From Gigantopelta aegis (taxonomy: Eukaryota > Mollusca > Gastropoda > Neomphalida > Peltospiridae), in assembly GCF_016097555.1 (NCBI RefSeq), contig NC_054704.1, positions 79,300,391 through 79,364,390 on the forward strand: 64,000 nt of DNA, written 5' to 3'. Numbering within the stretch: the first letter of the stretch is position 1; every line of letters starts with the position of its first letter. Below the pieces are notes generated by a model. The model did not search any database. It saw only the letters and a list, made by a program, of their open reading frames with translations, and was not told where the DNA came from. Made by a program: the position numbers and the translations under genes. This document shows positions 1 through 64,000 of the stretch, one piece after another.

Positions 1-1053
1 CGGTTCATGCTTTGTGAATATAAAGTCATTGCATGTCCCAAACACATTCCCACGGTTACATTCGATAAAACGCAGCTACTGTACAATAAAGTTCCAAAAT
101 GTGAATATTCGTAAAAACGCAGCCACGTGCAAACCATGTCACCACTGCACGTGCGTTGTCTGCACGTGCAACATGAACACCGACAGTATAAAAGTGTAGG
201 GTGTTCGCTTGCCTGGCCTCTGTATCTGGCCGACAGTTGACAATCCAGGACATCCCACGTCTCAGTGAACCGCAGAGAAACAATGCCATCGGCCGACTAG
301 ACGCAGGCGAATCCAGAACGGCCGTTGCCAGGGCATTCCATGTGTCCCCAAGCACCATCTCCAGACTGTGGGACCGTTACCAGCAACATGGATCAACACG
401 TGACCTCCCTAGATCCGGTCGACCACGGGTCACTACCCCCGGGCAGGACCGCTACATCCGGGTACGCCACCTTCGGGAACGATTGACTACTGCCACCTCC
501 ACAGCCGCAGCAATACCAGGTTTGTGCAGGATATCCGACCAGACCGTACGGAACCGCCTATGTGAGGTAGGAATTCGTGCCAGACGTCCAGTTTGAGGTG
601 TCATCTTAACACCACAACACCGTCGACTCCGACTGCAGTGGTGCCAGATTCATCGACAATGGCCTCAACTGCGATGGAGACAATTGAGCATCTATGGGAC
701 GAGTTGGACCGACGCCTCCGACAGCGACAACCACAGCCCCAGACCCTGCCCGAGCTGGCAGCAGCCTTGCAGGCTGAGTGGGCCACCATCCCCCGGGACG
801 TCATCCGTACTCTGGTTGCTTCAATGGGCAGGCGGTGCCAGGCAGTTGTCAACACACGCGGAGGCCACACCCGGTATTGACTCCAGATGACCTTGACCTT
901 GGTGGTGTGTCGTATCACTTACTCACAATGGACTAGAGTGAATTGTGAACAATCCTGCAACATTTGGTAATTATCGGACTCACCATTCAATAATGAAATC
1001 AATTCTCCAAATGTTACGACAATGTGGTTTTGCGTTCCTTCTTTTGAAGAGTA
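1..1053 (+). mobile_element. Tc1-type transposon copy 1, 5' end cut by the window, internally deleted
   Basis: About 98% identical to the copy at 2900-4388. The right terminal repeat ends GAAGAGTA at 1053 with TA following. Relative to copy 2 it lacks about 379 bp (copy 2 positions 3648-4026) at a CA microhomology, removing the first two catalytic Asp residues. The usual ATG is ATC, and a TGA interrupts the N-terminal part near 593. It still carries the [16 protein letters not shown] helix-turn-helix and the IEHLWDELD end of the catalytic domain, but cannot encode a working enzyme. Confidence 0.93.
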
Positions 1054-1055
1054 TA

Positions 1056-1946
1056 TATACTAGCCTCAATCTGTGTAGTCAATTTGCATCTCCAAAAATA
1101 ACAGTTCATCCCATTATGTAGTGAACTCGCAGAAAGAGTTTGTTAAGTTTGTCCATTCATGATTAATATTGAAAGGAATGTTACTAGAACTTAAATATTA
1201 ACTATTGGAAAGACTTCCAACCGTTCTAGCATATATATCATTGAATTTGCTTTGCAGGGATACATAGGTTTTGAAACCACAGTCTTTGGCACAGTATCCT
1301 AGAAATCTGTACCAAAAACATTCTCATTTGAACAATAGTAGCTATCATCTTAAATTGTAAATTCCTTCAAATGAAACCATAATAATTTATTGGAAATAGA
1401 TAATGCACAAATAACTGTTACACAGGCCCTAATCTTGACGACAAAGTTAGTGTTGTTTTTTTCGCCGAAAGTCAGCTCAAGTCGCCACGTTATTAGCAGT
1501 AGTGAGAAGTCGAAGTCACCATAATATTCTGGACCTAATCCAGTTTCAAAAAACAAAATCACACAACAGACGTCAAGACCCCGACCTGTTTATTGTCATA
1601 GCTCACTTAGCACCTTGTCGCCGTATGTCAGACAGTGTTTTTACTTTCGTGTCAGATTGTATCTTTGAGTAACTTGAACTAGCCTATTAATGGGAAATAG
1701 TTTATGCACATGCGCACTGTAATGTTTTACCGTGTTCAATTTATTATCAAAATCAACCAACAAATGTTAATACTTATGCTAGTTTCTGTTGTGAAGAGAT
1801 TAAATACATGTCATAGTCTAATGTTGACATTCTTCAGATACATCATACACCAGTAAACCGGGATATTTTTCAATTCTAGATTAGGGCCTGCTGTTACATT
1901 GAGTCCTTAAATTGCTTAACATACAACATTTTATTTGATTTTAAAG
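1056..1946. other. No coding signal seen; DDX24 upstream intron
   Basis: AT-rich, between Tc1 copy 1 and DDX24 visible exon 1. I looked for the expected N-terminal 'GKW' type exon on the + strand and did not find it. Confidence 0.5.
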
Positions 1947-2276
1947 AATCATGAAGATTCAGAACAACCAAAAAAGAAGAAGAAGAAGAAGAAAAAAAGC
2001 GGAAGTTGAAAGAGAAAACCCAGACTCGTACATCTGACAATGCAGCATGTAGTGATAAAAGTGTCACAGCTAATAAACAGAAGATGCACTCCAACATTTC
2101 AAAAGGAGCCAAACAGACTGGTGACAGCATGTCAACTACTTGGCTTAAGAAAGCTGGAAAGATTGTTCCCATGAATAACATTATTGACTTGAACACGGAC
2201 TGTGATGCAGTAGACACCAGCACATCTGAGAGCAATAAGAAGAACAGAAAAAGGAAGAACTCAGATGCATCTGCTG
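1947..2276 (+). CDS. DDX24: DDX24 visible exon 1, lysine-rich N-terminal region
   Basis: From the acceptor after TTTTAAAG the frame reads NHEDSEQP then a poly-Lys run, as expected for the DDX24 N-terminal region, but it hits a stop near 2007. The downstream frame ([18 protein letters not shown] ... [10 protein letters not shown]) is the one that joins exon 2. The two frames differ by one base in the A7 run at about 1992-1998. Either an A is missing from the assembly, or the acceptor is the AG at 1961-1962. Donor GTAACT follows 2276 (phase 1). Confidence 0.7.
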
Positions 2277-5200
2277 GTAACTATTTATACCTTTATAAAT
2301 TTTCATTTTTATTTATTTTCTTGCCTACATATAGCTATGCACTCTGAGTTGAAGTGTGTACAAGGATATAAACATAGGTGTACATGCTCCCATTTTTGTA
2401 GGTGGGGGTGGGGGGCTAGTTATTGCCCGAATTAAAAAAACAAAGGCACAAATCTGGATAACAATGTTTATTTATATAAGCATTACTCCCAAACAGCGAT
2501 ATAGGGTTACAAATGAATCACTGCACATTTTCCAAAAGATTACAACTAATTTTGTGGGTAGAATGATGGAAATACATTGTAAAAAGGTCTCAGGTTAGCA
2601 CATTTTGCCCGAATATCTCTATCGTTTTGGCCTGAATTTGAGGATTTATTCCAGCACTAGAGGACAGTTGCCCCCCACCCCCATCTCATACATTTATGGA
2701 TATAAACCCAGCAGCTGCACTGATAATCAATGTTAAGAATGGTTTGTTGATTGTGAAGTTATGAAATCAGTGACAGCTCTGTACATTTTAAACTACGTGT
2801 ATATATGGTGATCATCACTTGGTCGAGAGAAAGGGACAGAGAGGAAGCCTACTACCATATTACAGGATACATCTTCCAAACAGCATTAAGAGATTGATAT
2901 ACTCTTCAAAAAAAGAAACGCAAAAGGGTACAAATGGGTTATAACTCCAATTTTATGTTTCCTACCGGTTCATGCTTTGTGAATATAAGGTCATTGCATG
3001 TCCCAAACACATTCCCACGGTTACATTCGATAAAACGCAGCTACTGTACAATAAAGTTCCAAAATGTGAATATTCGCAAAAACGCAGCCACGTGCAAACC
3101 ATGTCACCACTGCACGTGCGTTGTCTGCACGTGCAACATGAACACCGACAGTATAAAAGTGCAGGGTGTTCGCTTGCCTGGCCTCTGTATCTGGCCGACA
3201 GTTGACAATCCAGGACATGCCACGTCTTAGTGAACCGCAGAGAAACAATGCCATCGGCCGACTAGACGCAGGCGAATCCAGAACGGCCGTTGCCAGGGCA
3301 TTCTATGTGTCCCCAAGCACCATCTCCAGACTGTGGGACCGTTACCAGCAACATGGATCAACACGTGACCTCCCTAGATCCGGTCGACCACGGGTCACTA
3401 CCCCCGGGCAGGACCGCTACATCCGGGTACGCCACCTTCGGGAACGATTGACTACTGCCACCTCCACAGCCGCAGCAATACCAGGTTTGCGCAGGATATT
3501 CGACCAGACCGTACGGAACCGCCTACGTGAGGTAGGAATTCGTGCCAGTCGTCCAGTTCGAGGTGTCATCTTAACACCACAACACCGTCGACTCTGACTG
3601 CAGTGGTGCCAGATTCATCGACAATGGCCTCAACTGCGATGGAGACAGGTGTGGTTCAGTGACGAGTCCCGATTTCTGCTCCGACGTCATGATGGAAGAT
3701 GTCGCGTGTATAGGCGTCGTGGTGAACGTTATGCGGCAAACTGCGTGCAGGAAGTGGACAGATTCGGCGGGGGTAGTGTCATGGTGTGGGCAGCCATCTC
3801 ACACACTGGCAGAACTGACCTGGTCCACGTGCAGGGCAACCTGAATGCACAGGGCTACATTGACCAGATCCTCCGGCCACACATCGTTCCAATTATGGCC
3901 AACGCCAACGCAGTGTTCCAACATGACAACGCCAGGCCTCACACAGCACGTCTCACAACGGCTTTCCTACAGAACAACAACATTAATGTCCTTCCTTGGC
4001 CATCGACATCACCGGATTTGAACCCAATTGAGCATCTATGGGACGAGTTGGACCGACAGCGACAACCACAACCCCAGACCCTGCCCGAGCTGGCAGCAGC
4101 CTTGCAGGCCGAGTGGGCCACCATCCCCCGGGACGTCATCCGTACTCTGGTTGCTTCAATGGGCAGGCGGTGCCAGGCAGTTGTCAACACACGCGGAGGC
4201 CACACCCGGTATTGACTCCAGATGACCTTGACCTTGGTGGTGTGTCCTATCACTTACTCACAATGGACTAGAGTGAATTGTGAACAATCCTGCAACATTT
4301 GGTAATTATCGGACTCACCATTCAATAATTAAATCAATTCTCCAAATGTTACGACAATGTGGTTTTGCATTTCTTCTTTTGAAGAGTATATATGCACTTT
4401 TCTCATGGCAAGGATAGTAGGGGTCTACATACTTTGGCTTTTCGTGTATTGGTCACAGAGCACTGACTGAGATGTGTGTGGGGGAAACCAGACTATCAGA
4501 TGTGATCAATCTCATGACCCATTGCACCTCAGTTAAGCATTCTACCACTGAGCTACATGTGTGTAGCATCCCAGGGCAAACTCTGGGTCAGCCGATAATT
4601 TCGCCAAATTATCTACTAAACTGTAATAAAATATCAATAAATACTTGAAATTATTGCGTCAAATTAAAATAAAATTCTCCAATTGTTGTTAAAATTGGCA
4701 GTTGGTGAATTTGGCGAGTGCCAGAGCTAGCCCTGATATCCCACCCCCATATTAAATGTTAACGGCAGATTTGAAGATGGTGCTGATTGTTATGTATATA
4801 CCGTACTACAGGTTATAACGTAAGCACCTTTTAAATTTTATTTTACAACCACATTCTGTAGGGATGATTTAGATTTTTAGAGTACATGTTGTATGTTTTG
4901 TTTGGTTGTATTTTGTTCCATTGTATAATTTTTGGTTTTAGAACATAGAAAAAAATCGAAGAAAGGAAAATGGAATATCACAGACAAAGATGAAGCTAAA
5001 CTGGAGACAGATACACCTGCAGTAGAAACTGTATCGCCTGCTAAAGTATTATCAGGTTTGTTCTTCCGTTTTGTAGACATGGGAAAATTGTGCTTGTGGC
5101 TAGATATGTATGTTCTACAGGGAATATTTTGTTCAATATCGCTACACAAGTTTCAGAGATTGCTACACAAGTTTCAGAGATCGCCACATTACACAGTGGT

Positions 5201-8200
5201 TGCTAATCAATTTTAGTTAATTAGAAATATTGCTAATCAAGATTTTGAAATGTTTTTTTTACTGTAATAATTTTTATGCTTACACATTGCCATCAGATGT
5301 TCCACTTGTTTATGACCTGTTATACAGCTCTTGCTTGATTTTTATAGTCTTACTTATTAAGAAAAAAGCCTTGAAAGTTCATCATGGCTGTAGGCCTAAA
5401 CTACAGCGCCGTATCAAAAGTTTTTGCGATAATCCAAAATGGCCGACGTAAAAACAGGTCAGTATGTAAATTTTAAAAACAAAATTCGGCTAGTAGAATT
5501 AATAACCATACCTCACTATCTTATTTTTGGGTAAAATTCTTTGAATTGTCACAGGATGAACTTTCACTCTCCTACCTTGATTAAAATCAGCAGTTATATC
5601 TCTAAGAACCTTTTTTTTGACACTCCGAAGTAAACATAATTCTCCTGTAATTGTGATCTTTCGTGGTCGACCAGTTCTTTTGGCATTCTCAACACTTCCG
5701 CTTATACAATATTTTTTCCACCCTGATCGAATGGTAGACTCGGGCACCGTCAATAATTTGACAATTTCTGAGTTTCTGTGGCCATGCGATTTTAAGTCAA
5801 CAATCAGTTGTTTTTTCTCGGTAGTGAGATCTGTGGATTTGCTACCCATTTTTGCAAGACACCATCTGCTTCAAGATCAAGGGAGCAGACGACTAATTCA
5901 TGACGTCACCAGTGTAGCTACATAAAAAATATATAAATAGGGATTGTATCAAAAGGCTTGGTTTTACGTAACTTGGGAAAAACACGCATTTTGCGGAAGG
6001 TAGAAAAGTGCTTCCGTGTTACTGACGTCATTTTCGCGAACACTTTTGATACGGTGCTGTAGATGATAATCATTGCTGTCTGCCATTACTAATAAACACT
6101 TTGGATATTATGTTTCTGTTGTATTAATCAATAAGTTTCTCATCTATACATTTATCTTCTTGATATTTGTCAGATATCATATTTTATTAAATATAGTGAT
6201 TTTGTTGTTGTTTTTAGATATGTCAGCCTGGAAAAAACTTTTTGTACCAGTTCCAGTTTTGAAGGCTCTTAGAGATCAAGGTTTTACAGCTCCAACTACT
6301 ATTCAAGCTTTTGCACTTCCATCGGCAATCCGTGATCATCTTGATATCATTGGAGCTGCTGAAACGGTTAGTGATATCAAACATAATCTTACTTTACTAT
6401 CTCTTAAATTTTGAATGTATTTGTAATAAGTGTTTTGTTGTATACCTATATTTTGTCTTTCAAAGCAGAGGCAAATCTAGATTAAAACATGTTAACTAAT
6501 TTTGTATTTTATATATGGGTTCTGTGAGGGGAGCTTACTCTATATTTACAAATTAAAATAAGAATTTTTATTCAGATTTTTTTTTTTAATTTCAGGGCAG
6601 TGGAAAAACTCTTGCGTTTGGTATTCCTATTCTTAATCATATTCTGACTTTCAAAGAAAAACAAAACTCTGAACTGTCTGTAGATTGTGAAAGGGAAGAC
6701 AACTCTGCACAGGATCAGATTTTTAAAAATGACTCTGATGACACTGGGTCTGACTCGGGTTTAGAAGTTCAAGGTGACAGTGGGTCAGATGAAGAATCTT
6801 TGAACAGTGAAAGTGAGGCAGGTAACACGGTTATTGATCTTGACAACATACCGATTCCAAGTAAAACAGTCGCTGATGAAAGTGATGACAGTGAACTGTT
6901 TGACAACCCTCCAGAAGAGGACGAAACCATTGAGATTGAGGTATTTTACAATTACTAAGTACTGTCTAATTCAGGCCTAATCATACTCGGACATATCTCT
7001 GTGTTCTGCCTACTGTTAACATGGTGCTTTGATGTTATATATGTTAACATGTCTTCTGTCAATGTTTTGCTATGTTCTGTCAACATGCATGTATAATACT
7101 ATGACTGCTGCTGACATGTTGGTATATTTGCTGTCAGCATTTTGATATGTCTGTTGTTAACATGTAATGTTGGTGTGTCTACAGTCAACATGTTGATATG
7201 TTTGCCATTAACATGTAATGTTGGTGTGTCTACAGTCAACATGTTGGTATGTGTGGTATCATTATGTTGCTCATTTGTGCTGTTATGTTGGTTTGTGCTG
7301 TCATCATGTTGGTATATCTGCTATCAACATGTTGCTGTCTGTTGTCAACATGTTGGTAGACTATTCCATTAAGCAAATTAATATTAATTTTGTTAGGACC
7401 ATATTTCAAATAGTTGTCCACTATAACTCTGAAGCCGAAATGTATCTTTGATTTATATCAAATACTGATTTTATGTCTAGTTAATAAGAAATGTTGGTAA
7501 TGTTTAGTTTTACTATACATTCTTTTTGGAGTGTTTGAAATTAGTTTCATAATAGCAGAATTTCAGTAGTTACTGTTATATATTTTAAACTTTTTTTTTC
7601 CTTCCTCAAATCTTATGTTACTATTTGTATATTATGATAAATAATAATTTATGTTCTCTGCTTCAGTTTTACTTTATAAAGTTTTACACTTAATGGTTTA
7701 GTCATAATTTTTGACCTGAAGTTACCAGAGACATATTACAGAAATGTGTTCTGTGTTTGATACAGGACGATCAACTTGGATGTACCAGAGTAATGAACGA
7801 CGTAGATTTTGTGGATGACATGGAAATAGAAGAACCCACAGAAAAAGCTGAGACTTCAAAACCGTTACTGGCCTTGATACTAGAGCCAACCCGAGAACTG
7901 GCCATTCAAGTTAAGAACCATCTGATGGCTGCAGCTAAATACACAGACATTCAGGTGAGATCCTTAGATAGTTCAAACTGGTTTTTGGTGGCTTACAGCT
8001 AAATAAACGACATTCAGGTGAGATCCTGGGATAGTTCAAACTGGTTTTTGGTGGCTTACAGCTAAATAAACGACATTCAGGTGAGATCCTGGGATAGTTC
8101 AAACTGGTTTTTGGTGGCTTACAGCTAAATAAACGACATTCAGGTGAGATCCTTAGATAGTTCAAACTGGTTTTTGGTGGCTTACAGCTAAATAAACGAC

Positions 8201-11200
8201 ATTCAGGTGAGATCCTTGGATAGTTCAAACTGGTTTTTGGTGGCTTACAGCTAAATAAACGACATTCAGGTGAGATCCTTGGATAGTTCAAACTGGTTTT
8301 TGGTGGCTTACAGCTAAATAAACGACATTCAGGTGAGATCCTTGGATAGTTCAAACTGGTTTTTGGTGGCTTACAGCTAAATAAACGACATTCAGGTGAG
8401 ATCCTGGGATAGTTCAAACTGGTTTTTGGTGGCTTACAGCTAAATACACAGACATTCAGGTGAGATCCTTGGATAGTTCAAACTGGTTTTGGTGGCTTAC
8501 AGCTAAATACACAGACATTCAGGTGAGATCCTGGGATAGTTCAAACTGGTTTTGGTGGCTTACAGCTAAATACACAGACATTCAGGTGAGATCCTTGGAT
8601 AGTTCAAACTGGTTTTTGGTGGCTTACAGCTAAATAAACGACATTCAGGTGAGATCCTTGGATAGTTCAAACTGGTTTTTGGTGGCTTACAGCTAAATAA
8701 ACGACATTCAGGTGAGATCCTTAGATAGTTCAAACTGGTTTTGGTGGCTTACAGCTAAATAAACGACATTCAGGTGAGATCCTGGGATAGTTCAAACTGG
8801 TTTTGGTGGCTTACAGCTAAATACACAGACATTCAGGTGAGATCCTTGGATAGTTCAAACTGGTTTTGGTGGCTTACAGCTAAATAAACGACATTCAGGT
8901 GAGATCCTGGGATAGTTCAAACTGGTTTTGGTGGCTTACAGCTAAATACACAGACATTCAGGTGAGATCCTTGGATAGTTCAAACTGGTTTTGGTGGCTT
9001 ACAGCTAAATAAACGACATTCAGGTGAGATCCTTGGATAGTTCAAACTGGTTTTTGGTGGCTTACAGCTAAATAAACGACATTCAGGTGAGATCCTTGGA
9101 TAGTTCAAACTGGTTTTGGTGGCTTACAGCTAAATACACAGACATTCAGGTGAGATCCTTGGATAGTTCAAACTGGTTTTTGGTGGCTTACAGCTAAATA
9201 AACGACATTCAGGTGAGATCCTGGGATAGTTCAAACTGGTTTTGGTGGCTTACAGCTAAATAAACGACATTCAGGTGAGATCCTGGGATAGTTCAAACTG
9301 GTTTTGGTGGCTTACAGCTAAATACACAGACATTCAGGTGAGATCCTTGGATAGTTGAAACTGGTTTTGGTGGCTTACAGCTAAATACACGACATTCAGG
9401 TGAGATCCTTGGATAGTTCAAACTGGTTTTGGTGGCTTACAGCTAAATACACAGACATTCAGGTGAGATACTTGGATAGTTCAAACTGGTTTTTGGTGGC
9501 TTACAGCTAAATAAACTAAATTCAGGTGAGATCCTTGGATAGTTCAAACTGGTTTTGGTGGCTTACAGCTAAATACACAGACATTCAGGTGAGATCCTGG
9601 GATAGTTCAAACTGGTTTTGGTGGCTTACAGCTAAATACACAGACATTCAGGTGAGATCCTTGGATAGTTCAAACTGGTTTTTGGTGGCTTACAGCTAAA
9701 TACACAGACATTCAGGTGAGATCCTTGGATAGTTCAAACTGGTTTTTGGTGGCTTACAGCTAAATAAACGACATTCAGGTGAGATCCTGGGATAGTTCAA
9801 ACTGGTTTTTGGTGGCTTACAGCTAAATAAACGACATTCAGGTGAGATCCTGGGATAGTTCAAACTGGTTTTGGTGGCTTACAGCTAAATACACAGACAT
9901 TCAGGTGAGATCCTTGGATAGTTCAAACTGGTTTTGGTGGCTTACAGCTAAATAAACGACATTCAGGTGAGATCCTGGGATAGTTCAAACTGGTTTTGGT
10001 GGCTTACAGCTAAATAAACGACATTCAGGTGAGATCCTTGGATAGTTCAAACTGGTTTTGGTGGCTTACAGCTAAATACACAGACATTCAGGTGAGATCC
10101 TTGGATAGTTCAAACTGGTTTTTGGTGGCTTACAGCTAAATAAACGACATTCAGGTGAGATCCTGGGATAGTTCAAACTGGTTTTTGGTGGCTTACAGCT
10201 AAATAAACGACATTCAGGTGAGATCCTTGGATAGTTCAAACTGGTTTTGGTGGCTTACAGCTAAATAAACGACATTCAGGTGAGATCCTGGGATAGTTCA
10301 AACTGGTTTTGGTGGCTTACAGCTAAATACACAGACATTCAGGTGAGATCCTGGGATAGTTCAAACTGGTTTTGGTGGCTTACAGCTAAATACACAGACA
10401 TTCAGGTGAGATCCTTGGATAGTTCAAACTGGTTTTGGTGGCTTACAGCTAAATACACAGACATTCAGGTGAGATCCTTGGATAGTTCAAACTGGTTTTT
10501 TGGTGGCTTACAGCTAAATAAACGACATTCAGGTGAGATCCTGGGATAGTTCAAACTGGTTTTGGTGGCTTACAGCTAAATAAACGACATTCAGGTGAGA
10601 TCCTGGGATAGTTCAAACTGGTTTTGGTGGCTTACAGCTAAATACACAGACATTCAGGTGAGATCCTTGGATAGTTCAAACTGGTTTTTGGTGGCTTACA
10701 GCTAAATAAACGACATTCAGGTGAGATCCTGGGATAGTTCAAACTGGTTTTTGGTGGCTTACAGCTAAATAAACGACATTCAGGTGAGATCCTTGGATAG
10801 TTCAAACTGGTTTTTGGTGGCTTACAGCTAAATAAACGACATTCAGGTGAGATCCTGGGATAGTTCAAACTGGTTTTGGTGGCTTACAGCTAAATACACA
10901 GACATTCAGGTGAGATCCTTGGATAGTTCAAACTGGTTTTTGGTGGCTTACAGCTAAATAAACGACATTCAGGTGAGATCCTTAGATAGTTCAAACTGGT
11001 TTTGGTGGCTTACAGCTAAATAAACGACATTCAGGTGAGATCCTTGGATAGTTCAAACTGGTTTTGGTGGCTTACAGCTAAATACACAGACATTCAGGTG
11101 AGATCCTTGGATAGTTCAAACTGGTTTTTGGTGGCTTACAGCTAAATAAACGACATTCAGGTGAGATCCTTGGATAGTTCAAACTGGTTTTGGTGGCTTA

Positions 11201-14166
11201 CAGCTAAATACACGACATTCAGGTGAGATCCTGGGATAGTTCAAACTGGTTTTGGTGGCTAACAGCTAAATACACAGACATTCAGGTGAGATCCTGGGAT
11301 AGTTCAAACTGGTTTTGGTGGCTAACAGCTAAATACACAGACATTCAGGTGAGATCCTGGGATAGTTCAAACTGGTTTTGGTGGCTTACAGCTAAATACA
11401 CAGACATTCAGGTGAGATCCTTGGATAGTTCAAACTGGTTTTTGGTGGCTTACAGCTAAATAAACGACATTCAGGTGAGATCCTGGGATAGTTCAAACTG
11501 GTTTTGGTGGCTTACAGCTAAATACACAGACATTCAGGTGAGATCCTTGGATAGTTCAAACTGGTTTTTGGTGGCTTACAGCTAAATACACAGACATTCA
11601 GGTGAGATCCTTGGATAGTTCAAACTGGTTTTTGGTGGCTTACAGCTAAATAAACGACATTCAGGTGAGATCCTGGGATAGTTCAAACTGGTTTTGGTGG
11701 CTTACAGCTAAATACACAGACATTCAGGTGAGATCCTTGGATAGTTCAAACTGGTTTTGGTGGCTTACAGCTAAATACACGACATTCAGGTGAGATCCTG
11801 GGATAGTTCAAACTGGTTTTGGTGGCTAACAGCTAAATACACAGACATTCACAGACATTCAGGTGAGATCCTGGGATAGTTCAAACTGGTTTTGGTGGCT
11901 AACAGCTAAATACACAGACATTCAGGTGAGATCCTGGGATAGTTCAAACTGGTTTTGGTGGCTTACAGCTAAATACACAGACATTCAGGTGAGATCCTTG
12001 GATAGTTCAAACTGGTTTTTGGTGGCTTACAGCTAAATAAACAGACATTCAGGTGAGATCCTGGGATAGTTCAAACTGGTTTTGGTGGCTTACAGCTAAA
12101 TACACAGACATTCAGGTGAGATCCTGGGATAGTTCAAACTGGTTTTTGGTGGCTTACAGCTAAATAAACGACATTCAGGTGAGATCCTGGGATAGTTCAA
12201 ACTGGTTTTTGGTGGCTTACAGCTAAATACACAGACATTCAGGTGAGATCCTTGGATAGTTCAAACTGGTTTTGGTGGCTTACAGCTAAATACACGACAT
12301 TCAGGTGAGATCCTGGGATAGTTCAAACTGGTTTTGGTGGCTAACAGCTAAATACACAGACATTCAGGTGAGATCCTTAGTTCAAACTGGTTTTGGTGGC
12401 TTATACACAGACATTCAGGTGAGATCCTGGGATAGTTCAAACTGGTTTTGGTGGCTAACAGCTAAATACACAGACATTCAGGTGAGATCCTGGGATAGTT
12501 CAAACTGGTTTTGGTGGCTTACAGCTAAATACACAGACATTCAGGTGAGATCCTTGGATAGTTCAAACTGGTTTTTGGTGGCTTACAGCTAAATACACAG
12601 ACATTCAGGTGAGATCCTTGGATAGTTCAAACTGGTTTTTGGTGGCTTACAGCTAAATAAACGACATTCAGGTGAGATCCTTGGATAGTTCAAACTGGTT
12701 TTGGTGGCTTACAGCTAAATACACAGACATTCAGGTGAGATCCTTGGATAGTTCAAACTGGTTTTGGTGGCTTACAGCTAAATACACGACATTCAGGTGA
12801 GATCCTGGGATAGTTCAAACTGGTTTTGGTGGCTAACAGCTAAATACACAGACATTCAGGTGAGATCCTGGGATAGTTCAAACTGGTTTTGGTGGCTAAC
12901 AGCTAAATACACAGACATTCAGGTGAGATCCTGGGATAGTTCAAACTGGTTTTGGTGGCTTACAGCTAAATACACAGACATTCAGGTGAGATCCTGGGAT
13001 AGTTCAAACTGGTTTTGGTGGCTTACAGCTAAATAAACGACATTCAGGTGAGATCCTGGGATAGTTCAAACTGGTTTTGGTGGCTAACAGCTAAATAAAT
13101 GACATTCAGGTGAGATCCTGGGATAGTTCAAACTGGTTTTGGTGGCTTACAGCTAAATACACAGACATTCAGGTGAGATCCTTGGATAGTTCAAACTGGT
13201 TTTTGGTGGCTTACAGCTAAATACACAGACATTCAGGTGAGATCCTTGGATAGTTCAAACTGGTTTTTGGTGGCTTACAGCTAAATAAACGACATTCAGG
13301 TGAGATCCTTGGATAGTTCAAACTGGTTTTGGTGGCTTACAGCTAAATACACAGACACTCAGGTGAGATCCTTAGATAGTTCAAACTGTCTTTGTTGGTT
13401 TAATCCTTCAGGCCTTTTAAAATTGAAATTTTTTAAAATTATACAAAAATAAATTCAGATAACCCATTTCCTTTTTGTGTAACCCATTATTTAAATTTTG
13501 TGTGAAAGAAAAAGTTAAGACAAAATTAGATTTGTGCGAGCAATATATGGATGAAACAATCATTCTTGCAATTAGCTGAGTTAATATAAAAATTATCAGA
13601 TTGGCACAAATAGTTATTTTTCTTCTTATTTGTTGTAGATTGCGACAGTAGTTGGTGGAATGTCTACAGAAAAACAACAAAGAATACTTCGACGCTGTCC
13701 CGAAATAGTGATTGCGACACCTGGACGTCTGTGGGAACTTATTCAGGAGGTTACACATCAGTTTCTTCATTATATCTAATAATTTGCTTTGACAATAGTA
13801 TTAGACACTCATAGGACCATATAAAATGTCTGATATTCAGGGAATCAAGTTTACAGGTTTTTTCACCGAGACAAAGGCTTTTGTTAAGACCATGAAAATG
13901 TCTGGTTTTTACACAGTTCCAGTTTCCTGAGGGATTTATTGCTGCTTATGGAAAAATTCTGAGGGCTTTTTCTGAAGACTGTCAAAATGACAGGTTTTTT
14001 TTACATTTAGTATCCGATAATTAATTGATCAAAATAGTGGTATTATTAAACAAACTGAATGTCTTTAGATTTTCTTATCCAAGCATGATTTATGTTTGTT
14101 CAATCATAAAGTAAATACATTTGTACTAAGATAAACACTATTACCTATTTACCATGTAGTGGACTA

Positions 14167-14204
<38 letters not shown>

Positions 14205-17200
14205 CCTTGATATTAATGATAATCGTTTATTGTAGCGGGAACCTCACCTGTCTAAAATTGAAGGAGTCCACCAGCTGGTCATTGACGAGGCAGATCGGAT
14301 GGTTGAGAAAGGACATTTTGAGGAACTCACAGGGATCTTGCAGCTCGTTAACTCTAAAGAGTACGTATTTATCGAGTGCTCAGTGTGTCTGGTTTAATAT
14401 TTTAATATTTCACCGATTATCATTTCACTTACAACATTCTTAAACAGAGGTCTTGTTATGGCAATGTTTGTTGGTGATCAGCAAGGATTTTTTATTCTAC
14501 TGATTTCTGTCACTTTTTTTTTTTTTTTTATACATTGGCCTGACTTATACCACCTATATCATAAATACATGACAAGGCTCTTAACACGGTTACTACATAT
14601 TTAGTACCTAATAGCTGATGATTACACTAGTTAAAATCGCATTTACAAGGAATCTTTGTGTTTAGGAATTCTAAAAACAAGTCCAAGCGACAGACGTTTG
14701 TATTCTCGGCAACGTTAACCATGCTACACAGCGGACCCCAGCGACATCTTGGCAAGAAGAAGACGAAAGAAAAGATGGATGTTAAACTAAAACTAGGTAA
14801 CAATAAATTTGTTAAATAATATTAATGTTTTTCAAAATAAACTAGAATAACACTGTAACCAAATTATTTAAAATGAGATATAGTTAAGTTTTAAAAATAT
14901 TAATTTTTTTATTAGAATAATATGTATATTTTAATTGTGTAATATTCGGAAATGGATGGTATCTTTTTCAACCTTACTTATAGCAGTAAAAAATTATATT
15001 TGAAAATCAGTGGGTTTTTTTGTTATGCATCACACTTTTATTAATATATGATATTAGACCTACAATAGAATTTGTGACATGAAATAGATAATTTTAGTTA
15101 TGTAAGTGTCATTCATTCACAAATATACATCAGAATCCCATAATCCTTTATTATCAAGCATCTAAGTATTTAAGCTTGCTATAATATGCAGAAAGACTTA
15201 TGACAAGAATCGGCATCAAAGAACGGCCAAAAGTGATAGATGTGACAAGAAAAACTGGAACGGCAGAAACCCTGACTGAAGCTAGAATCAACTGCACCAC
15301 AAATGAGAAGGTAGTTACATTTGGGCCAAACCTAGCTTAATATAACGGGGGTGCAATACATATACAGAACCTCAAATATGTTGTTTTCACTTCCTATTTA
15401 TTGCACAAGTTTATTTTGCACAAGAATAAATATACCATGAGACTGCGTAGTGATCGAGTGGTATGTTCTTGTGCAAAATAAACAAATGCAATAAATAGGA
15501 AGCGAAAACAACATATGTGAGGTTCTGTATTTATTACATACCTTCTTTTACTTTTTATAAATCACTTTTTAATTTAACGTCATAAATACACTTTCTTAAA
15601 TCTATGATCAATCCTCGTTTCATGGATTTACTTAACGTTAAGAAATATACTCTGCGGCAATCTTGTGTAATGTTTCAAATATGATGTGACGTGATTTGTA
15701 AATCATACATGACGTCAGTAACAAAATGGTGCCAACTCCAGTAAAAATAAAAAGGGAATTCCCCATTTACAAGTTCTGGTCCAGATCGCACATATATGTA
15801 ATACAAGATAAATTTATCACACGGTTTGAAAATGTCTTTATCACTATAGTAAGATTGAATAGGTATGTAATAAAAACAATTATGAGGGCACATTAATATA
15901 TGGTCTTCTCCAGCTAGACCCAAAAGACCTTTTCTTGGGGCCAGCTGACACCTGGTACTGTCTTTGTAATTTGCTAATTAGGAACAGAAAGGAATAAAAT
16001 AAATTAATAATAATAATAATAATAATATATATATAAATAAATATTTATTTAACAATATTCTCCCACATTGTTTATAATTACTTTCCCCATAAACACAGAT
16101 ATGGCAGCACATACCACAGACTTTCATTTTCAGCCCACAAAGCTAAACTGTTAGTTCAAATTCCTTACCAAATATACTAAATTGTGCTTACATTTCTTGT
16201 AAAGTGAAATAAAATGAATCAATTATCGTAATTGTTACCACAAAGTGTGTACTATTTGAATGTTTTTCAGGACATCTACCTATACTACTTTCTGAAGCAG
16301 CATCCCGGCAGAACACTTGTGTTTGCCAACAGTAAAGACTGTATTCGCCGTCTCGTCTCCATCTTTACTCTACTCGGGTGTCACCCACTGCCTCTACATG
16401 CTGACATGCATCAGAGACAGCGCCTGAAAAACCTGGACAAATTTACAGGTATTTAAGATAGGCTCACATGATATTTGACATACTAAATGATCCAAGAAAA
16501 TATTGCCTAAAAAGGTATAAGGAGTAACTGGTTACTGTCTTATGATATCAGCTTTATCATGCAGAGGTTTGAATGGCTAATGCTGCAGGATAAATAGAAA
16601 ACAACAGGTAGGTTGTTAATTTATCCTGTGCAGGTAAAAATAGGGAACTCTGCAATTGGCAGAGTGCTTGCCTGAGATGCTTCGGTCAAAGGATCAAATC
16701 TTCTCAATGGAACCATACTTTGATTGGGTTTTATCTTTGCATTTGTTTTTAAATTCTCTTCATCAGGAAACAAGATGAGTTTGTTACTGGCGTCTGATGT
16801 GGCTGCCCGTGGTTTGGACATCCCTAATGTGGATCATGTGGTTCACTACCAGGTCCCACCGACAATCGAGGTTAGGGTATTAGCTTTATTTAGATCTGTA
16901 AATACTCCATGACATAAATAGCTTTTTTCCTAAACACTGTTGGGGCATTTTTACCATTTTGAGGGTAATTTTTCTTTTCATTAAAGACAACACATTAATT
17001 GAAATAAAAGCTTTGAAAAATAAATGTAATTAATGGAAACAGTGAATGGCAAAATACCTAACAGGCATATTTTATTAATTAATACATTTTCTGGGTGTTT
17101 TATAAAGGTAATTTTAGAATTAATTATTAAAAAAGGCTTGTTTAATCTCAGGGCAGCATGACGCTAATTATGGGAAGATGGCACTAGGCTATTAAGGTAT

Positions 17201-20200
17201 GGTATTGCATCATGCTAAAACAAACTAGGAAAAATACTAATAGATGATGTATGTCTAAAGCGTTGGCACATTATTGTCTCAAAAATTAATTTTTTGAAAT
17301 GGGAAGCAGTCTTTGCTTCTCATATTTTAATCTGGAAGCAAATGCTAGAAATTGAGAACAGTTCTAGATCGCTTGTACTGATATAAACTTTACTCTCATT
17401 TTGTGTAAGTTTAAATTGATACATTTTTTTAAGTATTAACTTGAGATGTGAGTTGTCATAGAATTGCTTTCCCTTCATTGATTTCGTTAATGAAAATTCA
17501 TGTACAGAGTGTAATATTATTTATTTGATATTCAGAATTACGTTCATCGCAGTGGGCGGACTGCACGGGCCTCCAGGGAAGGCCTCAGTGTCATGCTGGT
17601 TGGTCAGGAAGATGTCAGGAACTACAGGAAAATAATAGCCAATCTTAACAAGAGTTAGTTCCCTTTTTATGGCATCTTTTTTTTTTGTCTTAGTGTAGTT
17701 TTGTTCCACATGATTGTTTTTCATTGTTTCTTTTTCCTATTTTGAATGTGCAATAAATTGCTAATTTGTTATTATTAAGACATGGTTATAAAAATAATTT
17801 AAAATGTGAAATAATAAATAGGTATATAATTGTATTGTTTTTAGCTGATGGTGCCAGAATATTAATCCAAGTAGATACCCTTGTATTTATTATGCTAAAG
17901 ATTAAATAGCTGAATAACATCTTATTATAGACAAAAAACTAAACTGAAACACATAAACTCCACATACCTAGATATTATTGATGGAGAATTAACTAAGCAA
18001 TCAGCAATATCAAATATCGATGATATGTCATATCTTATGTATTAAAACACCAATAAAGGTTTTCTGCTTTTGCTAAGTAATAGATTTCCTCAATCTAGAT
18101 TTCTTGGAGTTTTAGTGAAAAATTAATTTTTATATATTGAATAAATATTAATAATTTTAGGTGAGGACATTTCTGTGTTTCCAGTTGAGATGCAGTACAT
18201 ACCGGCTCTAACCGCTCGTGTAGCCATAGCTAGAAAGATTGATATTCAGGAGCTCAGGTAAACACTCTCACTTTAAATGATAGCTTACAATTGCGACCCT
18301 CATTATGACCGTAATCTGAATAGTTTTCATTGAGTATTTTAAGTGCTTGGTTCATGCCATTTACATAAATCCAATGATAATATTTTTAGTTTGTTATAAA
18401 TACACAATAGTTCATAAATATGAATAAGTTTGTTTAAATTTTATGCCCTTATGGTATTATGCTTTCATTATATTAATGCCTGCATAGTGTTATGCTTTTC
18501 ATTGTGTTAATGACTGTGTATTTTCCCATCTCAACTAGTGCACCACACCTGGTAATCAAAGGCCATTAGTGATTTCCCTAGAGATTAAGCAAGGCATTGT
18601 AGACCAAACACTTTGGGGGCATTTTCACCATTTTCGGGGCACTTGTTTTTCATTAAAAATACACAAAAATTAATTGAAATAAACATTAATGTAATTTATA
18701 TGTTTGCTTTAATAAATGAATGGCAAAATATATAAAAGGCATACTTCATTCATTAATAATACTTTTTGGGGTGTTTTATAAAGGAAATTTTAGCATTAAT
18801 TACCGAAAAAGGCTTGTTTAATCTCAGTGCAGCATGCCACTGATTGAGGCAAAATGGTGCTAGACTATTGAAGCTAGGGAAAACACTATCACTGAATGTC
18901 TGTCTGTCTGGAAAAGTGCATTTACTGGTGCTAATGGAAAAATACAGCCGGTTTCCTCTAATGTCTACATATCCGAATGACTAAATGTTTGATTACCAAC
19001 AGCCAGTGATTAATTACTCGTTGACATTCAATGTGCTGTAGTGGTGTCCTTGAAGAAAACAATCTTTAACTTTTCACTGCTATGCCTTCATTATGTTAAT
19101 GGCTCCATAATGTTATACCTTCATTGCAGTAATGCCATTGGGCTATTTCTCGCTCCAGCCAGTGCACCACAACTGGTATATCAAAGGTTGTGGTATGTGC
19201 TATCCTGTCTATGGGATGGTGCATATAAAAGATTCCTTGCTGGTAATCGAAAAGGGTAGCCCATGAAGTGGCGACAGTGGGTTTCCTCTCTCAATATCTG
19301 TGTGGTCCTTAACCATATAACCATAAATAAAATGTGTCGAGTGCGTCTTTAAATAAAACATTTCTTTCTTTCTTTCATTGCAGTAATGCTCGCATAATGT
19401 ATGGGTTTTTTTGTGAACTCATCTTGAATGGTCAACTTTAGTCATGGACAAGAGACATTATGTGTATTTTAGAAAATCAGTTGATTGTCTCATTTCAGGT
19501 TTAAAAAGAAAAAGCTTCATAATGAATGGTTTCAGAAAGCTGCTGAAGAAATGGACCTGGCACTAGATGAAAGTCAACTGTATCCTTGACAACAGTAATG
19601 TAAACTGAGAGGAAACTTGTCAGTCACAACACAAGTCTGTTGTCTCTTGTTCCGTCAGCAAAATATTTAGTAGTGAAATAAAAATAAGAGGAAAAAAAAC
19701 TCCCATTACATCCAATAAAAACTCATTAAATAGTTTCAGTGTTCATTAAAGTATGCAAAAATACACGAACTTGATTTTTAAAAATAGCCATAATGTGAGA
19801 ACCACAAATAAAAAAAAGTTTGGGTCTAAAATATATACGGCTGAAAAAGTGTTCCCTGTTTATTTCAAAATCTATTTATTCTGGTATATTCAGACAGATA
19901 GTTAAAACTTTAAATATGTTTGAAGTTCCAGCTATCAATGTGTTTGTAATGTCATGAATATTCCAAATTGTTCTGTTATGTCAAAGGCTGTGGTATGTGC
20001 TGTCCTTTGTGGGAAAGTGCACATAAAAGATTCATTGCAGCTGATGGTATAAATGTTGTGTGTATCGTTTGTCTGCATGTCAGAAATTACAGAATGCTCA
20101 ACATCCAATAGTCGATGATTAAAGGCGCAGATCTTAGTTTCAGCCAGTGAAAATGGACTCTAAGTTTAGTTAATCTACAAACCTGCCACACACATTTGGA

Positions 20201-21540
20201 TACGGTAATAACAGAGAGAAACTAAAGTCTGTGATGTTTAAACATGGAAATGTCGTCTAATAATAACTGGGGCTTGTCTCGATAACAATTATTTCTCAGA
20301 TGAACGTGCATTTTTAGAATTAAGAATAATGCAATTTGGGGTTTTGCAAAAACCTGTATGACCAGAACCACTTCAAGTGTACAAAGTTTTTTATTCTAAA
20401 TAATATAATGTATAGTACTTCTACTTTAACTTATCAAAAACCGATTTAATAGTGAAAAATATGTTGTAGGGTTTGAAAACTAGGGTCTGTCACTTTAATA
20501 TATCAGACTGAGTGTGCTCTAGTGGTGTCATTAAACAAAACAGGTGCTCTATTGGTGTCATTAAACAAAACAGGTGCTCTAGTGGTGTCATTAAATATAA
20601 CAGGTGCTCTAGTGGTGTCATTAAACAGAACAGATTTTATTTGATTTGTTTCTTAACTCTGGCCAGCCTGGACATGGGCGACACACAGGAACAGAAGCAG
20701 CACCAGCAGCAGTTGAAGCAGATGCGGTCGGAGCTGTCCATGCTGCTCAAACAGTCGCTCGTACCCAGAACCTTCTCCGGAAAATACCCCACTCGCATGG
20801 GCATGCTGGTCCTGCCCACGTCAAAAGGTGAGAAATGACGTGTCCTTTCAACCAAGACCAATTTTGTTAAAAAAAAATGTTTTAAATCTCCCTATAATAT
20901 GTATGTAGGAGGAGGGATCTAGCTCAGCTGATAGAGCCTTTGCCTGAGGTACTTTGATCATAGGATCGAACCACCTCGGTGGATCCATTCTCTGGATTTT
21001 TCCCCCATCTAAACCATAGCCCACAATCTTTTGCTTAAAACAGAAGAATGTAGCAACTTTCCTCTGAAGATCACGGGTCAAAATTGTCAAAGATTAAGAT
21101 GTGTGTTTTTTGTGTCTTTTTTTTTTTGCTCATTGGGCTATTTCTCGTTCCATCCAGTGCACTATAAATGATATATAAAAGGCTGTGATATGTGCAACCC
21201 TGTCTTAGGGATGATGCATATAAAAAATCCCTTGTTACTAATAGAAAATGTAGCAGTATTTAACATCCAACAGCCAATAATTAATCGGTCAATGAGCTCA
21301 AGTGGTGTCGTTGAACAAAACAAAAAGGTTAAAAAAAAGGACTAATATTTCATTTGCCAGTGATATATAATTGATTGGGTTTTGTTTTGTTTTTCAGAGG
21401 CTGATGCTATTACAAAGGTGAAGAAAGACTTGCCAAGCCAGCAGAACATGATGAGACAAATTGCAGCTAAACAAAAGCTGATAAATAAAAAAAATGTTAA
21501 AACAAAAACAAAGAAATTCAAAAGTAAAAAGCAGAAATAA
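1947..21540 (+). CDS. DDX24: DDX24 / MAK5-type DEAD-box RNA helicase, 16 visible coding exons, 5' end outside the window
   Basis: Exons: 1947-2276, 4942-5055, 6218-6366, 6596-6940, 7766-7954, 13639-13749, 14236-14360, 14666-14796, 15192-15310, 16271-16448, 16767-16870, 17536-17653, 18161-18257, 19499-19579, 20667-20827, 21398-21540. All junctions after the first exon are GT/AG and the phases agree. They sum to about 827 codons; human DDX24 is about 859 aa as I recall it. Seen in order: Q motif ([20 protein letters not shown]), Walker A (AAETGSGKT), a DDX24-typical acidic insert of about 115 residues, [22 protein letters not shown] ([14 protein letters not shown]), SAT (FSATLT), [17 protein letters not shown] and HRSGRTARA, then a lysine-rich C terminus. 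Known role of the family: nucleolar large-subunit ribosome biogenesis (yeast Mak5). The initiator exon is not visible. Identification is firm; exact ends of exon 1 are not. Confidence 0.93.
2900..4388 (+). mobile_element. Complete Tc1/mariner-superfamily (DD34E) transposon, 1,489 bp
   Basis: Flanked by TA at 2898-2899 and 4389-4390. Terminal inverted repeats of about 28 bp start TACTCTTCAAAA and end TTTTGAAGAGTA. It lies in DDX24 intron 1, sense orientation, and encodes one transposase. Confidence 0.95.
3217..4215 (+). pseudogene. Tc1-type transposase with one internal stop
   Basis: The start is the ATG of [20 protein letters not shown]; 332 codons to TGA 4213-4215, the usual Tc1 length. N-terminal paired-like helix-turn-helix ([19 protein letters not shown]), a GRPR motif, then the catalytic triad: Asp149 (WFSDESRF), Asp237 (FQHDNARPH) and Glu272 (NPIEHLWDE), spacing DD34E. 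Codon 127 is TGA (3595-3597) where copy 1 has CGA, a single C-to-T change. A 9-bp in-frame deletion after WDELDR relative to copy 1. Otherwise the frame is open, implying recent activity of the family. Confidence 0.9.
4942..5055 (+). CDS. DDX24: DDX24 visible exon 2
   Basis: Acceptor TTTGGTTTTAG, donor G|GTTTGT, phase 1 at both ends (114 bp, 38 codons). Encodes a charged linker ([19 protein letters not shown] ... SPAKVLS) ahead of the helicase core. No recognisable domain. Confidence 0.8.
5117..5250 (+). mobile_element. MITE-like repeat, CAGGGAAC family, degraded copy
   Basis: Shares about 130 bp with 31364-31518 (GCTACACAAGTTTC, GCTAATCAATTT blocks). The left end CAGGGAATATTTTG is preserved, the right end decayed. 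A 24-bp piece is tandemly duplicated. Confidence 0.6.
5404..6059 (-). mobile_element. Short Tc1-like transposon, second family, internally deleted (656 bp)
   Basis: TA at 5402-5403 and 6060-6061. Terminal inverted repeats CAGCGCCGTATCAAAAG and CTTTTGATACGGTGCTG. It sits in DDX24 intron 2, antisense. Only the N-terminal, DNA-binding part of a transposase remains. Confidence 0.88.
5499..5849 (-). pseudogene. Transposase N-terminal DNA-binding region (116 aa), no catalytic domain
   Basis: Starts [20 protein letters not shown], with a helix-turn-helix ([19 protein letters not shown]) and a GRPRKIT motif, typical of Tc1-type N termini, then [12 protein letters not shown] from the second HTH. The frame stops before any DDE motif. 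It looks like a deletion derivative that could bind its own ends but not cut them. Confidence 0.75.
6218..6366 (+). CDS. DDX24: DDX24 exon 3: Q motif and first half of Walker A
   Basis: Acceptor TTGTTTTTAG; encodes [20 protein letters not shown], then [20 protein letters not shown] and LDIIGAAET. The intron splits motif I exactly between AAET and GSGKT. Donor ACG|GTTAGT. Confidence 0.93.
6596..6940 (+). CDS. DDX24: DDX24 exon 4: GSGKT and acidic insert
   Basis: Acceptor TTTAATTTCAG, then [19 protein letters not shown], then about 95 residues rich in D, E and S. This long acidic insertion between motifs I and Ia is the hallmark separating DDX24 from other DEAD-box proteins. It is 345 bp, phase 0 at both ends, donor GAG|GTATTT. 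Confidence 0.92.
7015..7365. repeat. Degenerate minisatellite, about 23-25 bp unit
   Basis: Repeated variants of TCAACATGTTGGTATGTCTG in DDX24 intron 4, about 14 imperfect copies. Short ORFs here are repeat artefacts. Confidence 0.75.
7766..7954 (+). CDS. DDX24: DDX24 exon 5: motif Ia; its 3' end is the founder of the intron 5 array
   Basis: Acceptor TTTGATACAG, 63 codons, ending [29 protein letters not shown]. Donor CAG|GTGAGATCC. The last 23-30 nt (…CAGCTAAATACACAGACATTCAG region, 7925-7954) recur in many units of the downstream array. Read-through past the donor stops at TAA 8000-8002 after [15 protein letters not shown]. Confidence 0.92.
7955..13385 (+). repeat. Intron 5 minisatellite of about 86 units of about 63 bp, each carrying an exon 5 end copy and a splice donor
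   Basis: The array fills about 95% of intron 5. Each unit holds CAG|GTGAGATCC, then TAGTTCAAACTGG, T4 or T5, GGTGGCTTACAG, and CTAAATACACAGACATTCAG (identical to the exon end) or the variant CTAAATAAACGACATTCAG. Unit length is 62-64 bp depending on T4/T5 and ACACAGAC/AAACGAC. The first donor (7955) and last donor (13363) are 5,408 bp apart, giving about 86 units. Spacer variants CTTGGAT, CTGGGAT and CTTAGAT are mixed. One short unit lies near 12375 and one with a 13-bp internal duplication near 11845. The copy number could be affected by assembly. Confidence 0.97.
13639..13749 (+). CDS. DDX24: DDX24 exon 6: GG and TPGR motifs
   Basis: Acceptor TTTGTTGTAG; encodes [20 protein letters not shown] and [17 protein letters not shown] (37 codons, phase 0). 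It joins exon 5 in frame, so correct splicing has to skip every array donor and use the first one at 7954/7955. Confidence 0.93.
13800..14235. other. DDX24 intron 6, no feature beyond (AT)n
   Basis: AT-rich intron sequence; (AT)n microsatellite at 14166-14202. Confidence 0.5.
14236..14360 (+). CDS. DDX24: DDX24 exon 7: DEAD box (motif II)
   Basis: Acceptor TTTATTGTAG; encodes [20 protein letters not shown] then [20 protein letters not shown]. An (AT)n tract lies about 35 bp upstream of the acceptor (14166-14202). Ends in a split codon (GA|G). Confidence 0.93.
14666..14796 (+). CDS. DDX24: DDX24 exon 8: SAT motif III
   Basis: Acceptor TTTGTGTTTAG; encodes [20 protein letters not shown], then a basic stretch ([15 protein letters not shown]). 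SAT couples ATP hydrolysis to unwinding in DEAD-box enzymes. Donor AG|GTAACA. Confidence 0.92.
15192..15310 (+). CDS. DDX24: DDX24 exon 9
   Basis: Encodes [20 protein letters not shown] then [19 protein letters not shown], matching the DDX24 segment 'GKPKVIDLTRN...ETLTETKI' between the two RecA lobes. Acceptor AATATGCAG, donor AAG|GTAGTT. Confidence 0.9.
15356..15542. repeat. Large inverted repeat (hairpin-forming MITE-like element) in DDX24 intron 9
   Basis: Left arm 15356-15426 and right arm 15465-15540 are near-perfect reverse complements (AACATATGTGAGGTTCTGTA against TACAGAACCTCAAATATGTT), with a loop of about 38 bp containing GAGACTGCGTAGTGATCGAG. Probably a foldback transposon end. Confidence 0.85.
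16271..16448 (+). CDS. DDX24: DDX24 exon 10: motif IV
   Basis: Acceptor GTTTTTCAG; encodes [20 protein letters not shown], a Cys/Leu-rich helix, and [19 protein letters not shown]. This is the start of the helicase C-terminal lobe. Donor AG|GTATTT. Confidence 0.93.
16767..16870 (+). CDS. DDX24: DDX24 exon 11: motif V
   Basis: Acceptor CTTCATCAG; encodes [20 protein letters not shown] and [14 protein letters not shown]. The usual TDVAARGLD reads SDVAARGLD here, a conservative change. Donor GAG|GTTAGG. Confidence 0.92.
16922..17239 (+). mobile_element. hAT-like MITE (TAGTGTTTTCCCTAG family), copy 1, diverged
   Basis: Shares most of its length with 18567-18888 and, inverted, 63597-63969: GGGGCATTTT, GTGTTTTATAAAGG and AAAGGCTTGTTTAATCTCAG blocks. 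Terminal repeats are decayed here. Confidence 0.75.
17536..17653 (+). CDS. DDX24: DDX24 exon 12: motif VI
   Basis: Acceptor GATATTCAG; encodes [20 protein letters not shown] and [27 protein letters not shown] carries the arginine-finger residues. Donor AGA|GTTAGT. Confidence 0.93.
18161..18257 (+). CDS. DDX24: DDX24 exon 13
   Basis: Acceptor ATAATTTTAG; encodes [20 protein letters not shown] then [11 protein letters not shown], matching 'EDIPLFPVQTKYMDVVKERI' of vertebrate DDX24. Donor CAG|GTAAAC, split codon. Confidence 0.9.
18535..19056 (+). mobile_element. SINE with type B tail, interrupted by a MITE
   Basis: The SINE body 'AGTGCACCAC..CTGGTAATCAAAGGCC' breaks off at 18566 and resumes near 18893 (GTCTGTCTGGAAAAGTGCAT ... 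CAATGTGCTGTAGTGGTGTC). Old, diverged copy. Confidence 0.75.
18567..18888 (+). mobile_element. hAT-like MITE (TAGTGTTTTCCCTAG family), copy 2, nested in a SINE
   Basis: Terminal inverted repeats TAGTGATTTCCCTAG and CTAGGGAAAACACTA. No coding capacity. 322 bp. Confidence 0.85.
19133..19378 (+). mobile_element. SINE, type A tail, headless
   Basis: From CCATTGGGCTATTTCTCGCT to a tail AAATAAAATGTGTCGAGTGC followed by (TTTC)n. The tRNA-like head is missing, as in a 5'-truncated insertion. Confidence 0.88.
19499..19579 (+). CDS. DDX24: DDX24 exon 14
   Basis: Acceptor CTCATTTCAG; encodes [20 protein letters not shown] and ALDESQ, matching 'NSWIEQAAAALEIEL' in vertebrates. Donor CT|GTATCC, the least consensus-like donor in the gene. 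Confidence 0.85.
19978..20636 (+). mobile_element. SINE type B interrupted by a TTAA-flanked MITE, with amplified tail
   Basis: The body runs to CAATAGTCGATGA at 20118, breaks at TTAA, and resumes at 20495 (TTAATATATCAGACTGAGTG). The tail unit GGTGCTCTAGTGGTGTCATT (about 31 bp) is repeated four times, 20513-20636. Confidence 0.85.
20119..20498 (+). mobile_element. piggyBac-like MITE (TTAA target), copy 1
   Basis: TTAA at both ends (20119-20122, 20495-20498). Terminal inverted repeats begin AAAGGCGCAGATCTTAGTTT and end AAACTAGGGTCTGTCACTTT. Non-coding, 380 bp. Reverse-oriented sister copy at 44689-45059. Confidence 0.85.
20667..20827 (+). CDS. DDX24: DDX24 exon 15
   Basis: Encodes [31 protein letters not shown] and [15 protein letters not shown], matching the Gln-rich helix and KYPTQSG motif of the DDX24 C-terminal extension. 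The acceptor (TCTGGCCAG) lies 31 bp after a four-fold duplicated SINE tail. Donor AAG|GTGAGA. Confidence 0.9.
20905..21060 (+). mobile_element. SINE head, type C (tRNA-like), fragment
   Basis: TAGCTCAGCTGATAGAGC resembles a tRNA A box and GGATCGAACC a B box. The CCTGAGGTACTTTGATC block recurs at 16670 and 47815. Confidence 0.65.
21128..21332 (+). mobile_element. SINE, type B tail, old fragment
   Basis: CATTGGGCTATTTCTCGTTC through GCATATAAAAAATCCCTTG to AGTGGTGTCGTTGAACAAAA, with an internal deletion before the tail. Confidence 0.8.
21398..21540 (+). CDS. DDX24: DDX24 last exon, lysine-rich C terminus
   Basis: Acceptor TTTGTTTTTCAG; encodes [20 protein letters not shown], then a K-rich tail ending KSKKQK and TAA at 21538-21540. 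The basic tail is typical of nucleolar helicases. Confidence 0.9.
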
Positions 21541-21541
21541 A
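21536..21541 (+). promoter_or_regulatory. Candidate poly(A) signal AATAAA overlapping the DDX24 stop codon
   Basis: The bases AATAAA span the TAA stop. A T/G-rich stretch (GTGTTTTGTGCTTG) follows about 10-25 nt later. This would give a very short 3' UTR; weaker signals exist further downstream, so the site may be unused. Confidence 0.3.
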
Positions 21542-22794
21542 TTAGTAAGAAGTGTTTTGTGCTTGTTAATTTTTAAGGAGGGTCAGAACCTCTGCCACTA
21601 AAAAAGTTTGAAAGTCCATCCTCAAAAGATTAGAGTTTACAGAATTTAACTTAATGCTTTTTAAAATTTATTTAAGTTTTGAATCAGAGTTTTATCATGT
21701 AAAAAGTTAATATGTAGAAGAGCATAAATTGTCCATTTTACCCATCCATAGAAATGATTTACAGAGATATAAAGACATATAACAATATTTAAGACTGTTG
21801 TCACAAAACTCGAAGTAAACCATAAAAATATTACTGCAGTCTATACGCTGGTTAAAACGTTATTTTGTAACATCCTAGCAGATTGTTTTAGTTACAAAAT
21901 TGTTGCAGTAGAAATAGATATTTTTCAGATTTTAAATCGGTCCATACTTATAAAACAAACATACAGCCAGTTCTGAAACGTGCATTTTGATTATCTTTAG
22001 GTCAGGTCAGTGTTTAATGTGCACTTAGGAACAAGTTGTTATGGGCTCTCTCCGGCTCCTTCGTTCAGGACAGGAAAGGGGTGGGGCAGGTGGGACCACC
22101 CGCATTGGCAGATGCAAGTGAGCACAGGCAGCCTGACCGGGGTCGGTAGAAGACGGGATGCTTTTGGTGCTATTGAATTTGCAAATTTTCTCTAGGATTA
22201 TATCCAAACTGAAAGTGTTGTGCAATTTCTTGGGAGGTAATTTCGACGCATAATTTGAGTGTTTTGCCTAAAGTGTAATGGAGGATTATATTTGGAAATT
22301 ACCAGCAGATGTGTGTATTATACCAGGTACTGACCATTCAAAATTAGTGAAGTAAATAACATGTTATGTCAACGTTCCTAAAACTGAAATAATCGTAAGA
22401 GCTCATGATCTTGTTGCCAACAAGTGCCACTGAACAAAATGTATGTAGTTATGAAACATGTTGCAACAAAAGGATGTTTTCGTCAAAAAGTGCCCATTTA
22501 ACAGTACGTCTATAAAATATTTTATATTCCCTCCAAAATACAAACACATCTATTTTAAAAGTTTATTTTATTTTAAGAGCCATTTACTTTTTATCCTAAA
22601 TACCAAATGAAAGTTATTATTTAAAACAGTGGTTTGTATAGCAGGAAGTTCATCTCTTTGGATAATTCCATGATTGATGTTACATTCATAGTAACTTTCT
22701 GAATTCCAAATACCTGTACTTTGGTCACAATTGTACCCAAGTATTTCTTCCTGTTATGTTCATATCAGATGCTATAAGTTATTTAATGCTGCAT
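21542..22794. other. Intergenic, downstream of DDX24; small GC-rich island at 22035-22185
   Basis: Mostly AT-rich with no convincing ORF. 22035-22185 (from TGGGCTCTCTCCGGCTCC to AGAAGACGGGATGC) is strikingly GC-rich compared with its surroundings, but neither frame gives a recognisable protein. Possibly an unrecognised repeat. Confidence 0.45.
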
Positions 22795-22999
22795 AATGCT
22801 AGGTTCAAACTACCAACTGCCATCAGAAAGTTAGCCAACTTTCTGCTGTCACCACTTCTACGACCGACTAGTTGCTAGTCTGAACACTTTTACAACTCGA
22901 TTCTCATCGTATAACCCGTTGGGAGTTGGGGGAAAATTGCAATGCGACCGTCGAGTTGGCCAACTTCGTTGTAACAGTTGGCAGTCTGACTTTAGCATT
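22795..22999 (+). mobile_element. MITE (CCAACTGCCA family), copy 1
   Basis: Imperfect terminal inverted repeats: AATGCTAGGTTCAAACTACC and GGCAGTCTGACTTTAGCATT. Internal GTTGGCCAACTTCGTTGTAA. Inverted sister copy at 56323-56552. Confidence 0.82.
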
Positions 23000-24139
23000 A
23001 AAATTCACCATAAGTGGTCTTTGACGGCCATTTAATTGATAGTAACTGAAACTATAGAATTAAAAAATAAATAAAAAATTAACATCTGATGTCATCAGTC
23101 ACGGTCAAATAAATGAACCCTTTAACATCCATTTTTGCCTGAATTCCATCATGCAAAAAACAAACAAAAAATTAAATAAATAAATAAAAAACCAAACTCA
23201 GTCACCCAATCTGAACAACAAAATCTTTATTGAAATAATTCAGTCTGAAATCAAATCATTTATTGTAGCAGTTGCATGTTCATTTATACAAGATCATACA
23301 CTTATATTATTTCAGAAGAAAAAAACAAAACATGCAAGAAATGTAAATTATACAGTATTCAAATAGTTTGGTTGCAAAATACAGTATATATGAAAGACTT
23401 TTTCAGATTCAAAATGGATATTTTAATAAATGGAAAACTATTTAATTTACCCTAAGCCATTTACTCAAAATATCTTCGGTATTTCCACATAATGTCAAAA
23501 AGAAACACTGTATGTAGAAACAGATTATGGAAATAGATTCATATATGGAAATTCATACTTTTAAAAAATATAAATGATGGATATAGCAATAAAAGAAATG
23601 TAAAATTATTGTTACAAATTTTTAGTGGCTTTATACATGACAAAATTAAGATTTCATGGCACAAAATATCAATGGTGATTCAAAGAATGAAGCTAAATAT
23701 GACAAGATTACATTATGTTATAGAATTTTCACAACTCAATTGTTAAAGCTTTTATTTACCTAGAATGTTGAAGCTGAACACTTAACACAGAATGAGTTTA
23801 AACCAAGAATGATTTTGTAGCCGTGTATTACTATATAATAATTATCACAGTTCATGCTGAAAATATACACGATTTGTTTATGGATGGAACGATGCATGAA
23901 ATGACCATTTCATGAACACCACAACTATACTGAACTCCATTTAAAACGCAACAGTTAGATTTTTATATGTTAAATGAATACAAAAACAAAATATAAAACA
24001 TTTAACTGAATTTGTAAAACTGGATTTATTCTGGTAGGCAATAAATAACTCAAATTTTTTATACAAGAGTTATGGTTATTGTGTGTCATACAGCAACCTC
24101 ACGTGATATCGACAACAACTGAAAATTAGATAGTGCATT
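23000..24139. other. AT-rich gene-less stretch; candidate - strand poly(A) signal at 23226-23231
   Basis: TTTATT at 23226-23231 is AATAAA on the - strand, followed there by a G/T-rich element (GTTGTTCAGATTGGGTG). It could end a very long dystrobrevin 3' UTR. Otherwise nothing recognised. Confidence 0.3.
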
Positions 24140-24510
24140 TTCATTGGAGTTGGCTATCTCATGGTCCATTCCTTGACGTGGTGAGGTAGCTTGCATGTCT
24201 CAATGACTCGGAGAGCTATTTCAGCTGGATCATCAGCTCCTGATAGGGTCACCCAAGCTGGACTGGTCATAGGGTAGAGACTAGACTAATATGGACTGGA
24301 CAGACAGAGGACGTGAGTCAAGAAAGACAACTGTCTAGGAGAAGCAAATTGGAGAGGCTCAGAATCCTAGTAAGGAAACTCTCCTAGGAGAAGGAAAACT
24401 CCAAACTCAAACCAAGTCTACTGAAGTCAAGAGTACAGAAGCTATGCATAAGCATTAGCGTGGAACTGAAAGGAAATGTCTGTACCTGCACCAAGCTCTA
24501 TGATCATCAT
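24140..24510 (+). mobile_element. Possible LINE 5'-region fragment
   Basis: GGTAGCTTGCATGTCTCAAT, GACTCGGAGAGCTATTTCAG and GGGTCACCCAAGCTGGACTG resemble the 5' leader of RTE-like LINEs in molluscs as I remember it. No reverse transcriptase sequence remains. Confidence 0.35.
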
Positions 24511-25241
24511 CACTGGAGTTGGTATACATGAATCTCAGCTCACCTGTGGCACTAAATGACACGACAACTTCACTTTTCACCCGAGAGTAATTCTTTCATA
24601 AATGATAACCTATTTCCTTTCTTTTTTAAAAATGTACTTTTGTAGAATTTCTAAACAATTTGTGAGATGAAAGTAGGATTAAATTTTTAAAGAATGCCAA
24701 ACAATTTATTCTTGCCCCAAAAAGATACAGCTTATTAAAACTTGCTATTTTGGAAATACATCAACAAATAGCATGCTAATTATTTACTCTTTGTTAGATG
24801 TTTTTTTTTCATTTTTCATTTTTCAGTCATATTGATAAAATTGATTTTTTTTTCTTTTCCATTTTCTCTTTTGATATTTGACGTGTTACATAAATACACT
24901 TATAAGGATATCTTTGTGGCTAATCCCTGACATGTTACATAAATACACTTTAACTTATAAAAAGTTCTCTTTTGGGCTAATCCCTTCCATTATTAAACTT
25001 TATGTTCTTCAGTAAACATTTTTAAATTAATTTTGTTTTCAAATGTTTTGCTTCACAATACTGCTACTGGGCATCAAAATAAGTTGAGACCAGTTGTTCA
25101 GGTTATCAGAAGGTTACCATGTCAAGAAAGTCGACAACAGTACTTCATTATGCACAAAATCTTATTTAAATAAAAATTATCTTTATTAGTTAGTCATACA
25201 AATATGAGATACATATACAGGTGTCGGTAGAATGAGCAGTC

Positions 25242-25480
25242 AGTGTTTCTGCCAGAAAGAAATTTTTGGGTATGGCGCTATGGAAATGAATGCAACCACA
25301 GTCAACTCCCCCAGAAAGAAAAAAATATGGGTTACCGGTAAGTTTAGGGTTAGGGTTAAGAAAATCATACAGTAATGATAAAGAGTAATTAATTTTGTCA
25401 AAAGGTTATCTTAAAAACAAAAATCTGCAAAACAATTTGGGTATGGCGCCATACCCGTTTCACCCTCTGGCAGAAACCCT
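25242..25480 (+). mobile_element. MITE (GTTTCTGCCAGA family), copy 1
   Basis: Ends GTTTCTGCCAGAAAG and CCCTCTGGCAGAAACC. The internal GGGTATGGCGCCATACCC is itself palindromic. Inverted copy at 35440-35697. Confidence 0.85.
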
Positions 25481-25573
25481 GGAAGTGATATGAATGAATA
25501 TCTGTGAAGGAATTTTACAGTAACAACAGTGGGAATTGTAATCTTGATAAATGTTTTGTAAACCTTGGGTTAC

Positions 25574-25780
25574 CAGGGGCCTGCCCAATTCACTAAACTC
25601 TTGCAACTGTGTGATCTCGCAGTGCAATGCTAAAAGATATGCAAAGAGGATGGTTTGTTCTCTAGCAGGGGCTTAATTCATAACGCTTTCTTAAGCAACA
25701 TCACATTGTTCTTGTAAGCATACATGTGCACTGACCTGCGAGACTGCAAAATTACCTGAGTTTAATAAATTAGGCCCAAG
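25574..25780 (+). mobile_element. MITE (GGGCCTAATTCAC family)
   Basis: Inverted ends GGGCCTGCCCAATTCACTAA and TTTAATAAATTAGGCCC. The internal CAGTGCAATGCTAAAAGA is shared with 32657-32779. Confidence 0.75.
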
Positions 25781-26039
25781 ACCTTACTTGGATGTCCAAG
25801 CTACTCCTACCAGTAAGCAGCAAGGGTATTTTTATATGCACAGAACAGAATGATACCATGAGTGTGACTGACTATCGATGTACCACTTGTGAAGCCCTAG
25901 TCGGGAGGAGAAATGAAATCCATCAAGGGTGATGGATCCTATGACCCGTCGCTCCTCGCTAACACAGGTATATCCTGCGACCGACAAATGACAAAGACAC
26001 TGTTCAGTGAGACTGGTATATATTTCAGATCGCAGTATG

Positions 26040-26240
26040 TGAAATCATTCATTCATCCATTCATTAATTCATTTATACTTATTTTCAGCTATCGGGGCTG
26101 TCTGTGCAGGTAGTGATTGTTAATTGTTAGTGAGAGAGAAGTCTGTGACCTTACACCTACTCACCAAGTCGTTAAGCTCTGGGTGGGAGACGGTCTCAGG
26201 ATGTGAACCTGGTACCTACATATGCACTCGGCTAATCACT
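26040..26240 (-). mobile_element. SINE type D, degraded
   Basis: Shares AGCTATCGGGGCTGTCTG, TAGTGAGAGAGAAGT and TTACACCTACTCACCAAGTC blocks with 32575-32950 and 62335-62581. The tRNA-like head, at the right end, is mostly decayed. Confidence 0.6.
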
Positions 26241-27976
26241 GAATTACACTCCATCACAAACAAAATTTCATCATTACAGACTAAAGAGAAACAAATTATC
26301 ACCATACAACTAGAAATTTTATGAGTTTTTAATAGACTTATCCGACTACTGAGAACCGTTACTCACTGTTTAACTAATAAAACTGCAAATGTACCACAAA
26401 TCGATAAGAATCCACATTCTAATCACCAGACATATAACTGTTTGAAAATATTCATAACACTTTCTGCATTGATATAGTTCTGCTCCGTTGACATTACAGT
26501 TTCACAAAATGAAATCCCTGTCCCGAGTCAGATCCCCGATCCTATCAGAGGCCGGACTTGGGATAGGCGTGTTCGAAACCATAGTGGTACATGGACACGT
26601 TAAACCACTTAATAATAATAATAATCACAAAATGATATTCTGATACACTAGATTAAAAACCAACCCAAAACTCTGGACAACTATATTTCTTTACCAAACT
26701 CATCACAAAATCAAACAAATACAGATCTATACATTCATGAGATTTGGTAACACATGTATATAATTATGATAAACCACAATTGTGTTACAGCAGTAACTTA
26801 CATTTTTAAAATCCGTCTTGAATTGCCATACCACTAGGTTCGGTGCATGGGTTTGACACACAAGAAGCAATATAAACAAAACGTTAAAAAGTGAAGAAAC
26901 AGTTAAGAGAAAATATTGTAAAATTTCTAAAATATTTGTTGAAAACAAAGTTAGATTGCAAAAGAAGTAAACAATACTCCGAAGGGACAATTCGTAAAAC
27001 AACCATAAATATCAAATTCAACTGATATAAAATCATCTTCAAAAGACAAAACCTAAAAAATAAATTTAAAATCCCTTAGAAAACATGATTACTACAGATG
27101 TAAGTCCAAGAAACATGCTTCATTGTCATCAAAGAGGCAATATGAATGCTTAAAAAAAAAAGAATTAATCCCATTTCAATAAACAAAACAATGTTTTAGC
27201 CTACACCACACTGACTACCACAATAGGATGGTACTTGAATGGATAATTCTAAATCAACTTTGTATGAAATAAACATCTTAAGATACTTTTTTTTTGTGAA
27301 TAATTTATTTTATTCATTGATTGTATTGGAGATCTTTAAGAACTGGTAATACTGGATACTTTTGTTTTGTTTCAAAGATAATTTTCCTATAGATATATTT
27401 ACAAAATAAAATATAAAAAATGACCATTTTAAAATATAATATTTAGAAATAAAAGGTGGTTCAGTTCATTGTGTACGCAGTCAATTCAATAATATAAACG
27501 TGTTTCAGATCTGGATTAAATTGATGAATACAAAATACACCTGAGCTCAGGAAACACCGAATAAAAAGTAAGATTTTATACAAAGTTGGAACTGTTGACA
27601 GCTAAAATCAGTATGCATCATTGTTAACCCAGTAATTACATATTTACAGAATTATCTAAAAATATAATAATACAAGTTAAGTTATAATGCTACAGATAAA
27701 ATTGCAGTTAAAAACAACAACTTGACTGTATTGCACATTTCACTTGCAAGTAAATGCATATTGTTAGTCAATAATCAAAACTGAGCACAACAAATCATTA
27801 AGAAAGCACCAAATGTTTCCTCAAAACCTTTCTGTGAGATAAATATACACCTGGTAATTAATTAAGCCCCACTTGGATTGTACTACCGTGTGATGTCAGA
27901 TCCATAGCTAATTACCAAACATTTTCATGCATATTTATGGATTCTTTTGTTGTCTAGAATACCAGCTGCCAGTCAA
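26241..27976. other. AT-rich gene-less stretch
   Basis: No coding exon, strong repeat or RNA gene recognised on either strand. Confidence 0.5.
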
Positions 27977-27988
27977 GCCTTGTTGTGA

Positions 27989-28319
27989 AGGAAGGAAGGA
28001 AATGTTTTTATTTAACGACGCACTTAACTTAATTTTAATTATGGATATATGGCATCAGACATATGGTTAAGGACCACACAGATATTGATAGAGGAAACCC
28101 ACTGTGGCCACTTCTTGGGCTACTCTTTCCGATTAGCAGTGAGGGATCTTTGATATGCACCATCCCACAAACAGGATAGCACATACCACAGCCTTTGATA
28201 TACCAGTCGTTGTGCACTGGCTGTGACGAGAAATAGCCCAATGGGCCCACCGACTGGGATCGATCCCAGACCGACCGTGCATTAAGCGAGCGCTGTACCA
28301 CTGAGCTATGTCTTGCCCT
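27989..28319 (-). mobile_element. Full-length SINE type A with perfect target-site duplication
   Basis: Perfect 12-bp duplication GCCTTGTTGTGA at 27977-27988 and 28320-28331. On the - strand: tRNA-like head (CATAGCTCAGTGGTACAG A box, GGATCGATCCC B box), conserved body, tail AAATAAAA and a (TTCC)n end. No coding capacity. Confidence 0.93.
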
Positions 28320-28658
28320 GCCTTGTTGTGATGTCACACGTCATTATGTAACTTGGTGTGTAGCTTCCAGTGTTTTTTCCAGAGAAGGCTAAAAATGCGA
28401 CTGAACATTACGAATAAATAAAAAACGGCCTGTCACTTTTTTTTTAAATTTGGTATGATTCATATACATTGTAAATGTGACATATAGGTACCAAAAGACA
28501 GAAAAATACGTGTTTTATTACTGTGGCTCTTTAAATACTGATGTAATGACAGTCTCACTTGCTATCAATACACAGAACATTAATTTCAGTGTTTGGTATC
28601 CACGAAATGGTCGCACTTACATGTAAGCTGGTGCTGCATGGTGCTTAATTAATTTCCA

Positions 28659-28766
28659 GGGCCCCGTTCCATGAAGCGATCTTAGCACTAAGATCACCTA
28701 AGTGCATAACGTAGCTATGCACTTAAGGTGATCTTAGAGCTAAGATTGCTTTGTGGAACAGGACCC
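28659..28766. mobile_element. Small palindromic MITE
   Basis: The entire 108 bp folds on itself: GGGCCCCGTTCCATGAAGCG pairs with the right end TTTGTGGAACAGGACCC, and GCACTTAAGGTGATCTTAGA pairs with the left arm. Almost no loop. Confidence 0.85.
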
Positions 28767-31363
28767 AGGTGTATACTAACTGCTTTTCAGCCTGATATTC
28801 AGAATTAAATGTAGACATTTGCTATAAACTTCATTTTATTATAGATTTAAAATGAATTTGTCAGGTTTTTATTACTAATTTAAAAGGTTAAAACATTTTT
28901 TTTAGGAGTAGATACATGTATTTAATCAAAGATTACTTAAAACAACTTAGAAATTTGGATTTCAGGGTATTCAAGGAACTACAGATACCTGATGAGCTTA
29001 TGAGCAAATGAATGTTTATACTTTAACAAACCCTAAAATACAACAAAACAAAACATCACTCAATAATTTCAATACTGATTTTGTATTCTACCCAGCATAA
29101 CAATCAATGCATCACAATTTACTGACAAATATACTGTCATAAATTTGTCTGAGCATGGTAATAACTAAATCTTTCAGTATTCTAAAAGTAACTTTCTAAT
29201 ATAAGATGTTTTTCCTCTTCTCTTTTGCGGGGTAAATTTACAGATGTATAATATTTTAACAGTCAAAAACTGAATAAAGTCACATAATGCAGTAAACTGA
29301 TTTTATGCTAAATTTGTGGCCTACATGTTTATCTATAAATCTCCCCCCCCGCCTCCTCCCCTCCCCCCCCAAAAAATAAATAAAAAATAAAATTAAAACA
29401 GCAATTCAATTCATTCATATACAGCAGAATCTAACTGGGTGGAACTCGGAAGAGTCGAATACACTGCAACAAACCAAAAACCAAGTCCAGAGTTACACTT
29501 ACAGTATGTTAACTGAATGGTTAGGTTGAACTACCCGATGGGTTGAACTCTTTCTCGAGCACTAACAAGGTTCGAGCCAACGAGATTCAACTGTACTTTG
29601 AAATCAATTTCTTTTATCCTTAGTATGATTAATTTTGACGTTTATAATTATACACATCAGGTCATCCAATTAGAATTCAGAAATGATCATACAAAGGAAC
29701 AATAGTTACCACCACTGTTATTTTATGCCTGATGGGTCTATAACATTTTCACTATACAAATTTGCTTTAAATACAATTGTGGAAAACCCCTATGGGGTGT
29801 TTTCAATGTGCATGGTTTTTGACACAGTGAAGGTGTGAAATGTGGAAAACGGATGTACATGTAGTTATCAATAGCAGCATTTCCATATGCATGGCACAGT
29901 TTAGGGTAACCACACATGCACTGCACCTACATGAATGTCATATCAAAAACCATGAACATGGAAAATGGCTCTCAATCATAACACAAAACAAAAGAAGAAA
30001 AAAGGAGTAAATTGTAATTATACTCCTGTGAGTGTCTTCTTGCCTCAGGGTTGACTATACATGACTGTATGTTTAAACATGCATAATTATAAATATTGTG
30101 GTTCATGTACATCCAAAATCAACTGGCATTCATAAAACTGATTTAACATTTTCTTATTCCATCAATCTCTTCTTTCAAGCGACATGAATAGTAAACATAC
30201 CAAGCGTATTAAACAGTTAATTTTATATATACACATTCCATAATGCAATCTGTATGTCATTTGTAAAATAAAAAATATTTTTACACAATGTATAAAGAAT
30301 TATAAACGCTTTAGTCTCCGAGGCTTTAATCTATACAGATCGTCACTGTAAAAACCAAAAAATGAAGGCATTCACATATTGGCCCTATACAACGTGTATG
30401 TAAAATTGTTGAAAACTGTTGGACGTATGATTGGTAATGAAATCACAACAAATACAATGTACGTTCCTACAGGAAGTATAATAAACACTGATACAAGGAT
30501 GGACAATGGGGTGGTGGGGTGGTGGTACAGCAAGACAGAGTACCTATTTTACTTCATACCTGACTCAATGTTACATACACCATTTTCTTTATGTTATGTA
30601 ATGATTCAGTGCAAATTCACAAAGCCACAATGAAATCTAAAGATGGGGAAACATCATCTGATGTTTCAGGCAGAAATTATGATCCAAAATGTGAACAAAG
30701 TGGTTTTATTCTACAATGATGCATCTCATTTTCATGTTAATTTGTTCTTCGATACTAAAAAAATTCATATACTGATGAAAAAAAAGAGAAGGGAACACAT
30801 GAAATTGTAGACCACATTTAATTCACTACTAGTGTAGTAATGTCTGTATTTTATACAAAGTCATAATGTGGGAATGAATATCAGTAGTGTCAAATTGACC
30901 GCCAGTAACATGGTTAACTGTTGACACCATGAACTGAGGGTGTTTGTTACAGTCACTATTTGCTGTGTTATGTTTATGTGATCCCTTTTTTTTATCTCAA
31001 ATAGTATATAAATTCACTGCTTCTTTTTCAACTGGTACTATATACTCCCCAGACCCAGCTTAGGTGTGTTTTGGGCCTAATACTTCCCCCAAGTCACAGG
31101 CTATGAGAAGTCTGGTTATTTGAGATGTTTGAAATGGTAGGCTATAACCTGACATAACATTTGACACAAGACTCAACTGTTAAAGTACTAGAGGTGCCTG
31201 TCTAAGAAAGCAGACTAATTATTATCTAGAACTCGACAAAGTGTTTACCCTACATCCAGTTCACAACCTTCATGTACAAACGAACAGAGGAGTTTCCATT
31301 TTCTCTACAGACCTGCCAAACCTAATAAAGTGCTAATATTTCACAACAGTTTTTAGTAAGACA
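28767..31363. other. AT-rich gene-less stretch
   Basis: No coding exon found. Contains a C-rich run at 29342-29369 (G-rich on the - strand). Short ORFs (for example 30379-30633) show no protein-like composition. Confidence 0.5.
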
Positions 31364-31518
31364 CCAGGGAACATTTTGTATTGTATCGCATTGCGATTCG
31401 CTGCACAAGTTTCGGAGATTGCTACACAATTTTAAAACATTAAACAGTAGTCGCTAATCAATTCTCAATTGACTAGAAATATCGCTAATCAAAGTTTTGA
31501 AAACAAAATGTTCCCTGG
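31364..31518. mobile_element. MITE (CCAGGGAACATTTTG family), complete
   Basis: Terminal inverted repeats CCAGGGAACATTTTGT and ACAAAATGTTCCCTGG, flanked by GACAC on both sides. Related to 5117-5250. Confidence 0.85.
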
Positions 31519-32574
31519 ACACACTTCAATAATTGACTGTGTGCACTGACCCAAACAGTCAAAACACTCTATACATTTAAATCAAATCAGGATATTGTTT
31601 TGCCCTCTTTAAAAAAACTACCCAGAACATTTTCAGCCAAGCATACACACTTGAATAACTGAAGAAATGTTTATTTACTGTTATGTACTCTAAACCACTG
31701 ATAAAAATAAAATTGTATATAAAAAAAAATTCTACTGCTGTAAAAAAAATTCTTTTCAAATTTCTGGGGGGGTTTCTGGGTTTTTTGGCTGGTTTATATT
31801 ATTAAAAATCAAAAAGTTCCTGAAAAATGTTGGGGGTTTTGGATGGGGTTTTTTTAAGGAGATGATTTAATTATGAATATCAATACGACATATTATAGCA
31901 TCAAGGGTTGGCAGGTCTGCCTCCAGTTCATATTTTTAATCACATGTTCTGAATTCTGCACAGAAGTGTTCAGAGGACACGGCACTTCAGCGGTATTCAG
32001 TCAGCCATATTTACAATGTAGTAGAATACACTGAATCAGTAAGAGAACACATGCCGCTACGATTCTTTCTTTCACAAGTACAGCAAAACCTTCCAGAGCA
32101 AATGCCTCAAGTTTATAAATAGGGAATTGGTCATAGGATACAAATGAAACAAATGGAGTGTATATCAATCTATACTCAAAGGTCAACTCTTACATTTCAG
32201 ACACAGTTTGCCTGATGAGAATTACTCAAATCAAATATCAACCTTTGGGCCATAATAAATTAGATGCTAGATTTTTATCAAATTTTGTTTCAATGGAGTA
32301 AGAGGTAAAAAAAAAATATTAATGTTTTCAGGACATTAAATCTTTTTTATACATGTTTTTTGTTTAAAATAATATTTTCAAGATATTTGTACATCACTAT
32401 ATATTTTAAGGCCAAAACATTTTATTCTTGACCAGTTAATAAGTTAATAAACAACCAGTGGGGGGGGCATACCTTTATTCTTGAGGTGGGCAGGACTGAA
32501 AATCCAGGATTTATCTTATTATGTCCTTGCTCGAATAAGACATTCTATTAGAAGTAAGAGGAGGATGCATCAAC
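31519..32574. other. AT-rich gene-less stretch
   Basis: Homopolymer-rich; no gene recognised on either strand. Confidence 0.5.
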
Positions 32575-32950
32575 ATATTGTCTGTTTATACTTATTTTCA
32601 TGCTTATATCCAATTAAGATTCAAGCACGCTGTCCTGGGTACACACCTCAGCTATCTGGGCCTCATTCACTACCTCACGCAACTTATGATATTATATCAC
32701 AGTGCAATGCTAAAAGACTTGCAAAGAGGATGCTTTGTTGTCTAGCAGAGCCTAAGAGAGCTTTGTGAATTAGGCCCCAGAACAGTGGGTTAGTGGTTAG
32801 TGAGAGATAAGTTAGCATAGTGGCTTTACACCTAGCCACTAAGTCGTTAAAACTAGCTCTGGGTGACAGCCCGATACCAGGATATTAACCTAGTACCTAC
32901 CAGCCTTAAGTTGATGGTTAATTAGCCACTTCACTACTGAGGCCACCAGT
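32575..32950 (-). mobile_element. SINE type D interrupted by a MITE
   Basis: TTATATCCAATTAAGATTCA, AGCACGCTGTCCTGGGTACA and the AGTGGTTAGTGAGAGATAAG block define the family. The sequence breaks at CAGCTATCTGGGC (32656) and resumes at CAGTGGGTTAGTGG. Confidence 0.8.
32657..32779 (+). mobile_element. MITE (GGGCCTAATTCAC family) nested in SINE D
   Basis: Inverted ends GGGCCTCATTCACTA and TTGTGAATTAGGCCCC. Shares the CAGTGCAATGCTAAAAGA core with 25574-25780. Confidence 0.8.
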
Positions 32951-33606
32951 ATTAACATATTCTAGGATGTCTGCATAAAAGGACATTGCTTAACCTAGAA
33001 GGCATTAGCTGCAGATTGATTTTTACTGTACATGTATATATATATATATAATATATATTTGTATAATATATATAGTGAATATGAGTAGGTCAACGTACAC
33101 AACAAACAACACGCAAAACACACTTGGCCACTCTTGTAACAAGGCCACAGCACTGAGGTAATAGAGGTGCAGGTCAGATCTTCACTCTAATCGTAAACTC
33201 ATTAAATGTTACAAAAATAGGTTCCGTCGTCGTATATTCCTTCACAACCCAAGAGGCATTCACTTGCCATTCTCAAGGCCATTATCTCCTTCTTTTTTAA
33301 TGAATATTCACTTGGCCACTTTACCGAAATATCTCATCACAGTTGCACATTATTCTCGTTATGTGAGAAACCATATATGGAGGAAACCAACCGACTGGAA
33401 GTCAGTTCAGGTCTTTAAATCCACATGCACCGCATCCAATACCCTGATAAAAACAACACGTAGCAACCCATTGCTAACAAATTGCATTGTTTGGATATAT
33501 TCTTTGTTTTCTCATTTCTTGTGAAACATGCTTTGTTTACAGGTAAAGCTCATGTACTGTCTTGACTAGGTTTGTACCGGTGGGGTTGAGGTGGGGGTGG
33601 GTGAGT
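32951..33606. other. Downstream flank of dystrobrevin
   Basis: Lies directly 3' of the dystrobrevin stop, so it is probably 3' UTR. (AT)-rich microsatellite at 33035-33076. No ORF of note. Confidence 0.45.
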
Positions 33607-33747
33607 TCACCGGTTCACCCACCTCCGCGTGGACTCCTCCCAGTCTGTGTTCCCGCCCTCCTCGTCGTCTGTCCGTATGTACGATTCCTCGTCCGTCTGG
33701 AGAAAACTTTCTTCATCGGTCGTGTAACGAGAACTTGTCATCAGCTC
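33607..33747 (-). CDS. Dystrobrevin terminal coding exon
   Basis: Acceptor TATTTACTTGCAG; encodes [40 protein letters not shown] and RRWVNR followed by TGA. Three further (Y/F)xxTD(D/E) repeats, then a basic-aromatic C terminus. I recall similar endings in insect dystrobrevins, which would need an alignment to confirm. Confidence 0.9.
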   Translation of the reverse strand, partial: ELMTSSRYTTDEESFLQTDEESYIRTDDEEGGNTDWEESTRRWVNR

Positions 33748-36700
33748 CTGCAAGTAAATAGAGAATATTATACGAGTTTCCACTAGATATACTGATGGAA
33801 ATAAATAAAAGATCACACAGATAGCAACAAGAAATATTGACTGCATCAAAATATCAATTCATATTGTCAGAAGTTGACTGGGAACATATAGAATGAATAA
33901 AATTTCGTCTACAATTTGATGTGTTCCCTTATTTCTTTCCATCAGTATATAATTTTTTACGAAAAATTAGTGAACTTTCCATGTTAGTATCTGACCAAAT
34001 GAAAGTGAAAGAAAGAAGTGTTTTATTTAACGACGCACTCAACACATTTTATTTACGGTTATATGGCGTCAGACATATGGTTAAGGACCACACATATTTT
34101 TTTAGAGGAAACCCGCTGTTGCCACATAGGCTACTCTTTTTTACGACAGGCAGCAAGGGATCTTTTATTTGCGCTTCCCACAGGCAGGATAGCACAAACC
34201 ATGGCCTTTGTTGAACCAGTTATGGATCACTGGTCGGTGCAAGTGGTTTACACCTACCCATTGAGCCTTGCGGGGCACTCACTCAGGGTTTGGAGTCGGT
34301 ATCTGGATTAAAAATTCCATGCCTCGACTGGGATCCGAACCCAGTACCTACCAGCCTGTAGACCGATGGCCTGCCACGACGCCACCGAGGCCGGTTAAAT
34401 GAAAGTGAGGTCAGATACCATGGGAATTTCACATGATTTGTAAAAAAAATATATATCTAGTGAAAATGAGTGTGGTATTTTATTTATTACCCACCTTCAA
34501 ATAATGTCAAATCTGATAATAGCTTCCAACATAATAAGACATATGAATGCGCAAATTAGGGAAGATTACATCACTTTCCGAAGTGACACACACGTGTGTT
34601 TGTGTGTGATGAAAAATAATATTGCAGGATTATCTTGGTTTAAATTTTCATATTTAGAAGATCAATTATATTTAAAGTGTTTCAGACTGTCCTAATGTTT
34701 ATAACTGTTTGGGCTACTACAAACATCAAGATACCAAGGATGAATCACTGTTTAATGACTCTTCAGCACAATTTAAACTACCTGGTAAGTCTATTTCATG
34801 AAATTGAATATACAGACATTGAGTACATAGACATTGAAAACAAGATGTGTTTTTTTTAGTTTTTTTTTTTACTAACAACAATTAACAAATACAATGAAAC
34901 CTGTCTAAACTGGACCTTGAACAAACCGGAATCCTGTCAATCCACATTTCATGGTCCTTAATTTTCTAAATTAAGTTAAGCAAACCAGTCGGTAACATTA
35001 ATGCGATGACTCACCCCTGGCTGGTTGTCATACAGCTCGGTATCTTCATGACTCTTTGAGCTCTTGTCGTCATCTGTCCGTGTGTACGACTCTCCGTCCT
35101 CTGTCAGCAGAATACTGTCATCATCCGTCTTCACATACGAGTCGCCATCTTCTCCAGGAATGTAGCTAAAAAAAAATAATAATAAAAAAAAAAAAAAAAT
35201 TAATGTTTAATGAAACTTCAGCACAAAAATCCTCGAAAACATCAGTGAATGTCAAACAAAGGAATACATGTACTATTTGAAAAAAAAATTGATGAGTTAA
35301 ATCAATATAAAAACTCAATAGCTATAGAGTGTTAATGCCAAGGATTCAACCCCCTCTGTGGACCCATGCTCTGATTGGGTTTTTTCTCATCTGATCTAGT
35401 GCCCCACAAATAGTATATCAAAGGCCATAAGCATAACTCAAGCAAGCTTTCTGCCAGAGGGTAAAATGGGTACGGCGCCATACTCAATTTGTTTTGCAGA
35501 TTTTAGTTTTTTAAGTTAACCTTTTGACCAAATTACCGGTAATTACTCTTATCATTACTGTATGATTTTCTTAACCCAAAGCCTAAACTTAACCCATTTT
35601 CTTTTTGGGGAGGTTCCCCCATACCCCCTGTTGACTGTGGTTGCATACAATTCCATAGTGCCATACCCAAAAATGTCATTCTGGCAGAAACACTGCAATG
35701 ATATGTGGTTCTGTAAGTGTATATCAGAGATCCCTTGTTGTTAATGGAAACAATGTGGCAGGTGTTGTCTAAAACTATATGTAACATCTAATTGCTAATA
35801 AGTAATAAATCAATGTGTTCTAGTGGTGTCATTAAACAAAACAAAACTTTAAACTGTCATAGGCAAAAAGCAATAATGTGATCTGTGTATGCAGGTGGTC
35901 ACATTAAACAAGATTTCCTGGCTTTACTCAAATCAACAACCCCTGCACGTGCTGTAACCTCACTGTGGTGCAGGGGTGTAACGTTCTCTTTGAGAATGGC
36001 CAATACAGCACAAATTGAAGTTTAGAGTAAAATTCGGTGTCCGTAAAATTCTGTGATATTTGTATTTGTATTTTTGCACAGTTCTTTACACTGTTTTTGT
36101 TTAAACCTTGAATTTTTATATTGATGTTGATCATCACTTTATTTATTTGCATTACCACAGTTTGACACCCAATAGCCGATGTATTTTTCATGCTGGGGTG
36201 TCGTTAAACATTCATTCATTCATTCAAACCAACAATCTTCTATCTACAAAAAAACAAAGCACAAAGAATTATTTTGTTACTAACAAAATCATTCTTTGTG
36301 GGGTTTTTTTTCAGTACCAATGTAAGGCAACAAAATGAAAACCCCCAAAACTCATCTAATCTAATCGTGAAAACTTTAATGCATTATCAATAAAACAGAT
36401 TTGTATTTATTTATTTAAAAAAACATAAGAATGAAAATTTAATAGCTCTTCAGATTGCACACATCAAGTTATCAAGTTCTCAACAACAAAAAAACCCTGA
36501 TTCAGCCTCCAAGTGAAAATGCCCAGCAAACAGATTACATCATGAATGAGAAATCAATTTCCTCTTACTGATACTTAAGTGTCCATAGGTAATGTAATAT
36601 TATATCTTCAGTAAGGATTTAGAAAAAAGGGGGAAAAAATGATGTCATGTACTGAAGAAATTTAAAATTTATGTCTTGGTATAAATGATTAAAACTAATT

Positions 36701-39700
36701 CTTTTCATACAAGTATGACCAGAGGCAAATTACAGTAATCGATCAAATTTCTAAAAAGTTCACTTGCAACCAAAAAAAAGATATAATGATAAGTATATAA
36801 GTAGGTAAATGATGTGTATCCCATTACTATTACAATGACACTTATTATAATCATTATAATATTAGTTGTATTGTTTTCAATATACAGTTGAACTTGCTAA
36901 ACGATCCACTTTTAAATATAACAATTAGGCACCATTATACACAAGAAATATGTTGTTTCAATATACAGTTGAACTTGCTAAAGGATCCATTGTTAAATAT
37001 AACAATTAGGCACCATTATACACAAGAAATACGTTTCAATATACAGTTGAACTTGCTAAAGGATCCACTGTTAAATATAACAATTAGGCACCATTATATA
37101 CAAGAAATACGTTTCCATTAACTTTTTTTTTTTTTTTAAATAAATGTTCATTGCCCATTTCAATTGGTTTGACTGGGCCTTGGCCTTGCTGTCATACTAA
37201 AAACCACATTCAGTTGTTCCCTTGGGTGATTCTTCCAATTTGACCTAACAGTAAAATTACTACTATAGCTTCTGTCAATAAAGGCTCTTTATACCTACCA
37301 AAGTGGTAAATACTACAACAATTGGACAATGGTTTATTTACTGAGATCTCCACTATATCTACTGTCAGTAGAGGCTCTTTATACACTAAACACACCAACA
37401 ACCGGACAATGATTTATTTACTGAGATCTCCACTATATCTACTGTTAGTAGAGGCTCTTTATACACTAAACACACCAACAACCGGACAATGGTTTATTTA
37501 CTGAGATCTCCACTATATCTACTGTCAGTAGAGGCTCTTTATACACTAAACACACCAACAACCGGACAATGGTTTATTTACTGAGATCTCCACTATATCT
37601 ACTGTCAGTAGAGGCTCTTTATACACTAAACACACCAACAACTGGACAATGGTTTATTTACTGAGATCTCCACAATATCTACTGTCAGTAGAGGCTCTTT
37701 ATATACTAAACACACCAACAACCAGACAATGGTTTATTTACTGAGTTCTGCACTATATCTACTGTCAATAGAAGCTCTTTATACACTAAACACACCAACA
37801 ACTTGACAATGGTTTATTTACTGAGATCTCCACTATATCTACTGTCAGTAGAGGCTCTTTATACACTAAACACACCAACAACCGGACAATGGTTTATTTA
37901 CTGAGATCTCCACTATATCTACTGTCAGTAGAGGCTCTTTATACACTAAACACACCAACAACTGGACAATGGTTTATTTACTGAGATCTCCACAATATCT
38001 ACTGTCAGTAGAGGCTCTTTATATACTAAACACACCAACAACCAGACAATGGTTTATTTACTGAGTTCTGCACTATATCTACTGTCAATAGAAGCTCTTT
38101 ATACACTAAACACACCAACAACTTGACAATGGTTTATTTACTGAGATCTCCACTATATCTACTGTCAGTAGAGGCTCTTTATACACTAAACACACCAACA
38201 ACTGGACAATGGTTTATTTACTGAGATCTCCACAATATCTACTGTCAGTAGAGGCTCTTTATATACTAAACACACCAACAACCGGACAATGGTTTATTTA
38301 CTGAGTTCTGCACTATATCTACTGTCAATAGAAGCTCTTTATACACTAAACACACCAACAACTTGACAATGGTTTATTTACTGAGATCTCCACTATATCT
38401 ACTGTCAGTAGAGGCTCTTTATACACTAAACACACCAACAACCGGACAATGGTTTATTTACTGAGATCTCCACTATATCTACTGTCAGTAGAGGCTCTTT
38501 ATATACTAAACACACCAACAACCGGACAATGGTTTATTTACTGAGATCTCCACTATATCTACTGTCAGTAGAGGCTCTTTATATACTAAACACACCAACA
38601 ACCGGACAATGGTTTATTTACTGAGATCTCCACTATATCTACTGTCAGTAGAGGCTCTTTATATACTAAACACACCAACAACCGGACAATGGTTTATTTA
38701 CTGAGATCTCCACTATATCTACTGTCAGTAGAGGCTCTTTATATACTAAACACACCAACAACCGGACAATGGTTTATTTACTGAGATCTCCACTATATCT
38801 ACTGTCAGTAGAGGCTCTTTATATACTAAACACACCAACAACCGGACAATGGTTTATTTACTGAGATCTCCACTATATCTACTGTCAATAGAGGCTCTTT
38901 ATATACTAAACACACCAACAACCGGACAATGGTTTATTTACTGAGTTCTGCACTATATCTACTGTCAATAGAAGCTCTTTATACACTAAACACACCAACA
39001 ACTGGACAATGGTTTATTTACTGAGATCTCCACTATATCTACTGTCAATAGAAGCTCTTTATATACTAAACACACCAACAACCAGACAATGGTTTATTTA
39101 CCGAGTTCTGCACTATATCTACTGTCAGTAGAGGCTCTTTATATACTAAACATTCCAACAACCGGACAATGGTTTATTTACTGAGATCTCCACTGTATCT
39201 ACTGTCAGTAGAGGCTCTTTATATACTAAACACACCAACAACCAGACAATGGTTTATTTACTGAGTTCTGCACTATATCTACTGTTAGTAGAGGCTCTTT
39301 ATATACTAAACATTCCAACAACTGGACAATGGTTTATTTACTGAGATACCACTATATCTACTGTCAGTAGAGGCTCTTTATATACTAAACACACCAACAA
39401 CCGGACAATGGTTTATTTACTGAGATACCACTATATCTACTGTCAATAGAAGCTCTTTACACTAAACACTCCAACAACCGGACAATTAATGGTTTATTTT
39501 GTGAGATATCCACTATATCTACTGTCAGTAGAAGTTCTTTACACTAAACACACCAACAACCGGACAATGGTTTATTTACTGAGTTCTGCACTCACTTGGT
39601 TGAATCGGGCTCGGTGTCGCTGGCATTCTGACTACTACTCTCACTGCGCTGGCGTCGCGCCCGCAACTGTGCGAGGAATTCAGATTCTTGTTTGAGTCGC

Positions 39701-40589
39701 CACTTGATGTCGTCGCGCCATGACTCGATATCGTCGGTGCCAGATGCTCTCATCAGCGAGACGCCGTAACTGTCTAAAAATATCAAACGTAATACCCAAG
39801 GTTTAAGCTGTCATTCACCAGGCAATCTGCACAAATTGAAGATGAATTTTGTGAATATATTTCATGAGTGGTTCATCAAACAGCAAATCCGACATTCTCA
39901 TATCACATCGTTTCTTTCTTTATCCTACCAGCGATAGAAATAAGCAGAATTTTTCACTAGTTCACTGGACAAGTGCATCTAGAAATCTACTGGTCCACTA
40001 ATATTTTCACTTGTCCAAATAAATGTTCTGTTTTATTAAAATACAAGGACCTGACTGCTCAAAATGAAACTGCATTGAACATTTTTATTTGTCCATTACG
40101 ATACATTCTGCTTTTCCAAGCAGATTTTCACTTGTCAAACGGACAAGTGCTTAATTATTTTGAACACTGCCTACTATACTACAGGCCTATATATTTGGCA
40201 AGGTATGATGTCTATAACAATTTCTATTTTGTTAATCTTTGCAAGGCCAAAAAAATATTGCTTTGTTATGTGACAGAGATGAAAATGATAGAAGATACCA
40301 CAGCATACAACATACCAGCCATATATCTACTTATAGCAATGCTTAAAATGGAGATGGATCACATGAGTGATTGACTTCAATACTTTAGGTTTTCTCCATC
40401 CCAATTACAATCAGTGTCCCATGACTGGTACATGGTATGTACTGTCCTGTCTATTTGGAAGGGTGAATATAAAAGATCTCTTGGTTTTTGGAAGGAGAAT
40501 CCTGTGGGGTGACAGTGGGACATTTCTCCATCTGTCTAGGTTGTCTGTCTGTCTGTCTCTCTGTCTCTGTCTGTCTGTCTGTCTCTGTC

Positions 40590-40637
<48 letters not shown>

Positions 40638-43600
40638 ATCTAATTTCTCTTATCTCATCTAACAGCCCTGTGGTAAAGCGCTCGCCTGATGTGTGATTGG
40701 TGTAGGATCGATACCCGTCGGTAGACCCATTGGGCTATTTATCGTTCCAACCAGTGCACCACGACTGGTATATCAAGGGCCGTGGTATGTGTTAACCTGT
40801 CTATGTGATGGTGCATAAAAAAAGATCCCTTGCTACTAATGGAAAAATGTAGCAGGTTTCCTCTCTAAGACTGTGTCAAAATGACCATATGTTTGACATC
40901 CAATAGCCAATGATTAATAAATCAATGTGCCCTAGTGGTGTCATTAAACAAAACAAACTTTAACTCTCTATCTAATCTCTCTGTCGGGAGCAGGACGTAG
41001 CCCAGTGGTAAAGTGTTTGCTTGATGTGCGGTCAGTCTAGGATCGATCCCCATTGGTGAACTCATTGAGCTATTTCTTGTTCCAGCCAGTGCTCCACAAC
41101 TGGTTAACAAAGGCCATGGTATGTACTATCCTGTCTGTGGGATGGTGCATATAAAAGATCCCTTGCTGCCAATCGAAAAGAATAGCTCATGAAGTGGCGA
41201 CAGCGGGTTTTCTCTCTCAATATGTTTGGTCCTTAATCATGTCTGACGCCATATAACCATAAATAAAATGTGTTGAGTGCATCGTTAAATAAAACATTTC
41301 CTTCTGATCTTTGTCTGTTTGTTTATCTGTCTTCCTGTTTGTCTGTCTCTCTCTCACCAAACAACCCAAACTTAAAATGTGTTGAGGTGTCATTATACAA
41401 ATTTTCATTTCCTGATTGAAATAAAAAAACAAAAAAAAAAAAGGAAATCCGTATCTATTAGTGTGATTAATCTTATAGCCCATCACCTCCCAGGTGAATA
41501 CCCTACTCTTGAGCTAAATCCTGCTGCGACGTGACTCGAGAGAACTGCGTCTATTTATAAACATGTTTTTGCTTCCTCCCCCTATGCGTGCCTGTACTGA
41601 CGAAGTTATCCGTAATGAAGCTAGTTAGCGCATTGATGACAGGCAAACAACTTGTGCAATCTCATTACATTTAGCCTGTTCCTGCATTGATTTTTAAATC
41701 AGTCTGATGCTATTACTGTAAGCCATTTTGTCTCAAATTACTTCAGGAAATCTCTCATTATACTATTTCTAACATACGTCCTCAAGGGAAGGTCATTTAA
41801 AATTAAAAAAACTTTTTAATTTAAAAAAAAAAAATACATGAAATTCAATCCAAAAAAAACCTGATCGGTTTTAAAATGTACTTTGACAGGACATAGCCTG
41901 GTGATAAAGCACTTTACTTGATGAGCAGTTAGTCTAGGATTGATCCCAGTTAGTGGGCCCATTCGACTATTTCTTGTTCCAGCTAGTGCACCACGACTTG
42001 TATATCAAATCCCATGGTATGTGCTATCCTGTCTGTGGGAGAGTGCATATAAAAGATCCCTTCTTACTAATGTAAAAATGTAGTGGGTTTCTTCTTTAAG
42101 ATTATATGTCAAAATTACCAAATGTTTGACATCCTATAGTCGATGATTAATAAATCAATGAGTTCTGGTAAGTGCTGCTCCGTCTGTTGGATGATGGATA
42201 TAAAATATCTCTTGCTACTAATGGAAAAATGTAGTGGGTTTCTTCTATAAGACAATATGAAAAAAGTTACCAATGTTTAACATTCATTAGCTGATAATTA
42301 AAATCAATAAGCTCTAGTAATGTCGTTAAGCAACAAAGAAAAGAAAAGAAAAGTACTTTGATGAATGAATGAATATATAAAGACACTCTAGCACACAAAA
42401 ATACATCAACTACTGGGTGTGAAATATACTTTCATGATGTTTTTCTTACAAATAAACCATAAAACCTACACCCTTGTTTTTCTTACAAATAAACCATAAA
42501 ACCTACACCCTTGTTTTTATTACAAATAAACCATAAAACCTACACCCTTGTTTTTATTACAAATAAACCATAAAACCTACACCCTTGTTTTTATTACAAA
42601 TAAACCATAAAACCTACACCCTTGTTTTTCTTACAAATAAACCATAAAACCTACACCCTTGTTTTTATTACAAATAAACCATAAAACCTACACCCTTGTT
42701 TTTCTTACAAATAAACCATAAAACCTACACCCTTGTTTTTATTTTAATATCAAGCTGATCTTACTGGACTAACATTATGACTGGAAGAAGGAAGGAAATG
42801 TTTTATTTAACGACACACTCAACACATTTTAACGACACACTCAACACATCTTATTTACAGTTATATGGCATCAGACATATGGTTAAGGACCACACAGATA
42901 TTGAGAGAGGAAACCCGCTGTCGCCATTTCATGGGCTACTCTTTTCGATAGCAGCAATGGATCTTTTATATGCACCATCCCACAGACAGGATAGTACATA
43001 CCATGGCCGTTGATATGCCAGTTGTGGTGCACTGGCTGCAACAAAAAATAGCCCATTGGGCTCACCAACAGGGATTGATCCTAGACTGACTGTGCATCAA
43101 GCACTTTACCACTAGGCTACGTGCCGCCCCAGGCTGTACAACTGAATTTCCTTGGTGAATCCAAAATATTTCCACATCCCAACCAGTGCCCCACGACTGG
43201 TATATCAAAGGTCATGGTAGGTGCATTTTGGTTTGTGGTAAAAAGCTGCCTTGCTCCTAATGGAAAAATATAGCCGATGATTAATAAAGCAAAATGCTCT
43301 AGTGGTGTTGTTAAATAAAAACAAACTTTAAACTTTAAAGACATGGTTGAAATATCATATCATATTCCTTGATGCGTATATGTGTGACTCATGGGATATG
43401 ACTGTAGATTTTACTCACTGAGCTATAATTCCAATCTGTACAATGGCTTTGATACTACGCCATTCACACTTCTGGTTCATATTTTCAGCAAAATAAAAAA
43501 TGATCACCTTCCGTTCTTAAATATCTCATATTTGACAATTAAAACACATAAATTAGCCTCTATTTATCACTGATAATTCAGTAAATTGACTATGCCACAA

Positions 43601-46600
43601 ACTGACATGACAATGATGCACCCAGTACTACAAACAATTGCAACAAGGTCAATTTATATACAATTACCAGACTTGAACAAATTGACTTCTGTCCGCCAGT
43701 ACAATGTGGACCCATTCATAGCAGAATCTTTTCACTCAGAATAGACTAGACGGTAATGTGTTTAATGAAAAACCTCTCATTGCTCATAATACCAGAAACC
43801 AGAGACTCTTCAAGATGTGACAGCACCTTGCTGATAGGTTTGCTACAGGATTCAGTCCTTACAATTCAGAATTTGCATCAGCAAACATAAAACTTTAGAT
43901 GCTAAGGTAAAAGTAGTTTGCTTCAGCTAAAATACAAGTTTCCTTGGGTTTTGTATGTTAAAGGAAATGTTTTATTTAATGACGCACTCAACACATTTTA
44001 TTTACGGTTATATTGTGTCGGATATATGGTTAAGGAAGGAAGGAAATGGTTTATTTAATGACGCACTCAACACATTTTATTTATGGTTATATGGCATCGG
44101 ACATATAGTTAAGGACCACACAGATATTGAGAGAGGAAACCTACTGTCACATTTCATGGGCTACTCTTTTCGATTAACAGTAAGAGATCTTTTATAATAT
44201 GCACCATCCCACAGACAAGATAGTACATACCACAGCCTTTGTTCCACCAGTTGTGGAGCAGTGGCTGGAATGAGGAATAGGCCAATGGGCCCACTGACGG
44301 GGATCGATCCTAGATTGATCGCGCATCAGAGGAGCGCTGTACTACTGGGCTACACAATGTAGTTCCCGCCCCTTGTATGTCAAATACTTACATGTAAAAT
44401 ATATCTTCATGCAAAAAGTTTCAATGGGACAAAATTATGAGATTAATCAATTTTAGTTCATCTTTTAAATCAGCATTGCTGAATGTCGATGTGAATTATG
44501 ATGGCTGTGATTACTGTTACCAGCAGCTATGTAATGGCTGTGAGGTTGTCAATGGCCAAACTTGTGCACTTTGTTTTTAAAGTCATTGGATGTTGGCAAC
44601 TGTTTCTTGATGAAAAAGTATTCTTTCAGGAAATTAATTACATTATCAAATGATCATTTCTTGATTTTTTTTTTGTAATATCTTTTTCTTAAAGTAACAG
44701 ATCCTAAGTATTAAACACTAAAGTATATTTTTCTCTATTAGAGCCATTTACGATCACTGAAATCAAACATTATTTATATTTTATTTTTTAGATAATCCAT
44801 TTCCGTAGAACCGAAGTGTTTCTGGTCATCCTAGTGTTTCTAATACCACAAAATGTATTTTTCATATTTTAAAAAATGCACGTGTGTCTGAGTAGTAATG
44901 GTTATGGAGTCAAGTATTTTAAAGGCTATTTCCCTGTTTTAATGTCACCGACTCTTGTTGCACTCTGTTGTAACTTTATCCAAATGTGTTACAGGTTTGT
45001 AGATTAACTAAACTTAGTGTCCATTTTTAATGGGTTGAAACTAGGGTCTGTAACTTTAACTTCCTGTGACAATAATGGTATTATAACATATCAATTTATG
45101 TTTAATAATAATGTAATGCCTTCTATACAACTCATTTAAACATGGCTCGGCAGAGTTGTTCTTTAAATGTTACTTCTAAAAGTATTAGCTGACAAATGAC
45201 AGATGACAAGATTCTAATCTGGCATAAGTGAAACAATTTAATACATAAGATTAAACCACCAGACAGAAATATCACTATTCTATTTAGTGCAATAGAGTCA
45301 TTACTAGACTTTTGAATTTATTTATGTACACCAGTTAAGTGCATGACAATATTAAATGGGATTTTTTCTAATCTTACATCAATCCTCTTTAATAATTGTA
45401 TAAAGCAAAAGTTTGTTTGGTTTAATGACACCACTAGAGCATATCGGCTATTAGATGTCAAACATTTGGTAATTTTGACATATAGTCTTAGAGAGGAAAC
45501 CTGCTACATGTTTCCATTATTAGCAAGAGATCTTTTATATGCACCATCCCACAGACAGGACAGCACAAACCATGGTCTTTGATATACCAGTTGTGGTGCA
45601 CTGGCTGGAACGAGAAATAGCCCAATGGGCCCACCGACAAGGATCGATCCCAAACCGACCGGGCATCAAGTGAGCACTGTACCACTGGGCTACGTTCCAC
45701 CCTGTATAAAGCATAGGAGTAGCCTATGTGGTGAGGAGTAGCCTAGGAGTAGCCTATGTGGTGAGGAGTAGCCTATGTGGTGAGGAGTAGCCTAGGAGTA
45801 GCCTATGTGGTGAGGAGTAGCCTACGTGGCGAGTGGCCTACGTGGTGAGGGGTGGCCGTGGTGATGGGTGGCCGTGACGAGGAGTAGTTTACGTGGCGAG
45901 GAGTAGCTTACATGATGAGGAGTGGCCTACGTGGTGAGGAGTGGTCTACATGGTGAGAAGTAGCCTAGGAGTGGCCTACGTGGCGAGGGGTGGCCGTGGT
46001 GATGGGTGGCCGTGACAAGGAGTAGCTTACGTGGCGAGGAGTAGCTTACATGGTGAGGAGTGGCCTACGTGGTGAGGAGTGGTCTACATGGTGAGGAGTG
46101 GCCTACGTGGCAAGGAGTGGCCTACGTGGCGAGTGGCCGACGTGGCGAGGGGTGGCCGTGGTGATGGGTGGCCATGACGAGGAGTAGCTTACGTGGCGAG
46201 GAGTAGCATACATGGTGAGGAGTGGTCTACATGGTGAGGAGTGGTCTACATGGTGAGGAGTAGCCTAGGAGTGGCCTACGTGGAGAGTGGCCTACGTGGT
46301 GAGGGGTGGCCGTGGTGATGGGTGGCCGTGACGAGGAGTAGCTTATGTGGCGAGGAGTGGCTTACATGGTGAGGAGTGGCCTATATGGTGAGGAGTGGTC
46401 TACATGGTGAGGAGTGGCCTATGTGGCAAGGAGTGGCCTATGTGGCAAGGAGTGGCCTACGTGGCGAGGAGTGGCCTACGTGGCGAGGAGTGGCCTACAT
46501 AGTGAGGAGTGGCCTACATGGCAAGGAGTGGCCTACATGGCGAGGAGTGACCTACGTAGTGAGGAGTAGCCTATGTGGCAAGGAGTGGCCTACATAGTGA

Positions 46601-48245
46601 GGAGTGGTCTACATGGTGAGGAGTGGCTTACGTAGCGAGGAGTGGCCTACGTGGCGAGGAGTGGCCTACGTGGCGAGGAGTGGCCTACGTGAGGAGGAGT
46701 GGCCTACGTGGCGAGGAGTGGCCTACATTGTGGGGAGTGGCCTACGTAGTGAGGAGTGGCCTACGTGAGGAGGAGTGGCCTACGTGAGGAGGAGTGGCCT
46801 ACGTGGTGAGGAGTGGCCTACGTGGTGAGGAGTGGCCTACGTGGTGAGGAGTGGCCTATGTTGTGAGGAGTGGCCTACGTGATGAGGAGTGGCCTATATT
46901 GTGAGGAGTGGCCTACGTGGTGAGGAGTGGCCTACGTTGTGAGGAGTGGCCTACGTGATGAGGAGTGGCCTATATTGTGAGGAGTGGCCTACGTGGTGAG
47001 GAGTGGCCTACGTTGTGAGGAGTGGCCTACTGGTATGGTTAATTAGTGTCTAACATACATGTATGGCTATTTTGACATTTGGTTGAGAGAAACTATAAAA
47101 AGCAGTAACGGATCTTTTATACACACTTTCCCAAAGACAGAACAGGGCATACTAGAGATATAACCAAAGTTTCCCAAAGACAGAACAGGGCATACTAGAG
47201 ATATAACCAAAGTTTCCCAAAGACAGAACAGGGCATACTACAGAGGGTGATTGATCCTGTGACCCGCTGTCACCTAGAGCTAACATCTAAGAAAACGCTT
47301 GATAGGTCAATCTGATAACACATTTGATTGGTCAATCTAACAACACACTTGATAGGTCAATCTCATGACACACTTGACTGGTCAATCTAACAACACACTT
47401 GATTGGTCAATCTAACAACACACTTGATTGGTCAATCTAACAACACACTTGATAGGTCAATCTCATGACACACTTGATTGGTCAATATAACAACACACTT
47501 GAATAGTCAGTGTAACAATACCCTTGATATGTCAGTCTAACAACATGTTTGATATGTCAATCTAACAACACACTTGATCAGGTCAATCTGACAACACACT
47601 TGATTGGTCAATCTAACAATACACTTGATAGGTCAATCTAAAAACACACTTGATAGGTCAATCTAACAACACACTTCACAGGTCACAATCTCCCTTTTGG
47701 CTTATTCTCCATTCCAACTAGTTCCTCATGACTGATATGATGTATCAAAGACTTTTGTGGTGTTCTGTAACAATGGGGCACATAACATCTAGCTCAGAAA
47801 ATAGATTGCTCACCTGAGGTGCTTGGGTCATAAGAATGAACCTCTATGGTGGACCCACTGTTCCCCCCCCCCCCCCCCATCCCAATCAAAAACAGTGGTA
47901 TGTGATGCACTGTCTATAACAAACACAATATAAATGACTGCTTGCTGTTAAATGTGGTGGCAGTGGATTTTTTTCTCTATTTCTCATTGGGTGTTTATTT
48001 ACCAGATGTTATCCATGCAGTAGTTCCATATTTAACAAATCACTTGAGTATCCTTAAACAAAATTCTCCCATCCTTTCCTTTTACCTAAGTAGTAAATCT
48101 CTCTAATTACTTACCAATACTTCTCCCATTTACTTCATCATCATCTTCACTGCCACTATTTTCTGAAAAACACAAGTTATTGATTTTAGAATATTAATTA
48201 CTGGAGAGAGAGAGAGAGAGAGAGAGAGAGGGGGAGAGGGGAGGG

Positions 48246-48299
<54 letters not shown>

Positions 48300-49991
48300 G
48301 ATTACTGGATAGAGAGAAAGAGAATAATTAACAAACAACCAGATGAACTTTCATGAAAATAAAATGTATGCAACAAAACTGATCCAGCGAAAGAAATATG
48401 AGCATAGGAAGTTCTAGCAAACAATTACCCTCCTTTGTATATATTTTACTTTTATTTTATTTTGTAATTAACCTTAAACACTGCTTATATGCTTACAGGT
48501 AATATTTTCATTTTTGTCATAATAGTCCATTTACTACAAAAGCCCATTCAAATAAAATATCAATTTAATGTTTATTTTATGGTACTTTAAATGACACCAA
48601 AAATTATTTAAAATTTTATTGTATCAGTTTGCAACCAGTTTCCCAATATACAAATTACACTAACTGTATGTATGTATGTGTATTCCATGCTTTAAACCAT
48701 TATGTCACACATACAAATTCTATACATTGTAATTTTACTTCTATGTATAGCAATAAAAGGCAAAATATGTTTTAAAGTCAAGTAATTAAAAAATATATAT
48801 AAAAAATAGATCAGATCAGAAAATGAAAAATGAATGAATAGAAAATTAAAAATTAAAAAAGAAGAAGAAAGAATAGAAAAGAAAAGAAAAGAAAAAGAAA
48901 AAAAATAATAATAAAAAAAAAAAATAAAGAAAAAAGATTAGAAAATGAAAGGTATGAAAAAGGAAACCTTTATTAATAGAAATATACAAAACAGAACTCC
49001 TTAAAAGCAATGCATTCTGCCATGTCATGAAATTAATTAACCGGAAAAAAAAAGAGTTGAGCACTAAAAAGCTGTTATATTTTGAAATATCCGCAACTCA
49101 AAGATCTGCACTCCAACACACTGTAGAGGACAAAGCTGCACGAATTGTGCAGTGAGGAGAGAGATGATTGAACAGCCAACAAAAGACCTGATTTATGCTG
49201 ATGGAACATTAATAACGGACATTTTCAAGGGTCGAATCAATTTGTCTACTTTTGAACACAAATGTATGGATTATTAACTCAGAAAACTTATGGTAATTAA
49301 TTAATTCTAATAGCACAAAAGTTATTAGGGGGGGGGGGGAGAAGAAGCATTATGAGAATACTGCTAAAGCAATACATGTCCCTTACCAAACCCAACAATT
49401 TTTCGTATCTCCTAAATTTCACTTTGTTAAAAGTGGGACCAGGGTAAATTACTATGATTAAGAAATATATATTTTATTTTATCTCAATATCTTCAGGAAA
49501 AACAAAATTCCAGAAAACAAATTTTCACATCTCCTAAGTTCAAGGGCCATAACTCTGTAAAAATGGGTAATTTGCAAAGAAAGTCAAAACATGATCTGTA
49601 ACTGTACATTATAAAGTTATACACAAAATTTCAGTTCAATATCTCAAGGCTTTCTAAAACGAAATCTGGAAAACTACATGTATATGTCGGACACCATGGG
49701 AAATCGCCATAAAAAGTCAAACTTGATCTGTAACAGTACATTATAAAGCTATATACATAATTTCAGCTCAATATCTCAAGGCCTTCTAAAAAAAAGTCTG
49801 GATTTTTTTTCTCTCACATATCCTAAGTTCAAGGGCCATACCTCTGTCACAATGGGTTAATGGCCATGAAAGTCAAACTTGATCTGTAACAGTACATGAT
49901 AATGCTACATGTATACAAAAACGTTCAGCTAAATATCTCAAGGCATTCTAAAAAAAAAATCCGGAAAACTATATGTGAGACAGACAGATGG

Positions 49992-50056
<65 letters not shown>

Positions 50057-53000
50057 AGGACGGAGATGAAAGCTATAATTCCCTCCAGTTGGCCAGGTAT
50101 GGGACTAAAAAGAAAGAATTTATAAGATTATATATTATAACAGATGAAGAATCTACCCCTTTTAAAACTATTTTTTCCCCCAAAACCACCTAAGACCCCC
50201 CCCCCCCCCCCCCTATAAAAAAAAAACCAAACTAAAACAGCCAGAACAACCTTTTAAAAATAAATCTGTTGAATATTGTCATGATTATTTTAAGCTTATG
50301 AGCACAATCTAAACATTAATTTTTTAAACTGTATTCCATTTTGGGGTCTTTATGAATCAAGTTATGGTTGTTTCCAACTTTTCTCAATGGGGGTCATAGA
50401 GAGGCACTGAAAGTATGACTATGCCCGCTGAGCACTTGAAGGCTATTCAGTATGAGATAACTTCCTTAACCTTATGTGGGTGTGGAGTATTTTGGGAAAG
50501 AAACACGACTCCCACTCCCCTCCTGTCAGTAGACAATTCCCGAAACTACCTTCAGGGCATCTGTAGAGAAACCAAGTTTTCTTCTTTCAAAAGAAAATCT
50601 CATTATTTTACATTATCAAAAAGAAAACCGGCAGACAGAGTCTAAAAGGTTTACTCCAAAATAGCAGACAAATTGTTTGTGTTGGCGGAACAATCAGTTG
50701 TTAGTGAACTGTTTACAGATTTTTTTATTTTTTTAAAATTCACATCTTTATGTCGACAGCTGAGAAACAACATCAATCAATATGCCACACAACACGGATG
50801 GTTTCTTAAATATCCTTCTAACCTGCAGCGCAAACTAATAAAATTCTTAACCAGATCAGTCAATATGTGGCGTGTGTAAACACAGCAGTAACAAGATTTC
50901 TCCTCATTTGATTATCTGGTTCTCAAAAAACCCCAACCTCTTCCAAGCTAAATATAATAATGTTCAGTTAATCACAGTGACATGACCATGATCACATCAG
51001 GCAAGCCATACTTCTGTACAAGACAGAGTTCAAGGGATGTTACAGAAAAAATATGGCACCCCAGCATACATGTCCAAAAAAAGGATATTATAGGGCTTTC
51101 AGTGGAATTTTGATGCAGGTAATATTTACATATGCAGAACATTTCTTAAAAGTATTATTCAAAAGTGGTTAGTGGTTAATGTTTGATGGGTGATGCACGA
51201 TGATAGATGAAAAGTTTGAAAACAGATCACAATAAAAACATTAATTGAGCCTTCAGCTCAGATGACAAAAATTATCATTTTAAATAAATTTGAAAAATCT
51301 AAAGTAAAAAAAAAGATTAATAAAAACTAAATATAGATACCATACTTGAAGCATAAATGAAGATATAAACCAAAACTCACCAGAATTGAGCTCTTTGACT
51401 AGCGAAGACATTGCATTGGTAACAGAATCAGCAGCCACTAGCAGGTCGTTGCGCAGACTCCTCACGTTGGAGGTGGCACAAGCCGATTGGTTGAAAGCCT
51501 GTTGCACGTCCCCGCCCAGTCCCGTGAGTGACGTGTCCATTGTTGTGCTGGGCGTGGCCACTTTGTTGACAGCCGGCGCTATCGTGGGTGACAGACCGGA
51601 ACGGGACCGTGGGGACGGGGAATTGGTGGGAGTTGAACGAGGAGAGCTCGGGTGATTCTGAAAATAAAAGAGTGTTAAGAATTCAAATACTGTAAATGTA
51701 CGATGAACGTCATAAAATATTGGTAGAAATTCAGATAAATTAAAAAAAAAAAAATAATAATTGAACATACAAGCATTATATAACAAAAATTAAACAACAA
51801 ACTTTAATAAATAGCTAAAAACAGACACTTTAATGTTCTTGAAAAAAGGTGTCAAGAAAATATCAGAAATATGATCATGTATGAATTTCAATAATTAAAC
51901 TCAAGCCAAACCACAGGGCTCATGCGACTGGGCGAAGTGAGCCAAAACTTCGATTTGACCAGACTGACTTCGCTGTGCCAGTCACTGTAACGCAAAATCT
52001 GTGTTGCCTTTTTAAAAAGTCATCACTTGCAAGGTACACATCACGGATGAATGGTGAAGAATTTGAGGAACACCTATTCATTTCACAATGTCATATCCAT
52101 CAATTAGCAGTACAGAAGGTAAAATAAAAAAAATAAAAAAAATAAAAAATACAGATTGTAAAATTTGCACCTGTATTAAGATAACTTCTTTTTTGCGAAT
52201 TTCTTTTTTTAAATTAAAAATTAAAGTCTCCCTGCTGTTAAAAACTCCACCCTCTCTAAAGTTTGAGAGAGAAGTGACTTTGCTCTATGATTCTGACCTC
52301 GCGTGAGGCCTGAAACAATAACTATTAAATGTTGATGATGTAATATAAGATAGCCAGGCAACCAGACAGAAAATGTCACTGTACTGACAAGCATCAAGTG
52401 ATGCATACATTATAACCTAATTAATGAATAGGATAATTTTCCAAGTCTCTGTACATCAAAGCTTAAGTTAGCAAGCTTAATTTCCAGCAACATGAGGGTC
52501 ATTTCCAAAAACGTCTACTTAATTGAGGCTAACTCATGGGAGTGATCATATTGTGAAAAATATCCTTTTGACTCTGTACAACAGTGGGCGAGACATAGCC
52601 CAGTGGTAAAGTGCTGGCTTGATGCGCGCTCGGTTTAAGATCGATCCCCGTCAGTGGGTCCATTGAGCTATTTCTTGCTCCAGCCAGTGTACCACGACTG
52701 GTACATCAAAGGCCGTGGTATGTGCTATCCTGTTTGTGGGGTGGTGCATATAAAAGATCCCTTGCTGCTAATCGAAAAGAGTAGCCCATGAAGTGGCAAC
52801 AGCAGGTTTCCTCCCTCAATATCTGTGTGGTCCTTAACCATACGTCTGACACCATATAAACATAAATAAAATGTTTTGAGTGTGTCATTAAATAGAACAT
52901 TTCCTTCCTATACAACAGATTTGCTCATGGTTTTGTCATTCAGATTCATTTAAATGGATATAGCTGCAACAGAACATTTTACATTTCTGTATATATATAC

Positions 53001-56000
53001 TGTTTTGGAAATAATTTGATTGGTCAAAATCATAAATTCAGTTTTCAATGTAAGGTACCATAAATTAGATTGGCACGAGGATTTCCTTTACACATACATG
53101 TACTAAGCTATGCTTTCTTCTCCAACCCTTGCAATTAAGAAAACATCCACGGCAAGAAACAAGCAGTGGAAAAAAATCTAATATAGAATGAAAAACTCCA
53201 TGACAATCTCCACGGCATTGCCAATTGCCGGGATTGCTTTCTCACAGCAGGTACCAAATTACTGCCACAGCTTCACATTTATTTTATGGAAACCAATAAG
53301 AATTCCCAACAAAAACCTGCCATCTTCTACCTTAACCCATAACATGTAGAAACAGTGAGACTATTTGTTATGAAACCAATAACAATTCCTAATAAAACCT
53401 GTCATTTTCTACCTTAACTCATAACATATGGAAACAGTGAAACTATTTGTTATGAAACCAATAACAATTCCTAATAAAACCTGCCATTTTCTACCTTAAC
53501 CCACAACACACGGAAACAGTGAGACTATTTGTTATGAAACCAATAACAATTCCTAATAAAACCTGCCATTTTCTACCTTAACCCACAACACACGGAAACA
53601 GTGAGACTATTTGTTATGAAACCAATAACAATTCCTAATAAAAACTTGTCATCTTCTACCTTAACTCATAACATGTGGAAACAGTGAAACTATTTGTTAT
53701 GAAACCAATAACAATTCCTAATAATGCCTGCCATATTCTACCTTAACTCATAACATGTGGAAACAGTGAAACTATTTGTTATGAAACCAATAACAATTCC
53801 TAATAAAAGCCTGCCATCTTCTACCTTAACTCATAACATGTGGAAACAGTGAGACTATTTGTTATGAAACCAATAACAATTCCTAATAAAAACTTGTCAT
53901 CTTCTACCTTAACTCATAACATGTGGAAACAGTGAAACTATTTGTTATGAAACCAATAACAATTCCTAATAAAAACTTGTCATCTTCTACCTTAACTCAT
54001 AACATGTAGATACAGTGAAACTATTTGTTACGAAACCAATAACAATTCCTAATAAAAGCCTGCCATCTTCTACCTTAACCCACAAAATGCGGATACAGTG
54101 AGACTATTTGTCAAACGTGTGGAGGAGAGTAATGAGAAGAGAAGCCCCTGTCATATATGCTCTACCCTGAATAATCCCGCCATTATATTAAAGATTCTCC
54201 GAGGCCATCTCGGCTTGATCACTATCCGTCATAGGAGCAGAAGTCATTTATTTTATCACCACGAGCAAAATTAAGGAAGCAGCATCCCGTTCCGAGTTAA
54301 TTTCACAGCAAAGTGATTTGGGGAAAGCTGCTAGTACCCTCCAGTCACTCAGTGAGATTTATTGTTTAATGTAAAGTGCAAATGTCTCGTGCTGTTTTTG
54401 CATTTTCCTCCGGTCTCCCACCACCGGTGTGTGCAGTTATCTGGTATTAGTCCATTGGCGGCGTGCTGCAGTGGGGATAAATCAATGAGCTTGTAAAAAG
54501 ACAACCTGTGCAAGATGATTTTCCTGAACATTATCTCTTTCGGTATGCTCGGTTGAGAAATTGTTTCAAGGTTGTTGGGTGTTTTTTACCCCCCCCCCCC
54601 CCCCCCATCTATCCCTTAATTTTAAAGCATTCAACTGCTGTCACAATTCATATCTACTTGCAATGAAGGTCTAAAAATCTAGGACCTTTTATAGGCTTAA
54701 TTTTTAATCAAATATGACCAAAATCTATTTGGATTCTAGCAAATTTGTATCACTGGAATCCACAAAAATTCACTTGTTTCATGGATTTTTCTTACAATGT
54801 GCTAACGAACTACTGGTAATTAATTCAGACACTGATGCTAAGAAGTAATCAAATTATTATCTGAACATGGAAATGATATTTTCTAATAAGTGTTGTCTGG
54901 ACACATGATGTCGGACCAGATGCTTTTGTTTATAAAGATATTTGGATTTATGAAACTTTTATTTAAAGTACTGTAGAATCACTTTTGCTCATGGTGGTCT
55001 GTAATTCATGGAGGTGGTCTGTAATTCATGGATGAAGTTTGTTTTGTTTAATGACACCACTAGAGCACAATGATTTATTAATCATTGACTATTGGATATC
55101 AAACATTTGGTAATTTTGTCAATATAGTCTTACAGAGGAAACCCGCTACATTTTCTCCATTTGTAGCAAGGGAACTTTTTCTCCATTTGTAGCAAGGGAA
55201 CTTTGATATGCACTATCTCACAGAGAGGACAGCACATACCACGACCTTTGATATACCAACCGTGGTGCACTAGCTGGGACGAGAATTAATTCATGGAAGA
55301 ATGCAGTGAACAAATTTAAGAACAAAATGAAAATGATATATAATTCAATATGAATTTACGATACTGCCTTTTTGATAAATGAATTTAGAAGTCCCCAATG
55401 AAATGTATAATTTATCCAAACCATGAAAAAAAGAGAGAAGAATCTCACAGTAACATTACGGGAATTGGATTCATGGATTTAAATCTAAACATGAAGCCGA
55501 GCTGTCTTGGCCTCTCAGTGACCCTTGGTGTAATTCACCAATTTGCTCACCTTAAGCAGTGTACAAAGCTTTCAAGTATCAAATCAAGAACGAACATTAG
55601 CTTTTACTCCCACTGTTTGTTTTAAGTAGTAGAAAGTTATCTGTTAAAGTGAATATTAACTCCTAATATTTGTCATTAGGGTAAACAAACCCAATGCTTG
55701 TTGTAAGTAATAGAAAGGTGACAGTTACTGTGAAAGTGAATATTAACCACTAATATTTGTCAAACAATCAAGTGTAAATATGTTTAACTCCTAATGTTTG
55801 ACAAAAATAAAACAATCAAACATGAATGTTAAACTCTGATATTTCTCAAAAAAGTAGATTTTTGTCCAAATATTGGTTCTAACTTCATTGTTCATACTTT
55901 TAGAAACTTCAAGAAATTTATATTTGTTCTAAAAGATCATCTATATTATTGTTTGCCACAATAGTGAGTTTTATCTACCGGTACTATTAATGTTTATCTT

Positions 56001-56855
56001 TATATAACTAAAAAGTCTAAATGTTGGTTTGAATTACTTCATTATCTATACTAGGTACCTTTAACAATTTCATCAATCTGGAATTTATCCTAATTTTAAT
56101 GTTTGTTGTAAAAGTGAGTTCACTAATGTCTATGTTTTTAAATTAGTAGATAGTCCAAATATTAGTATTAACTTCATTTATTTATACTTTCTTATTTCCA
56201 GCCAACTGGTGCACAACAATTGGTATATCACAGACTGTGGTATGTGCTATCTGTGAGATGATGCATACAAAAGATCCCTTGCTACTAATCCAAAACAAAA
56301 AATTAAGCGGGTTTTCTCTCTAATGGTAGGTTCTGACTGTCAACAGTCACAATGAAGTTGGCCAACTCCATGGTTGCGTTGTAATTTCCCCAACTCCCGA
56401 CTTACAACGAGTGCACTCAGATTAATAACTAATGGGTTATACGATGAGAATCGAGGTGTAAGAGTGCTCAGACTAGCAATTGGACCGTCATAAAAGTCGT
56501 GAGAGAAGAAAGTTGGCCAACTTTGTCATGGCAGTTGGTAGTCTTTACACTATATGTCCAAATTACCAAATGTTTGACATCCAATAGCCATGCACTCTAG
56601 TGGTGTTGTTAAACAAAACAAACTTTTAATTTTAATTTTATTTTTACCTTTAGCAATTTCATCAAACTTTCCAACTGAACCATGAGCTCCTTGCGACTCT
56701 CTTGTAAAGCCTGCATTCGACCTTCAAGTTCGTCTTTCCGTTGCCGTAACAACCGCAGTTCCGTGAGAAGGGTTGGGTTGTACTGGGCTTCCTCATTTTC
56801 AGCAGCGTAGGCTTCCTGCTCCAGCCGCAGACGCTGAATTTCTCGCATGATTTCC
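33607..56855 (-). CDS. DTN (dystrobrevin family): Dystrobrevin, last six coding exons; 5' part outside the window
   Basis: Exons on the - strand: 56855-56648, 51657-51381, 48162-48115, 39773-39596, 35165-35015, 33747-33607 (stop 33609-33607). All have AG/GT borders and compatible phases, about 333 residues. The first two match vertebrate dystrobrevin closely: [20 protein letters not shown], then [18 protein letters not shown], and [12 protein letters not shown] with [20 protein letters not shown]. Dystrobrevins are cytoplasmic members of the dystrophin-glycoprotein complex that bind dystrophin through this coiled coil and bind syntrophins. The EF-hand and ZZ domains should lie to the right of the window. 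The tail is unlike vertebrate DTNA/DTNB. Identification is firm; assignment to an alpha or beta paralogue does not apply outside vertebrates. Confidence 0.93.
34010..34397 (-). mobile_element. SINE type E: different tRNA-like head joined to a type A tail
   Basis: On the - strand it starts CCGGCCTCGGTGGCGTCGTG, with B box GGTTCGGATCCCAGTC, and ends in the type A tail. Head differs from the 27989-28319 class while body and tail match it. Confidence 0.85.
35015..35165 (-). CDS. Dystrobrevin acidic tail exon 1
   Basis: Acceptor TTTTTTTTTAG; encodes [40 protein letters not shown] and [10 protein letters not shown] (151 bp). Contains two YxxTDDD-like repeats. Donor GGG|GTGAGT, phase 0. Confidence 0.88.
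35340..35836 (+). mobile_element. SINE fragments (C-type head remnant, B tail) interrupted by a MITE
   Basis: GGATTCAACCCCCTCTGTGG and GTGCCCCACAAATAGTATAT precede the MITE; the body resumes at about 35698 and ends CTAGTGGTGTCATTAAACAA. Confidence 0.7.
35440..35697 (-). mobile_element. MITE (GTTTCTGCCAGA family), copy 2, nested in a SINE
   Basis: Reverse complement of 25242-25480. Ends GCTTTCTGCCAGAGGG and TCTGGCAGAAACACTG. Confidence 0.82.
36192..36877. other. Dystrobrevin intron, no feature
   Basis: AT-rich; nothing recognised. Confidence 0.5.
36878..37115. repeat. Tandem repeat, three copies of about 78 bp
   Basis: Unit contains CAATATACAGTTGAACTTGC and ACAATTAGGCACCATTATAC, nearly identical between copies. 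Confidence 0.88.
37250..39593. repeat. 80-bp minisatellite, about 29 copies, abutting a dystrobrevin splice donor
   Basis: Exact 80-bp period: GGACAATGGTTTATTTACTG, AGATCTCCACTATATCTACT, GTCAGTAGAGGCTCTTTATA, CACTAAACACACCAACAACC. Variants GAGTTCTGCAC versus GAGATCTCCAC recur in a higher-order order. The last repeat runs to within a few bases of the donor at 39595. Confidence 0.95.
39596..39773 (-). CDS. Dystrobrevin exon with [10 protein letters not shown] motif
   Basis: Acceptor GATATTTTTAG; encodes [40 protein letters not shown] and [19 protein letters not shown]. 'EFLAQLRAR' aligns with 'AFLAQIHAR' of DTNA. Donor AA|GTGAGT. The 80-bp minisatellite begins directly after this donor. Confidence 0.92.
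39922..40170. mobile_element. Possible MITE with GACAAGTG inverted motifs
   Basis: GCGATAGAAATAAGCAG at the left resembles the terminus at 62603. CTGGACAAGTGCATC and AACGGACAAGTGCTTAATTA recur. No clean ends. Confidence 0.35.
40395..40637 (+). mobile_element. SINE type A fragment followed by (CTGT)n/(CT)n microsatellite
   Basis: GTACATGGTATGTACTGTCC and AATATAAAAGATCTCTTGG are SINE body. From about 40540 to 40637 only CTGT and CT repeats. Confidence 0.7.
40663..40966 (+). mobile_element. SINE type B, near full length
   Basis: tRNA-like head (GCCCTGTGGTAAAGCGCTCG A box region, GGATCGATACC B box), conserved body, tail CAATGTGCCCTAGTGGTGTC then AAACAAAACAAACTTTAAC. Confidence 0.9.
40985..41306 (+). 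mobile_element. SINE type A, full length
   Basis: Head GGACGTAGCCCAGTGGTAAA, B box GGATCGATCCC, tail AAATAAAATGTGTTGAGTGC ending CATTTCCTTC. Sits 19 bp after the previous SINE in the same orientation. Confidence 0.92.
41884..42345 (+). mobile_element. SINE type B plus a second partial B copy
   Basis: Full copy 41884-42160 (GACATAGCCTGGTGATAAAG to AATAAATCAATGAGTTCTGG), then a second body and tail at 42161-42345 ending in A-rich sequence. Confidence 0.8.
42438..42735. repeat. 37-bp minisatellite, eight copies
   Basis: Unit TTTTTCTTACAAATAAACC + ATAAAACCTACACCCTTG. The only variation is C/A at one site (TTTTTCTTAC versus TTTTTATTAC), so the array is young or homogenised. Confidence 0.95.
42786..43131 (-). 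mobile_element. SINE type A, full length, with a small tail duplication
   Basis: AACGACACACTCAACACATT occurs twice at the tail; the head at the right end has GGATTGATCC and CACTAGGCTACGTGCCG. Confidence 0.9.
43172..43340 (+). mobile_element. SINE type B, shortened
   Basis: CCAACCAGTGCCCCACGACT through the tail CTCTAGTGGTGTTGTTAAAT; lacks the head and part of the body. Confidence 0.8.
43962..44365 (-). mobile_element. SINE type A with the 3' 75 bp duplicated
   Basis: The tail block ending AACACATTTTATTTACGGTT appears at 43962-44035 and again from 44036 in a complete element whose head lies near 44340. Confidence 0.87.
44689..45059 (-). mobile_element. piggyBac-like MITE (TTAA target), copy 2
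   Basis: TTAA at 44689-44692 and 45056-45059. Ends AAAGTAACAGATCCTAAG and GAAACTAGGGTCTGTAACTT. Reverse orientation of 20119-20498. Confidence 0.85.
45408..45702 (-). mobile_element. SINE type B, full length with target-site duplication
   Basis: 11-bp duplication TGTATAAAGCA at 45397-45407 and 45703-45713. Tail (left) GTTTAATGACACCACTAGAG; head (right) with GGATCGATCCC and CACTGGGCTACGTTCC. Confidence 0.93.
45716..47032. repeat. 19-bp minisatellite, about 69 copies
   Basis: Unit GAGGAGTGGCCTACGTGGT and variants (TAGCCTATG, GTGGCCGTGGTGATGG). Begins 3 bp after the target duplication of the preceding SINE. Long ORFs here, such as 46376-46597, are artefacts of 3 x 19 periodicity. Confidence 0.95.
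47095..47245. repeat. Three tandem copies of about 44 bp
   Basis: TTCCCAAAGACAGAACAGGG and CATACTAGAGATATAACCAA repeat three times. The unit derives from a - strand SINE body (compare ACAGACAGGATAGCACATAC). Confidence 0.85.
47296..47690. repeat. 25-bp minisatellite, about 16 copies
   Basis: Unit TTGATTGGTCAATCTAACAA + CACAC, with GATAGG/GATTGG variants. Contains the ATTGGTCAAT palindrome (inverted CCAAT boxes). Confidence 0.92.
47770..48060 (+). mobile_element. SINE type C, degraded
   Basis: ATCTAGCTCAGAAAATAGAT head, CCTGAGGTGCTTGGGTCATA, a C15 run, then a body GTGGTATGTGATGCACTGTC. Confidence 0.65.
48115..48162 (-). CDS. Dystrobrevin micro-exon (48 bp)
   Basis: Acceptor TTTTTCAG, donor G|GTAAGT, phase 1 at both ends. 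Encodes [16 protein letters not shown], an acidic linker matching in position the SEVGSETESNV stretch of DTNA. Being 48 bp and symmetric, it can be skipped without a frameshift. Confidence 0.85.
48203..48296. repeat. (GA)n microsatellite
   Basis: GA dinucleotides interrupted by GGGGA blocks, 40 bp upstream (on the - strand) of the 48-bp dystrobrevin exon's acceptor side. Confidence 0.95.
48300..49479. other. Dystrobrevin intron, A-rich stretch at 48840-48960
   Basis: No exon seen. 48840-48960 is poly-purine AAAGAAAAG low complexity. Confidence 0.5.
49480..50100 (+). repeat. Interspersed repeat with three diverged internal units and a (GACA)n end
   Basis: AAGTTCAAGGGCCATAACTC, AAGTCAAACTTGATCTGTAA and CAATATCTCAAGGC recur three times at about 150-170 bp spacing. 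Ends with (GACA)n at 49977-50055, then AGCTATAATTCCCTCCAGTT. I recall similar repeats in other mollusc genomes. Confidence 0.8.
50101..51380. other. Dystrobrevin intron, no recognised feature
   Basis: C-run at 50197-50213. ORFs at 50415-50645 and 50673-50879 have no recognisable domains or splice context. Confidence 0.45.
51381..51657 (-). CDS. Dystrobrevin exon: Ser/Pro linker and conserved [10 protein letters not shown] block
   Basis: Acceptor TATTTTCAG; encodes [20 protein letters not shown], a Pro/Thr linker, [18 protein letters not shown] and [20 protein letters not shown], ending VKELNS. Direct counterpart of vertebrate 'DSLTGVGGDVQEAFAQ ... [18 protein letters not shown]'. Donor G|GTGAGT. 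Confidence 0.95.
51658..52576. other. Dystrobrevin intron, no recognised feature
   Basis: No exon or repeat that I can name. Confidence 0.45.
52585..52910 (+). mobile_element. SINE type A, full length with target-site duplication
   Basis: 8-bp duplication TACAACAG at 52577-52584 and 52911-52918. Head GACATAGCCCAGTGGTAAAG, B box GATCGATCCCC, tail ending CATTTCCTTCC. Confidence 0.93.
53290..54112. repeat. 82-bp minisatellite, about 10 copies
   Basis: Unit ACCAATAACAATTCCTAATA, AAACCTGTCATTTTCTACCT, TAACTCATAACATGTGGAAA, CAGTGAAACTATTTGTTATG AA. The first and last copies are the most diverged. Confidence 0.93.
54113..54560. other. Non-repetitive, higher-GC intronic block; possible conserved regulatory element
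   Basis: GCCATCTCGGCTTGATCACT, GCATCCCGTTCCGAGTTAAT and TCCATTGGCGGCGTGCTGCA lie in a block that is neither coding nor repeat-like, unlike its AT-rich surroundings. Function is a guess. Confidence 0.3.
55027..55288 (-). mobile_element. SINE type B, head missing, with a 27-bp internal duplication
   Basis: Tail TTTAATGACACCACTAGAGC; CTCCATTTGTAGCAAGGGAA is duplicated at 55158 and 55182. Confidence 0.87.
55289..56194. other. Dystrobrevin intron, AT-rich with loose CTAATATTTGTC repeats
   Basis: Variants of TAACTCCTAATATTTGTCA recur at 55660, 55750 and 55790; too diverged to define a unit. No exon seen. Confidence 0.45.
56195..56628 (+). mobile_element. SINE type B interrupted by a MITE
   Basis: Body to GGGTTTTCTCTCTAA (56322), resumes at TATATGTCCAAATTACCAAA and ends GTGGTGTTGTTAAACAAAAC, 20 bp from the 3' border of the coiled-coil dystrobrevin exon. 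Confidence 0.85.
56323..56552 (-). mobile_element. MITE (CCAACTGCCA family), copy 2, nested in a SINE
   Basis: Inverted relative to 22795-22999. Shares TATACGATGAGAATCGAG and TTGGCCAACTTTGTCATGG. Confidence 0.82.
56648..56855 (-). CDS. Dystrobrevin exon: coiled coil H2
   Basis: Acceptor ATATCTTGCAG, 208 bp; encodes [20 protein letters not shown] and the Leu-rich heptads ending [10 protein letters not shown]. Donor AAG|GTAAAA, phase 0. The previous exon, which should end near the residues equivalent to ELENKNR, was not found up to 64,000, so that intron exceeds 7 kb. Confidence 0.95.
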
Positions 56856-57031
56856 CTGCAAGATATTTAGAAATAGGTTTTAGGAAATAGCAAAAGTACA
56901 ATTAACAAAAAGAAAAAAACATTCTTAAAAAAAAGCGCCACCCTAAAATCAAAAATATGTTTTTGATAACTACAATCTATATTTGATGGTTTTTGTATTA
57001 ACAGCTGAATTTTTGCACCTGATGCTAAAAG

Positions 57032-57270
57032 AAATGAAATGTTTTATTTAACGGACATACTCAACACATTTTATATACGGTTATATGGCATTGAACATAT
57101 GGTTAAGGACCACGCAGATAATGAGGGAGGAAACCAGCTGTTGCCACTTCATGGGCTACCCTTTTTGATTAGCAGCAAGGGATCTTTTATATGCACCATC
57201 CCATAGACAGGATAGCACATACCATGGCCTTTGATGTACCAGTCGTGGTGCACTGGCTGAACCAGGAAAT
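57032..57270 (-). mobile_element. SINE type A, head-truncated, with target-site duplication
   Basis: CTGATGCTAAAAG at 57019-57031 and 57271-57283. The head is lost after GTGCACTGGCTGAACCAGG, as with 5' truncation. Confidence 0.92.
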
Positions 57271-57283
57271 CTGATGCTAAAAG

Positions 57284-57584
57284 GGGCAGGATGTAGCCCA
57301 GTGGTTAAGTGCTCAATTGATGTGCAGTCAGTTTGGGATCGATCCTCATCGGTGTGACCATTGGGCTATTTTTCGTTCCAGCCACTGCACCACGACTGGT
57401 ATATCAAAGGCTGTGGTATGTGCTATCCTGTCTGTGGGAAAATAAAAGATCTTTCGCTACTAATGGAAAAATGTAGCGGGTTTCCTCTCTAAGACTATAC
57501 GTCAAAATTACCAAATGTTTGACATCCAATAACCGATGATTAATAAATCAATGTGCTCTAGTGCTGTCAAACAAAACGAACAAA
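57284..57584 (+). mobile_element. SINE type B, full length, inserted at the same target as its neighbour
   Basis: Head GGATGTAGCCCAGTGGTTAA, B box GGATCGATCC. Preceded by CTGATGCTAAAAG (57271-57283) and followed by CTGATGCTAAAA (57585-57596). Confidence 0.93.
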
Positions 57585-57669
57585 CTGATGCTAAAACTAA
57601 TAAAAGTCTGTCTTCGTACTGGTTACATACTGAGAGAAAGAAATAAGAGATCTCACAAATAGTACCGGT

Positions 57670-57784
57670 AACTGCAAATAATGACTGCAACCCAAAGCCT
57701 CAATCCGTAGTGTCAGAAACTGACATTGCTAATGGCAGTCAATTCAACACTACTGACTTTCAACCCCACATTATCACTAAAGCT
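57670..57784 (+). repeat. Dispersed duplication, copy 1
   Basis: About 110 bp (CTGCAACCCAAAGCCTCAAT to CAACCCCACATTATCACTAA) nearly identical to 61142-61255. Confidence 0.88.
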
Positions 57785-57900
57785 GTATGAAATATAGACA
57801 TTACTATGTTAGTAATTAATTAAAATTGGGTCTACAGTACAATGTTTCCTTATTTCTTTCCATCAGTATATACCAAGTTAATAGAGTCCATGTGTCTATG

Positions 57901-57980
57901 GTATCCATCCATCCATCCATCCATCCATCCATCCATCCATCCATCCATCCATCCATCCATCCATCCATCCATCCATCCAT
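57901..57980. repeat. (ATCC)n microsatellite
   Basis: About 20 uninterrupted ATCC units; ORFs over it on both strands are artefacts. Confidence 0.97.
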
Positions 57981-58254
57981 CATTCTCTGTACGTCCATCT
58001 ATTTGAGGTGGGATGTATCTCAGCCAACAGAAAATGTTAAATACCCGCATACGCTATCGCTAATTGTCTCTAGACACGAAACGCCAACATGCTCGCTCAT
58101 TGTAATAACGCACAAAACTAAGGCACTTTATTAATAACCAATCAGAATAATACATGTGTTTTAGTCTTGATAACAATTATCATATACCTTAGTCTTGATA
58201 AGAATGATTGTAAGCATTGTAAATTAGTCTTAGTAGTTACTAACATTAACAGAA

Positions 58255-58450
58255 CGCTTGTATGAGGTGCACTGGATTGAGCCATAGGATTGATCCCTTT
58301 CAGAGATACAAATGATTTTCTTTCCATTCCAACCATGCAGTTTCCTATCACTGGTGTATCAAACGCTACACACAGCATATTATGTTTTCTGGTCCATCGA
58401 AGAGTACATATAAAAACTATTTTTGCTGCCACTTGATAAGTGCGTCCATA
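58255..58450 (+). mobile_element. Old SINE fragment
   Basis: GAGGTGCACTGGATTGAGCC, AGGATTGATCCC and GAAGAGTACATATAAAAAC keep the C-type head and body order, strongly diverged. Confidence 0.55.
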
Positions 58451-58479
58451 ATATGGTGGTAACAGGTGTGCTCATAATA

Positions 58480-58663
58480 TGCAGTAAAATCCCTCTAAAC
58501 TAGACACCCACGGGGCCAAGAAAAGAGTCTGGTTTTAAGGTGTGTCCTGTTGAGAGAGGGTATGTTCTGTACTATTAATTAAAAAGAGACAAGGAAAAAC
58601 ATCCAGTTTTGAGGGAGTTTCTATTTAAGAAGGGTCTGGTTTTGAAGGTTTTCACTGTACTTG
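58480..58663. mobile_element. Possible MITE with CCTCTAAAC inverted ends
   Basis: Left end GCAGTAAAATCCCTCTAAAC; right end GGTTTTGAAGGTTTTCACTG is its approximate inverse. Confidence 0.45.
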
Positions 58664-58811
58664 CAACGCTCAAATTCAACGATGGCACAGACGGCAACTG
58701 CCGTCGTTGAGATATAAATTGCTGTAGGTAGATAGCATCATTGATGGCACTTTTGTGCTGTCGGTAAAGCTCCTCAACAATGGTAAAACAATGGCGTACA
58801 TTATCTGCCAA
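58664..58811 (-). pseudogene. Unidentified protein-like ORF fragment
   Basis: Reads MADNVRHCFTIVEELYRQHK then SAINDAIYLQQFISQRRQLP. Balanced composition and amphipathic pattern look like real protein, but there is no splice context linking it to dystrobrevin and I do not recognise it. The frame continues into the MITE-like repeat at 58480-58663. Confidence 0.25.
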
Positions 58812-59225
58812 TATTTAACATTTGCAATATGTTTACATACAGCAAAATAGCCTTACAGTCATGTTTACTTTCTGCAAATGTCACTTTAAAAAAAATTGCC
58901 ATAGGCAGGCTGAAAATTGCCTTTGGTGGGCTGTTTCACTCATGGCAATTGTTTTAAAAATTGGTGTGGAAGACAACTTCTTAAGTTCGAGCCATGACTT
59001 GAGATAAAGTGTCAAGTAAATGTCAGACATCAAACAGCCATAATTTGAAATGGGCCACAATGTAATTAAACAAACGTTTTTGTTTTCATCCAACTACTAG
59101 CATCCATTTATGCATCCATTCACCAAACTCATCTTATTCACCCAAACCATGGTCCGACATTCTGTGCTAGTTTTCATTTAGTAAATTGGTCTGGGAGTGG
59201 CAGTCCTCTTTGTAGTGGTGTAAGA

Positions 59226-59554
59226 CTGAAAGAATGAAATGTTTTATTTAACGACGCACTCAACACATTTTATTTACGATTATATGGCGTCAGACATACG
59301 GTTAAGGACCACACAGATATTGAGAGAGGAAACCCGCTGTTGCCACTTCATGGACTACGCTTTTCAATTAGCAGCAAGGGATCTTTTATATGCACTATCC
59401 CACAGACAGGATAATACATACCACGGCCTTTGATACACCAGTCGTGGTGCATTGGCTGGTGCGAGAAACAGCCCAATGGGCCCACTGACGGGGATCGATC
59501 CCAGACCGACCGCGCATCAAGCGAACGCTTTACCACTGGGCTATGTCCCGCCCA
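59226..59554 (-). mobile_element. SINE type A, full length, 15-bp target-site duplication
   Basis: Perfect duplication TGTAGTGGTGTAAGA at 59211-59225 and 59555-59569. Head GGGCGGGACATAGCCCAGTG, B box GGATCGATCCC. Probably among the youngest in the window. Confidence 0.95.
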
Positions 59555-59569
59555 TGTAGTGGTGTAAGA

Positions 59570-60640
59570 ATGCATGTATTGTCCAACAAAGGATCTCCTC
59601 GGGAGTGGCTGTCCTCTGATAGATGAGGCACTAGATAGACATTTATGGACCAACCATTATTTTGCCAAATCCCCATTTGACTCTGTATTGTACAGAGATA
59701 TGGCCTTGATTGTGGATAACAGTTTTGTCGGTCAGATGAAAAATCAATTAGCATAGTCAGTCATACCTCTGTACCAGCCAGTTCAAAGGATGTTTATATA
59801 CAACTGCTATGACAAAACTACAACATGAAAGCAAACATTCCATGATATCTGCCCTATCCTATCTCATGCATTATAAATTATGCACAGCAATATGACAGAC
59901 TTGCCTCAACAATGCATGAATGAAACTCTTATCACTGAATAATGTTAATCCAGTGCTCGTCAGAGAAATGTTAATAAGTTTCTACCTCAGTACACACATC
60001 CAGATGGAACACACAATATTGTGTCTGTGTGACAGCGTTAACGATTTCTAGTTTTAATCTCTTAAAATGACACTGTAATAGCAATCTTACTGCATGTAAT
60101 ACAGCACACAGTCTTTAGTTCAAATAAAGCCGACACTGATCACAAATACTTTTACCTATTTCCGGGAAACTATAGTTTAAAAAAATCTATATTTAAAGAT
60201 AGAATCACTATGCTTGATCTCCTATTTCCAGAAAAAGTAATCAGTAGTTTAATATTTAATGACAACACACAACTAATTAAGTTTACATACATGTATGACC
60301 TATATCAGGGGTGGATGCATGCTTTTTCCAGGGAGGGTAAGCAATGTTTAAAAAAAAGGCACTTACAATATTCTTAAGTACACTAACTTAACATGTATTA
60401 TATATGGCAATACTTCCCCTAAAACACCAAGCTGACAAATATATTACATGTTCTCCCCGCCCACACCACTATAAACACAAACTCAGTAGCTACAATGCAT
60501 TTTTCAAGGCCCTTTGAAATTCGAGAGGGAGCATCTTTAAACAATTTAGCAACTAAACACAGATTGAAATTTTATCTGCTACTGTACTTTGTGTGTGAAA
60601 TGGCTCTTGTTGTTTGTTTGTTTGTTTTGCTGTCCTTTTG
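59570..60640. other. Dystrobrevin intron, no recognised feature
   Basis: No exon or clear repeat seen. Confidence 0.45.
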
Positions 60641-60740
60641 TTTTGTTTTGTTTTGGGGTTTGATTTTTTTTGGAGGGGGGGGGGGGGTTGGAGGGGTGGT
60701 GTTTTTTGGTGTTGTTGGGTGGGTTTTTTTTAGGGGGTAA
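60641..60740 (+). repeat. G/T-rich tract with G-quadruplex potential
   Basis: Runs of G14, G4, G3 and G5 separated by T-rich spacers. The ORF over it (60495-60740) is compositionally artefactual. Confidence 0.8.
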
Positions 60741-60887
60741 AGGTTTTTTTTTTTAATTGTTTTTTTTTATTATTATCTTCAGAAACAAATATAGTAGTCT
60801 CAGGGTTAGGGCCCTGGTATCTCTACCTTACAGTATTGTTATAGGCAAAAGGTTGAATATACCAATATCAATATGAATTTTATATAT

Positions 60888-61128
60888 GGAAGGAAATGTT
60901 TTTATTTAACGACGCACTCAGCACATTTTATTTATGGTTATATGGCATCAGACATATGGTTAAGGACCACACAGATATACATGTATAGAGAGAAAACCCG
61001 CTGTCGCCACTTCATGGACTACTTTTTTTGATTAGCAGCAAGGGATCTTTTATATGTACCATCCCACAGACAGGATAGTACATACCACAGCCTTTGTTAC
61101 ACCACTTGTGGAGCTCTGGCTGGATCAC
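60888..61128 (-). mobile_element. SINE type A, head-truncated
   Basis: Tail TTTAACGACGCACTCAGCAC to TTACACCACTTGTGGAGCTC; the head is replaced by the duplicated segment starting near 61130. Confidence 0.88.
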
Positions 61129-61141
61129 TGGCTGGATCACA

Positions 61142-61255
61142 CAAATAGAACCAGTGACTGCAACCCAAACCCTCAATACATAGTGTCAGAAACTGACCGT
61201 GCTAATGGCAGTCAATTCAACACTACTGACTTTCAACCCCACATTATCACTAAAG
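61142..61255 (+). repeat. Dispersed duplication, copy 2
   Basis: Near-identical to 57670-57784. Confidence 0.88.
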
Positions 61256-61277
61256 GTGGTTTTCTCAGTCACACCCA

Positions 61278-61562
61278 CTGACAGGATAGCACATACCATA
61301 GCCTTTGGTAACCAGCTATGGTACTCTGGTTGGAAACTGGAGAGAACTGATAGCAGTCCTGATTAAATCACCAGTTTATGTTCAAATTGAGCAACAGTGA
61401 AAAGCAATTTAGCTTTATAGGCACACCATTTGACAGGATAGCACATACCATAGTCTTTGATAACCAACTATGGTGCTCTGGTTGGAAATTGGACAGAACT
61501 GATAGCAGTCCTGATTATATCACCAGTTTATGTTCAAATTGAGCAACAGTGAAAAGCAATTG
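61278..61562. repeat. Tandem duplication of about 154 bp
   Basis: ACAGGATAGCACATACCATA starts at 61281 and again at 61434; TTATGTTCAAATTGAGCAAC and GTGAAAAGCAATT close both copies. Confidence 0.92.
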
Positions 61563-61978
61563 GTTTTCCAATCATCTGCTGATCTCAGGATTTCCAGCAC
61601 ATCAAGTGTTACACAATTTAATACATTACTTCTTGCTACGATCTGCATATCTCATAAGCCAGTTCATCCTTTAGGATTTGTCCTCAGGTCTACAGCCCAC
61701 ACCAATCAATGTGTGACATAAAAAAGTGCCAAGAGGTACGTCAGATATAACCGCAAGGAAAACGAACCTATGTTTATGTATAGCCACTGCAGCCGGCATT
61801 CTTGTATACTTACGGAAAAAAGGTTCTTGGGCATGTATGGCATAAGGTACATGTAGATAGATAATCGTATTGAAGAAAAAAAAATTCAAATTGTTTTCAA
61901 GAAATTATTTACTGGTCATTCGTAAACCATATGAGAAAATTTTCACAATTATGTAGAACTTGACATTAAAAAAAAAAA

Positions 61979-62284
61979 AGGGGCGGAATGTGACCCAATG
62001 GTAAAGTGTTTGTCTGATGTGCAGTCAGTCTAGGACAGATCCCCATAGGGCTAGTTCTCGTTTCAGCCAGTGGATCATGACTGGTACAATGTATATGACC
62101 ATAGGATGTGCTATCCTGTCTGTGGGAAGGTGCATTTAAAAGATCCTTAATGCAAAAATGTAGTGGGTTTCCTTTCTAAGCCTACTGGATGTCAAAATTA
62201 CCAAATGTTTGACATCCAATAGGCGAAGATTAATAAATCAATGTGCTCTAGTGGTGTTGTTAGACAAAACAAAACTTTCAACTT
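61979..62284 (+). mobile_element. SINE type B, full length
   Basis: Head GGGGCGGAATGTGACCCAAT, body with CTATCCTGTCTGTGGGAAGG, tail CAATGTGCTCTAGTGGTGTT. Confidence 0.9.
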
Positions 62285-62334
62285 TTAAAAACTTGAGGGG
62301 AGTGGTTAACTGCTCTCCTAACTCAGTCATTTAA

Positions 62335-62581
62335 GCTATTCATTTCATTTCATTTCAACTTATTTTTGTGCTTATATCCAATTAAGGTTCAAGCACGCTG
62401 TCCTGGACACACACCTCAGCTATCTGGGCTCTCTGTCCAGGACAGTGGGTTAGTTGTTAGTGGTTAGTGAGAAAGAAGTGGGTGTAGTGGTCGTACACCT
62501 ACCCACTGAGATGTTAAAACTCGCTCTGAGTGGGAGCCTTATATATATGATGGCTTAACCACGACACCACCGAGGTCGGCT
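62335..62581 (-). mobile_element. SINE type D
   Basis: Contains GCTTATATCCAATTAAGGTT, CAAGCACGCTGTCCTGGACA and TTGTTAGTGGTTAGTGAGAA; the - strand head reads GCCGACCTCGGTGGTGTCGT. Confidence 0.85.
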
Positions 62582-62602
62582 TAAGCTATTACTATACTGA
62601 TA

Positions 62603-62880
62603 CAGGCATCGAAATAAGCATTGTGTCTGGTAACCCATTTACAGGTTACCACAAAATACAGCCTGGTAACCTATAGGTTACCACAACTATATGAAAGTTA
62701 GAATTGAATTCCTGTTACTACTACTTTTAACGTTGACATTCTGAAATTGTTTACGTTTGGAAACGAAACTACCGTTACGTAAAAAAAATTGTCGAGAACG
62801 AAACACTGTTCTCGACTTTTCTTACATGTGGTAACCTCCTGGTAACCTGAACGACCATTCTCGACTTATTTCGATGCCTG
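62603..62880. mobile_element. hAT-like MITE with CAGGCATCGAAATAAG ends
   Basis: Terminal inverted repeats CAGGCATCGAAATAAG and CTTATTTCGATGCCTG, flanked by CTGATA on both sides. Internal inverted GGTAACC motifs. Non-coding. Confidence 0.85.
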
Positions 62881-63596
62881 CTGATACCATATAAAGGGAG
62901 CTAAAAATTACTCTACTAGAACTATTTTCAGGGAAAACGATGGGGAATGAGATCTTTCCACATGAGTCACACATTTCAACCATTTACAAACTTTACAGCT
63001 GATTTCATTTGAGACCATTTTACTTGGTGCACCGGAACTTGTTTTCTGCGAGTATACAATGGCATTTCCAGGCTGATCCTACAGAAATGAACAATAATTC
63101 TTTAATGGCTTACTGAGCTCATGAATATCCCATATAGGTCATAGGAATTGTCAAGTACCACAGACTGATTTGAGATAACCACTTCCTCATTTAGAACATT
63201 CTCTTCAAGAATACATCTGTCGGCTTCCATGCATGGTCAAATTAAAAGGGCAATCAAGATGTCTGCGAGAAAATTATAGTTTTTTTTTTTTTTTAAATGG
63301 CTGAAAAATTCCTCCCCCCCCCCCTACATATGTGGGTCTCTTTTGTCCTTTTTTTAATTGATCATATAAGAACACACAATTTTTTTTAATAATAATAATA
63401 ATTAACTGCCATCATATAACAGTTCCAATATTTACCCATTTTTGTGATTAAAAACATTCATCAGAACCTGACGTGATGTACTCCATTACATAATTAAAAG
63501 TTTTTAAAAATAATAATAAAAAATAAAAATCCATGGAAACACAACACATTATGTACCATGTTTTTTAATTCATCTCATACACTGTGCTGGAACAGT
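62881..63596. other. No recognised feature
   Basis: AT-rich with homopolymer runs (T at 63280, C at 63313). I searched the - strand for the next upstream dystrobrevin exon and did not see it. Confidence 0.45.
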
Positions 63597-63969
63597 TAGT
63601 GTTTTCCCTAGCTTGTTTTTGCATTGTGTTTTACCATGCCTCAATAGTCTACCGCCATGCCTCAATAGTCTACCGCCATCTTGACTTAATCAGTACCATG
63701 CTGCCCTGTTATTAAACAAGCCTTCTTCAGTAACTAATTCTGAAATTGCCGTTATGAAACACTCAGAAATGTAATATTAATTAATAAAATAGGCCTGTTA
63801 TCTATTTTGGCATTTATTTATTAAAACAAACATTAATTACATTTAGTTTTATTTTAATTATTTTTTTTCTCTTTAAGGGGAAAAAAAAAAAGAATGCCCT
63901 GAAAATAGTGAAAATGCCCCAAAAGTCTTTAGTCTACCATGCCTTGCCAAATTTCTAGGGAAAATACTA
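63597..63969 (-). mobile_element. hAT-like MITE (TAGTGTTTTCCCTAG family), copy 3
   Basis: Ends TAGTGTTTTCCCTAG and CTAGGGAAAATACTA. Reverse orientation of 18567-18888. An 18-bp block (CATGCCTCAATAGTCTAC) is duplicated near 63637. Confidence 0.87.
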
Positions 63970-64000
63970 ATAGTGGTTTTTCATTCAACTCGCACACTGT

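Follow-up and report, generated by a model that had tools for sequence, protein, structure and literature searches.

A splice-donor minisatellite of 87 copies at the exon 5/intron 5 border of DDX24 in the deep-sea vent snail Gigantopelta aegis

The border between exon 5 and intron 5 of the RNA-helicase gene DDX24 in Gigantopelta aegis, a deep-sea vent snail, is a 63-nt minisatellite in which the end of the exon and its 5' splice site are amplified to 87 copies, as counted in one assembly. This amplified array of exon ends and donors is confirmed as real, and the repetition itself rules out chance. We consider it most probable (roughly 65%) that a tandem duplication grew to 87 copies that are spliced out with intron 5 from the first donor, and that the array is mostly a tolerated accident which may lower yield somewhat. 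Regulation through U1 or through copy number, such as the U1 sink or the copy-number dial proposed in the initial annotation, is conceivable.

Structure of the array and its host gene

TRF describes the array as 87 copies of period 63 with 95% matches. Each repeat unit consists of the last 23 nt of exon 5 and about 40 nt of intron 5. The minisatellite thus begins 23 nt inside exon 5, and the 5' splice site is intact in every unit (87/87); both features are those of splice-donor minisatellites of the IFI6/CBS kind. The initial annotation had recognized the unit as exon 5 end plus intron start, which the anatomy upholds. Its dimensions needed adjustment: the exon part is 23 nt rather than 23-30 nt, since 39 of the 86 later donors have the same 23-nt sequence on their left and none (0/86) has the same 26 nt; the intron contributes about 40 nt instead of "30 or so"; and the array ends near 13402 rather than at 13385.

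Parsing from donor to donor, from the first at 7954/7955 to the last at 13362/13363, gave 86 units of 63 nt (60 units), 62 nt (16), 64 nt (8), 51 nt (1), and 73 nt (1). That 84 of the 86 units measure 62-64 nt, within a total range of 51-73 nt, indicates that the donor has been kept in every unit. The motif CAGGTGAG was counted 87 times in the array and 0 times elsewhere in the window (the whole 64-kb stretch of DNA analyzed), and the donor 9-mer CAG/GTGAGA is identical in 87/87 copies, all of which read CAGGTGAGAT. The earlier estimate of about 87 such copies is therefore matched by the count, the first being exon 5's own donor, and the description of the donors as equal competitors is right at the level of the 9-nt site. 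Coordinates are given in Table 1.

Table 1. Positions within the window of DDX24 exons 5 and 6 and of the array's landmarks
Feature	Position	Strand	Basis
DDX24 exon 5, 189 nt, phase 0-0; exon part of the repeat = 7932-7954	7766..7954	+	joined frame identical to P0001
63-nt minisatellite, 87 copies, across the exon 5/intron 5 border	7932..13402	+	TRF, donor-to-donor parsing
Exon 5's own 5' splice site CAG/GTGAGA, first of 87 identical	7952..7960	+	
First full donor-to-donor unit	7955..8017	+	donor-to-donor parsing
First TTACAG, 3'-splice-site-like	7993..7998	+	
In-frame TAA, included by any of 86/86 later donors	8000..8002	+	ORF ends here
First of 39 AATAAA, 10 nt before the next donor	8002..8007	+	
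GT-rich tract GGTTTTTGGTGG, 35 nt downstream of the first AATAAA	8043..8054	+	
Last donor, then single-copy intron start (CCTTAGATAG...CTGTCTTTGTTGGTTTA); 3' edge of the array	13360..13402	+	
DDX24 exon 6; P0001 joins it in frame to 7954	13639..13749	+	

The host gene had been named as DDX24, and the joined exons 2-13 agree: they form an open frame with 100% identity, over a 617-amino-acid query, to a G. aegis "DDX24-like" database entry (P0001). This entry joins 7954 to 13639, which is weak proof that the donor at 7954 is used, because gene models favor coding joins. The argument that an in-frame exon 5-6 join needs the first donor was borne out, and the TAA reported in the first unit is present. 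The peptide AAKYTDIQ, encoded by the exon part, belongs to the ordinary coding sequence of DDX24, and no extra residues were found at the 5/6 junction in the 11 relatives aligned. A query of exons 1-5 plus the read-through tail returned no near-identical truncated protein among the matches listed (best 120 of 288), the best being a Tegillarca protein at 71% identity; full-length P0001 fell outside the length limits of this search. Single-exon Pfam scans placed DEAD below the cut-off for two exon stretches (E values of 0.0037 and 0.0032) and returned nothing for two others, and the best 60 of 175 matches in a PDB search were other DEAD-box proteins, none named DDX24. A protein-coding repeat was rejected: the exon 5 frame stays open through 35 of the 86 units, but the first unit stops it; a minus-strand ORF at 7935-8477 was likewise set aside and taken as a by-product of the 63-nt period.

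Origin of the array and its donors

The edge units and the mixed variants suggest that a tandem duplication, with ends in exon 5 and about 40 nt into intron 5, would have produced a second exon end and donor, and that slippage or unequal exchange would then have driven growth to 87 copies. Read from AGTTCAAACTG, the unit agrees first with the single-copy intron start (21 of 25 nt) and next with the end of exon 5 (23 of 23). CCTTAG follows the first and last donors and otherwise only donors 4, 13, 49, and 71 (71 via a deletion), with TTGG or TGGG after most other donors; its presence at both edges and rarity between them make the edge copies look ancestral. In a search for higher-order repeats over lags of 1-20, only lags 9, 16, and 17 exceeded shuffles (P = 0.0225, 0.008, and 0.0095), and the longest shared run was 4 units, a length reached or passed in 126 of 500 shuffles. 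The 19-nt core of the unit had 0 exact matches in viral contigs, a collection that may lack records close to the window's genome. The window as a whole is rich in tandem arrays, with 21 of them (hand-picked from TRF output at a period of 15 or more, simple runs excluded) making up 19.4% of its length; given this density, further arrays over splice sites are to be expected elsewhere in the G. aegis genome.

The duplex of the exon 5 donor with U1 (-11.1 kcal/mol) is the best among the 15 DDX24 donors scored; by consensus-letter score (7/9), this donor ties with four others and is set apart by duplex energy only. The nine donor columns never vary among the units. This invariance is no clear evidence for or against selection on the donors, as it does not exceed what chance allows (P of 0.08-0.22, depending on column count). 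The probability is 0.12-0.22 given 9-12 variable columns among 62, 0.08 with all 14 substituted columns of the unit alignment, and 0.18 with the 10 left after columns 43 and 45-47 were dropped (they stem from the 51-nt unit, presumed misaligned). Masking of the donor by RNA structure was rejected, two monomers and one dimer folding no better than shuffles (z of 0.62, 1.25, and -0.57). GUGAG is able to pair with CUUAC within one unit.

Competing readings of the repeated signals

If the array is a tolerated accident, it would leave with intron 5 (5,684 nt) when the donor at 7954 is joined to exon 6 at 13639, a join known from the database protein. Transcripts joined from later donors would contain the stop observed in the first unit and would be expected to undergo decay. 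Against this reading, competition among equal donors often favors the donor closest to the 3' splice site.

AATAAA is present in 39 of the 86 units; the next donor follows after 10 nt in all but one of them, where the distance is 11 nt, and GGTTTT lies 35 or 36 nt after each hexamer (39/39). Together, hexamer, GT tract, and nearby U1 site give these 39/86 units the layout of a poly(A) site whose cleavage zone contains the U1 site, which is the sequence arrangement that defines a candidate for telescripting. Such sites could form a U1-guarded poly(A) array in which exon 6 would be reached only while U1 covers them; a shortage of U1 would end transcripts in intron 5, and DDX24 output would be tied to U1 supply and copy number. 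We regard this as unlikely. The hexamers are denser in the array than in the rest (7.16 versus 2.08 per kb), 3 of the 122 AATAAA outside it attain the array's median downstream GT content of 0.93, and within 50 nt of those 122 there is CAGGTRAG in 0 cases and GGTRAG in 2. Intronic poly(A) sites are silenced by U1 in human, mouse, and Drosophila (PMC5499120, PMC6946686, PMC9098121). However, a single substitution from AATACA to AATAAA, spread by array turnover, would produce this pattern without selection; AATAAA is missing from 47 of 86 units, and ATTAAA occurs nowhere in the array. The literature covered showed no case of U1 telescripting in molluscs, and PMC9098121 itself describes direct proof through U1 as lacking. 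That the array might act as a natural U1 gauge, with 87 strong U1 sites among 39 poly(A)-like sites and with U1 supply (e.g., under heat) and copy number setting DDX24 output, seems quite improbable. The 39 AATAAA could also make the array costly, which counts against a tolerated accident.

A distinctly doubtful proposal is dual-specific or recursive splicing, whereby CATTCAG/GTGAGA of any unit would serve as a 3' and then as a 5' splice site, the exon 5 donor hopping along the array and the intron being removed in silent steps. Each unit ends in CAG/GTGAGA, and hopping would always restore an identical exon end and frame; AG/GT sites do stand at repeat-length spacing (84 of the 86 spacings are 62-64 nt, within a range of 51-73 nt overall). 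Dual AGGT sites are known in tandem repeats, most clearly in human UBC, and human introns with a length that is a multiple of the surrounding repeat show an 8.4-fold excess (PMC10809524). On a matrix from the gene's own acceptors, however, 77 of the 87 copies of CATTCAG/G have scores of -2.1 to -3.4 as 3' splice sites, whereas 12 of 14 real DDX24 acceptors score above 0 and the lowest -4.6, which places the dual site within their range only at the low end. The T(T/A)ACAG element about 20 nt upstream scores 4.0-5.5 in 76 of 85 cases and would compete with it.

The initial annotation had placed TTACAG about 20 nt before each donor. This spacing holds in 84 units (19 nt in 43 and 20 nt in 41), but nine of the 85 T(T/A)ACAG elements are TAACAG, one lies at 30 nt, and 1 of the 86 units has no element. 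Cryptic microexons of 19-20 nt, running from T(T/A)ACAG to the next donor, could be included at some rate and lead to decay, which we judge very improbable. The elements score 4.0 (42), 5.5 (33), 1.0 (9), and 5.3 (1), and a score of 5.5 is attained by 2.8% of the 2,128 AGs at 20.9-60 kb of the window; one 19-nt and one 20-nt microexon were tested, and each yields a stop in the new frame. Against this, the scoring matrix is built on just 14 acceptors, and exons this short are normally skipped unless helped.

An assembly artefact, with few real copies inflated by assembly or polishing, is barely credible: the published assembly did combine PacBio subreads, Canu and wtdbg2, and Racon and Illumina/Pilon polishing, and repeats are risky ground for polishing, but the Canu minReadLength of 8000 exceeds the 5.47-kb array (PMC7895826), and the 20 unit types are intermingled, no large block being duplicated.

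Should splicing start from the first of the 87 identical donors alone, as in the preferred reading of a tolerated minisatellite, then donor sequence must give way to position or exon context, and the DDX24 array would be an unusually clean natural test of splice-site choice. Use of later donors, microexons, or poly(A) sites would instead mean that a conserved helicase gene carries a copy-number-dependent brake. The interleaving of AATAAA with U1 sites offers a ready-made test of U1 protection versus early polyadenylation.

Comparison with known splice-site repeats

Human UBC and VCX3A resemble the array in their tandem AGGT sites, potential 5' or 3' splice sites, but the UBC repeats are coding and spliced stochastically in frame (PMC10809524). 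The DDX24 units are intronic, and 51 of the 86 either contain a stop or do not keep the frame; the 35 of 86 that are both a multiple of three in length and stop-free lie behind a first unit with a stop. Internal tandem repeats of human segmental duplications are likewise minisatellites at exon-intron borders with changed splicing; they differ in having, on average, four 30-bp units and in lying in primate-specific paralogs (PMC2812944). The literature search, which took in a minority of subscription papers and did not extend to the C. elegans splicing/minisatellite paper PMC4039745, met no donor array outside human.

The DDX24 array is a splice-donor minisatellite, a kind already known in two human genes, IFI6 and CBS; the initial annotation had missed this parallel, as it had the AATAAA hexamers beside the donors. 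The IFI6 minisatellite has a 12-bp unit in about 26 copies and gives in-frame products. In IFI6 (6-16, G1P3), two downstream repeat units serve as donors, and three mRNAs result (PMC4526556). A minisatellite with repeated donors is common to both genes; the DDX24 array differs in its units of ~63 nt, its 87 donors, and the stop that follows the first of them. Of the two splice sites copied in the CBS 844ins68 duplication, termed intron 7 donors, the more distal is strongly favored (PMC2630376). The downstream donors of IFI6 and the distal preference in 844ins68 argue against use of the first site only.

The CBS VNTR was reportedly associated with reduced CBS activity by Lievers in 2001. It lies at exon 13-intron 13, goes with lower activity (PMC1395315), and comprises 16-21 copies of a 31-bp unit, c.1444_1467+7(16_21), which by its name spans exon bases to intron base +7, the donor being repeated as in DDX24 (PMC2630376). 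The two arrays differ in size, 16-21 copies of 31 bp (PMC2630376) against 87 of ~63, and in unit make-up, 24 exon and 7 intron nt by name in CBS against 23 and about 40 in DDX24.

The array at the end of DDX24 exon 5

Tandem Repeats Finder placed the array, a 63-nt minisatellite across the border of exon 5 and intron 5 of DDX24, at 7932-13402 (period 63, 87 copies, 95% matches). Cutting the sequence at CAG/GTGAG gave 87 donors (5′ splice sites) from 7955 to 13363, with no CAG/GTGAG in the rest of the 64-kb window. The donor is retained in every unit and reads CAGGTGAGAT in 87 of 87 cases, in line with the roughly 87 copies described in the initial annotation. The 86 units (donor-to-donor stretches) measure 63 nt (60 units), 62 nt (16), 64 nt (8), 73 nt (1), and 51 nt (1) and fall into 20 distinct types. 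The published assembly, to which the window presumably belongs judging by the protein match described below, was built from PacBio subreads with Canu (minReadLength 8000) and wtdbg2 and polished with Racon and Pilon (PMC7895826). This minimum length implies reads able to cross the 5.47-kb array; confidence is lower for its exact copy number and for unit variants that differ by one base.

DDX24 exons were placed by tblastn using pieces of human DDX24. Joined exons 2-13 matched, at 100% over the full 617-aa query, a 785-aa protein entry of G. aegis, a hydrothermal-vent snail of the order Neomphalida (PMC7895826, PMC7736800), named "ATP-dependent RNA helicase DDX24-like [Gigantopelta aegis]." Across 12 aligned DDX24 proteins, 11 of them from relatives, nothing is inserted where exons 5 and 6 meet; the exon 5 end is therefore ordinary coding sequence, from which the array was copied.

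The database entry lacks an N-terminal part (MATxxHVK...KW) present in 10 of the 11 relatives. In the DDX24 start region (1955-2276), the frame stays open 5′ of the entry's ATG, and tblastn with the N termini of two relatives gave nothing convincing in the window for the missing part (best E, 0.42). Separately, 21 hand-picked arrays (period of at least 15; simple runs left out) make up 19.4% of the window.

Positions of DDX24 exons, large minisatellites, and transposon copies in the window
Feature	Position	Details
DDX24 exon 5	7766-7954	
DDX24 exon 6	13639-13749	
Large minisatellite	37316-39592	80 bp × 28.5
Large minisatellite	45710-47034	19 bp × 71
Large minisatellite	53284-54111	83 bp × 10
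Transposon copy 1 (by ORFs)	56-918	helix-turn-helix part at 192-596
Transposon copy 2 (by ORFs), similar to copy 1	3021-4253	DDE_3 endonuclease domain at 3598-4215

Starting at AGTTCAAACTG, the unit first agrees with the single-copy start of the intron (21 of 25 nt) and next with the end of exon 5 (23 of 23 nt). Among ungapped splits this is the best; because a gapped alignment can also carry part of the middle (GGTGGCTTA) over to exon 5, the breakpoint is approximate. Of the 23 to 30 nt of exon originally proposed for the unit, the lower figure stands, as a 23-nt left flank identical to exon 5 precedes 39 of the 86 later donors (those 3′ of exon 5's own), and the longer extent does not, a 26-nt identical flank preceding 0 of 86. 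CCTTAG lies 3′ of donors 1, 4, 13, 49, 71 (via a deletion), and 87, and its presence after the first and last leads us to take both array edges as holding the ancestral form. The T4/T5 and CAC/AAC unit variants are linked yet recombined (41, 28, 11, and 6 units), the TAACAG units (n = 9) all fall within units 53-82, and the array has no clear higher-order repeat. Its growth looks like slippage or unequal exchange.

Splicing signals and predicted products

Paired with the U1 5′ end, CAG/GTGAGA reaches −11.1 kcal/mol, the best of the 15 DDX24 donors scored (−1.3 to −9.6 for the rest); its consensus-letter count of 7/9 is shared by four other DDX24 donors. The array contains 85 copies of T(T/A)ACAG, each with CTAAAT after it. 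Scored as acceptors with a matrix from DDX24's 14 acceptors, these elements reach 4.0 to 5.5 (76 copies) or 1.0 (9 copies), against −4.6 to 12.1 for the 14 themselves under leave-one-out, a rough comparison since the array was scored with the full matrix. On this matrix, CATTCAG/GT treated as a 3′ splice site falls between −2.1 and −3.4 for 77 of its 87 copies.

Splicing from any later donor would retain the TAA at 8000 (86/86), the stop already attributed to the first unit, and the two microexons tried between exons 5 and 6 (one of 20 nt, one of 19 nt) each gave a stop. A hop from CAG/GT to CAG/GT would leave the mRNA as is. Mis-spliced products are presumably lost to decay. When the protein of exons 1-5 plus its read-through tail was used as a query, the best of 120 of 288 matches listed, many unnamed, had 71% identity across 19% of the query; a near-identical truncated DDX24 form was thus not found among them.

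Elsewhere in DDX24, the second-strongest U1 duplex of the 15 is AAG/GTGAGA (20825-20833; exon ending 20827). The donor at 19577-19585 implied by the database protein is very weak (ACT/GTATCC; 3/9 consensus; −1.3 kcal/mol), and that join may be wrong. A second DDX24 array (30 bp × 4, 20514-20633) ends 33 nt 5′ of the exon starting at 20667, and its AACAG/GTGCTC joints might serve as acceptors.

Poly(A)-like sites within the array

AATAAA, a motif that the initial annotation does not mention, occurs in 39 units, at 7.16 per kb in the array versus 2.08 per kb in the remaining window. The next donor begins 10 nt downstream of the hexamer in 38 of these units and 11 nt downstream in the remaining one, and a GGTTTT tract lies 35 or 36 nt after the hexamer. 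Downstream GT content has an array median of 0.93, a value reached by 3 of the 122 AATAAA elsewhere in the window; CAGGTRAG lies within 50 nt of none of these 122, and GGTRAG of 2. Poly(A) sites are laid out as AATAAA with a downstream GT-rich tract, and at the sequence level the 39 units share this arrangement, with a U1 site in the cleavage zone. A function-free origin would account for the AATAAA pattern through one AATACA-to-AATAAA change spread by array turnover. Keeping intronic poly(A) sites silent is a known role of U1 (PMC5499120, PMC6946686). Heat shock in human cells is reported to upset this silencing (PMC9098121), the authors noting that direct proof via U1 is lacking.

Overall reading and known counterparts

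We favor, with a probability of about 0.65, a tolerated expansion spliced from the first donor. The boldest alternative is that the array may act as a brake on DDX24 that responds to U1 and to copy number. In human IFI6, a minisatellite supplies several splice donors (Turri et al. 1995); IFI6 employs later ones, with two downstream repeat units reported to act as donors (PMC4526556). Of the sites copied in the CBS 844ins68 duplication, the one lying more distally is reported to be preferred (PMC2630376), and together these two cases weigh against splicing from the first donor. The CBS 31-bp VNTR, c.1444_1467+7(16_21), carries by its name an exon end plus seven intron bases per unit (PMC2630376), and an association with reduced activity has been reported (Lievers 2001; PMC2630376, PMC1395315). 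Dual AGGT sites inside the UBC repeats are described as usable for splicing (PMC10809524), and minisatellites at exon-intron borders are reported in human duplicated genes (PMC2812944). The DDX24 array is real and striking in scale, yet it belongs to a kind already known, the splice-donor repeats of IFI6 and CBS.
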